Origin: Pseudonocardia oceani
GTDB taxonomy: Bacteria; Actinomycetota; Actinomycetes; Mycobacteriales; Pseudonocardiaceae
DNA: 64,000 bases
Direction of reading: 5' to 3'
Assembly (NCBI RefSeq): GCF_019263585.2
Contig: NZ_JADQDF010000001.1
Coordinates: 4,660,501-4,724,500, forward strand
Part shown: positions 1 to 64,000 of the stretch, piece by piece
How the letters are laid out: every line of letters starts with the position of its first letter
How positions within the stretch are numbered: position 1 is the stretch's first letter
Translations under genes and position numbers: made by a program
Notes under the pieces: generated by a model
Seen by the model: the letters and a program-made list of their open reading frames with translations, nothing else
What the model was told of the DNA's origin: nothing
The model's database searches: none

Positions 1-440
1 ATCGCGATGCTCGATCAACGCCCGCAGCGCCACGATGGCGTCGTCGACCGCGGCGCTGCGCAGCCCGGACGCGGTCAGCGCAGCGACCCCGACCGAGATC
101 GCGTCGGCGTTGTCGTTCTTGCGGCCGTGCCCGGTGGACAGCATCCGAACCCGGGCTGCGAGCTTGGCCGGCACGTCCACCGCCTCGATCCCGTCGCTGG
201 CCAGCCGAGTGACCAACGGCCCGCCCGGTCCGCTGGCACCCTCGATCGCCCACATCACCGTGGACCAGCGGTCGGCGAACCGGCGCAGTTGCCGGTAGCC
301 ATGCGGACCGACCTGCACGGTGATCGTGGCCAGCGGGGCCAGCGCCGAACTCACTGCGGCAGCGGTCCACGAGGCCTTGTGTGGATCGACGCGATGACCA
401 CCACCAGCTCATCCAGCACGATCGTGCTCGACATGCACAT
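1..440 (-). pseudogene. IS110-family transposase, 5' part, frameshifted
   Basis: Reading leftwards, an ATG at 434 (or 440) follows a GAGGAGG site. The first codons give VLDELVVVIA; then the frame shifts by one base near 385-395 and continues as VDPHKASWTAAAV, open to the window edge. VDPHK (first Asp), AIEGASG (Glu) and KNDNADA (Asp) are the acidic N-terminal motifs of IS110 DEDD transposases. The frameshift lies exactly where other IS110 proteins read VIGVDPHK, so a base loss is likely and the gene is probably dead. The 3' part lies outside the window. It is a different IS110 type from the intact one at 24.2 kb. Confidence 0.75.
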
Positions 441-839
441 CCTCCTCAACACCGAATCCAGTCCGTGGTTCGGCAAGGAGGGCAGTCCAACCTCGGGCAG
501 CGCAGACCTCTCTTGAGCCACTCCCGCGGGCAGTCCCCACCATGAAGGTCGGCTTCCGCCTCGACGACGCGGACGCGTGAAACCGGCAGCCCAACGGCGG
601 GAGGACGATCGGCCGCTGGAACACGTGTGCCGATGGCGATATCCCCGGATGGCCCGCCCTCCGGCGCCGCGCTGCCGTGGCCGATACTTCCCTCCCGCTG
701 ATCCGGAAGGGTCCGTATCCGGCGAGAACATCGGCGGTAGCAACCGACGGTGCCCGACGTGCGCCAAGAAGCAGGTCCTGGTCGGCCCGACCAGGACCAC
801 GATACCGTGGGCTGCGTCGCCCGTCCCGAGGTTGTCATC
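441..839. other. Intergenic region without a recognisable gene
   Basis: I see no supported gene in these 400 bases; the open frames have no family features. The only structure noted is a strong inverted repeat at 774-798, listed separately. Confidence 0.5.
774..798. promoter_or_regulatory. Perfect 12-bp inverted repeat upstream of the decarboxylase genes
   Basis: The arms GGTCCTGGTCGG and CCGACCAGGACC are separated by one base, about 40 bases before the chosen GTG start at 840. It may be an operator or a hairpin. No U-tract follows, so a classical terminator is less likely. Confidence 0.4.
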
Positions 840-1397
840 GTGACCCATTCCGGCGTCGCCGAGCCGTGGGGGGTACGCGTGCCCTCCGGGCTCGACTGGC
901 AGATCACCATCGCGGATCGGTTCGTCGCAGGCGGCGTGGACGTCGCCGCCTTCGTGCCGGACTCGCGGATCGAGGGCGTTCTGGTCGGGCTCGCCGGACG
1001 CGGTGTCCTGCTGCGGTCGCTGGCTCGCGAGGAGGAGTGCGTTGCCTACGCGGCCGGGCAGCGGATCGCCGGGCGGTATCCGATGGTGCTGATGCAGAGT
1101 TCCGGCGTCGGCAACGCGCTGAACGCGCTGGGCTCGCTCGCCGTGCCCTACCGCCTCGGACTGCCGCTGGTCGTTTCCATGCGTGGGACGCTCGCGGAGG
1201 CTAACCCGGCGCAGGTGCCGATCGGCAGGGCGACCAGGTCGTTGCTCGGTGCGCTGGGGGTCCAGTGCTTCCCGCTGCACCGGGCCGAGGACGCCGCCAC
1301 AGTGAGCGACGGTGTGCTCGAGCTCGCCTTCGGTGCCCAGGAGTGCGCGGCGATGCTCCTCGAGCCGGAGCTCGGTGGTGGCCGTGAACGTCGTTGA
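840..1397 (+). CDS. Thiamine-diphosphate decarboxylase, alpha (N-terminal) subunit
   Basis: About 185 residues resembling the Pyr-domain subunit of sulfopyruvate/phosphonopyruvate decarboxylases (ComD type). It has the stretch QSSGVGNALNALGSLAVPY followed by LVVSMRG, the typical core of that subunit. In this family the alpha subunit pairs with a separate PP-domain subunit to bind thiamine diphosphate and decarboxylate a 2-oxo acid; the substrate here is unknown. The next gene, overlapping by about 20 bases, encodes that partner, implying translational coupling. GTG at 840 was chosen because homology begins there; an in-frame ATG at 750 would add residues that look like noise. The site before 840 is weak, so the start is uncertain. 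Confidence 0.65.
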   Translation: MTHSGVAEPWGVRVPSGLDWQITIADRFVAGGVDVAAFVPDSRIEGVLVGLAGRGVLLRSLAREEECVAYAAGQRIAGRYPMVLMQSSGVGNALNALGSLAVPYRLGLPLVVSMRGTLAEANPAQVPIGRATRSLLGALGVQCFPLHRAEDAATVSDGVLELAFGAQECAAMLLEPELGGGRERR

Positions 1398-2022
1398 GGC
1401 GACGCGGACGGTCGCCGAGGTCTTCCCTGATGCGATCATCGTCCCGTCCCTGGGCACGGCCACGTCAGCCACCAGACTGGTCACCGAGGACGGCCCGCAC
1501 TTCTACTTCGGTGCAGCCATGGGCTCCGCCCTGGCCGCTGCGCTCGGCCTGGCCGAGGCCGTCCCGGAGCGGCAGGTCGTCGCCCTCCTCGGCGACGGCG
1601 AGTGCCTGATGGGGGCCAGCACGCTCTGGTCGGTAGCGGCCTGCCGACCACCGAACCTGGTCGTCGTGGTGCTCGCCGACGGCGCGTACACGATCACCGG
1701 CGGTCAGCCGGTCGCGCCCGCGCTGCGGCTGGCCGAGGTCGGCGACGCACTCGACGGGCTGGCGGGCGCCTCGGCAGGCTCCGTCGAGGACTTGCGCACC
1801 GTGCTCAGTTCGATCACGCAGCCCGGGGTCGTGGAGGTGCGCATCACGGAGCGGGTCTGGCCGGGGCCGTCGCCGTTCGTCGACCCGACCGAGGTCGTCC
1901 GTCGTGTTCGGCAGAACGTCGGCGCGCCGTCGGGAGGCCTCGATTCGCGGGTCGCGCCGCCGAGCGCAGGTGTTGTCCGCCAGGCGCACGGACGGGCACC
2001 TGCTCCGCCAGACGCCACGTGA
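1378..2022 (+). CDS. Thiamine-diphosphate decarboxylase, beta (C-terminal) subunit
   Basis: About 214 residues matching the PP-domain subunit of the sulfopyruvate/phosphonopyruvate decarboxylase group (ComE type). The diphosphate/Mg motif begins GDGECLMGASTLWSV and ends in LADGAYTITGG. Relatives normally have Asn-Gly (LDNGxYxxTG) there, so the metal-binding Asn appears replaced by Asp. The C-terminal 30 residues after RQNVGAPSG look unconserved. It starts at GTG 1378 inside the 3' end of the alpha gene. Together they would form a two-chain 2-oxoacid decarboxylase of unknown substrate. Confidence 0.65.
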   Translation: MAVNVVEATRTVAEVFPDAIIVPSLGTATSATRLVTEDGPHFYFGAAMGSALAAALGLAEAVPERQVVALLGDGECLMGASTLWSVAACRPPNLVVVVLADGAYTITGGQPVAPALRLAEVGDALDGLAGASAGSVEDLRTVLSSITQPGVVEVRITERVWPGPSPFVDPTEVVRRVRQNVGAPSGGLDSRVAPPSAGVVRQAHGRAPAPPDAT

Positions 2023-2110
2023 GCAGTGATCGACCTTTCGTCGAATCCCAGTCCGGCACCGGTTCCCCGGTCAGCATCATGGAGAACCGGGAGCTGGGGA
2101 GTGTGTCGAA

Positions 2111-2790
2111 GTGGCCAGCACGTCTCTCTTGACGCCCGCGCCCGCGCAGCTCTCCGAGGCCGCTGAACGGGTACACGTGGAGGTGCGCGAGTTCCTGGCT
2201 GCCGAGCTCGCCGCTGGAAGCTTCACGACCCGCGTCGACACATGGCGCTCCGGCTTGGACCCGGTGTTTTGCAGGATGCTCGGCGACCGCGGCTGACTGG
2301 GCATGACGTGCCCCGAGCAGTACGTGCCGGTTCACGCGGCCCACTGGGTCGCGGACCGGCAATCCGGTCCGAATCTGCTGCGATGTGGCACCGAGGAGCA
2401 ACGCACGTCGATCCTGCCGCGCACCGCCTCGGGGGGAGTGCTTCTTCGTGATCGGGACGAGTGAGTCCGACTGCGGCTCCGATCCTGCCTCGATCCGTAC
2501 CAGGGCCACCCGCAACGCCTCCGGTGACTGGGTGGTCGACGGGGCCGAGGTGTGGACGTCGAACGCACACATCAGCCACTACTCGATCACGCTGGTGCGT
2601 ACCGACCCGCCGGGCGAGGTCTCGCGCGGCAGGCATCAGCGATTGACCCAGCTGCTTCTCGGTCTGTCGACACGAGGCATCACGATCAACCCGATCCGGA
2701 TACTCGACGGCGGGCACAACGTCAACGAGGTGGTCTTCGACGACGTCGTCGTCCCCGGCGACGTGCTGCTCGATCCGGCACCGCATCGCG
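2111..2790 (+). pseudogene. Acyl-CoA dehydrogenase relic
   Basis: The start MASTSLLTPAPAQL...VREFLAAELAAGSF aligns with the large acyl-CoA dehydrogenases at 22.5 and 43.9 kb. After GDRG the Trp codon is TGA (2294-2296). LGMTCPEQYV continues, then about 35 residues are missing before HWVADRQSGPNLLRCGTEEQ. A frameshift near 2440 leads to IGTSESDCGSDPASIRTRA (FAD/substrate-binding segment) and VWTSNAHISHY. Homology stops near 2790, about 75 bases before the IS256 element; the C-terminal half is gone. It is clearly non-functional and is a third representative of the dehydrogenase family found in the duplicated cluster. Confidence 0.8.
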
Positions 2791-2865
2791 TGCGATTTCA
2801 CGCACTCCACGAAAGGCCCGATTTTGGATCTCACAACCGGGGTCGCGGCGTCATCGGTCGGAGTG

Positions 2866-4234
2866 GGGACTGTCCGACGAACGGTGTAACTGGTCCGACA
2901 CGCCGAGCGCAGCTCGGGGAAAGGACCAGCAATGACCGAGACGATCGGGGCTGTGCCGGATCGGATTGATCAGCAGCAGCTCGCCCAGCAGTTGGTGGAA
3001 GCGGCCCGGGCCGAGGGGGTGGAGCTCGTCGGCCCGGGCGGTCTGCTGACCGGGTTGACCAAGACGGTGCTCGAGACCGCCTTGGAGGCGGAGATGACCG
3101 AGCACCTGGGCTATGACCGCCACGACCCGACCGGTCGCGACAGCGGCAACTCCCGCAACGGGGCCCGGATCAAGACGGTGCTCACCGAGATCGGGCCGGT
3201 GCAGATCGAGGTTCCCCGGGATCGGGACGCCAGCTTCGACCCGGTCATCGTGCGCAAGCGCCAACGCCGCCTGGACGGCATCGACGAGATCGTGCTGTCG
3301 CTGACCGCGCGGGGGCTCACGACCGGCGAGGTGGCGGCGCATTTCGACGAGGTCTACGGCGCCAAGGTCTCCAAGGACACGATCTCGCGGATCACCGACA
3401 AGGTTCTCGACGAGATGGGCGAATGGGCGCAGCGCCCGCTGGACGCGGTCTACCCGGTGTTGTTCGTGGACGCTATCCACATCAAGGTCCGGGATGGTCA
3501 GGTCACCAACCGCCCGTTCTACGTGGTCATCGGGGTGACCGTGGACGGGCACCGTGACATCCTCGGGATCTGGGCCGGCGACGGCGGGGAAGGTGCGAAG
3601 TACTGGCTCCACGTCCTGACCGAGATCAAGAATCGCGGCGTGACCGACGCGTGCATCGTGGTCTGCGACGGGTTGAAAGGCCTCCCCGAGTCGATCACCA
3701 CCGTGTGGCCCCAAGCCGTGGTCCAGGCCTGTGTGCTGCACCTGATCCGCAACACCTTCCGCTACGCCTCTCGCCGCTACTGGGAGCAGCTGGCGAAGGA
3801 TCTGCGCCCGGTCTACACCGCGCCGACTGAACAGGCCGCCGAGGCGCGCTTCGCCGAGTTCGCGGCGACATGGGGTGGGCAGTATCCGGCGATCGTGGCG
3901 TTGTGGCGCTCAGCGTGGTCGGAGTTCGTGCCGTTCCTGGACTACGACGTCGAGATCCGGAAGGTCATCTGCTCCACGAATGCGATCGAGTCGCTCAACG
4001 CCCGCTACCGGCGCGCGGTCAAGGCCCGCGGGCACTTCCCGACCGAACAGGCGGCGCTCAAGTGCCTCTACTTGGTTACCCGCTCGCTCGACCCGACCGG
4101 GAAGGGTCGGGCACGGTGGGCGATGCGGTGGAAGCCGGCGCTGAACGCCTTCGCGATCACCTTCGCCGGACGTATCGTTCCCAGCAACGGAAGCTAGCCA
4201 TCACGACCGGTTACACCGTTCTTCTGACACTCCC
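2866..4234 (+). mobile_element. IS256-family insertion sequence with 8-bp target duplication
   Basis: The element begins GGGACTGTCCGACGAACGG and its right end, read on the opposite strand, begins GGGAGTGTCAGAAGAACGG; roughly 26 of 30 terminal bases match. The 8-bp sequence TCGGAGTG occurs directly outside both ends (2858-2865 and 4235-4242), the target duplication size expected for IS256. The 1369-bp length and single transposase gene also fit. Intact ends, duplication and gene argue for a recent, potentially mobile insertion. It interrupts a small leftward frame that starts at 4331. Confidence 0.93.
2932..4197 (+). CDS. IS256-family transposase
   Basis: An intact 421-residue DDE transposase (mutator family). 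Catalytic residues are recognisable: D180 in LFVDAIHIKVRDG, D246 in VVCDGLKGLPE and E353 in CSTNAIESLNA, with the C/H motif CVLHLIRN near residue 267. The N-terminal third has the TEHLGYDRHD and SGNSRNG features of the family. It is the only gene between the terminal repeats of the element. Its length is typical and no frameshift is seen. Confidence 0.95.
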   Translation: MTETIGAVPDRIDQQQLAQQLVEAARAEGVELVGPGGLLTGLTKTVLETALEAEMTEHLGYDRHDPTGRDSGNSRNGARIKTVLTEIGPVQIEVPRDRDASFDPVIVRKRQRRLDGIDEIVLSLTARGLTTGEVAAHFDEVYGAKVSKDTISRITDKVLDEMGEWAQRPLDAVYPVLFVDAIHIKVRDGQVTNRPFYVVIGVTVDGHRDILGIWAGDGGEGAKYWLHVLTEIKNRGVTDACIVVCDGLKGLPESITTVWPQAVVQACVLHLIRNTFRYASRRYWEQLAKDLRPVYTAPTEQAAEARFAEFAATWGGQYPAIVALWRSAWSEFVPFLDYDVEIRKVICSTNAIESLNARYRRAVKARGHFPTEQAALKCLYLVTRSLDPTGKGRARWAMRWKPALNAFAITFAGRIVPSNGS

Positions 4235-4331
4235 TCGGAGTGCGGTGCGCGGCCAGGTTGACGGGCTCTTCGATCTCGACGGGGCATCCTGGAGTTGGGT
4301 CGGTGCGGCGCGCCTGGGTCCCGGTCGTCAT
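4235..4331 (-). pseudogene. Small leftward open frame interrupted by the IS256 element
   Basis: The ATG at 4331 overlaps the stop of the upstream activator gene (ATGA), as in a translationally coupled operon. It reads MTTGTQARRTDPTPGCPVEI and on to LAAHRTP before entering the IS. Removing the IS and one target copy joins it to TDDAATPVVRSKIGPF without a stop. I do not recognise the family. The overlap suggests a real second gene of this operon; the alternative is a chance frame. Confidence 0.35.
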
Positions 4332-6127
4332 TGATTGATGGGAAGTCGATTCTTGTCGATCCCGAGCAGGCGCATCTTGCGGTACAGGGTCGAACGGGCG
4401 ATGCCCAGCCGCTCTGCGGCGGCTTGCTTGTTGCCCCGTGCCTCGGCGAGTGCCTCGATCACGATGTCGCGTTCCGCTCTCTGCAACGACGTGCAACCGG
4501 AGCGGCTGCGGGGCGAACGGTACTCGGGCGGCAGGTGCTCGTGGGCGATGTCCGAGCCCAGTGAGCGGACCGCGGCCGTGGTGAGGACGGCCCTGAGCTC
4601 GCGCACGTTGCCCGGCCAGTCGAGCGATGTGAGCGTGCGTAGCGTGCCCGGCTGCAACCGCGGGGTGGGTCGGCCTGGGGCGTCGGGGGCGAGGAGCGCG
4701 GGGACGAGGTCGGCGATGTCCTCTGCGCGGTAGCGCAACGGCGCAACGGTGATCGAGATGGGGAAGTGGTCCAGCACCCGGCTCGCCTCGTCGTGCCCGC
4801 CCCGTGCGCGCCCCGTGGCGAGCAGACGAGTCGGGGCTGCTTGCTCGACAACCCCTGCCACGCGCGCGGCCAGACGGGGGACGAGTTCGTCGAGGTGCCG
4901 CAGGACGACCGTGGCGCCGCTGGTGACGCTGCTGGTGAGCCGCCCCATCCACGCGACGGGATCGTCGTGGGAGGCCCGGGCGTCGAGCACCGTGAGGGGT
5001 TCGCCATCGGCCCGTCGCCGATACAGGTGGGTGGCGACGAACAGCTTCCCGGTGCCCACCTCGCCGCAGACCAGCAACGGCCCGCCGGCCGCGATCGCGG
5101 CGTCGACGTCCTCGCGCAGGCGTGCGGTCGCGATGCTGCGCCCGGCGAGTTGCCCGTGCGCGTTGTCGCCCGGGTCGCGCCGGGTGCGCGGTCCCACAGC
5201 TGCAGGCGGGCTGGGGGCCCGGGGCCGGGGCCGCATCTCGACGACGACGCCGGCCGTGGCACCGGGTTCGCCGACCCGGGTCGCTCGTGCCAGGACGACG
5301 ACGTCGTGCGCGAGTCGGACCTCACCGTTGCACTCGTCGCGATTGCCGAGGAGCCGGCAGGCCCACTCCCAGAGCATGGCCTGGTCGGACAGGTCAAGCA
5401 GACCGGACGCGGCGGTGTTCGCGATGACCACGTCCTCGTTGAGGGTCACCACCGCCGTGCTCGACCGGCGGCCGGCGCGCAGGAAGTGGTCGAGCAGCAT
5501 CTGCTCGCGACGCGACGCGTCGGCGTAGATCCGGGACTCGATCTCCCGGACGGCGGCGAGCACCAGCGGCTTCAACAGCTCCTGGGTCTCGTCGACCCGA
5601 CAGGTGACGTCGAGGACGCCTTCGGTCGACCCGGTGATGGGGTGCCGCAACGGGGAACCGATGCAGGTGAACTGCTGCAGGTTGTCCCGGAAGTGCTCCG
5701 GTCCGGACACGACGAAAGGTCGGCGCTCCTCCAGGGCGCTGCCAACCCCGTTGGTGCCGGTGTACTCCTCGGCGTAGTGAAATCCCGGTGCGACCATGGC
5801 CCTGTCCAGCGCCTGAGCAAGCTTCGGGCTGCCCGGGCGCCGGTCGATGATCTGGGCGTCGGAGTCGGCGAGCAGGATCGAGACCGGGCTGCCCAGGAGT
5901 TGTTCGGCCAGCCTGTCGATCACTGGACCCGCGGCCCGGAGCAGCCGGTTTGGCCGTTCGAAGTTCGGCTGGTAGGGGACGTCCTCTCCGGCGTGGGCGA
6001 CGCCGACGAGCTTGCACCGGCGCCACGAGGAGACGATCTCGTCTCGGAACGACGCCGGACGGCCGTCCTCGCTCGTGAGGGGCCCGTCGAGCATGCGCTC
6101 GCGTTCGGCACACAGGTCGCGGTTCAC
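4328..6127 (-). CDS. GAF/AAA+/Fis-type transcriptional activator (sigma-54-activator-like, degenerate ATPase)
   Basis: A 599-residue regulator with a GAF-like sensor region (about 30-200, including GTNGVGSALEERRPFVV), a reduced AAA+ region with Walker A GEVGTGK (355-361), the WPGNVREL segment (504-511) and a C-terminal Fis helix-turn-helix (about 552-590, GNKQAAAERLGIARSTLYRKM). The GAFTGA loop that contacts sigma-54 is absent, and the Walker B position reads VVLRHLDEL instead of the usual LFLDEI. Such AcoR/MimR-like proteins are known as activators of catabolic operons in actinobacteria, which generally lack sigma-54. It is transcribed away from the lactonase/monooxygenase operon; the shared 200-bp gap holds two TTCGGACA-type half sites. 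The GTG start at 6127 follows GAGGAGG. Confidence 0.85.
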   Translation of the reverse strand: MNRDLCAERERMLDGPLTSEDGRPASFRDEIVSSWRRCKLVGVAHAGEDVPYQPNFERPNRLLRAAGPVIDRLAEQLLGSPVSILLADSDAQIIDRRPGSPKLAQALDRAMVAPGFHYAEEYTGTNGVGSALEERRPFVVSGPEHFRDNLQQFTCIGSPLRHPITGSTEGVLDVTCRVDETQELLKPLVLAAVREIESRIYADASRREQMLLDHFLRAGRRSSTAVVTLNEDVVIANTAASGLLDLSDQAMLWEWACRLLGNRDECNGEVRLAHDVVVLARATRVGEPGATAGVVVEMRPRPRAPSPPAAVGPRTRRDPGDNAHGQLAGRSIATARLREDVDAAIAAGGPLLVCGEVGTGKLFVATHLYRRRADGEPLTVLDARASHDDPVAWMGRLTSSVTSGATVVLRHLDELVPRLAARVAGVVEQAAPTRLLATGRARGGHDEASRVLDHFPISITVAPLRYRAEDIADLVPALLAPDAPGRPTPRLQPGTLRTLTSLDWPGNVRELRAVLTTAAVRSLGSDIAHEHLPPEYRSPRSRSGCTSLQRAERDIVIEALAEARGNKQAAAERLGIARSTLYRKMRLLGIDKNRLPINQ

Positions 6128-6204
6128 AGAACCTCCTCACCGTTGACGAGGGCGACGACGTCGAGCGCTGACCGCGAAGTCAAGCAGGGCAAGTGTCTCG
6201 GCAC

Positions 6205-6262
6205 TGTCCGACTTCGCTACACCGCCGCAAACCGTGTCAACGCGCTGTAGCGAATTCGGACA
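6205..6262. promoter_or_regulatory. Paired inverted operator between activator and lactonase/monooxygenase operon
   Basis: TGTCCGACTTCGCTACA (6205-6221) and TGTAGCGAATTCGGACA (6246-6262) are inverted copies differing at one of 17 positions, separated by 24 bases. They sit in the divergent intergenic region. Related 17-mers (TGTNGCNNNTTCGGACA) lie before the LLM genes at 30.1 and 53.4 kb. Binding by the Fis-type activator is inferred from position. Confidence 0.65.
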
Positions 6263-6324
6263 TTGCCCACGGTCACGGTTCCGCAGACTCCACCCGTGTC
6301 CATTTCGAGGAAAGGGCGTCGACC

Positions 6325-7221
6325 GTGACCGACCGAAAACTCACCCCCGTCGTCGACGGGTACACCTACCTGGAAGGGCCGCGCTGGCACGACGGCCGGC
6401 TGTGGATGTCAGACTTCTACTCCCACCAGGTCGTCGCGGTCAGCCCGGACGGCAAGACCGAGCTCATCGCGACCGTGCCCCAGCAACCGTCCGGGCTCGG
6501 CTGGCTGCCGGACGGCACGCTGCTCGTGGTCTCCATGCGCGATCGCAAGCTCATGCGCCTGGAGAACGGCAACCTGGTCGAGCACGCCGACCTGTCCGCC
6601 ACGACCGGCGGTCACATCAACGACATGGTCGTCGACTCCCAGGGACGCGCCTACGTGGGTGACTTCGGGTTCGACCTGATGGGCGGAGCACCGTTCCGGA
6701 CCACGAACATCACCCGCGTCGACCCGGACGGCACCGTCACCGTCGCCGCCGAGGACCTGATGTTCCCCAACGGCACGGTCATCACGCCGGACGGCAGGAC
6801 CATGATCGTCGATGAGACGTTCGGCAACCGGGTCTCGGCCTTCGACATCCACGACGACGGCACGCTCGGCCCACGCCGGGACTGGGCGAACTTCGGCCCG
6901 ATGCCTGACACCGACAACGTCAACGACCTGGTGGCGGCCTCGTCCGTCGGCCCGGACGGCAACTGCCTCGACGCCGAGGGCGCGATCTGGATAGCCGACG
7001 CCATCTACCAGCGGTGCGTGCGGGTCGCTGAGGGCGGAGAGATCCTCGACGAGATCAGCACCGGCGACGAGGGCGTCTTCGCCTGCATGCTCGGCGGCGA
7101 TGACGGCCGCGACCTCTACCTGTGCGTCGCGCCGAACTTCGACGAGACCGAACGCACGAGCACGCGGCTGGGACGCCTGGTCAAGACGACCGTGGACGTC
7201 CCACACGCCGGCACGCCCTGA
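6325..7221 (+). CDS. SMP-30/gluconolactonase-family lactone hydrolase
   Basis: About 298 residues of the SMP-30/gluconolactonase beta-propeller family. It has EGPRWHDGRLWMSDF at the N-terminus, PSGLGWLPDGTLLV, NDMVVDSQGRAYVGD, PNGTVITPDG and GAIWIADA. The Glu in EGPRW and the Asn/Asp residues of the later repeats are the usual metal ligands. Members hydrolyse lactones; next to a Baeyer-Villiger-type monooxygenase it could open the lactone that enzyme makes (inference). The GTG start at 6325 follows GAGGAAAGGG. The longer frame from 6193 runs through the operator pair and was rejected. It is the first gene of a rightward operon controlled from the 6205-6262 region. Confidence 0.85.
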   Translation: MTDRKLTPVVDGYTYLEGPRWHDGRLWMSDFYSHQVVAVSPDGKTELIATVPQQPSGLGWLPDGTLLVVSMRDRKLMRLENGNLVEHADLSATTGGHINDMVVDSQGRAYVGDFGFDLMGGAPFRTTNITRVDPDGTVTVAAEDLMFPNGTVITPDGRTMIVDETFGNRVSAFDIHDDGTLGPRRDWANFGPMPDTDNVNDLVAASSVGPDGNCLDAEGAIWIADAIYQRCVRVAEGGEILDEISTGDEGVFACMLGGDDGRDLYLCVAPNFDETERTSTRLGRLVKTTVDVPHAGTP

Positions 7222-7328
7222 ACGGCCGATGCACCCATCTCAACGCATCTCCGGACCGTCCTCCGCCCACCATTGCGCCGCGTTCCGGTGAGTTCACGGC
7301 CACCTCGATGCAAGGGAGCACCTGCACC

Positions 7329-8951
7329 ATGACCACCACAGCCGACACCGCCGTCGAGGAACTGGACGTTCTCGTGATCGGAGCCGGATTCGCCGGCATC
7401 TACCAGCTCGACCGACTGCGCGACCTCGGATACTCCGTGAAGATCTATGAGGCCGGCCAGGAGATGGGCGGCATCTGGTACTGGAACTGCTACCCCGGTG
7501 CCCGGGTGGACACCGAGGGACCGATCTACCAGCTTGCCTACAAGGATCTGTGGAAGGAGTGGGAGTACAACTCGCTGTACCCGGGTTGGAGCGAGGTCCG
7601 GGAGTACTTCCAGTACCTGGATCGCAAGCTCGGCCTCAGCAAGGACATCCGCTTCGACACCCGCGTCACCGGCGCGGACTTCGACACCGAGCGCAACCAG
7701 TGGGTCGTGCGCACCGCCGACGGCTCGACGACCCGCTGCAAATACCTCGTGCCCTGCCTGGGATTCGCCTCCAAGCCCTACATTCCTTCGCTGCCGGGCC
7801 TCGACTCGTTCCGCGGCATCTGCCACCACACCGCCCTGTGGCCGCAGGACGGCGTCGACTTCACCGGCAAGCGGGTCGCGGTGATCGGCACCGGCGCCAG
7901 CGGTGTGCAAGTCATCCAGGAGGCCGCCAGGGAATCGGTCGACCTGACCGTGTTCCAGCGGACACCGAACCTGGCGCTGCCGATGGGCCAGCGCCGGCTG
8001 GCACCGGACGACCAAGCGGAAATCAAGAGGGGCCTGCCGGACCGCTTCGACACCCGAGGCGACACCTTCGCCGGCTTCGACTACGACTTCATCCCGCAGA
8101 ACGCCGTCGAGATCTCCGAAGAGGAGCGCAACGCGGGCTACGAGGAGCTCTGGCGAAAAGGCGGCTTCCGCTTCTGGCTCGCCACCTACCAGGACACGCT
8201 GTTCGTGCAAGAGTCGAACGACTACGCCTACGCGTTCTGGCGGGACAAGGTGCGTGCCCGGATCAACGACCCCGGACTGGCCGAGAAGCTCGCGCCGACC
8301 CAGCAGCTGCACCCGTTCGGGGTCAAGCGGCCGTCGCTGGAACAGAACTACTACGAGGCCTACAACCAGGACAACGTCCACCTCATCGAGATCAGCGCGA
8401 ACCCGATCGATGCCATCACCGAGAAGGGCATCAAGACCCGCGACGGTGTCGAGCACGAGTTCGACATCATCGTGCTCGCGACGGGCTTCGACTCCGTCTC
8501 GGGCGGACTGACCCAGCTCGACCTCCGAGGCACCGACGGATCCCTGCTGCGCGACCAGTGGAGCAACGGTGTGGATGCCCACCTCGGAATCGCCACCGCG
8601 AACTTCCCGAACCTGCTGTTCATCTACGGCCCGCAGAGCCCGTCCGGTTTCTGCAACGGCCCGACCTGCGCCGAGATCCAGGGCGAGATGATCGTCGAAA
8701 CACTCCACCACCTGCTCTCCGGCGGTGGCAAGCGGATCGAGTCGACGCCCGAGGCCGACAGGCAGTGGAGCGAGCACGTCTCCGGGCTGGTCGAGCCGAC
8801 CCTGTTCCCCAAGGCCAAGTCCTGGTACATGGGGGCGAACATCCCAGGCAAGCCGCTGCAGAGTCTGAACTACCCGGGGGGCCTGCCGCAGTACCGGCAG
8901 AAGTTCGCCGAGTCGAAGGAGAACGACTTCGCCGGCTTCACCATCTCCTGA
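7329..8951 (+). CDS. Baeyer-Villiger-type flavin monooxygenase (FAD/NADPH)
   Basis: A 540-residue two-dinucleotide-domain monooxygenase. The FAD motif GAGFAG lies at 18-23, the second Rossmann motif GTGASG at 187-192, and the family fingerprint FRGICHHTALWPQD at 161-174 matches FxGxxxHxxxW[PD]. These enzymes insert oxygen next to a ketone using FAD and NADPH, giving esters or lactones. The lactonase-like gene upstream and the MetX-like hydrolase downstream fit a cyclic ketone route (inference). ATG 7329 follows an AGGGAG site. Length and motifs indicate an intact enzyme of the cyclohexanone/phenylacetone monooxygenase group; the actual ketone is not deducible. Confidence 0.9.
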   Translation: MTTTADTAVEELDVLVIGAGFAGIYQLDRLRDLGYSVKIYEAGQEMGGIWYWNCYPGARVDTEGPIYQLAYKDLWKEWEYNSLYPGWSEVREYFQYLDRKLGLSKDIRFDTRVTGADFDTERNQWVVRTADGSTTRCKYLVPCLGFASKPYIPSLPGLDSFRGICHHTALWPQDGVDFTGKRVAVIGTGASGVQVIQEAARESVDLTVFQRTPNLALPMGQRRLAPDDQAEIKRGLPDRFDTRGDTFAGFDYDFIPQNAVEISEEERNAGYEELWRKGGFRFWLATYQDTLFVQESNDYAYAFWRDKVRARINDPGLAEKLAPTQQLHPFGVKRPSLEQNYYEAYNQDNVHLIEISANPIDAITEKGIKTRDGVEHEFDIIVLATGFDSVSGGLTQLDLRGTDGSLLRDQWSNGVDAHLGIATANFPNLLFIYGPQSPSGFCNGPTCAEIQGEMIVETLHHLLSGGGKRIESTPEADRQWSEHVSGLVEPTLFPKAKSWYMGANIPGKPLQSLNYPGGLPQYRQKFAESKENDFAGFTIS

Positions 8952-8984
8952 CCGTGGCGGCTCCGGCCCGGGACCGGCTCCGGC

Positions 8985-9185
8985 CGGCCCGGGCCGACCG
9001 TGTGGGCGGACGACGACGTCAGCTCCTCGGCGACGGCCGCGATGACCTCGTTGTCCGCGGGTCCCACGCAGTTCGAGACCGCCGACACGCAGTACATGGG
9101 CGCCGACATCCTCGGCGAGCCGCGGGTGTGCATGCCCAACCTGAGCTTCACCTTCGACGCGAGCAGGCAGGAAGCGACAGCATGA
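8985..9185 (+). pseudogene. C-terminal relic of a second Baeyer-Villiger monooxygenase
   Basis: The frame ends TADTQYMGADILGEPRVCMPN, which lines up with the conserved C-terminal segment of this family (compare SWYMGANIPGKP in the gene just upstream, and PRVFMPY in other members). Only about 60 residues remain and nothing upstream extends the homology. The TGA (9183-9185) overlaps the next ATG at 9182, so the relic's end still sits as in an operon. It is probably what is left of a tandem paralogue. Confidence 0.5.
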
Positions 9186-10243
9186 TCGACAACCCGTTCT
9201 ACACCTCCGAGTTCCACGGCGACTACGACATCGTCAGCATCGGGCGGCTGGACCTCGAGGACGGCGGCTCGATCCCCGACTGTCGGCTGGCGGTCACCAC
9301 CTGGGGCGAGCTGAACGAAGCCAAGGACAACGCAATCCTGATCACCACGTGGTACTCCGGCACGCACCAGATCTGGCGCGACGTCTACGTCGGGTCGAAT
9401 CATGCGCTGAACCCGGAGCGGTACTTCATCGTGGCGATCAACCAGATCGGTAACGGCCTGTCGGTCGCGCCGCACAATGCCGACGGTCGGAACGCCGAGC
9501 TGGCGATGTCGAACTTCCCGAAGGTGCACATCGGCGACGATGTCGTGGCGCAGGAGCGGCTGCTGCGCGAGCACTTCGGAATCGAACTGCTGCAGCTCGT
9601 CGTCGGCGGGTCGATGGGCGCGCAGCAGACCTACGAGTGGGCGGTGCGGTTCCCCGACAAGGTGCTGCGCGCTGCGCCGATCGCCGGAACTGCGCAGAAC
9701 ACCCCGCACGATTTCCTCTACACGGAGGCGCTCAGCGAGCAGATCCGGTCCGATCCCGGCTGGGCGGGCGGCGAGTACGAGTCCAACGCCGACGTCGTCG
9801 ACGGGCTCACTCGGCACGCGCACATCTGGGCGGTCATGGGCTTCTCCACGGAGTTCTGGAAGCAGGAGGTGTGGCGGGCGCTCGACTTCGACTCGAAGGA
9901 GGCATTCCTGCAGGGATTCCTCGAGCCGTACTTCACCGTGATGGACCCCAACGACCTGCTCTCCATGGCCTGGAAGTGGCAGCACGGCGACGTCAGCCGT
10001 CACACCGGCGGCGACCTGCCTGCCGCACTGCGCCGAATCACCGCCAGGACGTTCGTGATGCCGATCGACGAGGACATGTTCTTTCCGGTGCGCGACTGCA
10101 GAGCCGAGCAGGAGCAGATCGCGGGCAGCGAACTGCGCGTCATCGAGGACGTGCTGGGCCACCTCGGCCTCTTCGGGGTCGCACCGACCTACATGCCGCA
10201 GATCGATCGCAACCTCGGTGAACTGCTCGCCACCGAAGTCTGA
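9182..10243 (+). CDS. MetX-like alpha/beta hydrolase (homoserine acetyltransferase fold)
   Basis: 353 residues with the alpha/beta-hydrolase fold as arranged in homoserine O-acetyltransferases. It has GRLDLEDGGSIPDCRLAVTTWG at the start, NQIGNGLSVAP, the nucleophile elbow VGGSMGAQQ (Ser144) and a late His in VLGHLGLFG. The hallmark substrate residues of true MetX are not evident, and the neighbours are catabolic. Hydrolysis of an ester or acyl intermediate made by the monooxygenase therefore seems more likely than methionine synthesis (inference). ATG 9182 follows AGGAAG and overlaps the stop of the preceding relic. Confidence 0.75.
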   Translation: MIDNPFYTSEFHGDYDIVSIGRLDLEDGGSIPDCRLAVTTWGELNEAKDNAILITTWYSGTHQIWRDVYVGSNHALNPERYFIVAINQIGNGLSVAPHNADGRNAELAMSNFPKVHIGDDVVAQERLLREHFGIELLQLVVGGSMGAQQTYEWAVRFPDKVLRAAPIAGTAQNTPHDFLYTEALSEQIRSDPGWAGGEYESNADVVDGLTRHAHIWAVMGFSTEFWKQEVWRALDFDSKEAFLQGFLEPYFTVMDPNDLLSMAWKWQHGDVSRHTGGDLPAALRRITARTFVMPIDEDMFFPVRDCRAEQEQIAGSELRVIEDVLGHLGLFGVAPTYMPQIDRNLGELLATEV

Positions 10244-10780
10244 GCCCGGAGCTACGCGCAGGTCAGGAGGGCCGGCTTTCGAGCAGCACTCGCGAACACG
10301 CGCTGCTCGCACGGTTCATGTCTGCCGAGACGGTGACGGCCATCCTCGGTGCTGCCGTGACCCGCGGTTGGCGCTGCAGTACGACGGTCACCTGCAGCGC
10401 CTCCGGAGGAGACCGTGCTGCCCGATCTCGAGACCGAGCAGGTCCGGCTGCTGCCGGGGTGCGGGGGGTTGCGCCGAGGTCGTGCAGCTGCTGATGCGGA
10501 TGTCGTGATCCGGCAAGGTGCGCGAGCTCCGATCGGTCCTCCTGCGAAGGCCCGCCGCTGCGCCGAAGGGTACGACGCCAGGGATGGCGCAGGTGCGCCG
10601 GGCCGGCGCTCACCCTGTTCCGGTTCGAACGGGCCGAGGTGCACGCCATTCTCGACGCCCTCGCCGAGATCGCGGGCGACGAGAAGTATGCGGCCGCCCT
10701 GCTCGGCATCTCGCGCTCGACCCTGTACCGCGAGTTGCAGGCTGCCGGGATCGATCTGGGGACACGGTCTTCTGAGCGGG
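10244..10780 (+). pseudogene. Degraded Fis-type activator (C-terminal part)
   Basis: Patches in different frames recall the activator family of this window: LPDLETEQVRLLPGCGG near 10410, KVRELRSVLLRRP near 10515 (the NVRELRAVL segment), and near 10630-10760 a Fis-like helix-turn-helix, AILDALAEIAGDEKYAAALL to ISRSTLYRELQAAGID. Shifts separate the patches and the sensor and nucleotide-binding parts are missing. Its right edge is 8-10 bases before a TGTCCG palindrome that precedes ribBA, suggesting that it once regulated the flavin genes (inference). The first 130 bases hold nothing recognisable. Confidence 0.55.
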
Positions 10781-10787
10781 CGATAGG

Positions 10788-10804
10788 TGTCCGGAACTCG
10801 GACA
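10788..10804. promoter_or_regulatory. TGTCCG-N5-CGGACA palindrome before ribBA
   Basis: TGTCCGGAACTCGGACA is a 6-bp inverted repeat with a 5-base spacer, 34 bases before the ribBA start codon. The same arrangement recurs at 37061-37077. It is a plausible operator. Confidence 0.5.
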
Positions 10805-10837
10805 CTTGCGGCTCACACCGGCTCCTACCATCGAACG

Positions 10838-12139
10838 ATGAGATATGACGAGGGTCTCGCCACCGGCCCCGACCGGTCGGCACAGGCGGTCGAGGCAGCT
10901 CTGGCGGAGCTGCGGCGCGGCCGGATGATCCTGGTCGTCGACGACGAGGACCGGGAGAACGAGGGCGACCTCATCATGGCGGCTGAGCTGGCCACGCCCG
11001 AGGCGATGGCCTTCATGATCCGGCACACCAGCGGGCTGTTGTGCGTGGGGATCACCGAGAAGCGCGCCGAACAGTTGCGGCTGCCGCTCATGGTGACCAA
11101 CAGCGACGATCCTCGCGGCACCGCGTTCACGGTGTCGGTCGACTTGAGGGTGGGCACCAGCACCGGTGTCTCGGCCGCCGACCGGGCAGCGACCGTGCAG
11201 GCGCTGGCCGGGGACCGCACGCAGCCCGAGGACCTGACCCGGCCCGGGCACGTCTTCCCGCTGATCGCCCGTGAGGGTGGGGTGCTGCGCCGCGCGGGGC
11301 ACACCGAGAGCGCCGTGGACCTCTGCCGGCTGGCCGGGCTCGATCCGGCCGGGGTGCTCGCGGAGGTCACCAACGACGACGGGACCATGGCCCGACGTCC
11401 CCAGTTGGCGCGGTTTGCCGCCGAGCACGGGCTGGTCACGATCGCGGTGGCCGACATCGTCCGCTACCGCCGCCGGACCGAGTCCCTGGTCCGCCGCGAC
11501 GCCTCGGGGCGGGTGCCGAGCGAGCACGGTCCGTTCACCGCCATCACCTACCGATCGCCGGCCGACGACTGCGAGCACGTCGCGCTCGTGCTCGGCGAGG
11601 TGAACCAGGCCGGTGCCGAACCGGGCAGTGCGGAGTCCGCTCCGGTCCTGGTCAGGGTGCACTCCGAATGCCTGACCGGTGATGTGTTCGCCTCCCGGCG
11701 CTGCGATTGCGGCGAACAGCTCGCGGTGGCCATGACGAGGATCGGCGAGGCCGGCCGCGGCGTGGTCGTGTACCTGCGCGGGCACGAGGGCCGCGGGATC
11801 GGGCTGTCTCACAAGCTGCGCGCCTACAACCTGCAGGACGCGGGCCTGGACACCGTCGACGCAAACCTCGCCCAGGGACTGCCCGTGGACAGCCGCGAGT
11901 ACGGCATCGGGGCCCAGATCCTGCGGGACCTCGGCGTTCGGGAGATCCGGCTGATGACCAACAACCCGGCCAAGTACCGCGGCCTGGCCGGGCACGGGGT
12001 GCGCGTCGCCACCCGCGAGTCCATCGTGATCACGCCGAACCCGGACAACATCTCCTACCTGACCGCCAAACGCATCCGGATGGACCACCAGCTCGGCGGG
12101 GCCCTCCAGCCCCCCGCGGGCGGGAGCGAGGTGTCGTGA
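10838..12139 (+). CDS. ribBA: Bifunctional 3,4-dihydroxybutanone-4-phosphate synthase / GTP cyclohydrolase II
   Basis: A 433-residue two-domain riboflavin enzyme. The N-terminal half is RibB-like, with DDEDRENEGDLIMAAE (acidic active site at about 35-50), TSGLLCVG and HTESAVDLCRLAG. The C-terminal half is RibA-like, with zinc Cys residues in SECLTGDVFASRRCDCGEQL, GHEGRGIGLSHKLRAYNLQD and LMTNNPAKYRGL. The domains make the two precursors of lumazine from ribulose 5-phosphate and GTP. A flavin reductase gene starts 35 bases downstream, so this copy probably raises FMN/FAD supply for the many flavin monooxygenases nearby rather than serving only housekeeping. ATG 10838 has no clear ribosome site. 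Confidence 0.95.
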   Translation: MRYDEGLATGPDRSAQAVEAALAELRRGRMILVVDDEDRENEGDLIMAAELATPEAMAFMIRHTSGLLCVGITEKRAEQLRLPLMVTNSDDPRGTAFTVSVDLRVGTSTGVSAADRAATVQALAGDRTQPEDLTRPGHVFPLIAREGGVLRRAGHTESAVDLCRLAGLDPAGVLAEVTNDDGTMARRPQLARFAAEHGLVTIAVADIVRYRRRTESLVRRDASGRVPSEHGPFTAITYRSPADDCEHVALVLGEVNQAGAEPGSAESAPVLVRVHSECLTGDVFASRRCDCGEQLAVAMTRIGEAGRGVVVYLRGHEGRGIGLSHKLRAYNLQDAGLDTVDANLAQGLPVDSREYGIGAQILRDLGVREIRLMTNNPAKYRGLAGHGVRVATRESIVITPNPDNISYLTAKRIRMDHQLGGALQPPAGGSEVS

Positions 12140-12173
12140 CCGCCGACGTGCATCTCCCCGCGGAGTCGGCGTC

Positions 12174-12674
12174 GTGACTGATCAGGCGCAGGCCTCCGAC
12201 CAGGCCCAGCTGTTCCGCGACGCGATGGCCTCCTTCCCCAGCGGGGTCACCATCGTCACCACCACCGACGAGGACGGCCGCTGGTGGGGGTTCACGGCCA
12301 CCTCGTTCTGCTCGGTGTCGATGGACCCGCCGCTGGTGCTGGTCTGCCTGGCCGGTGGTGCGGAGTGCCACCCCGTCTTCGGCCGCGCCCAGCGCTGGAT
12401 CGTGCACGTCATCCATCCGGAGCACGCCGAACTCGCCCTCCGGTTCGCCACCCGCGGCGCCGACAAATTCGCCGACGCGGGCTTCGTCGCCGATGAGCGC
12501 GGTCTGCCGGTGCTGCCGCGCGCCTGCGTCACCCTCGACTGCACCACGTACGCCCGCCATCCCGGCGGCGACCACACCATCCTGCTCGGCAGGGTGGAGA
12601 ACACCCGCGTCGGCGAGGAATTGCCGGCCGTGTACTTCCGTCGCCGGTTCCATCTGCTGGACAGCGCCCGGTAA
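12174..12674 (+). CDS. Flavin reductase (HpaC-like, NAD(P)H:FMN/FAD)
   Basis: 166 residues of the short flavin-reductase-like family. It has FPSGVTIVTTTDEDGRWWGFTATSFCSVSMDPPLVLVCL at about 16-54, a His-rich middle (IVHVIHPEHAELA) and DHTILLGRVENTRV near the C-terminus. Such enzymes supply reduced flavin to two-component monooxygenases. Candidate partners are the truncated hpaB immediately downstream (original partner) and the luciferase-like monooxygenases further right. The GTG start at 12174 lies 35 bases after ribBA, suggesting one transcript. Confidence 0.85.
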   Translation: MTDQAQASDQAQLFRDAMASFPSGVTIVTTTDEDGRWWGFTATSFCSVSMDPPLVLVCLAGGAECHPVFGRAQRWIVHVIHPEHAELALRFATRGADKFADAGFVADERGLPVLPRACVTLDCTTYARHPGGDHTILLGRVENTRVGEELPAVYFRRRFHLLDSAR

Positions 12675-12689
12675 ACGGGTGCCACGCGA

Positions 12690-12985
12690 ATGTCGACATC
12701 TACTCTTTATGTGCCAAACTGGCATTCTAGTAGGCCAGGAGAGTCTCGTGACCGTACGCACGAGTCGGGCGCGGTCCGCCCACGGTTCGGCTCGCTGCAG
12801 ACGCTGCGGGTGCTGCTGGCCCAGCAGTACCCGAAGCTGGTGGAGGTGCTGCAGACCCTGGGTGCGGGCGGCCTGCTGATGATGCCGTCGGCGGCCGACT
12901 TCGGCGGTCCGATCGGCGCGGACGTGGCCAAGTACTGCCGCGGCGCGGACGGGCCCCGGTGGGTCCGGCGACCCGGCCCAGGCCT
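12690..12985 (+). pseudogene. HpaB-type flavin-dependent oxygenase, C-terminal fragment
   Basis: A frame beginning near 12690 contains LQTLRVLLAQQYPKLVEVLQTLGAGGLLMMPSAADFGGPIGADVAKY, matching the C-terminal region of 4-hydroxyphenylacetate 3-monooxygenase oxygenases (HpaB family: long helix, GASGL, MLPTEADF, then a final YxxG segment). About 400 N-terminal residues are missing. It sits between its expected flavin reductase and the ring-cleavage gene, so it is the residue of an aromatic hydroxylase that fed mhpB. Confidence 0.65.
12712..12724. promoter_or_regulatory. Short palindrome TGCCAAACTGGCA
   Basis: A 5-bp inverted repeat with a 3-base centre in a locally AT-richer stretch, just before the hpaB remnant. 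It is a possible operator for the former meta-cleavage operon; no second copy was noticed. Confidence 0.3.
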
Positions 12986-13005
12986 GACGGAGAGAAGGAC
13001 GAGAC

Positions 13006-13946
13006 ATGTCCCTTGCTGTGGTGACCGCGTCGCACTCCCCGTTGATGGATCGTGCGAAGCCTGCGCAGGACGTGCTGGACCGGGTCGGCGATGCCCTGGA
13101 CTCGGCTCGGGCGTTCGTCGGATCGCTCGACCCGGAGCTGGTGATCATCTTCGGGCCGGATCACTACAACGGCTTCTTCTACGACATGATGCCGCCGTTC
13201 TGCATCGGCGCTGCCGCCACCTCGGTGGGGGACTACGGGCTGCCAGCCGGTCCGCTCCTGGTGGATCGTGAGGCCGCTCGTGAGCTGGCCCGTGCCGTCC
13301 TCGGCGCCGGGCTGGACGTCGCCGTCTCCGAGCGGATGCACGTCGACCACGGCTTCTGCCAGCCGCTGCAACTGCTCTTCGGTGCAATCGACACCGTCCC
13401 GGTGGTGCCGGTGTTCGTCAACTGCGTCGCCGAGCCGCTCGGTCCGGCGAGCCGCGCCCGACTGCTGGGCGACGCGATCGGCCGGGCCGCCGCGACGTGG
13501 GACCGCAGGTCCTGCTCGTCGGCTCGGGCGGGCTGTCCCACGACCCTCCCGTCCCGCGGCTGGACGGGGCACCGCCCGAGGTCGCGGCCGGGCTCATCGC
13601 CGGGCGCAACCCCACCCGGAGGCCCGGTCGGCCCGCGAGTCCCGCGTGATCGCAGCCGCCGGCGCCTTCGTCGAGGGCACGTCCGGCCTGCGGCCGCTCA
13701 ACCCTGACTGGGACGCCGAGTTCCTGCACATCATCAGCTCCGGCGAGCTCGAGCGGGTCGACGCGTGGACCAACGAGTGGTGCGTCGAGCAGGCCGGACA
13801 CTCCTCGCATGAGGTGCGCACCTGGATCGCCGCGTACGCCGCACTCGCGGCGCAGGGCCTACACCGTCGAGTCCACCTTCTACGAGGCGATCCCCGAGTG
13901 GATTGCCGGTTTCGGCATCACGACTGCGCGAATGGAGACGAAATGA
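13006..13946 (+). pseudogene. mhpB: MhpB-like extradiol ring-cleavage dioxygenase, frameshifted
   Basis: The start MSLAVVTASHSPLMDRAK, then IFGPDHYNGFFYDMMPPFCIG and ERMHVDHGFCQPL, identify a LigB/MhpB-type class III extradiol dioxygenase (2,3-dihydroxyphenylpropionate 1,2-dioxygenase group; Fe(II) enzyme). Frameshifts near 13500, 13608 and 13857 split the rest: VLLVGSGGLSHDPPVPRLDG, ESRVIAAAGAFVEGTSGLRPLNPDWD and YTVESTFYEAIPEWIAGFGITTARME lie in different frames. The final TGA at 13944-13946 overlaps the ATG of the next gene. A good GAGAGAAGG site precedes the ATG. As written it cannot give an active enzyme. Confidence 0.88.
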
Positions 13947-14791
13947 GTATCTGGCTGGACATGTCCGGGACCGAGTACTCGGTGCGCAACGTCGTGGTGG
14001 GGGACTGGCGCACCCGCGTGTTGGAGGCCGGTCGGGGCGAGCCGCTGGTGCTCATGGCCGGAACCAGCGGGCACCTGGAGGCCTACGCCCGCAACATCGC
14101 GGCGTTCGCCCAGCACTTTCGCGTGATCGCCTACGACTACCCGGGTCACGGCTGGACCACCTTGGCCGACGCCGACCTGGAGCTGCCCGACTACGTCGCA
14201 CACCTGCGGGGGCTTCTCGACGCCCTCGGCGTCGAACGGGCGCACCTCTCGGGCGAGTCCCTGGGGGGTTGGGTCGCGGCGAAGTTCGCCGCCGAGTTCC
14301 CCGAGCGGACGGGCCGGGTCGTGTTGAACACGCCCGGCGGCACGATGGCGACCCCCGAGGTGATGGAGCGCATCCGCACCCTGAGCCAGACCGCCGCGGA
14401 CGACCCGAGTCCGGAGCGGATCCGGACCAAGCTGGAGTGGTTGATGGCCGACCCCGCGTCGGTCACTGACGAGCTCGTCGACATCCGCCGCGCGATCTAT
14501 GCCCAGCCCGGGTTCGCCACCTCGATGCGCGCCCTGCTGTGCCTGCAGGACCCCGAGATCCGCAGGCGCAACCTTCTCACCGACGCCGAGCTCGCGGCAG
14601 TCACCGGTCCGGTGCTCGTGATCTGGACCAGCGACGACCCGTCCGGTCCGGCCGCCGCCGGGCTGGCGATGGCCGAGCGGATGCCCGCAGCCCGTTTCGA
14701 GGTCATCAAGGACGCGGGCCACTGGCCGTAGTGGGAGCAGGCCGACACGTTCAACTCGATGGTGCTCGAGTTCCTCACCGAGGCACGCTGA
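13943..14791 (+). pseudogene. mhpC: MhpC-like meta-cleavage product hydrolase with a premature stop
   Basis: An alpha/beta hydrolase of the C-C bond hydrolase group. The oxyanion region is VLMAGTSGHLEAYARN, followed by YDYPGHGW, the nucleophile elbow SGESLGG (Ser106), VIWTSDDPSG and the catalytic His in KDAGHWP. Right after GHWP the codon is TAG (14729-14731) where the second copy (34.7 kb) has CAA. Reading through gives WEQADTFNSMVLEFLTEAR and a natural stop at 14791. The loss is only about 20 residues, so residual function is conceivable. The N-terminus is complete here but missing in the second copy. Confidence 0.85.
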
Positions 14792-15045
14792 GGGGTTGCC
14801 GCCGTGCTGCGGCGGCGCCACACCGGCGAGTGGAGTCTTGGGATCCGCGGGGGCCACGGGTGCGGGTACCGCGGATCAGTGCCGACCGGGGCCGGCGCTC
14901 CGGCGCAGCCACCCGTGCGCTTTGGCTCAGTCGCGGTCAGTGAGTAGTCGCTTCACCTGATGGTGTGCCGGCCGCTGCCCCCGACCACGACGATCGTGGG
15001 GGTGCGCGGGCTCGCTGCCACCCCTTGGGGCCGTGCCCCCTGGAG

Positions 15046-15768
15046 TCAGGATTCGGACCTCTGCTGCTCGAAATGGATCACCGAACCGACGATCTCGACG
15101 ATGTGCTGCTCCATCTCGCGGCGCGCGGCCTGCTGGTCGCCGGCGTGCAGCGCGGCGCGGATGCGCTCGTGGTCGTCGTGCCGCTGCTCGAGCGCGCTGC
15201 TGAGCGGCTGCTGGCGGCCGGTGGTGTTGATCAGGAAGTCGCTCAGGTCCCACATCCGGGCACTGGTCTCGGCCATCACGCGCGAGTGCGCCATCGCGTG
15301 GATGGTGGTGTGGAAGCGTCGGTTGAGCACCCGGTAGCCGTGCGAGCGCTCCACCGGGTCGATCGCTTCGCACAGCCGGCCGATCTTCTCGGACGACCGG
15401 TCCAGCTCAGCGAGCTGGGCGTCGGTGCGGCGCAGCGCGGCGATGCCCGAGATGGTGCCCTCGAAGCCGCCGAACATCACGAAGAAGTCCTCGACCTCGC
15501 GCGGGCTGTAGGTCGTCACCTGGCAGCCGACTTGCGGGATGATGTCGACGAGGCCATCGCCTGACAGCCGTCGCAGCGCCTCCATCACCGGCTGCTTGCT
15601 GATGCCCCACTCCTTGCGGAGCGCCTCGACGGACAGCCGCTCGCCCCCGCTGTACCGGCCCTCGAGCAGCCGCTCCTTGATCTGGTCGTGCACCACCGAG
15701 CTGAGCCGGGACGACCCGCGCAGCGACAGCAGCGCAGGTGGAACGGTGCTCGGATGTGAAGTGCTCAC
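15046..15768 (-). CDS. GntR-family regulator with FCD domain
   Basis: About 240 residues. The N-terminal winged helix is RLSSVVHDQIKERLLEGRYSGGERLSVEALRKEWGISKQPVMEALRRLSGDGLV, followed by an all-helical FCD ligand domain with LNRRFHTTIHAMAHSR and the closing HDDHERIRAALHAGD...EMEQHIVEIVGS. FCD regulators usually repress catabolic operons and release DNA on binding an organic acid. The GTG at 15768 fits the start of homology; the frame extends further upstream without support. It is transcribed toward the mhp remnants and has no counterpart beside the second mhpC. Confidence 0.85.
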   Translation of the reverse strand: MSTSHPSTVPPALLSLRGSSRLSSVVHDQIKERLLEGRYSGGERLSVEALRKEWGISKQPVMEALRRLSGDGLVDIIPQVGCQVTTYSPREVEDFFVMFGGFEGTISGIAALRRTDAQLAELDRSSEKIGRLCEAIDPVERSHGYRVLNRRFHTTIHAMAHSRVMAETSARMWDLSDFLINTTGRQQPLSSALEQRHDDHERIRAALHAGDQQAARREMEQHIVEIVGSVIHFEQQRSES

Positions 15769-15904
15769 GGCAAAAGGGTAGCGGCGACCCCCGCCGCAGG
15801 CCCGTCTTCTCTGCATCGCTGCAGCAGGTCGGGCGCCATGTCGCCCGCTCTGCGCGGCCGACAGCGGTGACTCAGACCCACCCCTGGACGTTCCGGGCCC
15901 TGGG

Positions 15905-16283
15905 TCAGAGGTGGATCACGATCCTCTCGCCGTCCGTAGTCACGGGGTAGCTGCGCACTCGCGTGCGGTCCGGGTCGACCCATGAGCGGCCGGTGCGCAC
16001 CTCGAACTCCCACTGGTGCCACGGGCAGCGCAGGATCTCACCGCGTCGCTCGTAGGAGTACTGGCCCGGTGCAGGGGAGTCGACCGCACCGGAGAGCGTC
16101 CCCTCGCACAGCGGTGCGCCCTGGTGCGGGCAGGTGTTGCGAAGGGCGACGTAGCCGTCGTCGAGGTGGAACACCCCGATCGAGCGCTTCATCGACCTCG
16201 ACGATCTTCCGGCCGCCCACTGGGATCTCACCGACCGTCGCGACCGCGACTCGCCGTCCGCGCTGTGCCGATGGTTCGCTCAC
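15905..16283 (-). pseudogene. Rieske-type ferredoxin, frameshifted (copy A)
   Basis: GTG 16283 begins MSEPSAQRGRRVAVATVGEIPVGGRKIVEVDE. A shift near 16190 moves to the frame SIGVFHLDDGYVALRNTCPHQGAPLCEG and ILRCPWHQWEFEVRTGRSW, the two Cys/His cluster motifs. Compared with the intact copy at 37.1 kb it also lacks about 30 residues before TTDGERIVIHL. The start overlaps the stop of the amidohydrolase gene upstream (GTGA), as in copy B. Confidence 0.85.
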
Positions 16284-17194
16284 GGCCCGAACCGGTACTG
16301 GGCGCTGGCGTTGTCGTGCATGATCCGCCGGTGCAGGTCCGCCGGAACCCGGGCGCGGAACGCACGGTGCGGGTCGTCGAAGTCGCAGTGCGGATAGTCG
16401 GTGGAGAACATGAGCACGTCGGCCCCGATGTCGCGAATGAGCGGGACGAGGTCGCCCGGTCGCTCAGGCTCCTCCATCGGCTGGGTGGTGATGCGGATCC
16501 GGTGCCGCAGGTAGTGCGAGGGCGGGTGCTGCAGATCGGGGACCTCTTCGCGCAACCGGTGGTGCAGCGCGTCGAGGCGGTGCATGAGCGCCGGCACCCA
16601 GGCGAACCCGCCCTCCATCAGCACGATCTGCAAGGCTGGGAAGCGGTCGAGGACGCCCTCGAAGATCAGGCTGATGATCTGCGCCTGGAAAGCGACGGAC
16701 AGCGAGGTGTGGTCCTCGATGTAGTACGACGGCCAGCCCGCCGCCGTGATCGGCCCCGGGGTGGTGGACGCTGCATGGATCCCCACCGGCAGCCCGGCCC
16801 GCGCGGCCGTCTCGTGGGTCGCGCTCCAGCCAGTGCTCGACCTGCCAATCATTCACCGCGGCGGCCAGCGCCGCGCCGTAGGCGTCGTAGCGCTGCTCGG
16901 AGGCCCGGTACAGGCAGTTGAGCACTGCGACGTCGACGCCGTATGCATCCAGCAGCTGCGCGCGCATGAACTCCAGGTCCGACCCGGTGGTCCGCCCGAG
17001 GGCGGCCAGGCGTCGTGCCTGCTCGCGAACCTCGCGGCCTTCGGGTAGGCGTAGCCTTTCGCGAACGGCGAGTAGGTCCGCGACCCCACCAGCTCGAGGT
17101 GCCGGCGCCAGCGCGCCGGCAGGTAGGGCAGCAGCGCGGCGTCGGACGGCACCGCGTTGTGGACGTCGCAGTCGATCAGGCCGTGGGTGCGCAC
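16280..17194 (-). pseudogene. Amidohydrolase 1, frameshifted and internally deleted (copy A)
   Basis: Counterpart of the intact gene at 37531-38598. It starts MRTHGLIDCDVHNAVPSDAALLPYLPARW, shifts after SGGPPG near 16985, continues as FMRAQLLDAYGVDVAVLNCLYRASEQRYDAYG...VEHWLERD, then lacks roughly 75 residues and resumes in a third frame with AARAGLPVGIHAASTTPGP and MFSTDYPHCDFDDPHRAF. The intact version is a metal-dependent amidohydrolase-2 family enzyme; this one is dead. Confidence 0.88.
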
Positions 17195-18256
17195 GGTGCC
17201 TCCTCGTCGAGCCCGTAGAGATCGGTCGCGTTACCGCTCAGCACCTGCGTGCGCTCGGCGGGGGACAGCTGCCCCAACAGGGCGGCAGGTCCATCGCCGT
17301 GGTGCCATTGCGGGTAGTCGCTGGCGTGCAGGAGCATCCCGGCGCCGCCCATCTGGGCCAGGAACCGCTCCGTCCACTCCAGGGTGGCCTCCGGTGGGGC
17401 GTCGAAGGGGGCGACGGTGAGCAGCCCATGCTCCCGGATGATCCGCGAGGGCGCCCGGTCCACCCACGGCACCTCCCCGGCGAAGCGCTTTCCAGTTCTT
17501 GTCGAGCCGCCATATGAGCGACGGCAGCCAGGTGACGCCGCTCTCGAGCAGCACCACCCGCAGCCCAGGGTGCGCGGCGAGGACGCCCTCGCACACGACG
17601 CTCGTCAGCTGCGACTGCAGGGTCAGTGCCGCGCCCGCGTAGTCCTCGACGTAGTGCGACGACCAGCCCACCGGTGAGAGCGGGTTGGCCCCGGCGACCC
17701 CGGGGTGGATCGCCACCGGCAGCCCGGCCGCCTCGGCGGCGGCGTAGATGGGCCAGTGCAACCGCTGACCGAGCGGCGCCTGGGACGAGCCGAGGAGCAG
17801 GACCTGGACGAACCCGGAGGTTGCGGCGCACCGCTCGACCTCGTCGGCTGCCGCGTGCGGATCGTGTGGGGACACCACGACCGAGGCCCGGAAGCGCCGG
17901 TCGGCGGCCAGCCAGCACGCTGCCTGCCAGTCGTTGAGCGCACCGGCCAGTGCGGTCGACCAGTCGGCGTTGTGCAGCGCCTGCACCGCGTAGAGACAGT
18001 TCAGGATCGCGTGACCAGCACCGGGCCCGTCGAGTACATGGGCGCGCACCGTGTCCGGGTCGGATCCGGGCGGGCCACTGCCGCCCCGGGCCTCTGGCCG
18101 GGCCGACAGCGGTATACCCACTGGATAGAACGCGGGATCGAAACCGTCGACGCCGCTCTCCACGCAGTAGTCCACCCAGCGGTCGGCCAGGAACGGGAAC
18201 AGCGCCGAGAGATCCGGGACGGCGTGGTGCACGTCGCAGTCCACAGGTCGGATCAT
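17176..18256 (-). pseudogene. Amidohydrolase 2, single frameshift (copy A)
   Basis: Counterpart of 38580-39662. ATG 18256 follows AAGGAGG. The frame reads MIRPVDCDVHHAVPDLSALFPFLADRWVDY through WLPSLIWRLDKNWKALRR and then shifts near 17483; the rest (MPWVDRAPSRIIREHGLLTVAPFD...HASDYPQWHHGDG) lies in another frame. A single-base change disables it. Its end overlaps the start of amidohydrolase 1 by 19 bases, the same arrangement as in copy B. Confidence 0.85.
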
Positions 18257-18294
18257 TACGCCTCCTTGGGTCGCTCTCGCCTCGGTGGCTGTCC

Positions 18295-19098
18295 TCAGGT
18301 GGTGGGGGTACTCGCCCGCCTGCGGAACGACCACATCTGTGGCCCGCGCTCGACCTCCAGTCCCACGTCCCACGACGTCGCGGGCGGGCCGGCCTCGCGG
18401 CGGAAGGATGCCGTCATCCGCCGGGACAGCGCCGGGTCCGCGCCGAGCCGGGCGGCGGTCCGGAGTGCCGTCGCCTCGACGTCGGTGTCGTCGACAGCCT
18501 GCCATGCCAGGCCGAGGGCGGCGGCCCGCTCGCCGTCGATCTCCTGTCCGAACAGCCCGACCCCCGCGGCGGCGTCCCTTCCGGCGGCCCGGCTCAGCAG
18601 CGTGAAGTGCCCGCCGCCGGGGTGCACGCCGATGCGTCCGAAACCTGAGATCAGCCGGGCGTCTCGCGCGACGATGCGCAGGTCGGTGGCCAACACCAGG
18701 TTGAGGCCTGCGCCGACGGCGGGCCCGCGCACCGCGGCGATCGACGCCGCCCGGCAACGGCCGACGCGCAGGAACGATCCGTAGAGGGCGTCGATGTGTC
18801 GCTGCGCGTCGTCGTCCAACGGGTCCTGGGCGGCGCCGGACAGCACCCCGAGGTCCGCCCCGGCGCAGAACGAGCCGCCCGAACCACGCAGCACCACCGC
18901 GCCGACGTCCTGCCTGGCATCGATCTCGTCGAAAACGGCCTCCAGCTCGGTGGCCATCTCCACCGTCAGCGCATTGCGGCGCTGCGGCGCGGCGAGGGTG
19001 ACGACGGCGACGCCGGCACTGACCTCGCAAAGCACCTCGACCTGACGGCGCCCGTCGACCTCACCGCGCCCGTCGACCTCACCATGGACCTCTTTCAC
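18295..19098 (-). CDS. Enoyl-CoA hydratase/isomerase family protein (copy A)
   Basis: 267 residues of the crotonase fold. VVTLAAPQRRNALTVEM opens the fold, GSGGSFCAGADLGVL forms the first oxyanion-hole segment, and IAAVRGPAVGAGLNLVLATDLRI forms the second. The acid/base Glu of classical hydratases is not evident (SGFGRIGVHPGGGHF replaces it), so the exact reaction may differ from hydration. The first 25 residues contain an imperfect repeat (EVDGRGEVDGRRQVE) absent from the 249-residue copy B protein at 39.7 kb. It overlaps the CoA-transferase gene upstream (ATGA) in the leftward operon. Confidence 0.85.
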   Translation of the reverse strand: MKEVHGEVDGRGEVDGRRQVEVLCEVSAGVAVVTLAAPQRRNALTVEMATELEAVFDEIDARQDVGAVVLRGSGGSFCAGADLGVLSGAAQDPLDDDAQRHIDALYGSFLRVGRCRAASIAAVRGPAVGAGLNLVLATDLRIVARDARLISGFGRIGVHPGGGHFTLLSRAAGRDAAAGVGLFGQEIDGERAAALGLAWQAVDDTDVEATALRTAARLGADPALSRRMTASFRREAGPPATSWDVGLEVERGPQMWSFRRRASTPTT

Positions 19099-20312
19099 GT
19101 CTCCTCCTCGATGACGGCGCCCGCCGCGACGAGTCCGTCGATATCCTCCGGGCCGTACCCGAGCTCGGCGAGCACCTCGGCACCGTGCTCACCCAGCCGC
19201 GGGGCGGGGCGCGGCCGGTCGGGATGGGACCCGCCGAACGAGACAGGGAACCGGGCCAGCCGCAGGGGCCCCTCGCTGGGGTGCTCGACCCGCTCGAACA
19301 GTCCGGCGGCGACGAGGTGGTCGTCGGTGAAGAGATCGGGTACCGAGTGGATCGGCGCGGCCGGGATCTCCGCCCTGCTCAGCGCCGCGAGCCACTCGGC
19401 ACTCGGCCGGGCCAGCAGCTCCTTCTCGACGAGCTGGTAGAGCTCGTCGATGTGCTGGGTGCGCTCGGTGATCGTGCGGTACCGGGGGTCGGCGGCCATG
19501 TCGGGGCGCCCGACCAGCGCGAAGAACGTTCGCCACTGGGTGTCGGTGTAGACCATGACGCTGAGGTAACCGTCGGCCGTGCGGTAGGGCTTGCGGAAGG
19601 GCGAGGCCGTGCGGGCGTAACCGGCGGCGCCGCGCGGCGGATCGAAGACGTATCCGCCCTGCTGGTCCAGAAGCGTGAAGGTCACCATCGACTCGAGCAT
19701 CGGCACCTCAATCTCCTGACCACGGCCGGTGCGTTCCCTCGCGAAGAGCGCGGCGTTGATCGCGCTCAGTGCCAGCAGCCCGACCGCCTTGTCGGCCACC
19801 GGCGTGCGCACGTAGGCGGGTTCGTCGGCGGCGCCCTGGACCGAGGCCAGCCCGCAGCTCGCCTGGATCACGTCGTCGTAGGCAGCCCGGTCCCGGTACG
19901 GGCCCTCACGGCCGTAGCCGCGCAGCGCGCAGTAGACCGTGGCCGCGTTCACCGCGGCGACCTCGGCGTAGCCGATGCCCAGCCGGCGCGCCGCCTCGGG
20001 CCGGACGTTGTGCACGAAGACGTCGGCGGTGGTCACGAGCCGCTGCAGCACCCCGCGGCCCGCGGGGGTCTTGAGGTCCAGCGCGACGCTGCGCTTTCCC
20101 CGGTTGGCGTTGAGGAACACCGGGCCCATGCCCACGCCGCGGTCGTCGCCGATGTAGCGGACCACGTCCCCGGTCGGTGGCTCGACCTTGATCACCTCGG
20201 CGCCCATCTGGGCGAGCAGCAGGGTGCAGTACGGACCCATGAACGTGGATGTGAGGTCCACGACCCTGATCCCGGCGAGGGGACCTGCATGGTGCGTCGT
20301 CACGGTCCCCAC
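19095..20312 (-). CDS. Family III (CaiB/BaiF) CoA-transferase 1 (copy A)
   Basis: 405 residues of the formyl-CoA/carnitine CoA-transferase family. It has GIRVVDLTSTFMGPYCTLLLAQMGAEVIKVE at the N-terminus, NRGKRSVALDLKT, and AAYDDVIQASCGL holding the likely catalytic Asp (D146), which forms an acyl-aspartyl anhydride in this family. It transfers CoA between carboxylic acids, here presumably to activate a degradation intermediate. It lies between CoA-transferase 2 (13-base overlap) and the enoyl-CoA hydratase (4-base overlap). A close, intact paralogue is at 40423-41652. Confidence 0.92.
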   Translation of the reverse strand: MGTVTTHHAGPLAGIRVVDLTSTFMGPYCTLLLAQMGAEVIKVEPPTGDVVRYIGDDRGVGMGPVFLNANRGKRSVALDLKTPAGRGVLQRLVTTADVFVHNVRPEAARRLGIGYAEVAAVNAATVYCALRGYGREGPYRDRAAYDDVIQASCGLASVQGAADEPAYVRTPVADKAVGLLALSAINAALFARERTGRGQEIEVPMLESMVTFTLLDQQGGYVFDPPRGAAGYARTASPFRKPYRTADGYLSVMVYTDTQWRTFFALVGRPDMAADPRYRTITERTQHIDELYQLVEKELLARPSAEWLAALSRAEIPAAPIHSVPDLFTDDHLVAAGLFERVEHPSEGPLRLARFPVSFGGSHPDRPRPAPRLGEHGAEVLAELGYGPEDIDGLVAAGAVIEEET

Positions 20313-21430
20313 GGTTCCCTCCCGGCCACCAGGTCGGCCAGCACCTGCTCGGTGTGTGCGCCCAGTTCGGGCGCCGTGCTGCGCACGGTGCCGTCGCGCA
20401 GCACGGGGAACACGACGTGCCGCCCTCGGTCGCTGTCCGCGACGATGCCGCGTGCCTGCACGTGTGCGGAGCGGCGCGCCTCACCGACGGACAGCACCTG
20501 GTGCGCGGGCACGTCGGCCGCCGCGAACGCGGCGAGCCAGTCTGCGGCGGGTCGAGTGCGCACCGCGCGCCGCAGCAGCGCGACGAGGTCGTCGCCGTGC
20601 GTGCGCCGCCCGTCCGCCGACCCGAAACGGGGATCGCCGAGCGCCGGGACCTCCTCGGCGAGCAGGGCGGCGAGCCGCTGCCAGAAGTGTTCCTCGACGG
20701 CGCCGATCGCGATCCGTACCCCGTCCGCGGCCTCGAACAGGTCGTTCGACGGGTGCAGGTGCTGGGTCGCCGTGGCGCGATCGTCCAGGCACCGGTCGGC
20801 CCTGGTGCTGGCGAAGGAGAGGGCCGCGTCGGTGATCGCCAGGTCCAAGTGGGCCCCGCCGCCGGTGTCCCGGCGCTGGTGCAGCGCGGCGAGGATGGCG
20901 ATGGCCGCGTAGGTGGATGCCGCCAGGTCGCTGACCGGCACCCCGGGCCGGTGCGGTGGCGGGTCGTCCCAACCGCCCGCGACGGACAGCATGCCGCTGG
21001 CCGCGAGGTAGGTGACGTCATGACCGGGTGCCGCCCGCAGCGGGCCGGTCTGCCCGAACCCGGACACCGAGCAGTAGACGATCGACGGGTTGACCGCGCG
21101 CAACGCGGGGTAGGACATGCCGAGCCGGTCGACCACCCCGGGGCGGAACCCTTCGACCAACACGTCGGCCCCAGCGGCGAGGGCGCGACCCAGCACCTGC
21201 CCCTCGTCGGTCTTCAGATCGAGCACGACGCTGCGCTTGTTGCGGTTCGCTGCCTCGTGGAGGGCGCCGGGCAGTTGCCGCGCGGCATCTCCTCGCGGTC
21301 CCTCGACCTTGATGACCGTGGCGCCGAGGTCGGCCAGGATCTGGGTACAGAAGGGGCCGGGCAGGAAGGAGCTCAGGTCGAGCACCCGCACCCCGGTCAG
21401 GCACCCCGACAGCATCGGCGTACTTGTCAC
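20300..21430 (-). CDS. Family III CoA-transferase 2 (copy A)
   Basis: 376 residues. It has LTGVRVLDLSSFLPGPFCTQILADLGATVIKVEGP, NRNKRSVVLDLKT and APGHDVTYLAASGML with the candidate catalytic Asp. It is only distantly similar to CoA-transferase 1, so the pair may act as a heteromer or on different acids. The GTG at 21430 was chosen because it overlaps the stop of the dehydrogenase gene upstream (GTGA); the longer frame to 21553 lies inside that gene. The copy B counterpart is 41640-42788. Confidence 0.9.
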   Translation of the reverse strand: MTSTPMLSGCLTGVRVLDLSSFLPGPFCTQILADLGATVIKVEGPRGDAARQLPGALHEAANRNKRSVVLDLKTDEGQVLGRALAAGADVLVEGFRPGVVDRLGMSYPALRAVNPSIVYCSVSGFGQTGPLRAAPGHDVTYLAASGMLSVAGGWDDPPPHRPGVPVSDLAASTYAAIAILAALHQRRDTGGGAHLDLAITDAALSFASTRADRCLDDRATATQHLHPSNDLFEAADGVRIAIGAVEEHFWQRLAALLAEEVPALGDPRFGSADGRRTHGDDLVALLRRAVRTRPAADWLAAFAAADVPAHQVLSVGEARRSAHVQARGIVADSDRGRHVVFPVLRDGTVRSTAPELGAHTEQVLADLVAGREPWGP

Positions 21431-22545
21431 CGGCGGGCCTCTGCGGGGGGCGGAGTGGTCAGCAGGTTCCACAGCCCGCCCGGGCCGGCGTTCGCGACCC
21501 GCGCGCCCAGCTCCGCGGACCACTCGGACTCGTCGCCGTACTCGTCCCGCCACGACATCAGCCTGCGCGTGTGCAGGTGCAGCTCGTGTTCGGTGGTGAA
21601 GCCGATCGCACCGTGCACCTGGTGCCCGACGGTGATCGCGACCGAGGCGGCCTGCGCCGCACAGATCTTCGCCGCCATCACGGCCTCGCTGCCGGCGTCG
21701 CCTCTGTCGAGGACCGCCACGGCCAGCCCGGCCATGGCCGCCGCCTGCTCGACGGCGCCCGCGAGCGCGGCGATCTGCTGCTGGACGGCCTGGAACCGGT
21801 TGATCGGCCGGCCGAACTGCTCGCGCTCCCGCGCGTGGCGGACGGTGAGGTCGAGCACTCGCCGCAGCGAACCGACAATGAGCAGCGCCCGGCCCAGCGC
21901 CCCCCGCAGCGTGAGCGCGAACGGGTCCGGACCGCCGGCGGGCAGCCGCGCGCAGGCGACTCCGCCGGCGGGTAGCACGAGGGTGTCGCGTGGTTCACCG
22001 GCAAGGTTCGCGCCGTGCTCGACGACGCAGTCGCGCGGGTCGATCACTGCGAGCACGACCCCGTTCGGCTCTCCTGGTAGGGCAATGAGGAGCACGACAT
22101 GCCGGGTAGCCCTGGCCCAGGGGACCGCGCACAGCTGGCCGTGGACGCGCAGGCCGGTCCCGTCGGGCACCAGCGCGGCGGTTGCGGTCGCGGTGGGCGG
22201 CGCGACGGTCAGCGGACCGACCGGCACCGTGAGCCCGGCCGCCGCCAATGCCCACCCGGCGAGCATCGTGGTCTCCACCAGCGGGACCGAGGCAGCGTGG
22301 TAGCCGCAGGTCTGCGCGAGCGCAGCGAAATCGCCCAGTTCGCCCCCGGATCCGCCCGCGGACTCCGGAACGGAGACGAGGGTCATCCCCGACTCCTCCA
22401 GCAGCGCCCACAGGTCCGCGGTCGATCCCGCCCGCTCCTCCGGGGCGTGGGCGGTGTGCCGGGTCAGCAGCGCCGCCATGGTCGTTCGGAGCAGCTCGCG
22501 CTCCTCACCGCCAGAGGTTCCGGACAATTCGGCGGTTGCGGACAT
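21427..22545 (-). CDS. Acyl-CoA dehydrogenase, small-type subunit (copy A)
   Basis: 372 residues of the acyl-CoA dehydrogenase superfamily, of the divergent type that pairs with a canonical partner. SVPESAGGSGGELGDFAAL is near the N-terminus; the C-terminal domain has REQFGRPINRFQAVQQQIA and VHGAIGFTTEHELHLHTRRLM. The canonical FAD-binding MSEPDSGSD segment is missing and is supplied by the neighbour at 22548-23672 (3-base gap). Such adjacent pairs in actinobacteria form alpha2beta2 enzymes that act on steroid or other cyclic acyl-CoAs (family knowledge), which suggests a bulky or cyclic substrate here. Confidence 0.88.
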   Translation of the reverse strand: MSATAELSGTSGGEERELLRTTMAALLTRHTAHAPEERAGSTADLWALLEESGMTLVSVPESAGGSGGELGDFAALAQTCGYHAASVPLVETTMLAGWALAAAGLTVPVGPLTVAPPTATATAALVPDGTGLRVHGQLCAVPWARATRHVVLLIALPGEPNGVVLAVIDPRDCVVEHGANLAGEPRDTLVLPAGGVACARLPAGGPDPFALTLRGALGRALLIVGSLRRVLDLTVRHAREREQFGRPINRFQAVQQQIAALAGAVEQAAAMAGLAVAVLDRGDAGSEAVMAAKICAAQAASVAITVGHQVHGAIGFTTEHELHLHTRRLMSWRDEYGDESEWSAELGARVANAGPGGLWNLLTTPPPAEARR

Positions 22546-22547
22546 CC

Positions 22548-23672
22548 TCAGGCCTCCAGTCCGCGCGCGATCAGCCCGCGCAGGATCTCGTTGGTCCCGC
22601 CGCGCAGGGTGAACGACGGCGCGGCGAGCTGAGCCGCGCCCAGCAGCTCGGACAGCGCGGCGCCACCAGTCCGGCCCGGCCTGCGGTGGGCCGCTCGTCG
22701 CGTGATGTCGATGATGTCGCCTTCCAGGCGTGTGCCGAGGTCCTTCACCAGCGCTGCCGCGGTGTCCGTCGGCTGGCCCCGTTCAAGGAGGTCCTGCACC
22801 TGCAGTGACAACGAGCGAAGAGCCCAGAGCCGCGCGGTCGCCGAGCCGACATCGGCCAGTGAGGTCTCGCCGTCGGTCGCGCCGCCGGACACCAGCTCGG
22901 TCAGCAGTGGGAACGTGCTGAGGTAGCGCTCGGGGCCGCTGCGCTCGTGCGCCAGCTCCGACACCACCCCGCGCCATCCGTCCCCGGCCCGGCCGACCAC
23001 CTGCTCGGCCGGCACGTCGACGTCGTCGAGGGTGACCTCGGTGAAGTGGGACTCGCCGGTCATCGCCCCGATCGTCCGCACCGTCACGCCGGGGGAGTCG
23101 AGCCCGATCAGCAGCTGGCTGAGCCCGGCATGCCGGTCGTCGTCCCGCGCCTCGGTGCGGACGAGCGCGAGCAGGAAATGGCTCCGATGCGCGTGGCTGG
23201 TCCAGACCTTGCGCCCGTTGACCCGCCAGCCCGTCGCGGTCGGGACGGCGCGGGTCCGGACCGACGCGAGATCCGAACCGCTGTCCGGCTCGCTCATACC
23301 GGCGGCGATGAACAACCGTCCCTGCGCGATGAGGGGCAGGAACCGCTGTTTCTGCTGCTCGGTGCCCGAGCGCAGCAGCAGCGGCCCGGTCTGACGGTCC
23401 GCGATCCAGTGCGCGGCCACCGGCGCGCCCGCGGCGAGCAGCTCCTCGATCACCGTGAACCGCTCGAGCGCCGAACGCCCGCCGCCGCCGTAGCGCCGCG
23501 GCCAGGTCATCCCGAGCCAGCCCCGTTGGCCGAGCCTGCGGCTGAACTCCGCGGAGTGACCCTGGATCCAGGCGTCGCAGGACGGCCGGAACGACCCCGC
23601 GGCGAGTTCGTCGGCGAGGAACCGGCGCACCTCGCTACGGACCTCGGCGACGGTCGCCTGCGTTGTCGTCAT
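22548..23672 (-). CDS. Acyl-CoA dehydrogenase, large-type subunit (copy A)
   Basis: 374 residues. RRFLADELAAGSF and GQRGWLGMTWPRRYGG lie in the N-terminal helical domain, AAGMSEPDSGSDLASVRTRA and VWTSHAHRSHFLLALVRT in the middle beta domain, and SFTLRGGTNEILRGLIARGL at the end. All expected segments are intact. It is the first gene of the leftward operon, with a conserved operator-like element 45-68 bases upstream of its ATG. It probably forms one heteromeric enzyme with the following gene. The copy B version (43.9-45.0 kb) is frameshifted near its C-terminus, so this may be the only working copy. Confidence 0.92.
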   Translation of the reverse strand: MTTTQATVAEVRSEVRRFLADELAAGSFRPSCDAWIQGHSAEFSRRLGQRGWLGMTWPRRYGGGGRSALERFTVIEELLAAGAPVAAHWIADRQTGPLLLRSGTEQQKQRFLPLIAQGRLFIAAGMSEPDSGSDLASVRTRAVPTATGWRVNGRKVWTSHAHRSHFLLALVRTEARDDDRHAGLSQLLIGLDSPGVTVRTIGAMTGESHFTEVTLDDVDVPAEQVVGRAGDGWRGVVSELAHERSGPERYLSTFPLLTELVSGGATDGETSLADVGSATARLWALRSLSLQVQDLLERGQPTDTAAALVKDLGTRLEGDIIDITRRAAHRRPGRTGGAALSELLGAAQLAAPSFTLRGGTNEILRGLIARGLEA

Positions 23673-23888
23673 CGTGCGGTCCCTCGCCTCGTGCTGCCGT
23701 CAGTGGAGCTCCTATAGCTGCTGATCATGCGCATCATATGGGCGGTGCTCGGGCCGCTGTCAAGGGTCGCCGACGACGCTGCGACGTCGGCGGGCGGCGT
23801 TCGTTCCGGTGTGGAGAACAGGCCTTGACAGGCGTTCTACCCGTCCTCCACATTGCTGTTCATCCCATCACTGACATGCAAGCATGCA
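23673..23888. promoter_or_regulatory. Divergent promoter region of cluster copy A
   Basis: The interval holds three elements conserved with 45.03-45.34 kb although the DNA between them differs: the operator-like element at 23718-23740 before the dehydrogenase operon, a TTGACA box at 23825-23830 followed by TTGCTGTTCATC, and the inverted repeat CATGCAAGCATG at 23875-23886. In copy B the last two directly precede the activator gene; here IS110 intervenes. Confidence 0.55.
23718..23740. promoter_or_regulatory. Conserved operator before the dehydrogenase operon (copy A)
   Basis: It contains TGATCATGCGCATCATATG, an imperfect inverted repeat around GCGC. The same 23 bases occur unchanged at 45072-45094, and a related GCGCATGATGATGATAG lies before the FadR-type gene at 29.7 kb. 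FadR-type regulators favour such ATNAT-rich sites, so repression by the cluster's GntR protein is inferred. Confidence 0.6.
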
Positions 23889-24214
23889 GCTAGCTGATAT
23901 GGGGGCACCTGCTGTCAAGTGCCCATGCGGGATCGGCCCTGACTGTTGCGGTTCGGGCTGGTCAGGGCGGTGGGAAGGCCGGCGAGAGCGGTGGCGGAGA
24001 GGCTGTCGTGGTCGACGCGCGGTCAGGCTGATATGCGCGGGTTGGTTACCGCATGACCGGATGTTCGTCGGGAGCGTTCCGCGTCTCTAGGGTCGAGCGT
24101 CGCCGCACCCGATGATCAGTTGCGGTCATCGAGCCCAGCTGCTCATAGCTGTGCCGCGGGTCGCTCCTCGCACTCGCCTGTCGACACAGCCCTCGCCGGC
24201 GGGGTCAGGGTGGT
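23889..24214 (-). ncRNA. Candidate guide (bridge/seeker-type) RNA region of the IS110 element
   Basis: About 325 bases between the transposase stop and the element's inferred left end encode no protein. They contain complementary segments such as CCCTGAC...GTCAGGG around 23936-23970. IS1111-type members of IS110 carry their guide RNA in this 3' position (family knowledge). No specific structure was modelled; this is an inference from position and length. Confidence 0.3.
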
Positions 24215-25321
24215 TCAGTCCATGACGGCGCTGTCCATGACCGCGCTGTCCATGACGGCGAGGCTCCAGGTCCAGCCGGCGAGCTCGCGGGCGACGGCGA
24301 CGGCGCTGATCGTGGAGCGCTTCCCGCGGGCGTCCAGGCGTGTCCAGCGCCGGTGCAGCCGTCGGTTGCCGCGCTCGGCCCGGTCACGGACCGCGGCCGA
24401 CTGGCCGGCGCGGCGGCGCAGCAGGTCGCGGCTGGGCCGGTAGGGCTTGCGGTGGTGCCAGGCCGCTTCGACCAGCAGCCGTCGGGCGTGGCTGTTGCCG
24501 GTCTTGGTGATCGAGCCCTGGGCGCGCCGGGCTCCGCTGGAGGATTCCGAGGGCACCAAGCCGAGGTAGGACCCGATCGTCGATCCGGTGAACCGGTGCC
24601 AGTCCCCGATCTCCACGGCCAGCCCGAACCCGGTCAACACCCCGATCCCACGCAGGCAACAGAGCCGGTCCACGATCGGGGCGAACGAGCTGGTGGCGGC
24701 CATCTCGGTGATCGCGGCGTCGAGCCGGTCCCGGCGGGCGTGCACCGACAGCACCGCGTCGAAGGCCTCGTCGAAGGCCAGCTGCACCCCGACCCGGTCG
24801 AACCGCTGCGACCGAAGCCACGCCTCGTGCGCGCCGGTCCAGGCCGACTGCTCCCAGACCAGGCCGTGACGCAGCAGCAGTTTCGACAACCGGTGCCGGG
24901 CCCGCATCAGATCCCCGCGGGCGTCCTCACGGGCCCGGACCAGGTCCCGCGCGGCCTCTTCGGCCTCGGTCGGCACCCGCACCGAGGGCAGCTCCCCGAT
25001 CCGCAACAACCGGGCCAGCCGCTCCGCGTCGCGGCGGTCGGTCTTGACCCGGTCCCCGGGCGGGCGTTCCAGCTTCGCCGGCGCCACCACCTCACACCGC
25101 ACCCCCACCGCGAGCAGCGCCCGGGCCAGCCCGAACCCCGTCGGACCCGCCTCATAGGCCACCGCGGCCGGTTCCGGCAGCGACCGGACCCAGTCCACGA
25201 TCGCCTCGGTCCGCGGCGACAATCGCAACGTGGCGATCTCCCCGGCCTCGTTGTCGATCATGCATCCCACGACTGATCGGGCGTGAACATCCAGGCCCAC
25301 GCACGTACGCTCTGCCAGCAC
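24215..25321 (-). CDS. IS110-family (DEDD) transposase/recombinase
   Basis: 368 residues from GTG 25321, which follows GGGAGG; an upstream GTG at 25351 is possible. The N-terminal RuvC-like domain has CVGLDVHARSVVG (Asp), AYEAGPTGFG (Glu) and VKTDRRDAERLARL (Asp). The C-terminal Transposase_20 domain has LRGIGVLTGFGLAVEIGD and the GSYLGLVPSESSSG Ser motif. The extreme C-terminus is an unusual repeat (AVMDSAVMDSAVMD) made by a 12-bp tandem repeat at about 24220-24260. It looks intact. In this family the recombinase works with a non-coding RNA from one element end. Confidence 0.9.
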   Translation of the reverse strand: MLAERTCVGLDVHARSVVGCMIDNEAGEIATLRLSPRTEAIVDWVRSLPEPAAVAYEAGPTGFGLARALLAVGVRCEVVAPAKLERPPGDRVKTDRRDAERLARLLRIGELPSVRVPTEAEEAARDLVRAREDARGDLMRARHRLSKLLLRHGLVWEQSAWTGAHEAWLRSQRFDRVGVQLAFDEAFDAVLSVHARRDRLDAAITEMAATSSFAPIVDRLCCLRGIGVLTGFGLAVEIGDWHRFTGSTIGSYLGLVPSESSSGARRAQGSITKTGNSHARRLLVEAAWHHRKPYRPSRDLLRRRAGQSAAVRDRAERGNRRLHRRWTRLDARGKRSTISAVAVARELAGWTWSLAVMDSAVMDSAVMD

Positions 25322-25495
25322 CGGCGCCTCCCGTAAATGCGGCACCGCCACCCGCCGTGACGGTGACCCGCGCCAACTTACGAGCGAGGCGCCGGCCCCT
25401 CATACGGTCTAGCAGCGAGAGAGGGCGCGGGCGAGAGGGCAGCGCCCGGCTTGCGGCAATGCCGGCGCGCACCCCTCACATCGAGGTGACCGATC

Positions 25496-27262
25496 GTGAC
25501 CCTTGCCTTCCAACCCGGTCCAGACCTGCGCGAACCGCCCGACCCTGGCCTGCCCCGACCCGAGATCGCGCGGTCCTGGGAGCGGTCGGTGCGCAGCGGG
25601 GTGGAGCGCGTCGGAGTCGAGATCCCGGGTGGCCCCGGCATCGATCGCCCGGTTCGCCTCCTGAGGTCGGCCGAGCCCGTGATCGAGAGGCTCGGGCGGC
25701 GGCTCGAAGGGCAGCCGCTGGTGATCATCCTGGCCGACGCGGAAGCGCGGGTCGTCGCCCTCAGGGCCTGCCGGGCGGACGTGCGCGACTGGTGCGACTG
25801 CCTGCACATCGTCCCCGGCTGCAGGCTGGCCGAGGAGACCATCGGGACCAACGCGATCGGGTGCGCCGTGGAGGAGCGGCGCCCGTTCGTGGTGGTCGGT
25901 CCCGAGCACTACCGGGTCAACCTCCAGGGGTTCAGCGCACGGGCGGTGCCGGTCAGGCATCCGGTGACCGGCGTACTCAAGGGGGTGCTCGCCCTGGCCT
26001 GCCGGACCGAGGACGACAGCGTCCTGATGCTGCCCCTCGTCGAGGACGCCGCGGCGCGGATCGAGACCGACCTCGGCGACGACGTCACCCGGCTGGAGCG
26101 GCGGTTGCTGGACCGTTTCCTGCAGATCACGCGCCGCTCCACAGCAGCGGTGGTCTGCCTGAACCGTGACCTGCTCATCAGCAGCACCCTTGCCGGGCCG
26201 CTGGTGAGCCCGGTGGACCAGCCGTTCCTCTGGGACTGGGCGTCGCGCAAGCTCGCCGACCGTGACGAGTACTGCGGCGAGCTGCGGCTGTCCGGCAGCG
26301 TCGTCGTGCAGGCCCGGTGCACCACCGTCCGGGAGGACGACCAGGAGGCCGGCATCTCATCGAGATGCGGCCGGGTCCGGCCCCCCTGACCGCCGTCGGC
26401 GCGCGGCGCCCCGTCACGAGCGGCACGACCGGCGAGGGCCCGGTGTCCGGGCGCAGTGCCGCGGCCGAGCGCGTCCGCCGCGAACTCACGGCCGTGGCAC
26501 GGTCCCAGGGACCGATCCTGATCACCGGGGAGCCGGGCACGGGCAAGGCCTTTCTGGCCCGCCACCTCCACGACCGCACGGGCGTGCCCGGCACCGTGAC
26601 TGTGCTCGAGACGGGGCAATGCATCGACGACCCGCTTGCGTGGTTCGAGCGGCTTCGGGCGGCTCTCGCCATCCCGGGCACACTGGTGCTGCGGCAGATC
26701 GACGAGTTGCCCGTCGAGTTCGCTCCGCGCGGTCGGCCTGGTCGAACGAGCCGACGGGCACCCGATCCAGGTCATTGCTACCGCCCGGCTGACCAACGGC
26801 GAGGACGCCATGACGCGGCTGCGCGACTGCTTCCCGGCGCGGCTGCAACTGCCCCCGCTGCGCAAGCGGGCCGAGGACGTCGCCGACATCGCGAGGGTGC
26901 TCGTTCGCGATCTCACCCGACGCTCGCCTGTGCCCCGGCTGGAGCCGGCCACGGTCCAGAACCTGATGGGCCAGGTTTGGCCGGGCAACATCCGCGAGCT
27001 TCGCGCGGTGCTGAGCAGCGCGCTGCTCCGGTCGGTCCGCCGCGACATCGCGATCGAGCACCTCCCGCCGGAGTACCGCTCGGCGCCGATCAGGCACCGG
27101 CTGACCTCACTCCAGCGGGTCGAGCGAGAGGCGCTGCTCAACGCGCTCGAGGACAGCGGCGGCAACAAGCAGGCTGCGGCCGAACTGCTCGGCATCGCCC
27201 GCTCCACGCTGTACCGCAAGATCAGGACCCTGGGGATCGACGGGCGATGCCTGAGTGGTTGA
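25496..27262 (+). pseudogene. GAF/AAA+/Fis-type activator, frameshifted (copy A)
   Basis: Counterpart of the intact activator at 45484-47283. GTG 25496 begins MTLAFQPGPDLREP; the GAF region (EETIGTNAIGCAVEERRPFVVVG) is complete. A shift near 26355, after DDQEAGI, moves to the frame with LITGEPGTGKAFLARHLHD and TLVLRQIDELPVEF, and a second near 26735 moves to GLVERADG...WPGNIRELRAVLSS and the Fis domain (GNKQAAAELLGIARSTLYRKI). Both shifts are within one gene length of an otherwise close match, so recent inactivation is likely. IS110 also separates it from its conserved promoter elements. Confidence 0.85.
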
Positions 27263-27451
27263 ACACCGGAGGAAGCGACATGCTGTTCGAGCTGAGGGAG
27301 TACACGGTCGTGCCGGGCAGGCTGCCGACCCTGATCGCCCGGTTCAACGACCACACGCTGGGGCTGTTTGACAAGCACGGCTTCGACGTGAGGTTCCCCC
27401 GCTAGCTCGGAGACCGACGATCATGGCCGTAGGCCGTGAAGGGAGTCTCCG

Positions 27452-27763
27452 ATGGCAGCACCGAAGAAGTACCCCGATGAGCTGCGTGAGCGCGCGGTCC
27501 GGCTCTACTTCGAGTCCGACCCACGCCCGGTGATCCGCCGGCTGGCCGAGCAGCTGGGCGTTCACCACGAGGCGTTGCGGACCTGGATCCGCCAGGCCCA
27601 GGCCGACCGCGGCCAGCGCAGCGACCTACCGACCAGCGCGGAGGTCGAGGAGCTGCGCCGGCTCCGGAAGGAAAACACCGAGCTGCGCCGGGCCAATGAG
27701 ATCTTGAAGGCGGCGAGTGCTTTTTTCGCCCAGGAGATGGACCCGACAAAGAGGCGATATTGA
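27452..27763 (+). CDS. IS3-family OrfA (helix-turn-helix)
   Basis: 103 residues. MAAPKKYPDELRERAVRLYFES through LGVHHEALRTWIRQAQ forms the DNA-binding helix-turn-helix, and EVEELRRLRKENTELRRANEILKAASAFF forms a leucine-zipper-like helix. The run TTTTTT at 27721-27726 within ASAFF is a plausible -1 slippage site. Reading on in the -1 frame is open (FFRPGDGPDKEAILKAVGHL) into OrfB, giving a fused transposase. Confidence 0.92.
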   Translation: MAAPKKYPDELRERAVRLYFESDPRPVIRRLAEQLGVHHEALRTWIRQAQADRGQRSDLPTSAEVEELRRLRKENTELRRANEILKAASAFFAQEMDPTKRRY

Positions 27764-28686
27764 AAGCCGTCGGCCATCTCCGTGACCGGTTCGGGGTCGA
27801 CCCGGTCCTGCGGGTACTCGACGTCGCACCCTCGACGTTCTACGGCTGGCTCACCCAACAACGGCACCCGTCGACGCGACGCCGAACCGACGAGCAGTTG
27901 CTCGCCGAGATCGTCGAGATCCACGACCGCTCCGGTGGCACCTACGGTTCTCCGCGGATCCACGCCACCCTGCACCGCCGCGGCGTGCACATCTCCCGCA
28001 AACGGGTCGAGCGGCTGATGCGCGAGCACGGCCTGCAAGGCGCGTTCCTGCGCAAGAAGTGGCGCACCACCTCGACCAGGCAGAACCCAAACGCCGACCC
28101 GGCGCCGGACCTGGTCAACCGCGACTTCACCGCCCCCGCACCGAACCGGCTCTGGGTCGCTGACGCGACCCGCGTCCCGTGCGGACAGGGCGTGTTCTGG
28201 CTCGCCGCGGTCCGTGACGCGTTCTCCAACCGGATCGTCGGCTGGCGCTGCTCGGACCGCTGCGACACCGACCTCATCCTCGGTGCGCTCGAGTACGCGG
28301 CCTGGTCACGCGGTATCCGCAACGGCCAGGTGGTCCACCATTCCGACCGCGGCTCGAATTACACGTCGCTGCGATTCGGGCAGCGACTCGACGACCACGG
28401 CATTCTCGCGTCGATGGGTTCGGTTGGGGATTCCTACGATAATGCGCTGATGGAGAACTTCTTCTCCACCCTGAAAACCGAACTGGTCTACCGGAGGTCG
28501 TGGCGGACACGGGACGAGGCCGAGAACGCGCTGTTCGCCTACATCGACGGCTGGTACAACACCCAACGCATCCAAGCCCGGCTCGGGTGGCGCTCACCAG
28601 ACGAGTACGAAGCGGCCTGGCATGCTCACACCGACGATCACCCAGCGGCTGCGGCCGCCGAACCCGACCCGGCCACCGCCAGGTAG
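27760..28686 (+). CDS. IS3-family OrfB (DDE integrase domain)
   Basis: 308 residues in the -1 frame relative to OrfA. It has HTH_21 (DEQLLAEIVEIHDRSGGTYGSPRIHATL) and an rve integrase core with RLWVADATRVPCGQG (first Asp), HHSDRGSNYTSLRFG (second Asp) and DSYDNALMENFFSTLKTE (Glu), then GWYNTQRIQARLGWRSPDEYE. A TTG at 27760 overlaps the OrfA stop, but expression is expected mainly as an OrfAB fusion by slippage at 27721-27726. Intact. Confidence 0.93.
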   Translation: MKAVGHLRDRFGVDPVLRVLDVAPSTFYGWLTQQRHPSTRRRTDEQLLAEIVEIHDRSGGTYGSPRIHATLHRRGVHISRKRVERLMREHGLQGAFLRKKWRTTSTRQNPNADPAPDLVNRDFTAPAPNRLWVADATRVPCGQGVFWLAAVRDAFSNRIVGWRCSDRCDTDLILGALEYAAWSRGIRNGQVVHHSDRGSNYTSLRFGQRLDDHGILASMGSVGDSYDNALMENFFSTLKTELVYRRSWRTRDEAENALFAYIDGWYNTQRIQARLGWRSPDEYEAAWHAHTDDHPAAAAAEPDPATAR

Positions 28687-28961
28687 CCGACACTCCGGGC
28701 TACCGGGGGAACCTCAACGTCGCGTTCATGTCACACACCGAGTTCGGCGAGAACAGCCTCGGCGAGGTCGTATACGCCGTGCGCTGGGAGTCCTACCAGC
28801 AGATGCAGGACGGCTGGTCGAAGTTCCTCGCCGACCCCGAGTGGCAGCGGGTCAAGGCCGACAGCGAGCGGGACGGGCCGCTGAACGGGGCCGTGCGCCG
28901 CAGGCTGCTCAACACCGCGCCGTTCGACGCCGGCCGGGAGGCGTAGGCGTCACCGGGCGGT

Positions 28962-29705
28962 TCAACGCCGCCACAGCACCGGGCGTGACACCAGGTCCCT
29001 GTGCTTCTTGTGCCAGTAGCCGTCGGCCTCGTCCAGGTGGTTGCGCATCAACTGCTCGGCGCAGTCCGCGTCGTTGGCCCGGAGGGCCTCGATGATGCGA
29101 GTGTGTGCGTGGGCCGCCGCGACGTAGCGCCGCGGCGAGTAGGTGACACCGCCCGCGATACCGTCGGCGACGCTGCCGAGACTCTCGACGAACACCTGAA
29201 GCACGACACTGCACGCGGCTCGCGACAGCGTCGAATGAAAGATCCGGTTCTGCTCCTGGAACACCTCGGGATCGGGGCTCTCCAGGACCACGCGGACGGT
29301 CCGCTCCATGAGGTCCAGGTCCGCTTCGGTGATCCGGGTGGCCGCCAGCCGGGCGATCGTGGGCTCGAGCGCGCGCCGCGCCTGCATCACGTCGTCGAGC
29401 GAGGCGTCCTCGAACTGCAGGATGAGGCTGAGGGCCTCGCTCAGGTCCTCCGGGCGGGGGCGGCGCACCACCGGCCCTCCGCCGGGCCCCGGACGCAGCG
29501 TGATGACGTTCCGGGTCTCCAGCAGTCGCAGCGCCTCCCGGATGGTGGAGCGTCCGACGTCAAAGCTCTCGATCATCTCCTTCTCGGTGGGCAGGACGCT
29601 GCCAGCCGGGAGCTTGGCGTCCACGATGTGGCTCGCCAGTTCGCGGGCGATGACCTCGGACATCTTCGGGCTCCGCCGGCCGCCGGTGTACGCGTCCGTC
29701 CCCAT
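28962..29705 (-). CDS. FadR-type GntR regulator (copy A)
   Basis: 247 residues. The N-terminal winged helix is MSEVIARELASHIVDAKLPAGSVLPTEKEMIESFDVGRSTIREALRLLETRNVI, followed by an FCD ligand domain (EDASLDDVMQARRALEPTIARLAA; FHSTLSRAACSVVLQVFVESLG; AHTRIIEALRANDADCAEQLMRNHLDEA). It presumably represses the cluster and senses an acyl or acid intermediate. It is transcribed divergently from the LLM gene at 30.1 kb, and a GCGCATGATGATGATAG element 48-64 bases before its ATG suggests autoregulation. Very similar to the regulator at 52273-53016. Intact. Confidence 0.9.
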   Translation of the reverse strand: MGTDAYTGGRRSPKMSEVIARELASHIVDAKLPAGSVLPTEKEMIESFDVGRSTIREALRLLETRNVITLRPGPGGGPVVRRPRPEDLSEALSLILQFEDASLDDVMQARRALEPTIARLAATRITEADLDLMERTVRVVLESPDPEVFQEQNRIFHSTLSRAACSVVLQVFVESLGSVADGIAGGVTYSPRRYVAAAHAHTRIIEALRANDADCAEQLMRNHLDEADGYWHKKHRDLVSRPVLWRR

Positions 29706-30075
29706 CTCGACACCCTCTCGCTCATGGCACCTCGGGCCGTTCCCGAATAGCTGCGCATGATGATGATAGGCAGCGCTGGCCCGCGGCGGGGACGCCCCTC
29801 GTGCCCTTCGAGCCTGCCGGTCCGGTATTCGCTGCTCACGGCCCTCGCCGTCGCCATCTTCGAGCGCGTCGGTACCCCTGATCGTGCCGCTCACAGGTCC
29901 GCTGTGTCGCAGATTCGGACAGGTACCAGCCGGATCGCGCGGCTAGCGTTCGCCCCGGCTCAAGCTTCGATCGGTCTTGCACGAAGACCGTCGCGGCCGC
30001 AGGGACACGGAGCGATCGGTAGTCCGGGGTCTGCTCCAAGGATGCCCTCACCGAACCCGATGGAGGAGTGAACAC
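29706..30075. promoter_or_regulatory. Divergent control region FadR / LLM monooxygenase (copy A)
   Basis: The 370 bases encode no protein. They hold the putative FadR-type operator GCGCATGATGATGATAG (29753-29769) and the activator-type site TGTCGCAGATTCGGACA (29905-29921). Twenty bases after the latter comes GCTAGCG, with the same spacing as GCTAGGT in copy B. A GGAGGAG ribosome site precedes GTG 30076. Confidence 0.6.
29905..29921 (+). promoter_or_regulatory. TGTNGCNNNTTCGGACA activator-type site (copy A LLM gene)
   Basis: TGTCGCAGATTCGGACA, 154 bases before the LLM start codon. It is one of four copies of this 17-mer, all upstream of oxygenase-containing operons; the equivalent site in copy B is at 53223-53239. 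Confidence 0.6.
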
Positions 30076-31281
30076 GTGAAGTTCATCTATTTCATGCTCC
30101 CGGCACTTCCGGCGACGGAGAGCGAACGGGAGGCACTGCGCCCGATCGGCCACCGGACCGAGAAGTGGCAGCAGATGCTCACCGAGGTGCGCGAGCTCGC
30201 CAAGATGGCCGACGACTACGGCTTCGAGGCGATCTGCTTCCCTGAGCACCACCTGCACACCGAGGGCATGGAGATGGGTGGGCCCAGCTCGCTCTACCTC
30301 GATGTCGCGCACCACACCAAGAACATCAAGGTCGGCCCGGTCGGTTACGTGCTGCCCAGCCACAACCCGGTCAAGCTGGCCATCGACACAGCGTGGCTGG
30401 ACCAGATGACGCAGGGCCGGACCGTCGTCGGCATGGCGCGCGGCTATCAGGAGCGCTGGTTCAACGCCATGACGCAGCTGCTACCGGTTCAGACCGCGAC
30501 CAGCGACGCGAGCGAGCGCGACAAGCTCAACCGCGAGCTGTTCGAGGAGGTCTACCGGATCCTCAAGCTGGCCTGGAAGGACGAGCCGTTCAACTACGAC
30601 GGGAAGTTCTACAAGTTCCCGTTCCCGTACCCGGCCTCCCCCTGGAAGGCGGGCGACTACACCCGCCGGTTCGGTGCAGACGGCGAGATGGGTGAGGACG
30701 GCCTGCTGCACAACATCTCCGTCGTGCCCAAGCCGTACCAGAAGCCGCACCCCAAGCTGTTCCAGGCGTTCTCGATGAGCGAGAACACGATCCGTTGGAC
30801 AGCCCGTGAGGGGATCAGCCCGGTCATCCTCACCTCGATCCCCGAGGACTACCGCAAGATGGTCGAGGCCTACCAGGACGAGGCGGGTCAGCACGGCCGT
30901 GACCTCGCACTCGGTGAGGACACCGGAGTACTGCGGTCCGTCCACTTCGGACGCAACAAGGACGAGGCGATGCGCCAGGCGCAGCGCGGGGTGTCGGGTA
31001 CCGGCTGGCGAGAGTTCTGGGGCCACCACGGCTTCTACGAGGTCTTCCGGCGCGCCGGCGAGACTGGTGACGTCCCCCAGACGATCGAGCGCATGGAGGA
31101 GTCGCACTACCTCTACGCAGGCGAGCCGAACGCGGTGGCCGACAAGATCCACGAGCTGGCCGACAACGGCAACCCGGAGTACTTCGTCTGGTGGTCCGAC
31201 CAGGGCATGTTGCCCTTCAACGAGGTCCGGCGGAACCTGCAGCTCTTCGGCGAGAAGATCATGCCCCAGTTCCCCGGCTGA
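30076..31281 (+). CDS. Luciferase-like flavin monooxygenase (LLM), intact copy A
   Basis: 401 residues of the bacterial-luciferase-like superfamily. MKFIYFMLPALP opens the barrel, and DDYGFEAICFPEHHLHTEG, NIKVGPVGYVLPSHNPVKLAIDTAWLDQMTQGRTVVGMARGYQ and SVVPKPYQKPHPKLFQAFSMSENTI follow in order. The proteins use reduced FMN (or F420) and oxygen; with a flavin reductase and ribBA nearby, FMNH2-dependent monooxygenation is inferred. GTG 30076 follows GGAGGAG. The copy B paralogue (53395-54600) has two single-base frameshifts, so this is likely the functional one. Confidence 0.9.
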   Translation: MKFIYFMLPALPATESEREALRPIGHRTEKWQQMLTEVRELAKMADDYGFEAICFPEHHLHTEGMEMGGPSSLYLDVAHHTKNIKVGPVGYVLPSHNPVKLAIDTAWLDQMTQGRTVVGMARGYQERWFNAMTQLLPVQTATSDASERDKLNRELFEEVYRILKLAWKDEPFNYDGKFYKFPFPYPASPWKAGDYTRRFGADGEMGEDGLLHNISVVPKPYQKPHPKLFQAFSMSENTIRWTAREGISPVILTSIPEDYRKMVEAYQDEAGQHGRDLALGEDTGVLRSVHFGRNKDEAMRQAQRGVSGTGWREFWGHHGFYEVFRRAGETGDVPQTIERMEESHYLYAGEPNAVADKIHELADNGNPEYFVWWSDQGMLPFNEVRRNLQLFGEKIMPQFPG

Positions 31282-31522
31282 TCGCCGGCTGACCACGGCC
31301 CATGCTCCGTGATCGTCGCAAAATAGTCTCGGTCGACGCGGTGCCGCCGTCGTCAGCGTCGACGCTGTGCGACGGCCCAGGGCCGGGTCGGGGACGACTG
31401 GCCGCAGAGGCTCACGGCGATGCTCGCCTACGCGGGCACCAAGGGCCGGCTCACCGACGACGGTGGCGGAATTCCGGGCCCACACCGAGTGGGACTGATC
31501 AACCTATTGCAAGGAGACCGAC
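31282..31522. other. Intergenic scar where copy B has an esterase gene
   Basis: Copy B has a 936-bp esterase gene between the LLM and YciI-like genes. Here only flanking sequence such as GTCTCGGTCGAC (also found after the copy B esterase) survives, plus unplaced DNA. I see no gene; the esterase appears to have been deleted. Confidence 0.5.
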
Positions 31523-31804
31523 ATGGCGTTCTTCACCGTGGTGTGGCGCTACACCGACGACATCGCGCTGATCGACGAGGCGCGCGGCCCGCACGGGGCC
31601 TATCTCAAGGATCTGATCGCATCGGGTTCGTTGCGCATCGCCGGCCCGTTCGAGGACGGCACCGGAGGCATCCTCGTGTTCGAGGTCGCCGACCACGCGG
31701 AGTTGAAGCCGCTGCTCGACAACGATCCCTACGTCGCGCGGGGCGTGGTCGTCGACACGCAGATCTATCCGTTCAAGCCGGTCCTAGGCGCATTGGCGGC
31801 TTGA
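31523..31804 (+). CDS. YciI-like protein (copy A)
   Basis: 93 residues: MAFFTVVWRYTDDIALIDEARGPHGAYLKDLIASGSLRIAGPFEDGTGGILVFEVAD...LLDNDPYVARGVVVDTQIYPFKPVLG. This is the YciI/dimeric alpha-beta-barrel fold, with the family's His and Asp (here HGAYL and DPYV). Relatives are small enzymes or ligand-binding proteins in degradation clusters, e.g. dehalogenase- or muconolactone-like. The exact reaction is unknown. ATG 31523 follows AAGGAG. It is nearly identical in plan to 55735-56016. Confidence 0.85.
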   Translation: MAFFTVVWRYTDDIALIDEARGPHGAYLKDLIASGSLRIAGPFEDGTGGILVFEVADHAELKPLLDNDPYVARGVVVDTQIYPFKPVLGALAA

Positions 31805-31809
31805 GGACG

Positions 31810-32022
31810 ATGTCCGCGCGACATGCACCCGTGGGGTCCATCGAGGTCGGGGGCGGTGCCTCGGTCTCGGCGACCGCGATGTTCCCGGCGTCCAGCGAGG
31901 CGTTCCGGGTGGTGGTCGACGTCGGCTTCGGGGACATGACCATCAGGCACCGCTGGTGAACCGGATCGACGCGGTGCCGACGGTGCGCTCATCGCCGCCG
32001 GCGTCGACGTCCTCGTCCGCTA
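31810..32022 (+). pseudogene. Metallo-beta-lactamase-fold hydrolase, multiply deleted (copy A)
   Basis: Only patches of the intact 290-residue protein at 56.0 kb remain: MSARHAPVGSIEVG, SVSATAMFPASSEAF, VVVDVGFGDMTI, and in other frames APLVNRIDAV and GALIAAGVDVL. The metal-binding HMHLDH region is gone. At least three internal deletions reduced 873 bases to about 213 while flanking genes kept their order. Confidence 0.85.
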
Positions 32023-32055
32023 GCGATCCGCCCACTCACAACAGGAGGAGAGATC

Positions 32056-32601
32056 ATGGCGTTCGACGCCAAGGTGGTCGTCACCGACCGGACCGGCGAC
32101 GGCAGGTCGGTGTTCGCCAAGGAGGCTCGACTCGAGCCGTCGTCCGTGATGGTCATGCCCGGGTCGGAGCTCTACAACATCTGGGGCACGGGTGACGGCA
32201 CCCCGATCGTCGGCGCGGGTGACAACCCCGCGACGGTGCCGTTCCCGTTCTTCCCCGGGCCGGGCGGCACGCGGTTCATCATCGTGCGGTTCGCGCCCGA
32301 CTCGACTCCGCCCACCGATGCCGGGATGGACGAGGTCGTAGCGGAGGCCGAGCAGAAGCAGCCCGGCCTGATCGGGGTGTTCGAGCCGGATGCCCCGGGG
32401 ATGCACACCACGGACAGCATCGACTACGGGATCTGCGTGGACGGTGAGATCTGGCTCGAGCTCGACGACGGCGCCGAGGTGCACGTCACGCCGGGCACCT
32501 GCGTCGTGCAGCAGGGGACCCGGCACGGGTGGCGCAACCGCAGCGACCGGCACTGCACGATGGTCTACGTACTGGTTGGAGCCGAGCGCAAATCCGGCTG
32601 A
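32056..32601 (+). CDS. Cupin-domain protein (copy A)
   Basis: 181 residues. The C-terminal half is a cupin barrel: DSIDYGICVDGEIWLELDDGAEVHVTPGTCVVQQGTRHGWRNRSDRHCTMVYVLVG, containing the G(X)5HXH-derived and G(X)5PxG(X)2H-type motifs. Many first-motif metal ligands are replaced, so metal binding is uncertain. The N-terminal half (IWGTGDGTPIVGAGDNPATVPFPFFPGPGG) is characteristic of cupins of unknown function. It follows the YciI/MBL pair and a GGAGGAG site. The paralogue at 56948-57493 is highly similar. Confidence 0.85.
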   Translation: MAFDAKVVVTDRTGDGRSVFAKEARLEPSSVMVMPGSELYNIWGTGDGTPIVGAGDNPATVPFPFFPGPGGTRFIIVRFAPDSTPPTDAGMDEVVAEAEQKQPGLIGVFEPDAPGMHTTDSIDYGICVDGEIWLELDDGAEVHVTPGTCVVQQGTRHGWRNRSDRHCTMVYVLVGAERKSG

Positions 32602-32614
32602 ACCCCTGACGGCG

Positions 32615-32647
32615 ACACCCGCCCGATTCACTGGGTCGGGCGGGTGT
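32615..32647. terminator. Bidirectional terminator hairpin (copy A)
   Basis: A perfect 12-bp stem (ACACCCGCCCGA / TCGGGCGGGTGT) with a 9-base loop lies between the convergent cupin and hydrolase genes. A different, longer hairpin occupies the same place in copy B. Confidence 0.75.
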
Positions 32648-32663
32648 GGTCATGTCCGGGGAT

Positions 32664-33461
32664 CTAGTCCCTGAGGTGGTCGAGCACCAGCGGCACGACC
32701 GTGTCGAGCTGCTCCCACTGCGGGACGTGTCCGGAACCCGGCACGATCTCGACGCGGGAGCCCGCGATGGCGACCTGGAAGTCGTGCGCGTAGGTCGACG
32801 AGATCAGCTTGTCGTCCTCGCCCCACAGGATCAGTGTTCGCGCGGTGATGCGGTGCAGCCGCTTCTTCAGGCCTTTGTCGGGTATGGGCCAGACGAACTT
32901 CCCGGTGGCCCCCAGCGCCCAGATGGAGTCGGCCATGGCGACGGCGATGTCCTTCGGGTCACTGGGCAGGGTGAGGAAATCCTGGACGGGCGCCGCGTCG
33001 AGGTTGCTGAACAGCGTCGCGACCAGGTCGGCCTGCGACATCATCATGTAGGGCGCGACCGGTTCGTCGTCGCGCCAGAGCCCGATGGGGTCGATGAGGA
33101 CGAGGTCGCTGACCCGGTCTGGCCGCAGCGCGGCGAGCTCGCAGGCCATCATCCCGCCGAACGAGCTGCCGATGACCGGCACCGAGTCCAGCCCGAGCCC
33201 GTCGAGGAGTTCGTCGTAGATCAGGATGAGGTCCCACAGCGTGTCGACGTCGTGGATGGACTCCCGGCGGGTGTCGCCGGTACCGGGGTGGTCGGGCGCG
33301 TAGACGGTGTGATGCTCGGCGATCGCGTCCAGGAAGGCGTCCCAGCGTGGGCCGCCCGCGGTGTGCAGGTAGACGACGGGGCTACCGCTCCCCGCCACCT
33401 TCACGCTCGCCTCGAAGCTGCAGTGGCGCAGCGGGACGGTCTCGGTCGTCGGTGCGGTCAT
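32664..33461 (-). CDS. Alpha/beta hydrolase (copy A)
   Basis: 265 residues. VVYLHTAGGPRW forms the oxyanion region, APDHPGTG follows, the nucleophile elbow is VIGSSFGGM (Ser100), LILWGEDDKLIS carries the acid and GSGHVPQWEQ the His. The family includes meta-cleavage product hydrolases and esterases; the substrate is unknown. ATG 33461 is followed, 25 bases upstream in transcription order, by the truncated LLM gene, an arrangement shared with 57550-59623. Intact. Confidence 0.88.
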   Translation of the reverse strand: MTAPTTETVPLRHCSFEASVKVAGSGSPVVYLHTAGGPRWDAFLDAIAEHHTVYAPDHPGTGDTRRESIHDVDTLWDLILIYDELLDGLGLDSVPVIGSSFGGMMACELAALRPDRVSDLVLIDPIGLWRDDEPVAPYMMMSQADLVATLFSNLDAAPVQDFLTLPSDPKDIAVAMADSIWALGATGKFVWPIPDKGLKKRLHRITARTLILWGEDDKLISSTYAHDFQVAIAGSRVEIVPGSGHVPQWEQLDTVVPLVLDHLRD

Positions 33462-33486
33462 GGTGTGTGTCTCCGATCCGGGACGG

Positions 33487-33938
33487 TCAGGCCTGGGCCT
33501 GGACGGCGGGCTTCTTGGCGCACTTCTCGGGCCACCACGGGTTCTCCCAGCCCTCGGCCTGCCAGAGGTTCTGGAGGTGGGGCAGAACCCGGCGACCGAA
33601 CAGCTCGATGTTCTGCATGGCCATGTCGTGGGGCATGGACCCGAACTGCAGCACCGTCATCAGATGTCCGACGTTGAGCGTCCGGCACATGTCCTCGAGC
33701 CGCTCCCGGACCGTGCTCGGGCTGCCCACGACCGCGAACCCCTTTTCGATCATGTCCTTGGCGGTGAGCGGCTTGAGGTCGACGGTGTAGTCGAGGTACT
33801 CGGGCATCCCGGAGCTGAAGAGGTTGACCATGCTCTTGTAGTCCGAGTAGCCCGGGGTCGCGATGTAGTGCGGGGGCAGGTGCAGGCCCTTGTGGTAAAA
33901 GTGCTCAAGGTGGGCGGCGAACTGCTCCTCGGCCTGGG
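33487..33938 (-). pseudogene. Truncated LLM monooxygenase, C-terminal third (copy A)
   Basis: From the right edge it reads TQAEEQFAAHLEHFYHKGLHLPPHYIATPG...SMVNLFSSGMPEYLDYTVDLKPLTAKDMIEKGFAVVGSPSTVRERLEDM to the natural stop. This matches the last about 150 of 417 residues of the gene at 58370-59623. The N-terminal 265 residues are absent: homology ends abruptly at 33938, where an oppositely oriented mhpC fragment begins. It is a recombination breakpoint. Confidence 0.88.
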
Positions 33939-34711
33939 TGCTGGAAGCAGGTCAGGGCGAGCCGCTGGTCCTCATGGCCGGCACCAGCGGGCACCTGGAG
34001 GCATACGCCCGCAACATCGCCGCGTTCGCCGAGCACTTCCGCGTCATCGCCTACGACTACCCCGGCCACGGCTACACCACGCCGGCCACCGCCGACCTCG
34101 AGCTGCCCGACTACGTCGCGCACCTGCGCGGGCTGCTCGACGTCCTCGGGGTGGACCGGGCGCACCTGTCGGGCGAGTCCCTGGGCGGCTGGGTCGCGGC
34201 GAAGTTCGCCGCCGAGTTCCCCGGGCGGGTCGGCCGGATCGTGCTGAACACGCCGGGCGGCACCATGGCCACCCCCGAGGTGATGGAGCGCATCCGCACC
34301 CTGAGCCAGGCCGCCGCGGACGACCCGAGCCCCGAGCGGATCCGGGCCCGGCTGGAGTGGCTGATGGCCGACCCGGCGTCGGTCACCGACGAGCTCGTCG
34401 ACATCCGGCGCACGATCTACGCCCAGCCCGGTTTCGCCACCTCGATGCGGCACCTGCTGTGCCTGCAGGACCCGGAGATCCGCCGGCGCAACCTGCTCAC
34501 CGGCGCCGAGCTCGCGGCGATCACCGGGCCGGCGCTGGTGATCTGGACCAGCGACGACCCGTCCGGTCCCGCCGCGGCCGGACAGGCGATGGCCGAGAGG
34601 ATGCCCGACGCCCGCTTCGAGGTGATCAAGGACGCCGGGCACTGGCCGCAATGGGAACAGGCGCAGACGTTTAACGCCTTGGCGCTCGAGTTCCTCACCG
34701 GGACCCGGTGA
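33938..34711 (+). CDS. mhpC: MhpC-like hydrolase, 5'-truncated second copy
   Basis: 257 residues from GTG 33938, starting at LEAGQGEPLVLMAGTSGHLEAYARN, which corresponds to about codon 27 of the copy at 13.9 kb. The oxyanion region, nucleophile elbow SGESLGG, VIWTSDDPSG and GHWPQWEQ are all intact. It lacks roughly 26 N-terminal residues and any evident ribosome site, so expression is doubtful although the catalytic core is complete. Its 5' end is the duplication junction with the truncated LLM gene. Confidence 0.7.
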   Translation: MLEAGQGEPLVLMAGTSGHLEAYARNIAAFAEHFRVIAYDYPGHGYTTPATADLELPDYVAHLRGLLDVLGVDRAHLSGESLGGWVAAKFAAEFPGRVGRIVLNTPGGTMATPEVMERIRTLSQAAADDPSPERIRARLEWLMADPASVTDELVDIRRTIYAQPGFATSMRHLLCLQDPEIRRRNLLTGAELAAITGPALVIWTSDDPSGPAAAGQAMAERMPDARFEVIKDAGHWPQWEQAQTFNALALEFLTGTR

Positions 34712-34800
34712 TGGCGCTGTTCGCGGTCGTGTGGCGCTACGCCGAGGACGTCGCGCTGGTCGACGAGACACCCGCAGCGCCCCCCGACGCGCCCGCCGCT
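34711..34800 (+). pseudogene. YciI-like gene, N-terminal fragment
   Basis: The ATG at 34711 overlaps the mhpC stop (TGATG). The frame reads MALFAVVWRYAEDVALVDET, clearly the N-terminus of the YciI-like proteins at 31.5 and 55.7 kb, then loses similarity and runs into the 3' end of the opposing LLM gene. It is a third, truncated family member. Confidence 0.7.
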
Positions 34801-35891
34801 CAGTCGAGGGTGAGGCTCTTCAACGCCGGAATGACCTCCTTGTCGTACAGCTCGTAGGACCGCAGCGTCTGTTCGCGGGTGAGCGTGCCGAACGACCCCC
34901 AGAAGATGATGTTCCCGCAGTGCATCGTCCTGGCCTGCTCCACGAGCTGGTCGCGCACCGTCTCCGGGGAACCGACGCAGATGATCCCGGCGTCGATGAG
35001 GTCCTGCCAGCTGATCGGCCCCGACACGAACGGCCGGAAGAACGACGAGTAGTACTCGTATCCGGCCGGCACGTTGTCCAGGTCGTCGAAGATGGCGTGT
35101 TCCTTGAACAGCGAGAACAGATGGCTCAAGGCGGGCTCGGCGATCTCCCTGGCCTCTTCGTCGGTGTCGGCGATCAAGACATTGCGCATCACCGCCACCT
35201 GGTCGGCGCTGGTGGAGTTCCCGGCCTCGGCGGCCGCGGCGCGGTAGCGGTCGAGCATGTCCTTGGTGTCCGCTGTCGGCAGGAAGGTGTTGCCCATCTT
35301 GTAGCCCTTGCGGCCCGCCCACTCGACGGTCGCCGGACTCAGTGCGGTGATCCACACCGGCGGGTTGGGCTGCTGCAGCGGACGTGGCCAGATCGTCACG
35401 TCGTCGTAGTTCCAGAACCGGCCGTGGTGGCTGAACACCGGGTTGTGCCAGGCGGTGTGGATGAGTTCCATGCCCTCTTCGAACCGCGGGCGGGTGTCCT
35501 CCATCGGAATGCCCTGGCGTAGGAACTCCTGCTCGTCGACGCCGCGACCCAACCCGACCTCGAGGCGCCCACCGGTGAGGTAGTCGAGCATGGCGGCTTC
35601 CTCGGCGAGCCGGCGCGGGTCGTGGAACGGGACGATGTTGGCCATGACGCCCAGGCGGATCCGTTTCGTCAGCCTGGCCACCGTCGCCACCAGGAGGTTG
35701 GGGGACGGGCTCACGTTGTAGGCGGTGAAGTGGTGCTCGCTGAAGAAGATGCCGTCGAACGCCTGCTCGTCGGCGCGCAGCCACGACTCGAGGTGCCAGT
35801 CGTACAACTCTGCGCACTTCGCCGGGTCGAACATCTCGGGCCGTGGGTCGTGCGGGTAGTTGAAGATGTCGAAGATCCACGTCTTGACCAT
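34800..35891 (-). CDS. Luciferase-like flavin monooxygenase (LLM)
   Basis: 363 residues. KTWIFDIFNYPHDPRPEMFDP opens the protein, and FDGIFFSEHHFTAYNVSPSPNLLVATVARLTKRIRLGVMANIVPFHDPRRLAEEAAMLDYLTGGRLEVGLGRGVDEQEF is the classic luciferase-like core. IICVGSPETVRDQLVEQ near the end is the usual C-terminal loop. Predicted use of reduced FMN and O2; substrate unknown. It is transcribed leftwards, 65 bases after another LLM gene, from which it differs strongly. Neither has a counterpart beside copy A. Intact. Confidence 0.9.
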   Translation of the reverse strand: MVKTWIFDIFNYPHDPRPEMFDPAKCAELYDWHLESWLRADEQAFDGIFFSEHHFTAYNVSPSPNLLVATVARLTKRIRLGVMANIVPFHDPRRLAEEAAMLDYLTGGRLEVGLGRGVDEQEFLRQGIPMEDTRPRFEEGMELIHTAWHNPVFSHHGRFWNYDDVTIWPRPLQQPNPPVWITALSPATVEWAGRKGYKMGNTFLPTADTKDMLDRYRAAAAEAGNSTSADQVAVMRNVLIADTDEEAREIAEPALSHLFSLFKEHAIFDDLDNVPAGYEYYSSFFRPFVSGPISWQDLIDAGIICVGSPETVRDQLVEQARTMHCGNIIFWGSFGTLTREQTLRSYELYDKEVIPALKSLTLD

Positions 35892-35955
35892 TCGTGTCCT
35901 CCAGGGCGCGCCGGGTGGGCCGCCTGGCGGCCGACCCGAGGGTGGGGAGCGTCGA

Positions 35956-36930
35956 TCAGGCGTGGACCGCGGCGGCGAAGGCCTCGAGCTCGTGCGGGAT
36001 GTCCGGGCCTGCCGGCTGGTAGGCGATCTCGGTGCATCCGCCCGCCTCCAGCTTGGCGAGCTTGTCCCGCCACTGGGACGCCGACAGCGCCAGCCCGCCC
36101 TTGACCATCAGGTCGCCGGTGACGAACGGTCGGTCGCGCTCGTTCACCGCGACCAGGTGCCGGTCGTGCAGGGCCAGGTGGCGCTTCTCGGCAGGCACGT
36201 CGTCGTAGGCCGCAGCCCACTCGCGGCCCCGCTCCGGCATCAGCTCGTCGATCGCGCCGTGCTCGACCGCCCAGTGCAGTACGACGCTCAGGCCGTGGCC
36301 CGCGGCGTCGACCACCCGCTGCGACCCGGGGTCCTCGCCGTCGTCGAGCACCGTCCCGAAGTCGAGGATGACGCTCGAGGCGAAGTCCGGGTTCGGCACC
36401 AGGATGGTGAGCACCTCGGCGCCGAGATCGCGGGTGACCCCGTAGCCCTTCGGCCCATTGGCGGCGATCACCCAGGAGACCTCGATCGGCCGGGCCGGGG
36501 CGTAGCGGTCGTTCGGCGCCAGCATCGTCATGATGCCGCCGTCCCACTCCACCTCCTCACCGCGCAGCAGAGCCTGCACGATGAGCACGTACTCCTTGAC
36601 CTTCGCCCAGGGGATGGGCCGCTTGCCCATGGAGAGCCGCCCGGTGAACCCGGAGCCGACGCCGACCATCGTCCGGTCCGGACCGGCCACCGAGGCCAGG
36701 GTCCCGATCGCCGAGGCCGTCACCATCGGGTGCCGCAGGCTCGGGATCAGCACGCCCGGCCCGAGCACGATCCGCTCCGTGCGATCCGCGGCCCGACAGA
36801 GCTGGACCCAGACGTCCGGATAGAGCGCGGGCGAGTCGTAGAAGAATGCCCGCTCGTAGCCCAACGTTTCTGCGATTCGGGCGTGCTCGTGGCTGTCCAG
36901 CGAGGTCGCGAACGCGCATGAGATCTTCAC
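35956..36930 (-). CDS. Luciferase-like oxidoreductase (possibly F420- or FMN-dependent)
   Basis: 324 residues from GTG 36930 behind GGAGG; the ATG at 36951 is less well placed. It has KISCAFATSLDSHEHARIAETLGYERAFFYDSPALYPDVW, TERIVLGPGVLIPSLRHPMVTASAIGTLASVAGPDRTMVGVGSGFTGRLSMG, VSWVIAANGPKGYGVTRDLGAEVLT and DKLAKLEAGGCTEIAYQP. The plan is close to F420-dependent methylene-H4MPT-reductase-like LLMs, so the cofactor may be F420 rather than FMN. It is the first gene of a two-gene leftward unit whose upstream region holds the TGTCCG palindrome at 37061-37077. Confidence 0.85.
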   Translation of the reverse strand: MKISCAFATSLDSHEHARIAETLGYERAFFYDSPALYPDVWVQLCRAADRTERIVLGPGVLIPSLRHPMVTASAIGTLASVAGPDRTMVGVGSGFTGRLSMGKRPIPWAKVKEYVLIVQALLRGEEVEWDGGIMTMLAPNDRYAPARPIEVSWVIAANGPKGYGVTRDLGAEVLTILVPNPDFASSVILDFGTVLDDGEDPGSQRVVDAAGHGLSVVLHWAVEHGAIDELMPERGREWAAAYDDVPAEKRHLALHDRHLVAVNERDRPFVTGDLMVKGGLALSASQWRDKLAKLEAGGCTEIAYQPAGPDIPHELEAFAAAVHA

Positions 36931-37060
36931 GCAGAGCCTCCAGATCGGCATCTCGGGTCATTCGGAGGACGAGGTCGAGCGCTCCGGAACCGGCACGGCC
37001 ACGTGCCGCGGAGCGAGCTCGAAGTCCTTCGTGACGCTAACTCGATCCGACCCGAACGAG

Positions 37061-37077
37061 TGTCCGATCGCCGGACA
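37061..37077. promoter_or_regulatory. TGTCCG-N5-CGGACA palindrome before the LLM pair
   Basis: TGTCCGATCGCCGGACA lies 131 bases before the LLM start at 36930. It has the same half sites and spacer length as the palindrome before ribBA (10788-10804) and shares the half site CGGACA with the four 17-mers. Confidence 0.5.
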
Positions 37078-37084
37078 TCGGCGA

Positions 37085-37534
37085 TCAGACGTGCACGACG
37101 ACGAACTCGCCGTCCCTGGTCACCGGGTAGGTCTCGGCCGAGTACGGGCCCCGCCCCCGGCCGGCCGGTTCGGCGCCGCAGGCCAGTAGATCCGCGCCGG
37201 GCTCGACGCCCACCTGGTAGCTGCGCACGCGGGCCCGCACCGGGTCCACCCACGACCGCCCGGTGCGGATGTCGAACTCCCACTGGTGCCAGGGGCACCG
37301 GAGGAACTCGCCGCGCCGCTCGTAGGTGTACCGGCCCGGCGCGGGCGAGCTGACGAAGCCGGAGAGCACGCCCTCGCACAGCGGACCGCCGGCATGCGGG
37401 CAGGCGTTGCGCAGGGCGAAGTAGCTGCCGCCGACGTTGAACACCCCGACCGACCGGCCGGCGACGTCGACGATCTTGCGGCCGCCCGGTGGGATCTCCG
37501 TCGCGGTCGCCACCACGTACGCCCTGGCCGTCAC
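37085..37534 (-). CDS. Rieske-type [2Fe-2S] ferredoxin (copy B)
   Basis: 149 residues. VVATATEIPPGGRKIVDVAGRSVGVFNVGGSYFALRNACPHAGGPLCEG and FLRCPWHQWEFDIRTGRSW supply the Cys-X-His and Cys-X2-His ligands. About 30 extra residues (GVEPGADLLACGAEPAGRG) precede the last strand. In this gene order it probably donates electrons to an oxygenase, but no Rieske oxygenase large subunit is in the window; an alternative is a role tied to the amidohydrolases. GTG 37534 overlaps the amidohydrolase 1 stop. It is the last gene of the leftward copy B operon. Confidence 0.88.
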   Translation of the reverse strand: MTARAYVVATATEIPPGGRKIVDVAGRSVGVFNVGGSYFALRNACPHAGGPLCEGVLSGFVSSPAPGRYTYERRGEFLRCPWHQWEFDIRTGRSWVDPVRARVRSYQVGVEPGADLLACGAEPAGRGRGPYSAETYPVTRDGEFVVVHV

Positions 37535-38598
37535 GGGGTGAACCGGTACTGGGCGCTGGCGTTGTCGAACATGATCCGTTGGTGCAGGTCGGCCGGCACC
37601 CTGGTCTGGAACGCGCGGTGCGGGTTGTCGAAGTCCCAGTGCGGATAGTCGGTGGAGAACATCAGGACGTCCTGGCCGATGTCGCGGATCAGCGGGACGA
37701 GGTCGGCGGGACGCTCGGGCTCCTCCATCGGCTGGGTGGTGATCCGGATCCGATCGCGCAGGTAGTGCGAGGGCGGGTGTTCGAGGTCGGGCACCTCGTC
37801 GCGCAGCCGGTGGTGCAGCGCGTCGAGCCGGTGGCCCAGGGCCGGCACCCAGGCGAAGCCGCCCTCCATGAGTACGACGCGCAGGTCGGGGAACCGGTCG
37901 AAGACCCCCTCCATGATCAGGCTGATCACCTGGGCCTGGAACGCGACGGCCAGCGAGGTGTGGTCCTCGATGTAGTAGGACGGCCAGCCCGCCGCGGTGA
38001 CGGGGCCAGGGGTGGTGGACGCCGCGTGGATCCCCACCGGCAACCCGGCCCGCGTGGCCGCCTCGTAGATCGGCCAGTAGTGCCGCTTGCCCAGCGGCTG
38101 CTGAGTGCGCGGGAACAGCAGCACCTGAACGAATCCGGGGTGCGTGGCGGCCCGGTCGATCTCCGCGGCGGCGAGGCCGGGGGACTCGAACGGCACCGTG
38201 ATCGAGGCCCGCAGGCGGGCGTCGCGCTCCAGCCAGTGCTCGACCTGCCAGTCGTTGACCGCCGCGGCCAGCGCGGCCCCGTAGGCGTCGTAGCGCTGCT
38301 CGGACGCCCGGTAGAGGCAGTTCAATACCGCGTAGTCCACGCCGTAGGCGTCCAGCAGCTGCGCACGCATGAAGTCCAGGTCCGAGCCGGGCAGGCCGCC
38401 CGACGGTGGCCAGGCGTCGTGCCGGCTGGCGAACCGCGCGGCCTTGGGATAGGCGTAGCCCTTGGCGAACGGCGAGAACGTGCGCGATCCGACCAGCTCG
38501 AGGTGCCGGTGCCAGCGGGCCGGGAGGTAGGGGAGCAGCGCGGCGTCCGAGGACACCGCGTTGTGCACGTCGCAGTCGATCAACCCGTTGGTGCGCAT
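37531..38598 (-). CDS. Amidohydrolase-2 family protein 1 (copy B)
   Basis: 355 residues. LIDCDVHNAVSSDAALLPYLPARWHRHLEL carries the first metal motif (DCDVH). VLNCLYRASEQRYDAYGAALAAAVNDWQVEHWLERD, IYEAATRAGLPVGIHAAST (His) and DVLMFSTDYPHWDFDNPHRAF (terminal Asp) complete the TIM-barrel set. The family (ACMSD-like) includes decarboxylases, hydrolases and hydratases acting on ring-derived acids. Amidohydrolase 2 immediately upstream overlaps it by 19 bases and resembles it, suggesting a heteromer or consecutive steps. ATG 38598 follows GGAGG. Intact. Confidence 0.88.
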   Translation of the reverse strand: MRTNGLIDCDVHNAVSSDAALLPYLPARWHRHLELVGSRTFSPFAKGYAYPKAARFASRHDAWPPSGGLPGSDLDFMRAQLLDAYGVDYAVLNCLYRASEQRYDAYGAALAAAVNDWQVEHWLERDARLRASITVPFESPGLAAAEIDRAATHPGFVQVLLFPRTQQPLGKRHYWPIYEAATRAGLPVGIHAASTTPGPVTAAGWPSYYIEDHTSLAVAFQAQVISLIMEGVFDRFPDLRVVLMEGGFAWVPALGHRLDALHHRLRDEVPDLEHPPSHYLRDRIRITTQPMEEPERPADLVPLIRDIGQDVLMFSTDYPHWDFDNPHRAFQTRVPADLHQRIMFDNASAQYRFTP

Positions 38599-39662
38599 GA
38601 GGTGGCCTCCTCGGGCAGCCCGTAGAGGCGGGCCGCGTTGCCGTGCAGCACCTGCGCCCGCTCGGCGGGGGACAGGTGCCCCAGCAGCGTGCCCGGCCCG
38701 TCGCCGTGATGCCAGTGCGGATAGTCGCTCGCGTGCAGGAGCATCTCGGCGGACCCGATCTGCGTCAGGAACCGGTCGATCCACTCCGGGGTCGGGTCGG
38801 GCGGGCCGTCGAAGGGAGCCACGGTGAGCAGCACGTGCTCCCGGATGAGCTGCGACGGCGGCCGGTCCACCCACGGCACCTCCCGGCGCAGCGCCTTCCA
38901 GTTCTTGTCGAAGCGCCACATCAGCGAGGGCAGCCACGTCACCCCGCTCTCGAGCAGCACCACCCGCAGCCCCTGGTGCGCCGCGAAGACGCCCTCGGAC
39001 ACCAGGCTGGTCAGCTGCGACTGCAGGGTCAGCGCCGCGCCGGCGTAGTCCTCGATGTAGTGCGAGGACCAGCCGACCGGCGAGAGCGCGTTCGCCCCGG
39101 CCACCCCAGGGTGGATCGCGACGGCCATCCCCGCCGCCTCGGCGGCGGCGTAGATCGGCCAGTGCGCCCGCTGACCGAGCGGTACCTGGGTCGAGGCGAG
39201 CAGCAGGACCTGGACGAAACCGGGGTTGTCCGCCCTCCGGCGGACCTCCTCCGCCGCCGTACGCGGATCGTGCGGCGAGACCACGACGGAGGCCCGGAAG
39301 CGCGGGTCGGCGGCCAGCCAGGTCGCGGCCTGCCAGTCGTTGAGGGCGCCGGCCAGCGCCGTCGACCAGTCGGCGTTGTGCAGGGCCTGCACCGCGTAGA
39401 GGCAGTTGAGGATCGCGTGCCCGGCACCGGGGCCGTCGAGGACGTGGGCGCGCACCGTGTCCGGATCGGACCCCGGCAGGCCGGCGCCACGCCGCGCCTC
39501 GGGCCGGGCCGACAGCGGCATCCCCGCCGGGTAGAACGCGGGATCGAAACCGTCGACGCCGCTCTCCACGCAGTAGTCCACCCAGCGGTCGGCGAGGAAG
39601 GGGAACAGCGCCGACAGGTCGGGGACCGCGTTGTGCACGTCGCAGTCCACGAATCCGGTCAT
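38580..39662 (-). CDS. Amidohydrolase-2 family protein 2 (copy B)
   Basis: 360 residues. VDCDVHNAVPDLSALFPFLADRWVDYCVE (metal motif), GAGHAILNCLYAVQALHNADWSTALAGALNDWQAATWLAADPRF, AAEAAGMAVAIHPGVAGAN (His), VVLLESGVTWLPSLMWRFDKNWKALRREVPW and MLLHASDYPHWHHGD. It is a paralogue of amidohydrolase 1 with the same overall layout. Both are encoded between CoA-ester genes and the ferredoxin, so a ring-opening hydrolysis or decarboxylation of a CoA-pathway intermediate is inferred. The copy A version differs by one frameshift. Confidence 0.88.
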   Translation of the reverse strand: MTGFVDCDVHNAVPDLSALFPFLADRWVDYCVESGVDGFDPAFYPAGMPLSARPEARRGAGLPGSDPDTVRAHVLDGPGAGHAILNCLYAVQALHNADWSTALAGALNDWQAATWLAADPRFRASVVVSPHDPRTAAEEVRRRADNPGFVQVLLLASTQVPLGQRAHWPIYAAAEAAGMAVAIHPGVAGANALSPVGWSSHYIEDYAGAALTLQSQLTSLVSEGVFAAHQGLRVVLLESGVTWLPSLMWRFDKNWKALRREVPWVDRPPSQLIREHVLLTVAPFDGPPDPTPEWIDRFLTQIGSAEMLLHASDYPHWHHGDGPGTLLGHLSPAERAQVLHGNAARLYGLPEEATSCAPTG

Positions 39663-39676
39663 GGTGCACCTCCGTG

Positions 39677-40426
39677 TCAGGTCGCGGACGCCTTCGCCCG
39701 CCTGCGGAACGACCACATCTGCGGGCCGCGCTCGATCTCGAGCCCCACGTCCCACGACGTCGCGGGCGGCCCGGCCTCGCGACGGAAGGAGGCGGTCATC
39801 CGCCGGGCCAGCGCCGGATCCTTGCCGAGGCGGGCGGCGACCTGCAGCGCCGTCGCCTCGACATCGGCGTCGTCGACCGCCTGCCACGCGAGCCCGAGGG
39901 CGGCCGCCCGCTCGCCGTCGATCTCGTGGCCGAACAGCCCGACCGCCGCGGCGGCGTCCCGTCCCGCCGCCCGGCTGAGCAGCGTGAAGTGCCCGCCGCC
40001 GGGATGCACCCCGATGCGCAGGAAGCCCGAGATCAGGCGCGCATCGCGGGCGACGATGCGCAGGTCGGTGGCCAGGGCGAGGTTGAGCCCCGCGCCGACC
40101 GCGGCCCCGCGCACCGCGGCGATCGTCGCCGTCCGGCACCGGCCGACGCGCAGGAACGAGCCGTAGAGGGCGTCGATGTCGCGTTGCGCCTCGTCGTCCA
40201 GCGGGTCGTGGGCGGCCTCGCCCAGCACCCCGAGGTGCGCGCCGGCGCAGAACGACCCACCGGAACCGCGCACCACGGCCGCACCGACGTCGTCACGGGC
40301 GTCGATCTCGTCGAAGGCCGCCTCCAGTTCGCCAGCCATCTCCACGGTCAGCGCGTTGCGGCGCTCCGGTGCGGCGAGGGTGACGACGGCGATCCCGTCG
40401 CTGATTCCCCAGCGGACCTCGGTCAT
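39677..40426 (-). CDS. Enoyl-CoA hydratase/isomerase family protein (copy B)
   Basis: 249 residues of the crotonase fold. EVRWGISDGIAVVTLAAPERRNALTVEM, GSGGSFCAGAHLGVLGEAA and IAAVRGAAVGAGLNLALATDLRIVARDARLISGFLRIGVHPGGGHF. As in copy A the usual catalytic Glu pair is not obvious. The N-terminus lacks the repeat expansion seen in copy A. ATG 40426 overlaps the CoA-transferase 1 stop. Acts in beta-oxidation-like steps (inference). Confidence 0.87.
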   Translation of the reverse strand: MTEVRWGISDGIAVVTLAAPERRNALTVEMAGELEAAFDEIDARDDVGAAVVRGSGGSFCAGAHLGVLGEAAHDPLDDEAQRDIDALYGSFLRVGRCRTATIAAVRGAAVGAGLNLALATDLRIVARDARLISGFLRIGVHPGGGHFTLLSRAAGRDAAAAVGLFGHEIDGERAAALGLAWQAVDDADVEATALQVAARLGKDPALARRMTASFRREAGPPATSWDVGLEIERGPQMWSFRRRAKASAT

Positions 40427-41652
40427 GACCTGTTCTCCTTCTCGACGACGACGACGACGCCCGCCTCGGCGAGCGCGGCGATCTCCTCCGGGCCGTACCC
40501 GAGCTCGGCGAGCACCTCGCCGCCGTGCTGGCCCAGCCGTGGCGCCGGGCGCGGCCGGTCCGGATGCGACCCGTCGAACGAGATCGGGAACCGGGCCAGC
40601 CGCAGCCGGCCCTCGGAGGGATGCTCGACCTGCTCGAAGAGCCCGGCCGCAGCCAGGTGCTCGTCGGTGAAGAGGTCGGGCACCGAGTGCACCGGCGCCG
40701 CCGGGATCTCCGCCCCGCTCAGCACGGCGAGCCACTCGGCGCTCGGCCGGGCCAGCAGCTCCTTCTCGACCAGCTGGTAGAGCTCGTCGATGTTGCGGGT
40801 CCGCTCGGTGATCGTCCGGTACCGCGGTTCGGTCGCCAGGTCGGGCCGTCCGATCAACGCGAAGAACGTGCGCCACTGCGCGTCGGTGTAGACCATGACG
40901 CTCAGGTAGCCGTCGGCGGTCCGGTACGGCTTGCGGTACGGCGAGGCCGTCCGGGCGTACCCGGCCGCGCCGCGGGGCGGATCGAAGACGTAGCCGCCCT
41001 GCTGGTCCAGCAGCGTGAAGGTGACCATCGACTCGAGCATCGGGACTTCGATCTCCTGGCCACGGCCGGTGCGTCCCCTGGCGAAGAGCGCCGCGCTGAT
41101 CGCGCTGACCGCGAGCAACCCCACCGCCTTGTCGGCCACCGGCGAACGCACGTACGCGGGCTCGTCCGCCGTGCCCTGCACTGCGGCCAGCCCGCAGCTC
41201 GCCTGGATCACGTCGTCGTAGGCGGCCCGGTCCCGGTACGGGCCCTCCTTGCCGTAGCCGCGCAGCGCGCAGTAGATCGCCGCGGGGTTCACCGCGGCGA
41301 TCTCGTCGTAGCCGATGCCCAGCCGGCGTGCTGCCTCCGGGCGCACGTTGTGCACGACGACGTCGGCGGTGGCCACGAGGCGCAGCAGCACCTCACGGCC
41401 GGCCGGCGCCTTCAGGTCCAGCGCGACGCTGCGCTTGCCCTGGTTCGCGTTGAGGAACACCGGGCCCATCCCGGCGCCGCGATCGTCGCCGATGTAACGG
41501 ACCACGTCCCCGGCGGGCGTCTCGACCTTGACCACCTCGGCACCCATCTGGGCCAGCAGCAACGTGCAGTACGGGCCCATGAACGTCGAGGTGAGGTCGA
41601 CGACCGTGATCCCGTCGAGGGGACCTGCGTGCGGCGCCGTCACAGGATCCAC
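40423..41652 (-). CDS. Family III CoA-transferase 1 (copy B)
   Basis: 409 residues: GITVVDLTSTFMGPYCTLLLAQMGAEVVKVETP, NQGKRSVALDLKAPAGREVL, and AAYDDVIQASCGLAAVQG with the likely catalytic Asp. It has the same order and overlaps as copy A, with many synonymous differences, so the duplication is not very recent. Predicted CoA transfer onto a carboxylic acid intermediate. Confidence 0.92.
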   Translation of the reverse strand: MDPVTAPHAGPLDGITVVDLTSTFMGPYCTLLLAQMGAEVVKVETPAGDVVRYIGDDRGAGMGPVFLNANQGKRSVALDLKAPAGREVLLRLVATADVVVHNVRPEAARRLGIGYDEIAAVNPAAIYCALRGYGKEGPYRDRAAYDDVIQASCGLAAVQGTADEPAYVRSPVADKAVGLLAVSAISAALFARGRTGRGQEIEVPMLESMVTFTLLDQQGGYVFDPPRGAAGYARTASPYRKPYRTADGYLSVMVYTDAQWRTFFALIGRPDLATEPRYRTITERTRNIDELYQLVEKELLARPSAEWLAVLSGAEIPAAPVHSVPDLFTDEHLAAAGLFEQVEHPSEGRLRLARFPISFDGSHPDRPRPAPRLGQHGGEVLAELGYGPEEIAALAEAGVVVVVEKENRS

Positions 41653-42788
41653 GGTTCCTTCCCGGCTGCAACGTCGGCCAGCACCTGCTCGGTGTGAGCG
41701 CCCAGCGCGGGCGCCGGGCTGCGCATGGTGCCCATGACGGCGCCGTCGCGCAGCACGGGGAACAGGACGTGGCGCCCGCGGTCGCTGTCCGCGACGACCC
41801 CGCGCGCCCGCACGTGCGCGGAGCGGCTGGCCTCACCCACGGACAGCACCCGGTGTGCCGGGACGTCGGCCGCGGCGAACGCGGCCAGCCAGTCGGCGGC
41901 CGGGCGGGCGCGCACCGCGCGGCGCAGCAGCGCGACGAGGTCGTCGCCGTGCGCGCGCCGCCCCTCCGCGGAGCCGAAGCGGGGATCGGTGAGCGCCGGG
42001 ACCTCCTCGGCGAGCAGCGCGGCGAGCCGCTCCCAGAAGTGCTCCTCGACGGCGCCGATCGCGATCCGCACGCCGTCGGCGGCTTCGAACAGGTCGTTCG
42101 ACGGGTGCAGGTGCGTGCTGCTCGGGCCGCGGTCGTCCAGGCGCTGGTCGGCCCTGGTACTGGCGAAGGACAGGGCCGCGTCGGCGATCGCCAGGTCGAG
42201 GTGGGTACCTTCGCCCGTGCCCCGGCGCCGGTACAGCGCGGCCAGGATCGCGATGGCCGCGTAGGTGGACGCCGCCAGGTCGCTCACCGGTACCCCCGGC
42301 CGGGGCGGTGCGCTGTCACCCCAGCCGCCGGGGAAGGACAGCAGCCCGCTGGCCGCAAGGTAGGTGACGTCGTGGCCGGGGACATCGCGCAGCGGACCGG
42401 TCTGCCCGAACCCGGAGACCGAGCAGTAGACGATCGACGGGTTCACCGCGCGCAGCGCCGAGTAGGACATGCCGAGCCGGTCCGCCACGCCGGGGCGGAA
42501 GCCTTCCACCAGCACGTCGGCCCCGGCGGCGAGCCCGCGCCCCAGCGCCTGCCCCCGGTCGGTCTTCAGGTCGAGGACGACGCTGCGCTTGTTGCGGTTC
42601 GCCGCCTCGTGCAGGGCACCGGGCAGCTGCCGCCCCGCGTCCCCGCCCGGTCCCTCGATCTTGATCACCGTAGCGCCGAGGTCGGCCAGGATCTGGGTGC
42701 AGAAGGGACCGGGCAGGTACGCGCTCAGGTCGAGCACCCGCACCCCGGTCAGGAAGCCGGGAGGCGCGGGCGGCGGAACGGCCGTCAT
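41640..42788 (-). CDS. Family III CoA-transferase 2 (copy B)
   Basis: 382 residues from ATG 42788, which overlaps the stop of the dehydrogenase upstream (ATGA). LTGVRVLDLSAYLPGPFCTQILADLGATVIKIEGP, NRNKRSVVLDLKTDRGQ and VPGHDVTYLAASGLLSFPG hold the nucleotide-binding and candidate Asp segments. It pairs with CoA-transferase 1 as in copy A. Longer frames upstream lie within the dehydrogenase gene and were not used. Confidence 0.9.
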   Translation of the reverse strand: MTAVPPPAPPGFLTGVRVLDLSAYLPGPFCTQILADLGATVIKIEGPGGDAGRQLPGALHEAANRNKRSVVLDLKTDRGQALGRGLAAGADVLVEGFRPGVADRLGMSYSALRAVNPSIVYCSVSGFGQTGPLRDVPGHDVTYLAASGLLSFPGGWGDSAPPRPGVPVSDLAASTYAAIAILAALYRRRGTGEGTHLDLAIADAALSFASTRADQRLDDRGPSSTHLHPSNDLFEAADGVRIAIGAVEEHFWERLAALLAEEVPALTDPRFGSAEGRRAHGDDLVALLRRAVRARPAADWLAAFAAADVPAHRVLSVGEASRSAHVRARGVVADSDRGRHVLFPVLRDGAVMGTMRSPAPALGAHTEQVLADVAAGKEPWIL

Positions 42789-43900
42789 CGGGCGGCCACC
42801 GCGGCCGACCGGCCGGTCAGCAGGTCCCACAGCCCGTCGGGGCCGGCGCTCGTGACCCGCGCGCCCAGCTCGGCCGCCCATTCGGACTCGGCGCCGTACT
42901 CGTCGCGCCACGCCATGAGCCTGCGCGTGTGCAGGTGAAGCTCGTGCTCGGTGGTGAAGCCGAACGCGCCGTGTACCTGGTGCCCGACGGCGATCGCGAC
43001 GGACGCGGCCTGCCCCGCACAGATCTTCGCCGCCATCACGGCCTCGGCTGCGCAGCCGCCATCGTCGAGGACGGCCACGGCCAGGTCGGTCATGGCCTGC
43101 GCCTGCTCGACGGCGCCCGCGAGCGCGGCGATCTGCTGCTGGACGGCCTGGAACCGGCCGATCGGACGGCCGAACTGCTCGCGCTCACGCGCGTACCCCA
43201 CGGTCAGGTCGAGCACCCGGCGCAGCGACCCGACCATCAGCAGGGCCCGGCCCAGCGCCCCCCGCAGCACCGCCGCGGACGGGTCCGGGCCGTCGGCGGG
43301 CAGCGGCGTGCACGCGACGCCGCCGGCGGGCAGCACGAGGGTGTCGCGCGGCTCGGCGGCGAGGTTCGTGCCGGGTTCGACGGCACAGTCGCGCGGGTCG
43401 ACCGCCGCGAGCACGACCCGGCCCGGATCCCCCGGCGCCGCGGTGAGGAGGAGGACCTGCCGGGCGGCCCGCGCCCACGGGACGCCGCAGAGCCGGCCGT
43501 GGACGCGGAGGCCGGGACCGTCGGGCGCCAGCGTGGCGGATGCGGCGGCGGCGGACGGCACGACGGTGAGCGGGCCGGGCGGCACCGCGAGCCCGGCCGC
43601 CGCGAGCGCCCAACCAGCCAGCAGCGCGGTCTCCACCAGCGGCACCGGGGCCGCCTGGTAGCCGCAGGCCTGGGCCACGACGGCGAGGTCGCTCACGTCG
43701 CCCCCGGAGCCGCCCGCCGATTCCGGAACGGAGACGAGGGTGAGCCCGGCCTCCTCCAGGAGCGCCCACAGGCCGGGGCTCCACCCCTGCCGGGCCGCAT
43801 CGGCGCGGGCGGAGGGCGCCCGGTCGGTCAGCAGCCTCGCCACGGTCGCCCGGAGCAGATCCCGCTCGTCCCCCTCGACGGTTCCCGGCATCTCAGGCAT
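42785..43900 (-). CDS. Acyl-CoA dehydrogenase, small-type subunit (copy B)
   Basis: 371 residues, MPEMPGTVEGDERDLLRATVARLL through VPESAGGSGGDVSDLAVV, REQFGRPIGRFQAVQQQIA and VHGAFGFTTEHELHLHTRRLMAWRDEYG. It lacks the canonical FAD segment, consistent with pairing with the large-type partner encoded upstream. Because of a frameshift in that partner, the two genes form one 747-residue open frame from 45025; a separate start at ATG 43900 or 43891 is still available. Probably functional if its partner comes from copy A. Confidence 0.85.
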   Translation of the reverse strand: MPEMPGTVEGDERDLLRATVARLLTDRAPSARADAARQGWSPGLWALLEEAGLTLVSVPESAGGSGGDVSDLAVVAQACGYQAAPVPLVETALLAGWALAAAGLAVPPGPLTVVPSAAAASATLAPDGPGLRVHGRLCGVPWARAARQVLLLTAAPGDPGRVVLAAVDPRDCAVEPGTNLAAEPRDTLVLPAGGVACTPLPADGPDPSAAVLRGALGRALLMVGSLRRVLDLTVGYAREREQFGRPIGRFQAVQQQIAALAGAVEQAQAMTDLAVAVLDDGGCAAEAVMAAKICAGQAASVAIAVGHQVHGAFGFTTEHELHLHTRRLMAWRDEYGAESEWAAELGARVTSAGPDGLWDLLTGRSAAVAAR

Positions 43901-45025
43901 CTCGGGCCCCCAGTCCGCGCGCGACCAGTCCGCGGAGGATCTCGTTCGTCCCGCCGCGCAGCGTGAACGACGGCGCGGCGAGCTGGGCCGCGCGCAACAG
44001 TCCGGGCAGCGCGCCATGGTCGGCGCGGCCCGGTCCGCGCTGGGACGCCGCCGGGTGATGTTGATGATGTCGCCCTCCAGGCGGGTGCCGAGGTCCTTCA
44101 CCAGCGCGGCCGCGGTGTCGGTCGGGCTGCCCCGCTCGAGGAGATCCTGCACGCGCAGCGACAGGCTGCGCAGGGCCCAGAGCCGGGCGGTCGCCGAGCC
44201 GATGTCGGCCAGCTCGGTCTCGCCGTCCACCGTCCCGCCGGACACCAGCTCGGCGAGCAGCGGAAACGTGCTGAGGTAGCGCTCCGGGCCGCTGCGCTCA
44301 TGCGCCAGCTCCGACATCACGCCACGCCACCCGTCCCCGACCCTGCCGACGACCATCTCGTTCGGCACGTCGACGTCGTCGAGGGTGACCTCGGTGAAAT
44401 GCGACTCGCCGGTCATCACCTCGATCGGCCGCACCGCCACACCGGGGGAGTCGAGCTTGATCAGCATCTGGCTGAGCCTGGCGTGGCGGTCGCCGTCCGG
44501 TGCCGCGGTGCGGACGAGCGCGAGCAGGTAGTGGCTCCGGTGGGCGTGGCTGGTCCACACCTTGCGCCCGCTCACGCGCCAGCCGGACGCGGTGGGGACG
44601 GCGCGGGTCCGGACCGAGGCGAGGTCCGAACCGCTGTCGGGCTCGCTCATACCGGCGGCGATGAACAGCCTGCCCCGCGCGATGGCCGGCAGGAACGTCC
44701 GCTTCTGCTGCTCGGTGCCTGCGCGCAGCAGCAGCGGCCCGGTCTGGCGGTCGGCGATCCATTGCGCGGCGACCGGCGCTCCCGCGGCGAGCAGCTCCTC
44801 GATCACGGTGAACCGCTCGCGCGCCGAGTGCCCCCCGCCCCCGTAGCGCTGCGACCAGGTCATCCCGAGCCAGCCGCGGTCACCCAGCTTCCGGCTGAAC
44901 GCCACCGATTGGCCCTGGATCCAGGAGTCGCACGTCGGTCGGAAGGAGGCCGCAGCCAGCTCCTCGGCCAGGAACCGTCGGACGTCCGTGCGAACCTCGG
45001 CGATCGTCGCCTCCGGTGTCGTCAT
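43893..45025 (-). pseudogene. Acyl-CoA dehydrogenase, large-type subunit, frameshifted near the C-terminus (copy B)
   Basis: From ATG 45025 it matches the intact copy A protein (RRFLAEELAAASFRPTCDSWIQG, GMSEPDSGSDLASVRTRA, VWTSHAHRSHYLLALVRT) up to LEGDIINITRR. There one base is missing near 44058 relative to copy A (CGCCGCCGGGTGATG versus CGCTCGTCGCGTGATG on the plus strand). The last about 45 residues, including the GGTNEILRG segment, become frame-shifted and read into the next gene. The original stop at 43893-43895 remains. The missing helix is near the active site, so activity is doubtful. Confidence 0.82.
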
Positions 45026-45483
45026 CTGGAGCCCCTCATGTCGAGAGCCGATGGTCAGGCGAGAGGTATAACTGCTGATCATGCGCATCATATGAGTGGT
45101 GCTCGGACTGCTGTCAAGGTTCGCCGGGGAGATGCCGGGGTGGGAAGGGGTGACCGGAGGCGGATTTCGGCCAGGGTTCTGAACTGCGGGAACGTCGACT
45201 TCGCCGGCGTTTCGGGCGGCTCGCGGGCGGCGAACGGAGCACCCCGAGGCGGCGCGTTCCGGTAACGGGAACGCTTCTTGACAGACTTCGTCACACCCTG
45301 AGAGATTGCTGTTCATCAACCGCAGACATGCAAGCATGCAACGGGGAAGTACGGCCGTTTCCGGCTCCTGACCGGGCCGGAGCGGCGGCAGTGCGACAGG
45401 GCGCGGGCGGACGGCGCCCGGAAGGACACGGCCCGAGTCTCGACGACATCGGAACGGATTCCATCACAGCGAGGTGGCTGAAC
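45026..45483. promoter_or_regulatory. Divergent promoter region of cluster copy B
   Basis: It holds the same elements as 23.7-23.9 kb: the operator-like element at 45072-45094 (before the leftward operon), TTGACA at 45278-45283 followed by ATTGCTGTTCATC, and CATGCAAGCATG at 45327-45338, 146 bases before the activator start. Sequence between the elements has diverged from copy A. No gene was recognised. Confidence 0.6.
45072..45094. promoter_or_regulatory. Conserved operator before the dehydrogenase operon (copy B)
   Basis: Identical over 23 bases to 23718-23740, containing TGATCATGCGCATCATATG. It ends 69 bases before the dehydrogenase ATG. Its relation to the sites before the FadR-type genes suggests control by those regulators (inference). 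Confidence 0.6.
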
Positions 45484-47283
45484 GTGAACCTTGCCCTCCA
45501 GCCCGGCCCGGATCTGCACGAGCCGCTCCACCCCGACCTGGTCGGTGCTCAGCGGCCCACCGGGCTCCGACCCGAGATCGCCTTGTCCTGGGAGCGGTCG
45601 GCCCGCAACGGGGTCGAGCGCGACGGTGTCGACGTTGCCCGTGGGCCCGGTAGCGATCGTCCCAGTCGGCTCCTGCGGGCGGCCGAGCCGGTGATCCAGC
45701 GGTTGGCGCAGCGGCTCGAGGGGGAGCCGTTGGTGATCATCCTGGCCGACGCCGAAGCGCGGGTCGTCGTGCGCCGGGCCGGCCGGGAGGACGTTCGGGA
45801 CTGGTGCGACAGGCTGCTCATCGTCCCCGGTTCCCGGCTGGCGGAGGAGGTCATCGGCACGAACGCGGTCGGGTGCGCGGTCGAGGAGCGGCGCCCGTTC
45901 GTGGTGGCCGGCGGCGAGCACTACCGGGAGAACCTGCGGCTGTTCAGTGCACGCGCGGTCCCGGTGCGGCACCCGGTGAGCGGCGTGATCAAGGGCGCCC
46001 TCGCCCTCGCGTGCCGGACCGAGGACGGCAGCGTGTTGATGCTGCCCCTGGTCGAGGAGGCCGCGGCGCGGATCGAGGCCCGCCTCGGCGACGACACCAC
46101 ACGGCAGGAGCGGCTGCTGCTGGACCGATTCCTGCAGACCACCCGCCGCTCCGCGGCAGCCGTGGTCTGCCTCAATCGCGACCTGCTCATCAGCAACACC
46201 CTCGCCGGGCCGCTCGTCAGCCCGGCCGACCAGCCGTTCCTGTGGGACTGGGCCTCGCGGGTGCTCGCTGCCCGCGACGAGTACTGCGGCGAGCTGCGGC
46301 TGGCCGGTGACGTCGTCGTGCAGGCGCGGTGCACGACCGTGCGGGAGGAGGAGGTCGTGGCCGGGATCCTGATCGAGATGCGGCCGCACTCGGCCACCCT
46401 GCGCTGCGCCGGTCGTACCGTGCGGCCGCACCGCCCGGCCGGGCCGAGCGACGACAGCCCGGTCCCCGGCCGCAGCGCCGCGGCCGAGCGGGTCCGGCGC
46501 GAGCTCGCGGCCGTGGCGCAGGCCCGGCGGCCGATCCTGATCTCCGGCGAACCGGGCACCGGCAAGGCCTTCCTGGCCCGCCACCTGCACGAGCGGGACG
46601 GGGCGACCGGCTCCGTCACGGTTCTCGAGACCGGGCAGTGCCGGGACGATCCACGGGCCTGGTTCGAACGCCTGCGGGCGGGCCTGGCCGTCCAGGGGAC
46701 GCTGGTGCTGCGCCAGATCGACGAGCTGCCCGTCGAGCTGGCCTCGCGCGCGGTCGGCCTGGTCGAGCGCGTCGACGGGCGGATGGTGCGGGTGATCGCC
46801 ACTGCTCGCCTGGCGGACAGCGACGACGGGATGACCCGGTTGCGGGACTGCTTCCCGGCGCGGCTGCAGCTGCCGCCGTTGCGTCAGCGGGCCGAGGACG
46901 TCGCCGACATCGCGCGGGTGCTCGTCCGCGATCTCGCGGACCGCTCGCCGCCCCCCCGGCTGGAACCGGCCACGCTGCAGAACTTCATGGGCCAGGTGTG
47001 GCCGGGCAACGTGCGGGAGCTGCGCGCGGTGCTCAGCAGCGCGCTGCTGCGTTCGGCCCGGCGGGACATCGCGATCGAGCACCTGCCACCGGAGTACCGC
47101 GCCGCGCCGATCAAGCACCGGTTGACGTCGCTGCAGCGGGTCGAGCGGGAGGCGCTGCTCAACGCGCTCGACGACAGCGGCGGCAACAAGCAGGCCGCGG
47201 CCGAGCTGCTCGGCATCGCTCGCTCCACGCTCTACCGCAAGATCAGGATTTTGGGCATCGACGGCCGTTGTCTGAGCGGCTGA
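45484..47283 (+). CDS. GAF/AAA+/Fis-type transcriptional activator (copy B, intact)
   Basis: 599 residues. The GAF-like sensor includes LIVPGSRLAEEVIGTNAVGCAVEERRPFVVAG, Walker A is ISGEPGTGKAF, the Walker B position reads TLVLRQIDELP (acidic pair replaced), then PLRQRAEDVADIARVL, VWPGNVRELRAVLSS and the Fis helix-turn-helix NKQAAAELLGIARSTLYRK. No GAFTGA loop is present, so direct sigma-54 activation is not expected. It belongs to the same family as 4328-6127 but is distinct from it. It is divergent from the dehydrogenase operon and upstream of the NIPSNAP-ligase operon, and probably activates both. GTG 45484 is the start with homology. Confidence 0.87.
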   Translation: MNLALQPGPDLHEPLHPDLVGAQRPTGLRPEIALSWERSARNGVERDGVDVARGPGSDRPSRLLRAAEPVIQRLAQRLEGEPLVIILADAEARVVVRRAGREDVRDWCDRLLIVPGSRLAEEVIGTNAVGCAVEERRPFVVAGGEHYRENLRLFSARAVPVRHPVSGVIKGALALACRTEDGSVLMLPLVEEAAARIEARLGDDTTRQERLLLDRFLQTTRRSAAAVVCLNRDLLISNTLAGPLVSPADQPFLWDWASRVLAARDEYCGELRLAGDVVVQARCTTVREEEVVAGILIEMRPHSATLRCAGRTVRPHRPAGPSDDSPVPGRSAAAERVRRELAAVAQARRPILISGEPGTGKAFLARHLHERDGATGSVTVLETGQCRDDPRAWFERLRAGLAVQGTLVLRQIDELPVELASRAVGLVERVDGRMVRVIATARLADSDDGMTRLRDCFPARLQLPPLRQRAEDVADIARVLVRDLADRSPPPRLEPATLQNFMGQVWPGNVRELRAVLSSALLRSARRDIAIEHLPPEYRAAPIKHRLTSLQRVEREALLNALDDSGGNKQAAAELLGIARSTLYRKIRILGIDGRCLSG

Positions 47284-47299
47284 CACCAGAGGGAGCCAC

Positions 47300-47626
47300 G
47301 TGCTGTACGAGCTGAGGGAGTACACGGTCGTTCCGGGCAGGCTGCAGGCCCTGATCGCCCGGTTCACCGACCACACGCTGGGGCTGTTCGAGAAGCACGG
47401 CTTCGACATCGCGTTCATCTCGCACACCGAGTTCGGCGAGAACAGCATCGGTGAGGTCGTGTACGCCGTGCGCTGGGAGTCCTACCAGCAGATGCAGGAC
47501 GGCTGGGCGGGCTTCATGGGCGATCCCGAGTGGCAACGGGTCAAGGCCGACAGCGAGCGGGAGGGCCCGCTCAACAGCGCCGTGCGCCGCAGGCTGCTCA
47601 ACACCGCGCCGTTCGACGGCCGGTAG
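47300..47626 (+). CDS. NIPSNAP-family protein (copy B)
   Basis: 108 residues: MLYELREYTVVPGRLQALIARFTDHTLGLFEKHGFDIAFISHTEFGENSIGEVVYAVRWESYQQMQDGWAGFM. This is the dimeric alpha-beta-barrel fold typical of NIPSNAP proteins, often found in degradation clusters as a small enzyme or chaperone of unknown reaction. It starts 17 bases after the activator gene and 10 bases before the enoyl-CoA hydratase gene, so all are likely co-transcribed. Confidence 0.88.
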   Translation: MLYELREYTVVPGRLQALIARFTDHTLGLFEKHGFDIAFISHTEFGENSIGEVVYAVRWESYQQMQDGWAGFMGDPEWQRVKADSEREGPLNSAVRRRLLNTAPFDGR

Positions 47627-47635
47627 GGGCGGGCG

Positions 47636-48409
47636 ATGGGTGAGTTCGAGTTCCTGCGCTGGTCCGCCGACGGGCACGTGGGGACGGTCTGGCTGGACCG
47701 GCCTCCGGTGAACGCGGTGAACCAGCAGATGTACGCCGAGATCCGCGAGTTCTTCGCGCACCTCGACGTGCACCTGCCCGCCGCCAGGGTCCTCGTCCTG
47801 ACCGGGCAGGGCCGGCACTTCTGCGGGGGCAACGACCTCGAGGAGTTCCAGACCATGGACCCCGGCAACGCCCCCGACCGGATGCGGCTGGTCCGGGAGG
47901 CGTTCTGGGCCATCTACGACGCACCGCTGCCGGTGATCGCCGCGGTGCACGGCGTCGCGGTCGGCACCGGGCTCGCGCTCGCCGCGTCCTGCGACCTGAT
48001 CGTCGCCGCCGAGGGTGCGAAGCTCGGCACCCCCGAGATCAACGTCGGGGTGATGGGCGGCGCCAAGCACCTGTCCCGGCTGCTCCCGCAGCCGCTGGTG
48101 CGGCTGCTGCACTTCACCGGCGAGCCGCTGGCCGCCGAGGAGTTCGTGCGGTACGGAGGCGTGCTCACGGTGGTGCCGCGGGAGCGGCTGCTCGACGAGG
48201 CCTACGCGCTGGCCGCCCGGATGACCCGGCACAGCCCGATCGCGCTGCGCTACGCCAAGCAGAGCCTCAACGCCATCGAGTACGCCGACCTCAAGGGCGG
48301 CTACGAGTACGAGCAGGGCCTGACCGGGGAGCTGTCCGCCCACGCCGACGCGAAGGAGGCCGTCAACGCCTTCTTCGAGCGCCGCCCACCGCAGTACACG
48401 GGGTCGTGA
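47636..48409 (+). CDS. Enoyl-CoA hydratase/isomerase family protein
   Basis: 257 residues. VGTVWLDRPPVNAVNQQMYAEI, LTGQGRHFCGGNDLEEF (first oxyanion segment), IAAVHGVAVGTGLALAASCDLIVAAEGAKLGTPEINVGVMGGAKHLSRLLP (second segment with a Glu at the catalytic position, PEINVG). This looks like a conventional crotonase, unlike the one at 39.7 kb. It is absent from copy A. It is followed by overlapping dehydrogenase genes, so a dehydrogenation-hydration sequence on an acyl-CoA is inferred. Confidence 0.9.
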   Translation: MGEFEFLRWSADGHVGTVWLDRPPVNAVNQQMYAEIREFFAHLDVHLPAARVLVLTGQGRHFCGGNDLEEFQTMDPGNAPDRMRLVREAFWAIYDAPLPVIAAVHGVAVGTGLALAASCDLIVAAEGAKLGTPEINVGVMGGAKHLSRLLPQPLVRLLHFTGEPLAAEEFVRYGGVLTVVPRERLLDEAYALAARMTRHSPIALRYAKQSLNAIEYADLKGGYEYEQGLTGELSAHADAKEAVNAFFERRPPQYTGS

Positions 48410-49566
48410 GGGTGGCCGTCGAGGAGGTCGCGGCGTTCCGGGAGAGGGCCAGAGCCTGGCTGGCCGAGGCGGAGGTCCCCGGCACCCCGCTGGCCCTCGA
48501 CGAGCGGTTCGCGGTGCACCGTCGCTGGCAGCGCACCCTCTACGACGCGGGCTTCATGGGCATCGCCTGGCCGCGGCGGTTCGGCGGGCAGGGGCTCACC
48601 GCACAGCACCAGTTCGCCTTCGTCGACGAGCTGGTCCGCGCGCACGCCCCGGCCCCGATCGGGCTGATCGGCCTCGACGTGGTCGGCCCCTCGATCCACG
48701 CCTTCGGCACCGACGTGCAGCGCGAGCGGTTCCTGCCACGGCTGCTCTCCGGCGCGGACATCTGGTGCCAGGGCTTCTCCGAGCCGGGCGCGGGCTCGGA
48801 CCTGGCGTCGCTCAGCACCAGGGCCGAGCCCGATGGGGACGAGTTCGTGGTGACGGGTGCGAAGGTGTGGACCAGCTGGGCGCACGAGGCGGCCTGGTGC
48901 GCTCTGCTGTGCCGCACGAACCCGACCGCGCGCAAGCACGAGGGGATCTCCTACCTGCTGGTCGACATGGCCTCGCCCGGCATCACAGTGCGGCCGATCA
49001 CCCAGATGACCGGCGACGCGGAGTTCAACGAGGTCTTCCTCGACCACGTCCGGGTGCCGCGGGCGAACGTGCTCGGCGAGGTCGACGGCGGCTGGCGGAT
49101 CGCGCTCGACACGCTCGGCCGGGAGCGCGGCAGCTACACGATGCGCCGCCGGGTGGAGCTCGAGGCCGGGCTGGCCGACGCCGTCGCGCAGCTGCGGACC
49201 GCGCCGCCGGCGCGGCGCTCCCATCCCCGCGTGCTGGAGGAGATCGGGCGGGCGCACGTCGCATTGCGCGTGCTGGAGGCGCAGACCCGCCGCACGCTGA
49301 CCCGGATGCTCGACGAGTCCGGCGCCGGCCCGCTCGACTCGGTGGACAAGCTCGTGCTCAACGACGCCGAGCAGGTGGTCTGCCGCGCGATCGCCGAGCT
49401 GCTGGGTCCGTTCCGGGTGGTGCCGCAGTCCCGCCCGCTCGGTCTCGACGCGGGCCGCTGGGTGCACGACCACTACTACTCACGGGCCGCCTCCATCTAC
49501 GGCGGCACCTCGCAGATCCAGCGCAACATCGTCGCCGAGCGACTGCTGGGGCTGCCCCGTGGCTGA
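48406..49566 (+). CDS. Acyl-CoA dehydrogenase, large type
   Basis: 386 residues. FMGIAWPRRFGGQGLTAQHQFAFVDEL, WCQGFSEPGAGSDLASLSTRAEPDGDEFVVTGAKVWTSWAH (FAD/substrate segment), GRERGSYTMRRRVELEAGL and ASIYGGTSQIQRNIVAERLLGLPRG (C-terminal nucleotide-binding motif). GTG 48406 overlaps the previous stop (GTGA). It pairs with the next gene, overlapping by 8 bases, as a probable heteromeric enzyme. No copy A counterpart; intact. Confidence 0.92.
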   Translation: MRVAVEEVAAFRERARAWLAEAEVPGTPLALDERFAVHRRWQRTLYDAGFMGIAWPRRFGGQGLTAQHQFAFVDELVRAHAPAPIGLIGLDVVGPSIHAFGTDVQRERFLPRLLSGADIWCQGFSEPGAGSDLASLSTRAEPDGDEFVVTGAKVWTSWAHEAAWCALLCRTNPTARKHEGISYLLVDMASPGITVRPITQMTGDAEFNEVFLDHVRVPRANVLGEVDGGWRIALDTLGRERGSYTMRRRVELEAGLADAVAQLRTAPPARRSHPRVLEEIGRAHVALRVLEAQTRRTLTRMLDESGAGPLDSVDKLVLNDAEQVVCRAIAELLGPFRVVPQSRPLGLDAGRWVHDHYYSRAASIYGGTSQIQRNIVAERLLGLPRG

Positions 49567-50635
49567 GCGGCAGGGCGGGGACGACCTGGTGTCGTCGGTC
49601 GCCGCGTTCCTGGACAGGGCGCTGCCTCCCGAGCGGCACCGCGCGATCCTGGCCGCGGGCGGTTGGGACGAGGGCCTGCACGCCGAGCTGGCCGCGCTGG
49701 GCTGGGCCGAGCTGACCGCCGACCCCGACGACGGCGGCCTGGGCGTGTCGCCGGCGGAGCTGGGAGGTCTGGCCGGCCTGGTCGGGGAACGGCTGGTACC
49801 GGGGCCACTGGTCGAGCAGCTCGTGCTGCCCGCGCTGCTGCCGGGGGCGCTGGCCGGCGCGCGGCTGCCCGCGCTCGCCGACCCGGCTGTCACCGTCGAC
49901 TGGGCCGCCGACGTGGGTGGCCTGCAGCTGTGCGGGGGCACCCTGTCCGGCGTGGTCGAGCTGGTCCGGTTCGGGGCGCAGGCCGACGTGATCGTCCTGG
50001 CCGCCGACGCCGGGCCCGGCGAGCCTGCGGTCGTGGTGCTCCCCGCCGGGGATCCGGAGCTGCGGGTCGACGAGCGGGCCGGCGCCGACCCCTGCGCCCG
50101 GTACGCGCGGGTCGCCGTGGCCGAGCGGCCGGTGGCCGCCGGCGAGGTCATGGCCACCGGACCGGCCGCGTTCGAGCTGCTGGCCGGGGTCCGGGCCTGG
50201 CTCCGGATCCTCACCGCCTGCGAGCTGGCCGGGATCGCCCGCCGGGTGCTGGCCGACTCCGTGGCCTACGCCGGACAGCGCGAACAGTTCGGCCGTCCGG
50301 TCGGCAGCTTCCAGGCGCTCAAGCACATCCTGGCCACGATGGCGCAGCTCTCGCTGTCCTTGGACGCGCTGTGCGAGGCGGCGACGGCCGATGCCGCCGG
50401 GCAGGATGCGGCGGCGCTCGAGCTCACCGGTCTCACGGTCAAGGCGTGCGCCGCGCAGAGCGCGCGGCAGGTCTGCGAGGACGGGCTCCAGGTGCACGGC
50501 GGCATCGGATTCACCACCGAGTACGACCTGCACTGGTACCTGCGCCGGGCGCTGGCCCTGCGCAGCTGGTACGGCGACGAGCGTGAGCTCGCCGGCCTGA
50601 TCGGCGCCCGGCGCCTGGGGGTCGAGACCGCATGA
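49559..50635 (+). CDS. Acyl-CoA dehydrogenase, small type
   Basis: 358 residues lacking the SEPGAGSD segment. LAALGWAELTADPDDGGLGVSPAELGGLAGLVGERL, AYAGQREQFGRPVGSFQALKHILA and QVHGGIGFTTEYDLHWYLRRALALRSWYGD are present. It is typical of the second chain of alpha2beta2 dehydrogenases for bulky acyl-CoAs. Coupled to the preceding gene (8-base overlap) and to the ligase gene (ATGA). Confidence 0.9.
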   Translation: MAERQGGDDLVSSVAAFLDRALPPERHRAILAAGGWDEGLHAELAALGWAELTADPDDGGLGVSPAELGGLAGLVGERLVPGPLVEQLVLPALLPGALAGARLPALADPAVTVDWAADVGGLQLCGGTLSGVVELVRFGAQADVIVLAADAGPGEPAVVVLPAGDPELRVDERAGADPCARYARVAVAERPVAAGEVMATGPAAFELLAGVRAWLRILTACELAGIARRVLADSVAYAGQREQFGRPVGSFQALKHILATMAQLSLSLDALCEAATADAAGQDAAALELTGLTVKACAAQSARQVCEDGLQVHGGIGFTTEYDLHWYLRRALALRSWYGDERELAGLIGARRLGVETA

Positions 50636-52260
50636 TCACCCCGGCCCGGCTCATCCCGGAGCTCGTCGCGCACTTCACCGACCGCGGGCTGTGGCGGGAC
50701 ACGCTCACCGACTCCCACCTCGCCGCGCACGCCCGCGCCGACGGCGCGCGCCTGGCGGTCGTCGATCGCGATCGCAGCGTCAGCTACGCCGAGCTGGACG
50801 CGCTGGTGAACCGGACCGCGTCCGCGCTGCGGGCCAGGGGCATCGACCGCGGCGACGTCGTGGCCTGGCAGCTGCCGAACTGGGTCGAGGCGTTCGCCGT
50901 GCACCACGGCGCGATCCGGATCGGCGCGGTCAGCAACCCGATCATCCCGATCTACCGGCACCGCGAGATGGAGTTCATCCTGCGCCAGTCGGGAGCGAAG
51001 ATCGTCATCGGGCCGGGCGTGTTCCGCGGGTTCGACCACGCGGCGATGCTGGTCCAGCTCCGCGACGAGCTGCCCGCGCTGCGCGACGTCGTCGTGGTCG
51101 GCGGGCAGGCACCGGCGGGCGCGCTCCCGTTCGCGGAGCTGCTCGCCGCCGGGAGCGACGGACCACCCGCCGCCGAGCGCGGCGCCAACGACGTGACGGT
51201 GCTGCTCTACACCTCCGGGACGACGGCGGACCCGAAGGGCGCACTGCACACGCACAACACCCTGGACTACGAGAACCGCAGCATCATCGAGCTGTTCGGC
51301 CTCGGCGGCCACGACGTGGTGTTCATGCCGTCACCGGTCGCACACATCACCGGGGTGCTCTACGCGCTGCAGTTGCCGTTCATGCTCGGCACGCACGTCG
51401 TGCTGCAGGACGTCTGGGAGCCAGGGCGGGCGCTGGAGCTGCTGGAGCGGCACCGGTGCAGCTTCACGGTCGCCGCGACCCCGTTCCTGCACGGCATCCT
51501 GCACCACCCGGATCGCCCCCGATTCGACCTCGGCTCCTTCACCACGTTCGCGTGCGGCGGGGCGGACGTGCCCCCCGAGCTGATCCGGCACGCCACCAGG
51601 GAACTGGGGTGCATGGCCGCGCGCGCCTACGGGTCGACCGAGTTCCCCACGCTGTCCGCCGGCAACGCCGCCGACCCGGTGGAGAAGCGCGCCACCACGG
51701 ACGGCAGGCGGATCGGGGCGGCCGAGGCGAAGGTGCTCGGCCTCGACGGGCGCCCGGTCGCCCCCGGTGTCGCCGGCGAACTGTTCGTCCGCGGGCCGGA
51801 GCTGTTCGTCGGGTACCTCGACGCGGGGCTCGACGAGGAGGCCTTCGACGCGGAGGGCTGGTTCGCCACGGGTGACCTGGCCGTGCTCGATGCGGAGGGC
51901 TACGTGCAGATCACCGGCCGCCGCAAGGACATCATCATCCGGGGCGGGGAGAACATCTCGGCGAAGGAGGTCGAGGACCTGCTCTTCGAGCATCCTGCGG
52001 TGCGCGAGGTCGCGGTCGTCGGAATGCCCGACCCGGTGCTCGTGGAGCGGATCTGCGCATACGTCGTCCCCGTGGACGACGCCGCCGTCGAACTGGCCGA
52101 CCTGGTGGCGTTCCTGCGCGGGCGGCGCATCGCCAACCAGAAGCTGCCCGAGCGGCTGGAGGTCGTCACCGAGATGCCCCGGACGGCCAGCGGCAAGATC
52201 CAGAAGTTCCGGCTGCGGGAGGACGTCCGGCGACGGCTCACCGAGGGCGTCGCGTCCTGA
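50632..52260 (+). CDS. AMP-forming acyl-CoA ligase
   Basis: 542 residues of the ANL superfamily. P-loop VLLYTSGTTADPKGALHTHN, A5-type YGSTEFPTLSAG, hinge FATGDLAVLDAEGYVQITGRRKDIIIRGGENISAKEVEDLL, and the C-terminal Lys in MPRTASGKIQKFRLRED. It adenylates a carboxylic acid and forms its CoA thioester. Overall it resembles cyclohexanecarboxylate/short-chain ligases; the acid is unknown. It is last in the operon after the second dehydrogenase pair and converges on the FadR-type gene 12 bases away. Copy A lacks it. Confidence 0.92.
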   Translation: MITPARLIPELVAHFTDRGLWRDTLTDSHLAAHARADGARLAVVDRDRSVSYAELDALVNRTASALRARGIDRGDVVAWQLPNWVEAFAVHHGAIRIGAVSNPIIPIYRHREMEFILRQSGAKIVIGPGVFRGFDHAAMLVQLRDELPALRDVVVVGGQAPAGALPFAELLAAGSDGPPAAERGANDVTVLLYTSGTTADPKGALHTHNTLDYENRSIIELFGLGGHDVVFMPSPVAHITGVLYALQLPFMLGTHVVLQDVWEPGRALELLERHRCSFTVAATPFLHGILHHPDRPRFDLGSFTTFACGGADVPPELIRHATRELGCMAARAYGSTEFPTLSAGNAADPVEKRATTDGRRIGAAEAKVLGLDGRPVAPGVAGELFVRGPELFVGYLDAGLDEEAFDAEGWFATGDLAVLDAEGYVQITGRRKDIIIRGGENISAKEVEDLLFEHPAVREVAVVGMPDPVLVERICAYVVPVDDAAVELADLVAFLRGRRIANQKLPERLEVVTEMPRTASGKIQKFRLREDVRRRLTEGVAS

Positions 52261-52272
52261 CCGGGCGGCTGC

Positions 52273-53016
52273 TCAGCGCCGCCACACCACCGGTCGCGAC
52301 ACCAGGTCCTTGTGCTTCTTGTGCCAGTAGTCGTCGGCCTCGTCGAGGTGGTCGCGCATCAACTGCTCGGCGCGGTCGGCGTCGTGGGCGCGCAGGGCCT
52401 CGATGATGCGGGCGTGGGCCTGCGCCGCCGCGATGTAGCGGCGCGACGAGTAGGTGACGCCGCCCGCGACGCCGTCGGCGACGCTGCCGAGGCTCTCGAC
52501 GAACACCTGCAGCACGACGCTGCGCGCGGCCCTGGACAGCGTGGCGTGGAAGATCCGGTTCTGCTCCTGGAAGACCTCGGGGTTCGGGTTGTCGAGGATC
52601 AGGCAGACCGTCCGGTCCATGGCGTCCAGGTCCGCGTCGGAGATCCGGCTCGCGGCCAGCCGGGCGATCGTGGGCTCGAGCGCGCGCCGCGCCTCCATCA
52701 CGTCGTCGAGCGAGGCGTCCTCGAACTGCAGGATGAGGGTGAGGGCCTCGCCCAGGTCCTCGGGACGAGGACGGCGCACGACCGGCCCCCCGCCCGGTCC
52801 GGGGCGCAGCGTGATGACGTTGCGGGTCTCCAGCAGCCGCAGTGCCTCACGAATGGTGGAGCGGCCGACGTCGAAGCTCTCGATCATCTCCCGTTCGGTG
52901 GGCAGGACGCTGCCGGCCGAGAGCTTGGCGTTCACGATATGACTGGCCAGTTCGCGGGCGATGACCTCGGACATCTTCGGACTCCGGCGATTGCTGCCCT
53001 GCGCACCGGTCCTCAT
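52273..53016 (-). CDS. FadR-type GntR regulator (copy B)
   Basis: 247 residues. MSEVIARELASHIVNAKLSAGSVLPTEREMIESFDVGRSTIREALRLLETRNVI is the winged helix; FEDASLDDVMEARRALEPTIARLAASRI and FHATLSRAARSVVLQVFVESLGSVADGVAGG begin the FCD domain. It is nearly identical in plan to the copy A regulator, so the two may control each other's targets. The palindrome CATCATGATG lies 56-65 bases before ATG 53016, suggesting autoregulation. Divergent from the LLM gene at 53.4 kb. Confidence 0.9.
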   Translation of the reverse strand: MRTGAQGSNRRSPKMSEVIARELASHIVNAKLSAGSVLPTEREMIESFDVGRSTIREALRLLETRNVITLRPGPGGGPVVRRPRPEDLGEALTLILQFEDASLDDVMEARRALEPTIARLAASRISDADLDAMDRTVCLILDNPNPEVFQEQNRIFHATLSRAARSVVLQVFVESLGSVADGVAGGVTYSSRRYIAAAQAHARIIEALRAHDADRAEQLMRDHLDEADDYWHKKHKDLVSRPVVWRR

Positions 53017-53394
53017 TCCGCCACACCTCTCGCTCCGGGGCGCCGCGGGCCGGGCCTCGGCAATAGTTGCACATCATGATGATAGCCAGCGGCTGCCGCC
53101 GGGACCCTCCAGCCTCGTGGGCGGCACCGATCGGAACGGCATCGACGCTGTTCAGGGCCGTGTCGGGCGCGCTGCTGCCGCCTTCGTCGGCGCGTCATCC
53201 GCGGCTGCCGGACCGTCCGGAGTGTTGCACTTTCGGACAGGTTCGCGCCTGGTCGCCCGGCTAGGTTCGTGCCAGCGTGATCCACCCGAACGTCCTGAAC
53301 CAACTCCGCCGCGCAACGGCCGGTGGCGGAGTGATCGGCAATTCGAGGCCCCGCTCGGACGGGCCCTCATCGACCCGTGGAGGAGTGAGCACGT
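53017..53394. promoter_or_regulatory. Divergent control region FadR / LLM (copy B)
   Basis: No gene is visible in these 378 bases. They contain the palindrome CATCATGATG (53072-53081) near the regulator start and TGTTGCACTTTCGGACA (53223-53239). As in copy A, GCTAG follows 20 bases after the latter, and GGAGGAGTGAGCAC precedes GTG 53395. Confidence 0.6.
53223..53239 (+). promoter_or_regulatory. TGTNGCNNNTTCGGACA activator-type site (copy B LLM gene)
   Basis: TGTTGCACTTTCGGACA, 155 bases before the LLM GTG. It matches the copy A site 29905-29921 in position and in the following AGGT, although most surrounding DNA differs. Confidence 0.6.
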
Positions 53395-54600
53395 GAAGTT
53401 CGTCTTTTCATGCTCCCGGCACTTCCGGCTTCTGAGCGCGAGCGGGAGGCGTTGCGTCCGATCGTCCACAAGACCGAGAAGTGGCAGCAGATGCTCACCG
53501 AGGTGCGTGAGCTGGCCAAGATGGCCGACGACTACGGCTTCGAGGCGATCTGCTTCCCCGAGCACCACCTGCACGCCGAGGGCATGGAGCAGGGTGGGCC
53601 GCACTCCCTCTACTTGGACGTCCCGCACCACACCAAGAACATCAAGGTCGGCCCGGTCGGGTACGTGCTGCCCAGCCACAACCCGGTCAAGCTTGCCATC
53701 GAGACGGCGTGGCTGGACCAGATGACGAAGGGCCGCACGGTCGTCGGGTTCGCCCGCGGCTACCAGGAGCGCTGGTTCAACGCCATGACGCAGCTGCTCC
53801 CGGTCCAGACCGCCACCAGTGACGCGAGCGAGCGCGACAAGCTCAACCGCGAGCTGTTCGAGGAGGTCTACCGGATCCTCAAGCTCGCCTGGAAGGAGGA
53901 GTCGTTCTCTTACGAAGGCAAGTTCTACTCGTTCCCGTACCCGCCGGGCGGGACGAACTGGCCGGCGGCCGACTACATCCGGCGGTTCGGCGCCGACGGT
54001 GAGATCGGCGACGACGGCCTGCTGCACAAGATCTCCGTTGTGCCGAAGCCGTACCAGAAGCCGCACCCGAAGCTGTTCCAGGCGTTCTCGATGAGCGAGA
54101 ACACGATCCGCTGGACGGCCCGCGAGGGCATCACCCCGATCATCCTGACCTCGATCCCCGAGGACTACCACAAGATGGTCGAGGCCTACCAGGACGAGGC
54201 GAAGCAGCACCTCGGCCTCGATCTGGCACTCGGCAAGAACACCGGGGTGCTGCGGTCGGTCCACTTCGGACGTAACAAGGACGAGGCGATGCGCCAGGCG
54301 CAGCGCGGCGTGTCGGGCATGGGCTGGGAGAACTTCTGGGGCCACCACGGCTTCTACGAGGTCTTCCGCAAGGCCGGCGAGACCGGCCCCGTCCCGCAGA
54401 CGGTCGAGCGGATGGAGGAGTCGCACTACCTCTACGCCGGCGACGTCGGGCACGTGACCGAGAAGATGCACGAGCTGTGGGAGAACGGCAGCCCGGAGTA
54501 CTTCGTCTGGTGGTCCGACCAGGGCTCCTGCCCTTCAACGAGGTCCGGCGCAACCTTCAGCTGTTCGGCGAGAAGATCATGCCGCAGTTCCCCGGCTGAT
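53395..54600 (+). pseudogene. Luciferase-like monooxygenase with two single-base frameshifts (copy B)
   Basis: The GTG at 53395 is in the same context as in copy A, but GTCTTTTCATGC has one base fewer than copy A's ATCTATTTCATGC, shifting the frame after codon 4. Near 54525, GGCTCCTGCCC versus GGCATGTTGCCC loses another base, so the last 24 residues (copy A: MLPFNEVRRNLQLFGEKIMP) are misread and the frame runs on to 54894 into the esterase gene. Starting at the internal ATG 53410 would give most of the barrel without strand 1. It is probably inactive, unless the shifts are sequencing errors. Confidence 0.75.
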
Positions 54601-54618
54601 CCCGACACGCTCGGAATG

Positions 54619-54652
54619 GGTGGGTGGTCCCGCGCGAACGGGACCACCCACC
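54619..54652. terminator. Hairpin terminator after the copy B LLM gene
   Basis: A 14-bp stem (GGTGGGTGGTCCCG / CGGGACCACCCACC) with a 6-base loop, 19 bases after the LLM gene's original stop and 60 bases before the esterase ATG. Confidence 0.7.
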
Positions 54653-54712
54653 TCCCCGTGCCGACCGAACGGGTCGTCGACGACCCGTCCCCCATGACGA
54701 AGGGATCTCCCG

Positions 54713-55648
54713 ATGGCGTTGGATCCACAGACCCAGGGCCTGCTCGAGGCGATGCAGGACCAGGGCATGAAGTCGTTCGAGCAGATGAGCGTGTCCGAGG
54801 CGCGCGACGCGGCCATGGCGTTCCGCGGCCTGCAGGCCGAGCCGGCCGCCGTCGCGGCCGTGCACGACCGGACCATCCCCGGCGCGGACGGTGAGCTGCC
54901 GATCCGCATCTTCGTCCCCGGCGGCGAGGGGCCACTGCCGGTTCTGACCTACTTCCACGGCGGCGGCTGGGTGATCGGCAACCTCGAGGTCGCCGACAAG
55001 CCGTGCCGTGCCCTGGCCGCCGCGTCCGGCGCCATCGTGGTGGCCACCCAGTACCGGATGGCCCCGGAGACGAAGTTCCCCGGCGCGGTGGACGACTGCT
55101 ACGCCGCGCTGCAGTGGGTGGCCGCGAACGCGGCCGAGTTCGGCGGTGACCCGAGCCGGCTGGGTGTGATCGGGGACAGCGCGGGCGCCAACCTCGCGGC
55201 GGTCGTGGCACTCAAGGCGCGCGACGAGGGCGGCCCGCGGATCCGGGCGCAGGTGCTGACCTACCCGGTCACCGACGCGACCTCCGACCTGCCCTCGCGC
55301 CGGGAGAACGCCGAGGGCTACCTGCTCACCGCGGGGTCGATGGACTGGTTCTGGCGGCACTACCTGCGCGAGCCCGGTGACGGCAAGAACCCCTACGCCT
55401 CGCCGCTGCTGGCCGCCGACCACTCGGGGCTGCCCCCCGCCTTGGTCCTCACCATGGAGTTCGACCCCTTGCGCGACGAGGGCGAGGCCTACGCCGAGAA
55501 GCTGAAGGCGGCCGGCGTCCCGGTGACCCTGCAGCGGTACGACGGGCTGATCCACGGGACCTACTGGATGACCGCCGCGATCGAGCGCTCCGGCGAGCTG
55601 TACAGAGCGATCGCGGAGTTCGTCCGGTCCGAGCTCGCCGTGCAGTGA
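54713..55648 (+). CDS. HSL-family (acetyl-hydrolase-like) alpha/beta esterase
   Basis: 311 residues. The oxyanion motif HGGGW lies at 82-86, the nucleophile elbow GDSAG at 154-158 (Ser156), TMEFDPLRDEGEAYA carries the acid and YDGLIHGTYWM the His: the standard hormone-sensitive-lipase family set. These enzymes cleave short-chain or bulky esters. Placed after an LLM (type II Baeyer-Villiger-like) gene, it could hydrolyse the ester product (inference). ATG 54713 follows AAGGGAT. It is absent from copy A. Intact. Confidence 0.92.
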   Translation: MALDPQTQGLLEAMQDQGMKSFEQMSVSEARDAAMAFRGLQAEPAAVAAVHDRTIPGADGELPIRIFVPGGEGPLPVLTYFHGGGWVIGNLEVADKPCRALAAASGAIVVATQYRMAPETKFPGAVDDCYAALQWVAANAAEFGGDPSRLGVIGDSAGANLAAVVALKARDEGGPRIRAQVLTYPVTDATSDLPSRRENAEGYLLTAGSMDWFWRHYLREPGDGKNPYASPLLAADHSGLPPALVLTMEFDPLRDEGEAYAEKLKAAGVPVTLQRYDGLIHGTYWMTAAIERSGELYRAIAEFVRSELAVQ

Positions 55649-55665
55649 TCGTCTCGGTCGACACC

Positions 55666-55693
55666 ACGGCGCGGCCAACGGTGGCCGCGCCGT
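55666..55693. terminator. Strong hairpin between esterase and YciI-like genes
   Basis: A perfect 12-bp stem (ACGGCGCGGCCA / TGGCCGCGCCGT) with a 4-base loop, 18 bases after the esterase stop. It could terminate or attenuate transcription into the YciI-MBL-cupin genes. Confidence 0.6.
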
Positions 55694-55734
55694 CCGACCC
55701 CGGGCAGTGACCGATTCATCCAGAGGGAGTGGGC

Positions 55735-56016
55735 ATGGCGTTCTTCACCGTGGTGTGGAAGTACACCGACGACACCGAGCTGATCGACAAGGCGCGCGGC
55801 CCGCACGGGGCCTACCTGAGAGAGCTGATCGGAGCCGGGTCCCTGCGCATCGCCGGCCCGTTCGAGGACGGCACCGGCGGAATCCTCGTGTTCGAGGTCG
55901 CCGGCCAGGAGGAGCTGAAGCCCCTGCTCGACGAGGACCCCTACGTCGCGCAGGGCGTGGTCGTCGACACGCAGATCTACCCGTTCAAGCCGGTGCTCGG
56001 AGCGTTGGCGGGCTGA
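55735..56016 (+). CDS. YciI-like protein (copy B)
   Basis: 93 residues: MAFFTVVWKYTDDTELIDKARGPHGAYLRELIGAGSLRIAGPFEDGTGGILVFEVAGQEELKPLLDEDPYVAQGVVVDTQIYPFKPVLG. Dimeric alpha-beta-barrel, YciI type. ATG 55735 follows AGGGAGTGGGC; a GTG two codons earlier is possible. First of three closely spaced genes (24 and 34 base gaps) with the MBL-fold hydrolase and cupin, so a shared step in degradation is likely. Reaction unknown. Confidence 0.85.
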   Translation: MAFFTVVWKYTDDTELIDKARGPHGAYLRELIGAGSLRIAGPFEDGTGGILVFEVAGQEELKPLLDEDPYVAQGVVVDTQIYPFKPVLGALAG

Positions 56017-56040
56017 TCGCCCGCCGAGAGAGGACTACCT

Positions 56041-56913
56041 ATGTCCGCACGGCACGCCCCTGTCGAGTCGATCGACGTCGGCGACATCAGGGTGACCTAC
56101 CTGCCCGACGGCGACGCGTCGCTCTCGGCCAGCGCCATCTTCCCCGCGGCCAACGACGCGCTCTGGGAGGCGCACCGCGAGCTGTTCGACGACGACGGCA
56201 AGTTGCTCATGTCCCTCGGCGGCTTCCTCGTCGAGAGCGGCGGCAAGAAAATCATCGTCGACCTCGGCTTCGGGGACATGACCGTCCCGTTCCCTCCGGT
56301 GGACGGGGAGTTCCGCGGCGGCAAGCTGCTCACCAGCCTGCGCCAGGCCGGCGTCGAACCCGGCGACGTGGACGTCGTGTTCTACACCCACATGCACCTC
56401 GACCACGTGGGGTGGACCGCACAGAACGGTGAGCTGACCTTCCCCAACGCCCGCCACGTCGTGGGCGACGGCGAGTTCGACTTCTGGCAGGGGGTGACCG
56501 ACGAGGGGCTCGCGGCGGTCGGGCCGCATCCCGAGGCGGTTCAGGCTCCGCTGGTGAACCGCATCGAGTCGGTGGCCGACGGTGCGCTCATCGCCACCGG
56601 GGTGAACGTGCTCGCGAGCCCAGGGCACACGCCGGGCCACTGCTCGGCGGTGATCTCCTCGGGGCAGGAGCGGGCGATCATCCTGGGCGACGTCGTGCAC
56701 TGCCCGCTGCAGCTCGCCGACGGCGACCTGCGGATCATCTTCGACGTGGACCCGGACGTGGCGGCCCGGACCCGCGACCGGATCGCCGCCGAGCTCGAAG
56801 GCGACCCCACCACGATCGGAGCAGACGGCCACTTCAGCGGCTCCGCGTTCGGCCGGATCGTGCCGGCCTCCGGTCGTCGCTGGGTGGACCTGGCCGAGAC
56901 CTCCGCCCGGTAG
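56041..56913 (+). CDS. Metallo-beta-lactamase-fold hydrolase (copy B)
   Basis: 290 residues with the metal motif THMHLDHVG (H117, H119, D121, H122), then ASPGHTPGHCSAVIS (third His), ILGDVVHCPLQL (bridging Asp) and GADGHFSGSAFGRI (final His). The family includes lactonases, thioesterases and glyoxalase II-like enzymes; lactone or thioester hydrolysis fits the context (inference). The copy A version retains only fragments, so this is the sole working copy. A GAGAGAGG site precedes ATG 56041. Confidence 0.9.
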   Translation: MSARHAPVESIDVGDIRVTYLPDGDASLSASAIFPAANDALWEAHRELFDDDGKLLMSLGGFLVESGGKKIIVDLGFGDMTVPFPPVDGEFRGGKLLTSLRQAGVEPGDVDVVFYTHMHLDHVGWTAQNGELTFPNARHVVGDGEFDFWQGVTDEGLAAVGPHPEAVQAPLVNRIESVADGALIATGVNVLASPGHTPGHCSAVISSGQERAIILGDVVHCPLQLADGDLRIIFDVDPDVAARTRDRIAAELEGDPTTIGADGHFSGSAFGRIVPASGRRWVDLAETSAR

Positions 56914-56947
56914 CGATCCGCGCAGTTCCCCGACAGAAGGAGAGATC

Positions 56948-57493
56948 GTGGCGTTCGACGTCAAGAAGGTCGTGACCGACCGCACCAGCGACGGCACGTC
57001 GGTGTTCGTGGACGAGACGCGGGTCGAGCCGTCGTCGGTGATGGCGATGCCGGGCTCGGAGCTGTTCAACATCTGGGGCACCGAGGACGGCACGCCGTTC
57101 GTGGGCGCAGGCGACAATCCCGCGACCGTTCCGTTCCCGTTCTTCCCCGGGCCGGGCGGCACTCGGTTCGTCATCGTGCGGTTCGCTCCCGAGTCGACCC
57201 CGCCCGCCGACGCCGGCCCGGAGGAGGTCGTGGCGGAGGCCGAGGAGAAGCAGCCCGGCCTGGTCCACGTGTTCGAGCCCGACACACCTGGCATGCACAC
57301 CACGGACAGCATCGACTACGGGATCTGCGTGGACGGCGAGATCTGGCTCGAGCTCGACGACGGCGCCGAGGTGCACGTCACCCCTGGCACCTGCGTCGTG
57401 CAGCAGGGCACCCGGCACGCCTGGCACAACCGCAGTGATCGGCACTGCACGATGGTCTACGTGCTGGTCGGAGCCGAGCGCAAGTCCGGCTGA
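56948..57493 (+). CDS. Cupin-domain protein (copy B)
   Basis: 181 residues, MAFDVKKVVTDRTSDGTSVFVDETRVEPSSVMAMPGSELFNIWGTEDGTPFVG with a C-terminal cupin barrel (DGEIWLELDDGAEVHVTPGTCVVQQGTRHAWHNRSDRHC). The only clear potential metal ligands are the late His residues, so it may be a non-metal cupin or ligand-binding protein. Third gene of the YciI-MBL-cupin unit; GTG 56948 follows AAGGAGAG. Highly similar to copy A. Confidence 0.85.
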   Translation: MAFDVKKVVTDRTSDGTSVFVDETRVEPSSVMAMPGSELFNIWGTEDGTPFVGAGDNPATVPFPFFPGPGGTRFVIVRFAPESTPPADAGPEEVVAEAEEKQPGLVHVFEPDTPGMHTTDSIDYGICVDGEIWLELDDGAEVHVTPGTCVVQQGTRHAWHNRSDRHCTMVYVLVGAERKSG

Positions 57494-57496
57494 GAC

Positions 57497-57540
57497 CGCG
57501 AACGGCCCGGTCCGGGGAGACCCGGACCGGGCCGTTCGCG
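57497..57540. terminator. Bidirectional terminator with a 19-bp perfect stem (copy B)
   Basis: The arms 57497-57515 and 57522-57540 are exact complements around a 6-base loop, immediately after the cupin stop and 10 bases before the end of the convergent hydrolase gene. Confidence 0.85.
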
Positions 57541-57549
57541 CGTCCGCGG

Positions 57550-58347
57550 TTACTCCTTGAGGTAGTCGAGCACCAACGGTGCGACGATGTCGAGCTGCTC
57601 CCACTGCGGGACGTGGCCGGCGCCCTTCACGATCTCGATGCGGGAGTCGGCGATGGCGGCGGCGAAGTCGTCGGCGTAGACCGGTGAGATCAGCTTGTCC
57701 TCCGCGCCCCAGATGATGAGGGTGGGCGCGGTGACCCGGTGCAGCCGCTTCTTCAGACCCTTGTCCGGGATGGGCCAGACGAACTTCCCGGTGGTGCCCA
57801 GCGCCCACACGGAGTCGGCCATCGCAATGGCCATCTCCATCGGGTCGGTGGGCAGCGTGAGGAACTCCTGCACGGGCTTGGCGGCGAGGTTGCTGAACAG
57901 CGTCGCGACGAGGTCGGCCTGGGAGAGCATCATGTACGGCGCGACCGGGATGTCCTCACGCCACAGCCCGATCGGGTCGATGAGCACCATCTTGCTGACC
58001 CGCTCCGGGCGCAGCGCGGCCAGCTCGCAGGCCATCATCCCGCCGAAGGAGCTGCCGACGACGGGCACCGATGCCAGGCCGAGCCCGTCGAGGATCTCGT
58101 CGTAGATCAGGGAGAGGTCCCACAGCGAGTCGACCTGGTAGATGGAGTCCCTGGCGGTGGCGCCGGTTCCGGGGTGGTCGGGGGCGTAGACGGTGTGGTG
58201 TTCGGCCAGCGCGTCGAGGAAGGCGTCCCATCGGGGTCCGCCGGCGGTGTGCAGGTAGACGACGGGGCTTCCGCTCCCTGCCACCTTCACCTTCGCCTCG
58301 AAGTCGCAATGCCGCAGCTGAAGGGTCTCGGTCGTCGGTGCAGCCAT
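57550..58347 (-). CDS. Alpha/beta hydrolase (copy B)
   Basis: 265 residues: VVYLHTAGGPRWDAF (oxyanion), APDHPGTGATARD, VVGSSFGGMM (nucleophile Ser100), LIIWGAEDKLIS (acid) and GAGHVPQWEQ (His). Family as for copy A at 32664-33461. It follows the LLM gene (22-base gap) in a leftward two-gene unit, a common pairing of monooxygenase and ester or C-C hydrolase. Intact; substrate unknown. Confidence 0.9.
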   Translation of the reverse strand: MAAPTTETLQLRHCDFEAKVKVAGSGSPVVYLHTAGGPRWDAFLDALAEHHTVYAPDHPGTGATARDSIYQVDSLWDLSLIYDEILDGLGLASVPVVGSSFGGMMACELAALRPERVSKMVLIDPIGLWREDIPVAPYMMLSQADLVATLFSNLAAKPVQEFLTLPTDPMEMAIAMADSVWALGTTGKFVWPIPDKGLKKRLHRVTAPTLIIWGAEDKLISPVYADDFAAAIADSRIEIVKGAGHVPQWEQLDIVAPLVLDYLKE

Positions 58348-58369
58348 TACCGTGTCCTCCGGTCCCGGA

Positions 58370-59623
58370 TCAGGCCTGGGCCTGCAGAGCGGGCGTCTTG
58401 TTGCACTTCTTGGGCCACCACGCGTTCTCCCAGCCCTCGGACTGCCAGATCTTCTGGAGGTGGGGCAGGACCTCCCGCCCGAACAGCTCGATGTTCTGCA
58501 TCGCCATGTCGTGGGGCATCGACCCGAACTGCAGGACGGTCATTAGATGGCCCACGTTGAGCTCGCGAACCATCGCCTCGAGCTTCTCGCGGACGGTACT
58601 CGGACTGCCGACGACGGCGAAGCCCTTCTCGATCATGTCCCGGCCGCTGAGCGGTTTGAGGTCCACGGTGTAGTCCATGTACTCGAGCATTCCGGAGCTG
58701 AACAGGTTGACCATGCTCTTGTAGTCGGACTGCCCCGGTGTGGCGAGGTAGTGCAGCGGCAGGTGCAGGGCCTTGTGGTAGAAGTGCTCGAGGTGCTCGG
58801 CGAACTGCTCCTCGGCCTGCGCGTCGGTCTCCGCGACGCCCACCAACTGGAGCATGGCGGCCCGGTAGGGATTGGCGTCCTTGTCCTTCGCGGCGGCGCG
58901 GTCCCAGAACCGGTTCATCACATTCTGCGCCGACTTGCCACCGAAGTAGCTCAGGTAGGCGTACGGCAGATCCCGGTCGTGGCAGTAGTCCCAGGTCGAC
59001 GAACTGGCGGCGCCGGGAATGAGCAGCGGCGGGTGCGGGGTCTGCACCGGCCGCGGCCACAGGTTGACCTTCGGCAGCTGGAAGTACTTGCCGTTCCAGG
59101 CGAAGAACTCCTGCGCCGTCCAGGCCTTGACCATCAAGTCGATGGCCTCGCGCCAGCGCTCGCGCTGCTCCATCGGGGGAATGCCGTAGCTGATGTTCGC
59201 GTCGCAGCCCAGACCCAGCGGCAGACCGGCGACGAGCCGGCCACCGCTGATGCAGTCGATCACCGCATACTCCTCGGCGATCCTGATCGGGGGCGCGGTC
59301 GACGAGACGGTGGCGCCGAGCTGGACCAGTGCGACGTCGTCGATGCCGGCGTCCTTCGTCATCTTCGCGAGCGTCGCCCCGAACAGGTTCGGGTTGCACA
59401 TGAACCCGTAGACGTTCTGGTGGTGCTCGTTGGTGCCGAGACCATCGAACCCCATCCTGGCCGCGTGCATCAGCTCGTCGATGGACTGGTTGTAGTACTC
59501 ACCGACCTTTTCCGCGTCGCCGAGCTCCCACCACGGCGCGTCCACCCACGCGGAGGTGTACCGCTTGTCGAAGTCGTCGGGCAGGTCCCGGTAGGGCATG
59601 AAATGGAATGACGTGACCTTCAC
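58370..59623 (-). CDS. Luciferase-like flavin monooxygenase (full-length)
   Basis: 417 residues from GTG 59623, which follows GAGAGGAC. KVTSFHFMPYRDLPDDFDKRYTSAWVDAPWWELG, MGFDGLGTNEHHQNVYGFMCNPNLFGATLAKMTKD, VQLGATVSSTAPPIRIAEEYAVIDCISGGRLVAGLPLGLG, PPLLIPGAASSSTWDYCHDRDLPYAYLS and GFAVVGSPSTVREKLEAMVRELNVGHLMTVLQFGSMP give the complete luciferase-like barrel. FMNH2-dependent monooxygenation is inferred. The copy A homologue retains only its last third. The upstream frame to 59803 crosses non-coding DNA and was not used. Confidence 0.9.
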   Translation of the reverse strand: MKVTSFHFMPYRDLPDDFDKRYTSAWVDAPWWELGDAEKVGEYYNQSIDELMHAARMGFDGLGTNEHHQNVYGFMCNPNLFGATLAKMTKDAGIDDVALVQLGATVSSTAPPIRIAEEYAVIDCISGGRLVAGLPLGLGCDANISYGIPPMEQRERWREAIDLMVKAWTAQEFFAWNGKYFQLPKVNLWPRPVQTPHPPLLIPGAASSSTWDYCHDRDLPYAYLSYFGGKSAQNVMNRFWDRAAAKDKDANPYRAAMLQLVGVAETDAQAEEQFAEHLEHFYHKALHLPLHYLATPGQSDYKSMVNLFSSGMLEYMDYTVDLKPLSGRDMIEKGFAVVGSPSTVREKLEAMVRELNVGHLMTVLQFGSMPHDMAMQNIELFGREVLPHLQKIWQSEGWENAWWPKKCNKTPALQAQA

Positions 59624-59764
59624 GGTTGTCCTCTCGTGATCATCCGGGATCGGGGCGCGACGGAACGACCCGCGTGATATCGGCACCGGAGACCCACCCC
59701 CGCCGTGCGCTTGATCGCCCGGAGTCGGACGGCGCCTGCGGTGCGATGGGAGCCACGACGGAGT

Positions 59765-59781
59765 GTCCCCGAATCGGGGAC
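59765..59781. promoter_or_regulatory. Perfect palindrome GTCCCCGAATCGGGGAC
   Basis: A 17-bp perfect palindrome with a single central base, 142 bases upstream of the LLM start at 59623. A TCGGACA half site follows at 59806-59812. Possible operator in the 254-bp gap between the LLM gene and the frd remnants, which otherwise holds nothing recognisable. Confidence 0.4.
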
Positions 59782-59877
59782 GGCCGGATCGAAACTGGCT
59801 CAAGATCGGACAGTGGGCGTTCGACGAGCAGGAGCCGCCGCGGAATCACACGAACGGTCGCCGGATGGAGTAAGAAG

Positions 59878-60063
59878 TCACCGGGCCTCGTCGAGGCGCC
59901 CCACCACGAACCAGGCGACGAACACGCTGGACAGCTCGCGCAGCACGAACAGCAGGTAGGACCGGCGGTGCACCCACCAGAACCGGGAGATCCGCGGCCG
60001 GTACGGCGCGCCCCGCGCCGGGGTCGCAGGCCGCACCGACGGTTCGCCCGCACGCTGGGTCAC
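59878..60063 (-). pseudogene. Fumarate reductase/succinate dehydrogenase membrane subunit (FrdC-like), truncated
   Basis: GTG 60063 gives 61 residues: TPARGAPYRPRISRFWWVHRRSYLLFVLRELSSVFVAWFVVGRLDEAR. YRPRxSRFWW...YLLFVLRELSSVFVAWF matches the first membrane helix and preceding segment of FrdC proteins (about 130 residues). A stop ends it after one helix, and the remaining helices and the FrdD subunit are not found downstream, where the next gene is the LLM. Confidence 0.7.
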
Positions 60064-60800
60064 CGCGCCCCCCGTGGCAGCAGGAAGGACCGCAGCGTCC
60101 GCGTCGCCGCGGTGAGCTTGTAGCGCTGGATGGCACCGGCCGGGTCCACACCCTTGGGACAGGCGCTGGTGCACTCCCCGACGTAGGTGCAGGCCCACAC
60201 CCCCTCGGCGGTGGCGAGAACGTCCAGCCGCTGGTGTGCCCCTCGTCTCAGGAGTCGAGGTTGTAGCGCTGGGCGAGCGCGATGGCCGCCGGGCCCAGGA
60301 AGTCCGGCTCTATGGCGTACACCGGACACGCCGCGTAGCAGAGCATGAGTTGATGCACATGCTGTACTGCCTGTACTCGTCCAGCTCGGCCGGCGTCTGT
60401 AGGAACTCGGCGTCGGCGACCCCCGGCTCGTCCTCCCGCACCAGCCACGGCTTCACCCGTGGCAGCTTGCGCATGAAGTCGTCGATCCCCACGACGAGGT
60501 CGCGGACGACGGGGAAGTTCGCCAGTGGCTCGACCCGGACGGGTCCCGGCGCGTAGTCGGACAGGAACCGGGCGCAGGTCAGCGCGGGTCGCCGTTGACC
60601 GTCATGCCGCAGCTGCCGCAGATGCCCATCCGGCACGACCAGCGGAACGACAGCGTCCCGTCGAGCTGGTCCTTGATGTAGTTCAAACCGTCCAGGACCG
60701 CCCACTCCTCGCGCAGCGGCACCACGTACTCCTGCATCGACGGAGCGCTGTCGCGGCCCGGCCGGTAGCGGGTGACCTGCATCCTGATCGTGTCGGGCAT
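60060..60800 (-). pseudogene. frdB: Fumarate reductase/succinate dehydrogenase iron-sulfur subunit, frameshifted
   Basis: ATG 60800 begins [25 protein letters not shown]; the 2Fe-2S loop [22 protein letters not shown] ends at a frameshift near 60583. [28 protein letters not shown] follows in another frame, shifts near 60350 inside the cluster motif (YSMCINSC / [19 protein letters not shown]), and again near 60245 before [28 protein letters not shown]. All three Fe-S motifs can be traced, but in four frames. Confidence 0.85.
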
Positions 60801-60805
60801 GCCGC

Positions 60806-62543
60806 CTACCTCCCGTAGACCCGCTCGCCGGGTGGCCAGCGGGTGATCGTCACCGGTAGGTACCCGACGCGCGGCGAACCGGTCGGGTCGCGGGAGACCA
60901 GTGAGTGCGCCAGGAACCGGGCGTCGTCCCGCTTCGGGAAGTCCGTGCGCTGGTGCGCGCCCCGCGACTCCTCGCGCCGCGCGCGCAGGCCACCATGGTC
61001 TCGGCCACGTCCAGCATGAACCCCAGCTCGAGGGCCGCGACCAGCTCGGTGTTGAAGGTCCGGCTGCCGTCCTCGATCGTCGCCTTGTCGAACCGTTCCC
61101 GCAGCTCGCGGAGCTTGTCCGCGCCCGCGGCCAGTGAGTCGGCGTCCCGGTAGATGCCGGCGCTGCCCTCCATCGTGTGCTGCATGTCGGTGCGGACGTC
61201 GGCGATCCGCTCCCGGCCGTCCCGACGGGCCAGCAGGTCGCGCTCCAGGCGCCGCCGCTCGTCGTCGGCCTGCGCCCGCACCGCAGGACCGGGGCCCGCA
61301 CCGTCCGCGGCGGCGAACTCGGCGGCCGCGAGCCCCGCCCGGCGGCCGAACACCAGCAGCTCCGGGAGGGAGTTGGAGCCCAGCCGGTTGGCACCGTTGA
61401 TGCTCACGCAGGCCACCTCGCCGGCCGCGTACAGGCCCTGCAGCCCGGTGGCGCCGTCGATGTCGGTGTGGACGCCGCCCATCATGTAGTGCTGCACCGG
61501 CCGCACCGGGATCAGCTCGTGCACCAGGTCGATGCGCTCGTACTGCCGGCACAGCTCGCGCACGAACGGCAGCTTGTCGTCGATCACCTGTGCCCCGAGG
61601 TGGCGCAGGTCGAGATACACGACCGGGCCGCACGGGGTGTCGACCGTGCGACCCTTCTCCTGCTCGTGGACGAACGCCTGCGACACCCGGTCGCGGGGAC
61701 CGAGTTCCATGCTGCGCATGACCGGCGTGGGTGACGGCGTGCCCAGGTCGTAGTCCTGCAGGTATCGGTAGCCGTCCTTGTTCAGCAGCCAGCCGCCCTC
61801 CGCACGGGCCGCCTCGGTGATCAGGATGCCGGTGAAAGGCAGGCCGGTCGGGTGGTACTGGATGAACTCCATGTCCTTGAGCGGGGCGCCCGCCCGGTAG
61901 GCCAGCGCCATCCCGTCACCGGTCTTGATGTTGCCGTTGGTGGTGAACGGGAACACCCGGCCGCACCCGCCCGTGCACAGGACGACGGCCCGGCCGGTGA
62001 TGGCCTCGATCCGACCGGTGGCCAGCTCGATGCCGACCACGCCGTGCACGCGGTTCCCGTCGACCAGCAGCGTGGTCACGTACCACTCGTCGTAGCGGGT
62101 GATCTGCTCGTACCGGAGCGAGGTCTGGAACAGCGTGTGCAACAGGTGGAAACCGGTCTTGTCCGCGGCGAACCAGGTGCGCATCTTCTTCATGCCGCCG
62201 AACGCGCGGACCGCGACCTGAACGTCGGGCATGCGGCTCCAGGGGCAGCCCCAGTGCTCCAGCTGCCAGAGCTCGCCCGGCGCCTCCGCGACGAACGCCT
62301 CGACCGCGTCCTGGTCGCACAACCAGTCGCTGCCCGACACCGTGTCGTACGCGTGCTCGCTCAGCGAGTCGTCCGGTGCGACGACCGCCGCGCGCCACCT
62401 TCCGCCGAGACCGTGTGGCTGCGCATCGGGTAAACCTTCGACACGATCGCCACGCTCAGCCGGGGGTGGGCCACCGCGATCGCGACGGCCGCGCGCAGCC
62501 CGGCCCCGCCGCCGCCCACCACCACCACGTCGTGGTCCGCCAT
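60806..62543 (-). pseudogene. frdA: Fumarate reductase/succinate dehydrogenase flavoprotein subunit, frameshifted
   Basis: ATG 62543 begins [50 protein letters not shown] (FAD-binding and the flavin-linking His-Thr region). A shift near 62385 passes to the frame with [57 protein letters not shown] and [43 protein letters not shown] second shift near 60985 separates the C-terminus [25 protein letters not shown]. These are hallmarks of the catalytic subunit, but the gene is broken twice. With frdB and frdC it forms a decayed operon. Confidence 0.87.
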
Positions 62544-62562
62544 GTCAGGGGCCCGTCCCGGC

Positions 62563-62796
62563 TCATTCGGCGTGTTCGGCGGACAGCTCGTTCAACAGCA
62601 CCTTGCCGTCGTGCCGGATGATCCTGGTGCGGCAGTTGCCGTCGTGGAACTGGTGCACGAGCTCGCGGCAGCCGCAGGCGTAGTGGACGTCGTCGCACAC
62701 CATCCCCGAGCCGTCGGCCTCGTGGTAGCGGCTGCCCACCACGCGCCTTCCGCACGGCGCCCGCTCTTTCGTGAAGCTCGTACTCGTGCCGACCAC
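62563..62796 (-). CDS. Small Cys-rich conserved-looking hypothetical protein
   Basis: 77 residues from GTG 62796 behind GGAGGAGG. The middle reads [46 protein letters not shown]. Four Cys (CDD, CGC, C) with nearby His suggest metal binding, but I do not recognise a family. Its 3' end lies 19 bases before frdA, so it would head the frd operon. The strong ribosome site supports a real gene; annotation beyond this would be guesswork. Confidence 0.5.
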
Positions 62797-63027
62797 GACC
62801 CTCCTCCCGCGGTGGTGCCGATCGGCTCCATACGCGGCGCGAGGGTCGTGGTGGAGTGGACCGGCCTTGAGTGATGCGTGCCCCTCATGGCACAACGTCC
62901 GGGCGCCCGCGTCAATCACGAGTCTGGAGCAACCCGACTCCGCCGCCGGGGAGTGCCGGGACCGACGACCCCGTCCGGCCGGGGTGACCCCGCGCGGCGT
63001 GCGTGGGTCACCCCGGCTCGGACAGCC

Positions 63028-64000
63028 TCAGGCCCGGTTCAGGATCGACGAGCCGATGTCCGCGATGTCGCGCTCGGCGGTGAACGGGTTGGACAGGAAG
63101 ACGCTCATCATGTCGACGCCGGCCTCGAGCATCCCCTGGGTCTTCTCCCAGATCTCGTCGGGGGAGCCGTAGAGGCACCAGTAGTCGCACAGCTGCTTGG
63201 TGATCAGCGGCCGGTGCGAGTCGTCGAGCCCCTTCTGGTACTTCGACCAGGTGTCGAGGTAGTGCGGTTGCTCGGCGGCGTTCGGGTCGCCCAGGTAGGC
63301 GGTGGCTGCGGCTGCGCTGGCCTCGACGATCGAGGGGTCGAGCTCGGCGGCGTGCTCGCGCATGAAGCCGATGTTGGTCAGGCACGAGCTGATCGGGCCG
63401 GAGGCGAAGCCGTGGTCGACGCCGTCCTCCCAGGTCTCGCCGTCGCGCAGCTGGTAGAACCAGCTCACCGCGACGAGCTTGACCGAACCGGGCGGACGGC
63501 CCGCGTCCGCGACGGCCTTGTCCAGCTCGCGGCGCACGAGCCGGATCATCTCGGGGTCCGGCCCGAGGCAGTAGGCCACGTAGTCGGCGTAGCGGGCGGC
63601 CACCTTGATGCCGCGCGGGCCCCCCGCCGCCATCCACACCGGGATCCGGTCCTCGAGGTTGTACCAGGTACCGCCCTTGTCGAGGAACTCCAGCTCGCGT
63701 TCCTTGCCCCGCCACGTCTCGGTGACCCGCTCGCCGTTCAGCAGCCCCGTGGTGACCCGCAACGCGTCGTCGAGCTGGGCGATCGACGCGGGACTCTGAC
63801 CCATCGAGCGCAGCGCGTTGTTCGCCGTGCCGATGCCCAGGAAGGTGCGCCCGGGGGCGAGCGCGTTGAGGGTGGCGTGGGAGTTCGCGGTGACGGCGGG
63901 GATCCGGGTGAGCGGGTTGGTGACCCAGGTGCCCAGGTTGATCGTCGAGGTCTCCCTGGCGGCGAGGGCGAGGTACTGGTACGGGTCGCTGAACAGCAGC
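63028..64000 (-). CDS. Luciferase-like oxidoreductase (F420/FMN), 5' end beyond the window
   Basis: At least 323 residues, entering at the right edge as LLFSDPYQYLALAARETSTINLGTWVTNPLTRIPAVTANSHATLNALAPGRTFLGIGTANNALRSMG, then VWMAAGGPRGIKVAARYADYVAYCLGPDPEMIRLVRRELD and GSPDEIWEKTQGMLEAGVDMMSVFLSNPFTAERDIADIGSSIL. This is the luciferase-like barrel of the type close to F420-dependent oxidoreductases. The start is outside the window; what is visible is open. It is transcribed leftwards toward the frd remnants across a 230-bp gap with no other recognised feature. Confidence 0.88.
   Translation of the reverse strand, partial: LLFSDPYQYLALAARETSTINLGTWVTNPLTRIPAVTANSHATLNALAPGRTFLGIGTANNALRSMGQSPASIAQLDDALRVTTGLLNGERVTETWRGKERELEFLDKGGTWYNLEDRIPVWMAAGGPRGIKVAARYADYVAYCLGPDPEMIRLVRRELDKAVADAGRPPGSVKLVAVSWFYQLRDGETWEDGVDHGFASGPISSCLTNIGFMREHAAELDPSIVEASAAAATAYLGDPNAAEQPHYLDTWSKYQKGLDDSHRPLITKQLCDYWCLYGSPDEIWEKTQGMLEAGVDMMSVFLSNPFTAERDIADIGSSILNRA

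Follow-up and report, generated by a model that had tools for sequence, protein, structure and literature searches.

The closest described events are tandem duplications in E. coli, for which the formation of join points and the remodelling of the amplicon take place within hundreds of generations (PMC8763031). That report describes amplified copies, joints with little identity between the fused sites and later deletions of co-amplified genes, and in these respects the locus studied here is similar. It differs in that its two copies have diverged (dS = 0.35) and that the joint between them is dated by the selection on the gene stumps that meet there. The genes concerned belong to well-described families. 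By sequence, mhpC is a C-C hydrolase of the MhpC/HsaD/BphD type (7zjt, 2vf2, 2og1, 1u2e), and a LigB-type gene lies upstream of it, both in copy A and at a third locus; however, mhpC of copy B lacks its N-terminus and that of copy A carries a stop. The second gene, LLM1, encodes a luciferase-like monooxygenase. The full-length gene of copy B matches the family (PF00296; nearest solved chain 7bip), whereas that of copy A is reduced to its C-terminal third.

The window is a stretch of 64,000 nucleotides (G000:C3:4660501-4724500) on a 6.66 Mb contig of the Pseudonocardia oceani genome (G000; 6.82 Mb in three contigs). It contains two copies of a gene cluster, collinear and in direct tandem, that are about 84% identical when the window is compared with itself by BLAST. 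Copy A (14018-33936, + strand) contains frameshifts, deletions and two inserted transposase units, and copy B (33938-58819, + strand) consists mostly of open reading frames. Four repeat pairs, all with E = 0 and far past chance, relate them: 14018-14794 with 33938-34714 (88.2% over 777 bases, gapless across the gene), and, each at 83.9%, 16818-23772 with 38221-45126, 28952-31283 with 52260-54601 and 32014-33936 with 56904-58819. Two stretches of copy B, 34.7-37.2 kb and 47.6-52.3 kb, have no counterpart in copy A in this comparison. The cluster includes a LigB dioxygenase, a C-C hydrolase, luciferase-like monooxygenases, amidohydrolases, a CoA transferase, acyl-CoA dehydrogenases and an AMP-binding enzyme, a family content that suggests the catabolism of a cyclic or aromatic compound. 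To the left of copy A, all on the + strand, lie ribBA (DHBP synthase/GTP cyclohydrolase II, 10787-12139), a flavin reductase gene (12174-12674) and mhpB_A (13006-13930), a LigB-type ring-cleavage dioxygenase in which PF02900 is split across two frames. An alpha/beta hydrolase gene adjoins LLM1 in copy A (32664-33461, - strand), with its equivalent in copy B at 57550-58347. The LLM4 gene of copy B (53410-54894) is one base short near its 3' end relative to the B copy of the sister species G063 and to G082, such that its frame continues into the next gene.

At 33.9 kb LLM1 and mhpC sequence meet directly. The preliminary description claimed that the two homologies switch at one exact breakpoint, and this is borne out: in the self-comparison homology to LLM1 extends as far as 33936 and homology to mhpC starts at 33938, and the alignment of the joint to both parent genes that had been proposed shows a single switch within 33935-33939. 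Base 33935 matches only LLM1 and 33939 only mhpC; 33936 and 33938 are compatible with both parents and 33937 with neither, the small ambiguity arising from bases common to the two. The parents are identical at seven of the nine bases over 33936-33944 (counted by hand), so that a short microhomology at the joint is possible. We saw no insertion sequence or remnant of one at this position, and rejected an insertion-sequence-mediated joint because LLM1 abuts mhpC with no such element between them.

Both genes at the joint are truncated, and their complete-length counterparts occupy the outer ends of the two copies, as had been described. The LLM1_A stump (33487-33936, - strand) comprises residues 269-417 of 417, i.e., the last 149 codons plus the stop codon, with no internal stop or indel relative to LLM1_B; its first ATG, GTG or TTG is the 36th codon. 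The mhpC_B stump (33938-34711, + strand), an alpha/beta hydrolase gene without its first 25 codons, aligns with copy A without gaps and begins at native codon 26, where a GTG at the joint opens a frame of 257 amino acids. The strands that open the hydrolase fold at its N-terminus would be absent from this stump. The start lies at approximately residue 27-30 of the solved homologues, as extrapolated from 7zjt and 2og1. LLM1_B (58370-59623, - strand; 417 amino acids) lies at the right end of copy B, and mhpC_A (13943-14791, + strand) at the left end of copy A. The latter is interrupted in frame by a stop at codon ~263 of 282; the G063 orthologue lacks this stop. Residues 1-268 of LLM1_A are gone and the joint offers it no nearby start codon, and mhpC_B has lost its N-terminus; both stumps are probably dead.

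How old is the joint? The geometry of a duplication joint alone neither dates nor defines a duplication; a late deletion between old copies gives the same anatomy. Selection on the stumps can separate the two. If the joint were the original end of the duplicated unit, both stumps would have drifted neutrally for the whole of the A/B divergence, and this is not seen. Substitutions were polarised by outgroup majority, with unresolved sites split evenly. Using two outgroups that are both distant (dS about 0.8-0.9), the LLM1_A stump has undergone 16 synonymous and 17 non-synonymous changes on the A branch (10 and 6 unresolved); using six, of which one (G005) falls inside the A/B group, the mhpC_B stump has undergone 19 and 9 on the B branch (5 and 5 unresolved). 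The corresponding dN/dS values, 0.26 (bootstrap 0.14-0.46) for LLM1_A and 0.18 (0.09-0.36) for mhpC_B, are like those of intact genes: the nine other values for the A branch are 0.19-0.63 and the nine others for the B branch 0.19-0.43, the hydrolase (0.55) and ACAD2 (0.63) being relaxed in copy A. Compared directly, the A and B versions differ by dS = 0.51 and dN = 0.092 for the LLM1 stump and by dS = 0.36 and dN = 0.060 for the mhpC stump, corresponding to 23 amino acid differences in 149 and 27 in 256.

Simulation of neutral drift gave far more change than this. Over the whole A branch (taken as 0.6 of dS), LLM1 acquired at least 55 amino acid changes in 1500 of 1500 runs, and over the whole B branch (taken as 0.4 of dS) the minimum for mhpC_B was 42 in 1500 runs. 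For LLM1, drift confined to half of the branch would still be unlikely to give so few changes (mean 45, minimum 22); a quarter of the branch (mean 25) is compatible with the data. Neither stump contains a stop or an indel, an absence that is weak evidence alone in such GC-rich DNA (P = 0.12 and 0.23). Gene conversion was rejected as a source of the apparent constraint, as the dS values of the stumps (0.51 and 0.36) are not below those of eight other genes (0.30-0.39). During most of the A/B divergence, purifying selection acted on both stumps.

The joint is likely to be a young illegitimate join, most simply a single deletion, between two previously diverged copies. On this account copy A, to the left, and copy B, to the right, would both have been complete and would have coexisted for a long time. 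One deletion across their boundary, between LLM1_A and mhpC_B, would then have taken out two thirds of LLM1_A from its 5' end, any sequence separating the copies, and the left edge of copy B. We infer that this edge probably comprised ribBA_B, the flavin reductase gene, mhpB_B and codons 1-25 of mhpC_B. A search of G000 for the lost portion of LLM1_A (E ≤ 1e-20, six candidates scored) gave only the copy B gene and the copy A stump, and the next match to ribBA in this genome is at 77%; on our reading the sequence has therefore been lost rather than moved. The loss would have been tolerated in the presence of a full LLM1 in copy B and of an open mhpB-mhpC pair 6.5-9 kb beyond the right end of the window (L042, ~6480-8963). 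At this third locus mhpC is open and identical to that of G063 across 744 columns, a 309-codon open frame spans mhpB, and a GntR-like gene and an LLM2 homologue lie nearby. Such an event is ordinary genome remodelling, for which the test of age is here unusually clear.

Copy A itself is damaged. Besides the stop in mhpC, amidohydrolase and regulator genes are among those with frameshifts and deletions, some of the single-base lesions being potential sequencing errors. An IS110-type transposase gene (24215-25351) and a second (27452-28686), which we take to be of the IS3-like type, lie within copy A; both are absent from copy A of G063, and they were probably inserted after the split of the two species. 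G063 has both copies in the same A-B order, at 98.5-99.6% identity to the window over long stretches. The lesions in its copy A are mostly different from those in the window (amidohydrolases 1 and 2, regulator). Common to both are one early stop in the regulator and lesions close to the ends of ACAD1, amidohydrolase 2 and CaiB1, though some of the gaps in common may instead reflect changes in copy B and some paired small gaps are alignment noise. To judge from these lesions the decay of copy A has been in part independent in the two sister species, and this copy seems to have been released from selection around the time of their split (core dS = 0.01). The locus thus offers a datable case in which one of two tandem cluster copies decays in a pair of sister species. 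A Mutator-family transposase gene (2932-4197) and a 3.1 kb stretch with a gene for an FAD-binding protein (59840-62975) are also absent from the equivalent sites in G063.

The boundary between the copies in G063 differs from the joint in the window. It passes from the hydrolase of copy A (33249) through 2.9 kb to LLM2 of copy B (35517), and G063 is therefore uninformative on whether the window joint was present in the common ancestor. The 2.9 kb segment contains IclR-, TSUP- and IS110-like open frames, assigned to these families by eye. We considered whether this segment might be the spacer that first separated the copies: DNA similar to its IclR/TSUP-like stretch occurs in G070; in G000 there are only weaker, partial matches, about 4 Mb away.

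We have placed the two copies among their relatives by two genus-wide searches with core DNA, each of 62 genomes including G000, and by retrieving the cluster region from nine of the best-matching genomes. Only G000 and G063 among the 62 have two core matches above 80%, and no relative among them has both copies with an intact boundary. G082 has one B-type cluster, on a 27.9 kb contig that ends before LLM1, with 92.6% identity to copy B over 18 kb and about 83% to copy A. Its ribBA and flavin reductase genes lie directly to the left of the cluster, and mhpB, mhpC and most of LLM2 are missing there; among the genomes examined no B-type cluster has a complete mhpC. G033, G026 and G085 each have one cluster, of another branch, with the core lacking hydrolase and LLM1 neighbours in the fetched stretches. 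Those of G070 and G071, again one each, fall outside both groups, and G066 and G069 match only partly. Seven core genes (6243 columns) gave the tree ((A, G063-A),(G082,(B, G063-B))) with all clade forks at 100/100. Core dS is 0.35 (0.31-0.38) for A versus B, 0.16 (0.14-0.18) for B versus G082, 0.41 (0.37-0.45) for A versus G082 and 0.48 for A versus G033; core dN is 0.095 for A versus G082 and 0.036 for B versus G082. From the tree and these distances, the separation of the copies would be older than the G082 branch, provided that B was not transferred later.

Transfer of copy B is the basis of the main rival explanation. A relative close to G082 could have contributed a B-type segment that was joined illegitimately to a resident copy A in the common ancestor of G000 and G063, so that the tandem and the joint arose together; a subsequent rearrangement involving IS110-like DNA would then have removed the joint from G063. 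This has in common with a late deletion that the joint is young. It would account for a dS between B and G082 (0.14-0.18) that is below that of housekeeping genes, where pooled stretches of rpoB, gyrB and recA gave 0.24 (0.21-0.27) for G000 versus G082 with loci that differ in rate and an aberrant gyrB in G063. Synonymous changes are also more numerous in A than in B in 10 of 10 genes, with GC3 of copy A mostly lower. G070, which is nearer to G000 than is G082 by housekeeping genes, carries a third type of cluster that lies outside the A/B/G082 group, from which horizontal exchange at this locus is likely within the genus. On the other hand, the dS between B and G082 is close to that of rpoB and recA taken singly (0.18 and 0.21), so that vertical descent is possible; A, B and G082 form one clade (100/100); and an A-like mhpC-GntR relic is kept in G005, albeit weakly placed in the tree. 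We consider such a transfer unlikely as the origin of the joint. The gyrB gene of G063 (L214) is itself divergent, with dS = 0.35 to G000 compared with 0.06 for rpoB and 0.03 for recA.

The preliminary description proposed a tandem duplication of a unit running from within mhpC to within the LLM gene, with the copies diverging afterwards. The direct tandem arrangement, with truncated genes inside and complete-length genes outside a single switch point, is as it described; the identification of the joint with the original ends of the unit is not supported. On anatomy alone a duplication with these ends is the simpler explanation, as one event suffices and nothing is missing. It also agrees with the distribution of the joint, which was found in no single-copy relative. 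Among the best 13 candidates per genome, in a search that was not exhaustive, the joint is present in only 1 of the 62 genus genomes, G000 itself; 22 of the 62 matched somewhere, and each apart from G000 on one side only, the search giving nothing for G026 although its mhpC was found by another. Among the matches listed for 60 genomes, a query of 601 bases was matched over its full length only in G000. The single-copy relative with complete mhpC and LLM1 genes at its ends that had been proposed was found in none of the nine fetched genomes (four DNA queries), the G082 contig stopping before LLM1. Plasmid origin was rejected: 3.9 kb around the joint gave 41 records in PLSDB, none covering 80% of the query, 15 of them being mhpC-sized matches at 64-71% and two others matching at 80-90%. 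A literature search, judged on titles and the openings of abstracts and thus not proof of absence, found no published report of the locus.

The selection on the stumps described above, where a duplication joint would predict drift, makes this origin of the joint distinctly improbable. The left flank may point the same way, with moderate support. If ribBA and the flavin reductase gene were a single unduplicated flank, the window pair should lie near dS = 0.16 (as for B) or 0.24 (as for housekeeping genes) from that of G082. The observed values are dS = 0.47 and dN = 0.097, close to those of the core for A versus G082 (0.41 and 0.095) and not to those for B versus G082 (0.16 and 0.036), despite the closeness of the G082 cluster to copy B, and G082 is no closer than G033 (dS = 0.41) or G013 (0.44). 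The ribBA tree joins the window, G063 and G082 at 80/86, and in the two-gene tree the G082 fork is unsupported. The paralogous unit may have extended beyond mhpC-LLM1, perhaps to include ribBA and the flavin reductase gene. Replacement of the pair by transfer is also possible, given the distances to G033 and G013 relative to the core genes.

Could the stumps encode short proteins with a function, maintained by selection ever since the copies arose? The open frame of mhpC_B from the GTG at the joint and the purifying selection on both stumps are in accord with this. However, in the LLM1_A stump the 35 codons that precede any ATG, GTG or TTG are as constrained (A/B dN/dS = 0.18) as the remainder (also 0.18), and mhpC_B begins only at about residue 27-30 of the solved homologues, so that we regard this reading as very improbable. 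An assembly or sequencing artefact, to which some of the single-base frameshifts of copy A might be ascribed, is scarcely credible for a joint between copies about 16% different, with no insertion sequence seen there, on a 6.66 Mb contig and with the same A-B order in G063.

Is the mhpB-mhpC edge of the cluster prone to breakage? Candidate breaks there are LLM1_A/mhpC_B in the window, hydrolase_A/LLM2_B in G063, flavin reductase/LLM2 in G082 and mhpC near codon 36 in P. hydrocarbonoxydans. We suggest only tentatively that the edge is a recurrent breakpoint zone with up to four independent breaks, expendable where an intact mhpBC is present elsewhere, with copy A decaying in parallel in the two sister species.

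Other relatives have rearrangements of their own. G071 has the core cluster, and its hydrolase and LLM1 pieces are joined across a separate gap of about 1.4 kb; at this locus (L176, G071 C1 ~4543458) the independent gap links the hydrolase gene to the 5' end of LLM1, and ribBA adjoins. The cut mhpC of P. hydrocarbonoxydans (L056, ~9970-10741) lies beside frames that by eye are ABC-transporter-like, and precedes a GntR gene, as its counterpart in copy A does.
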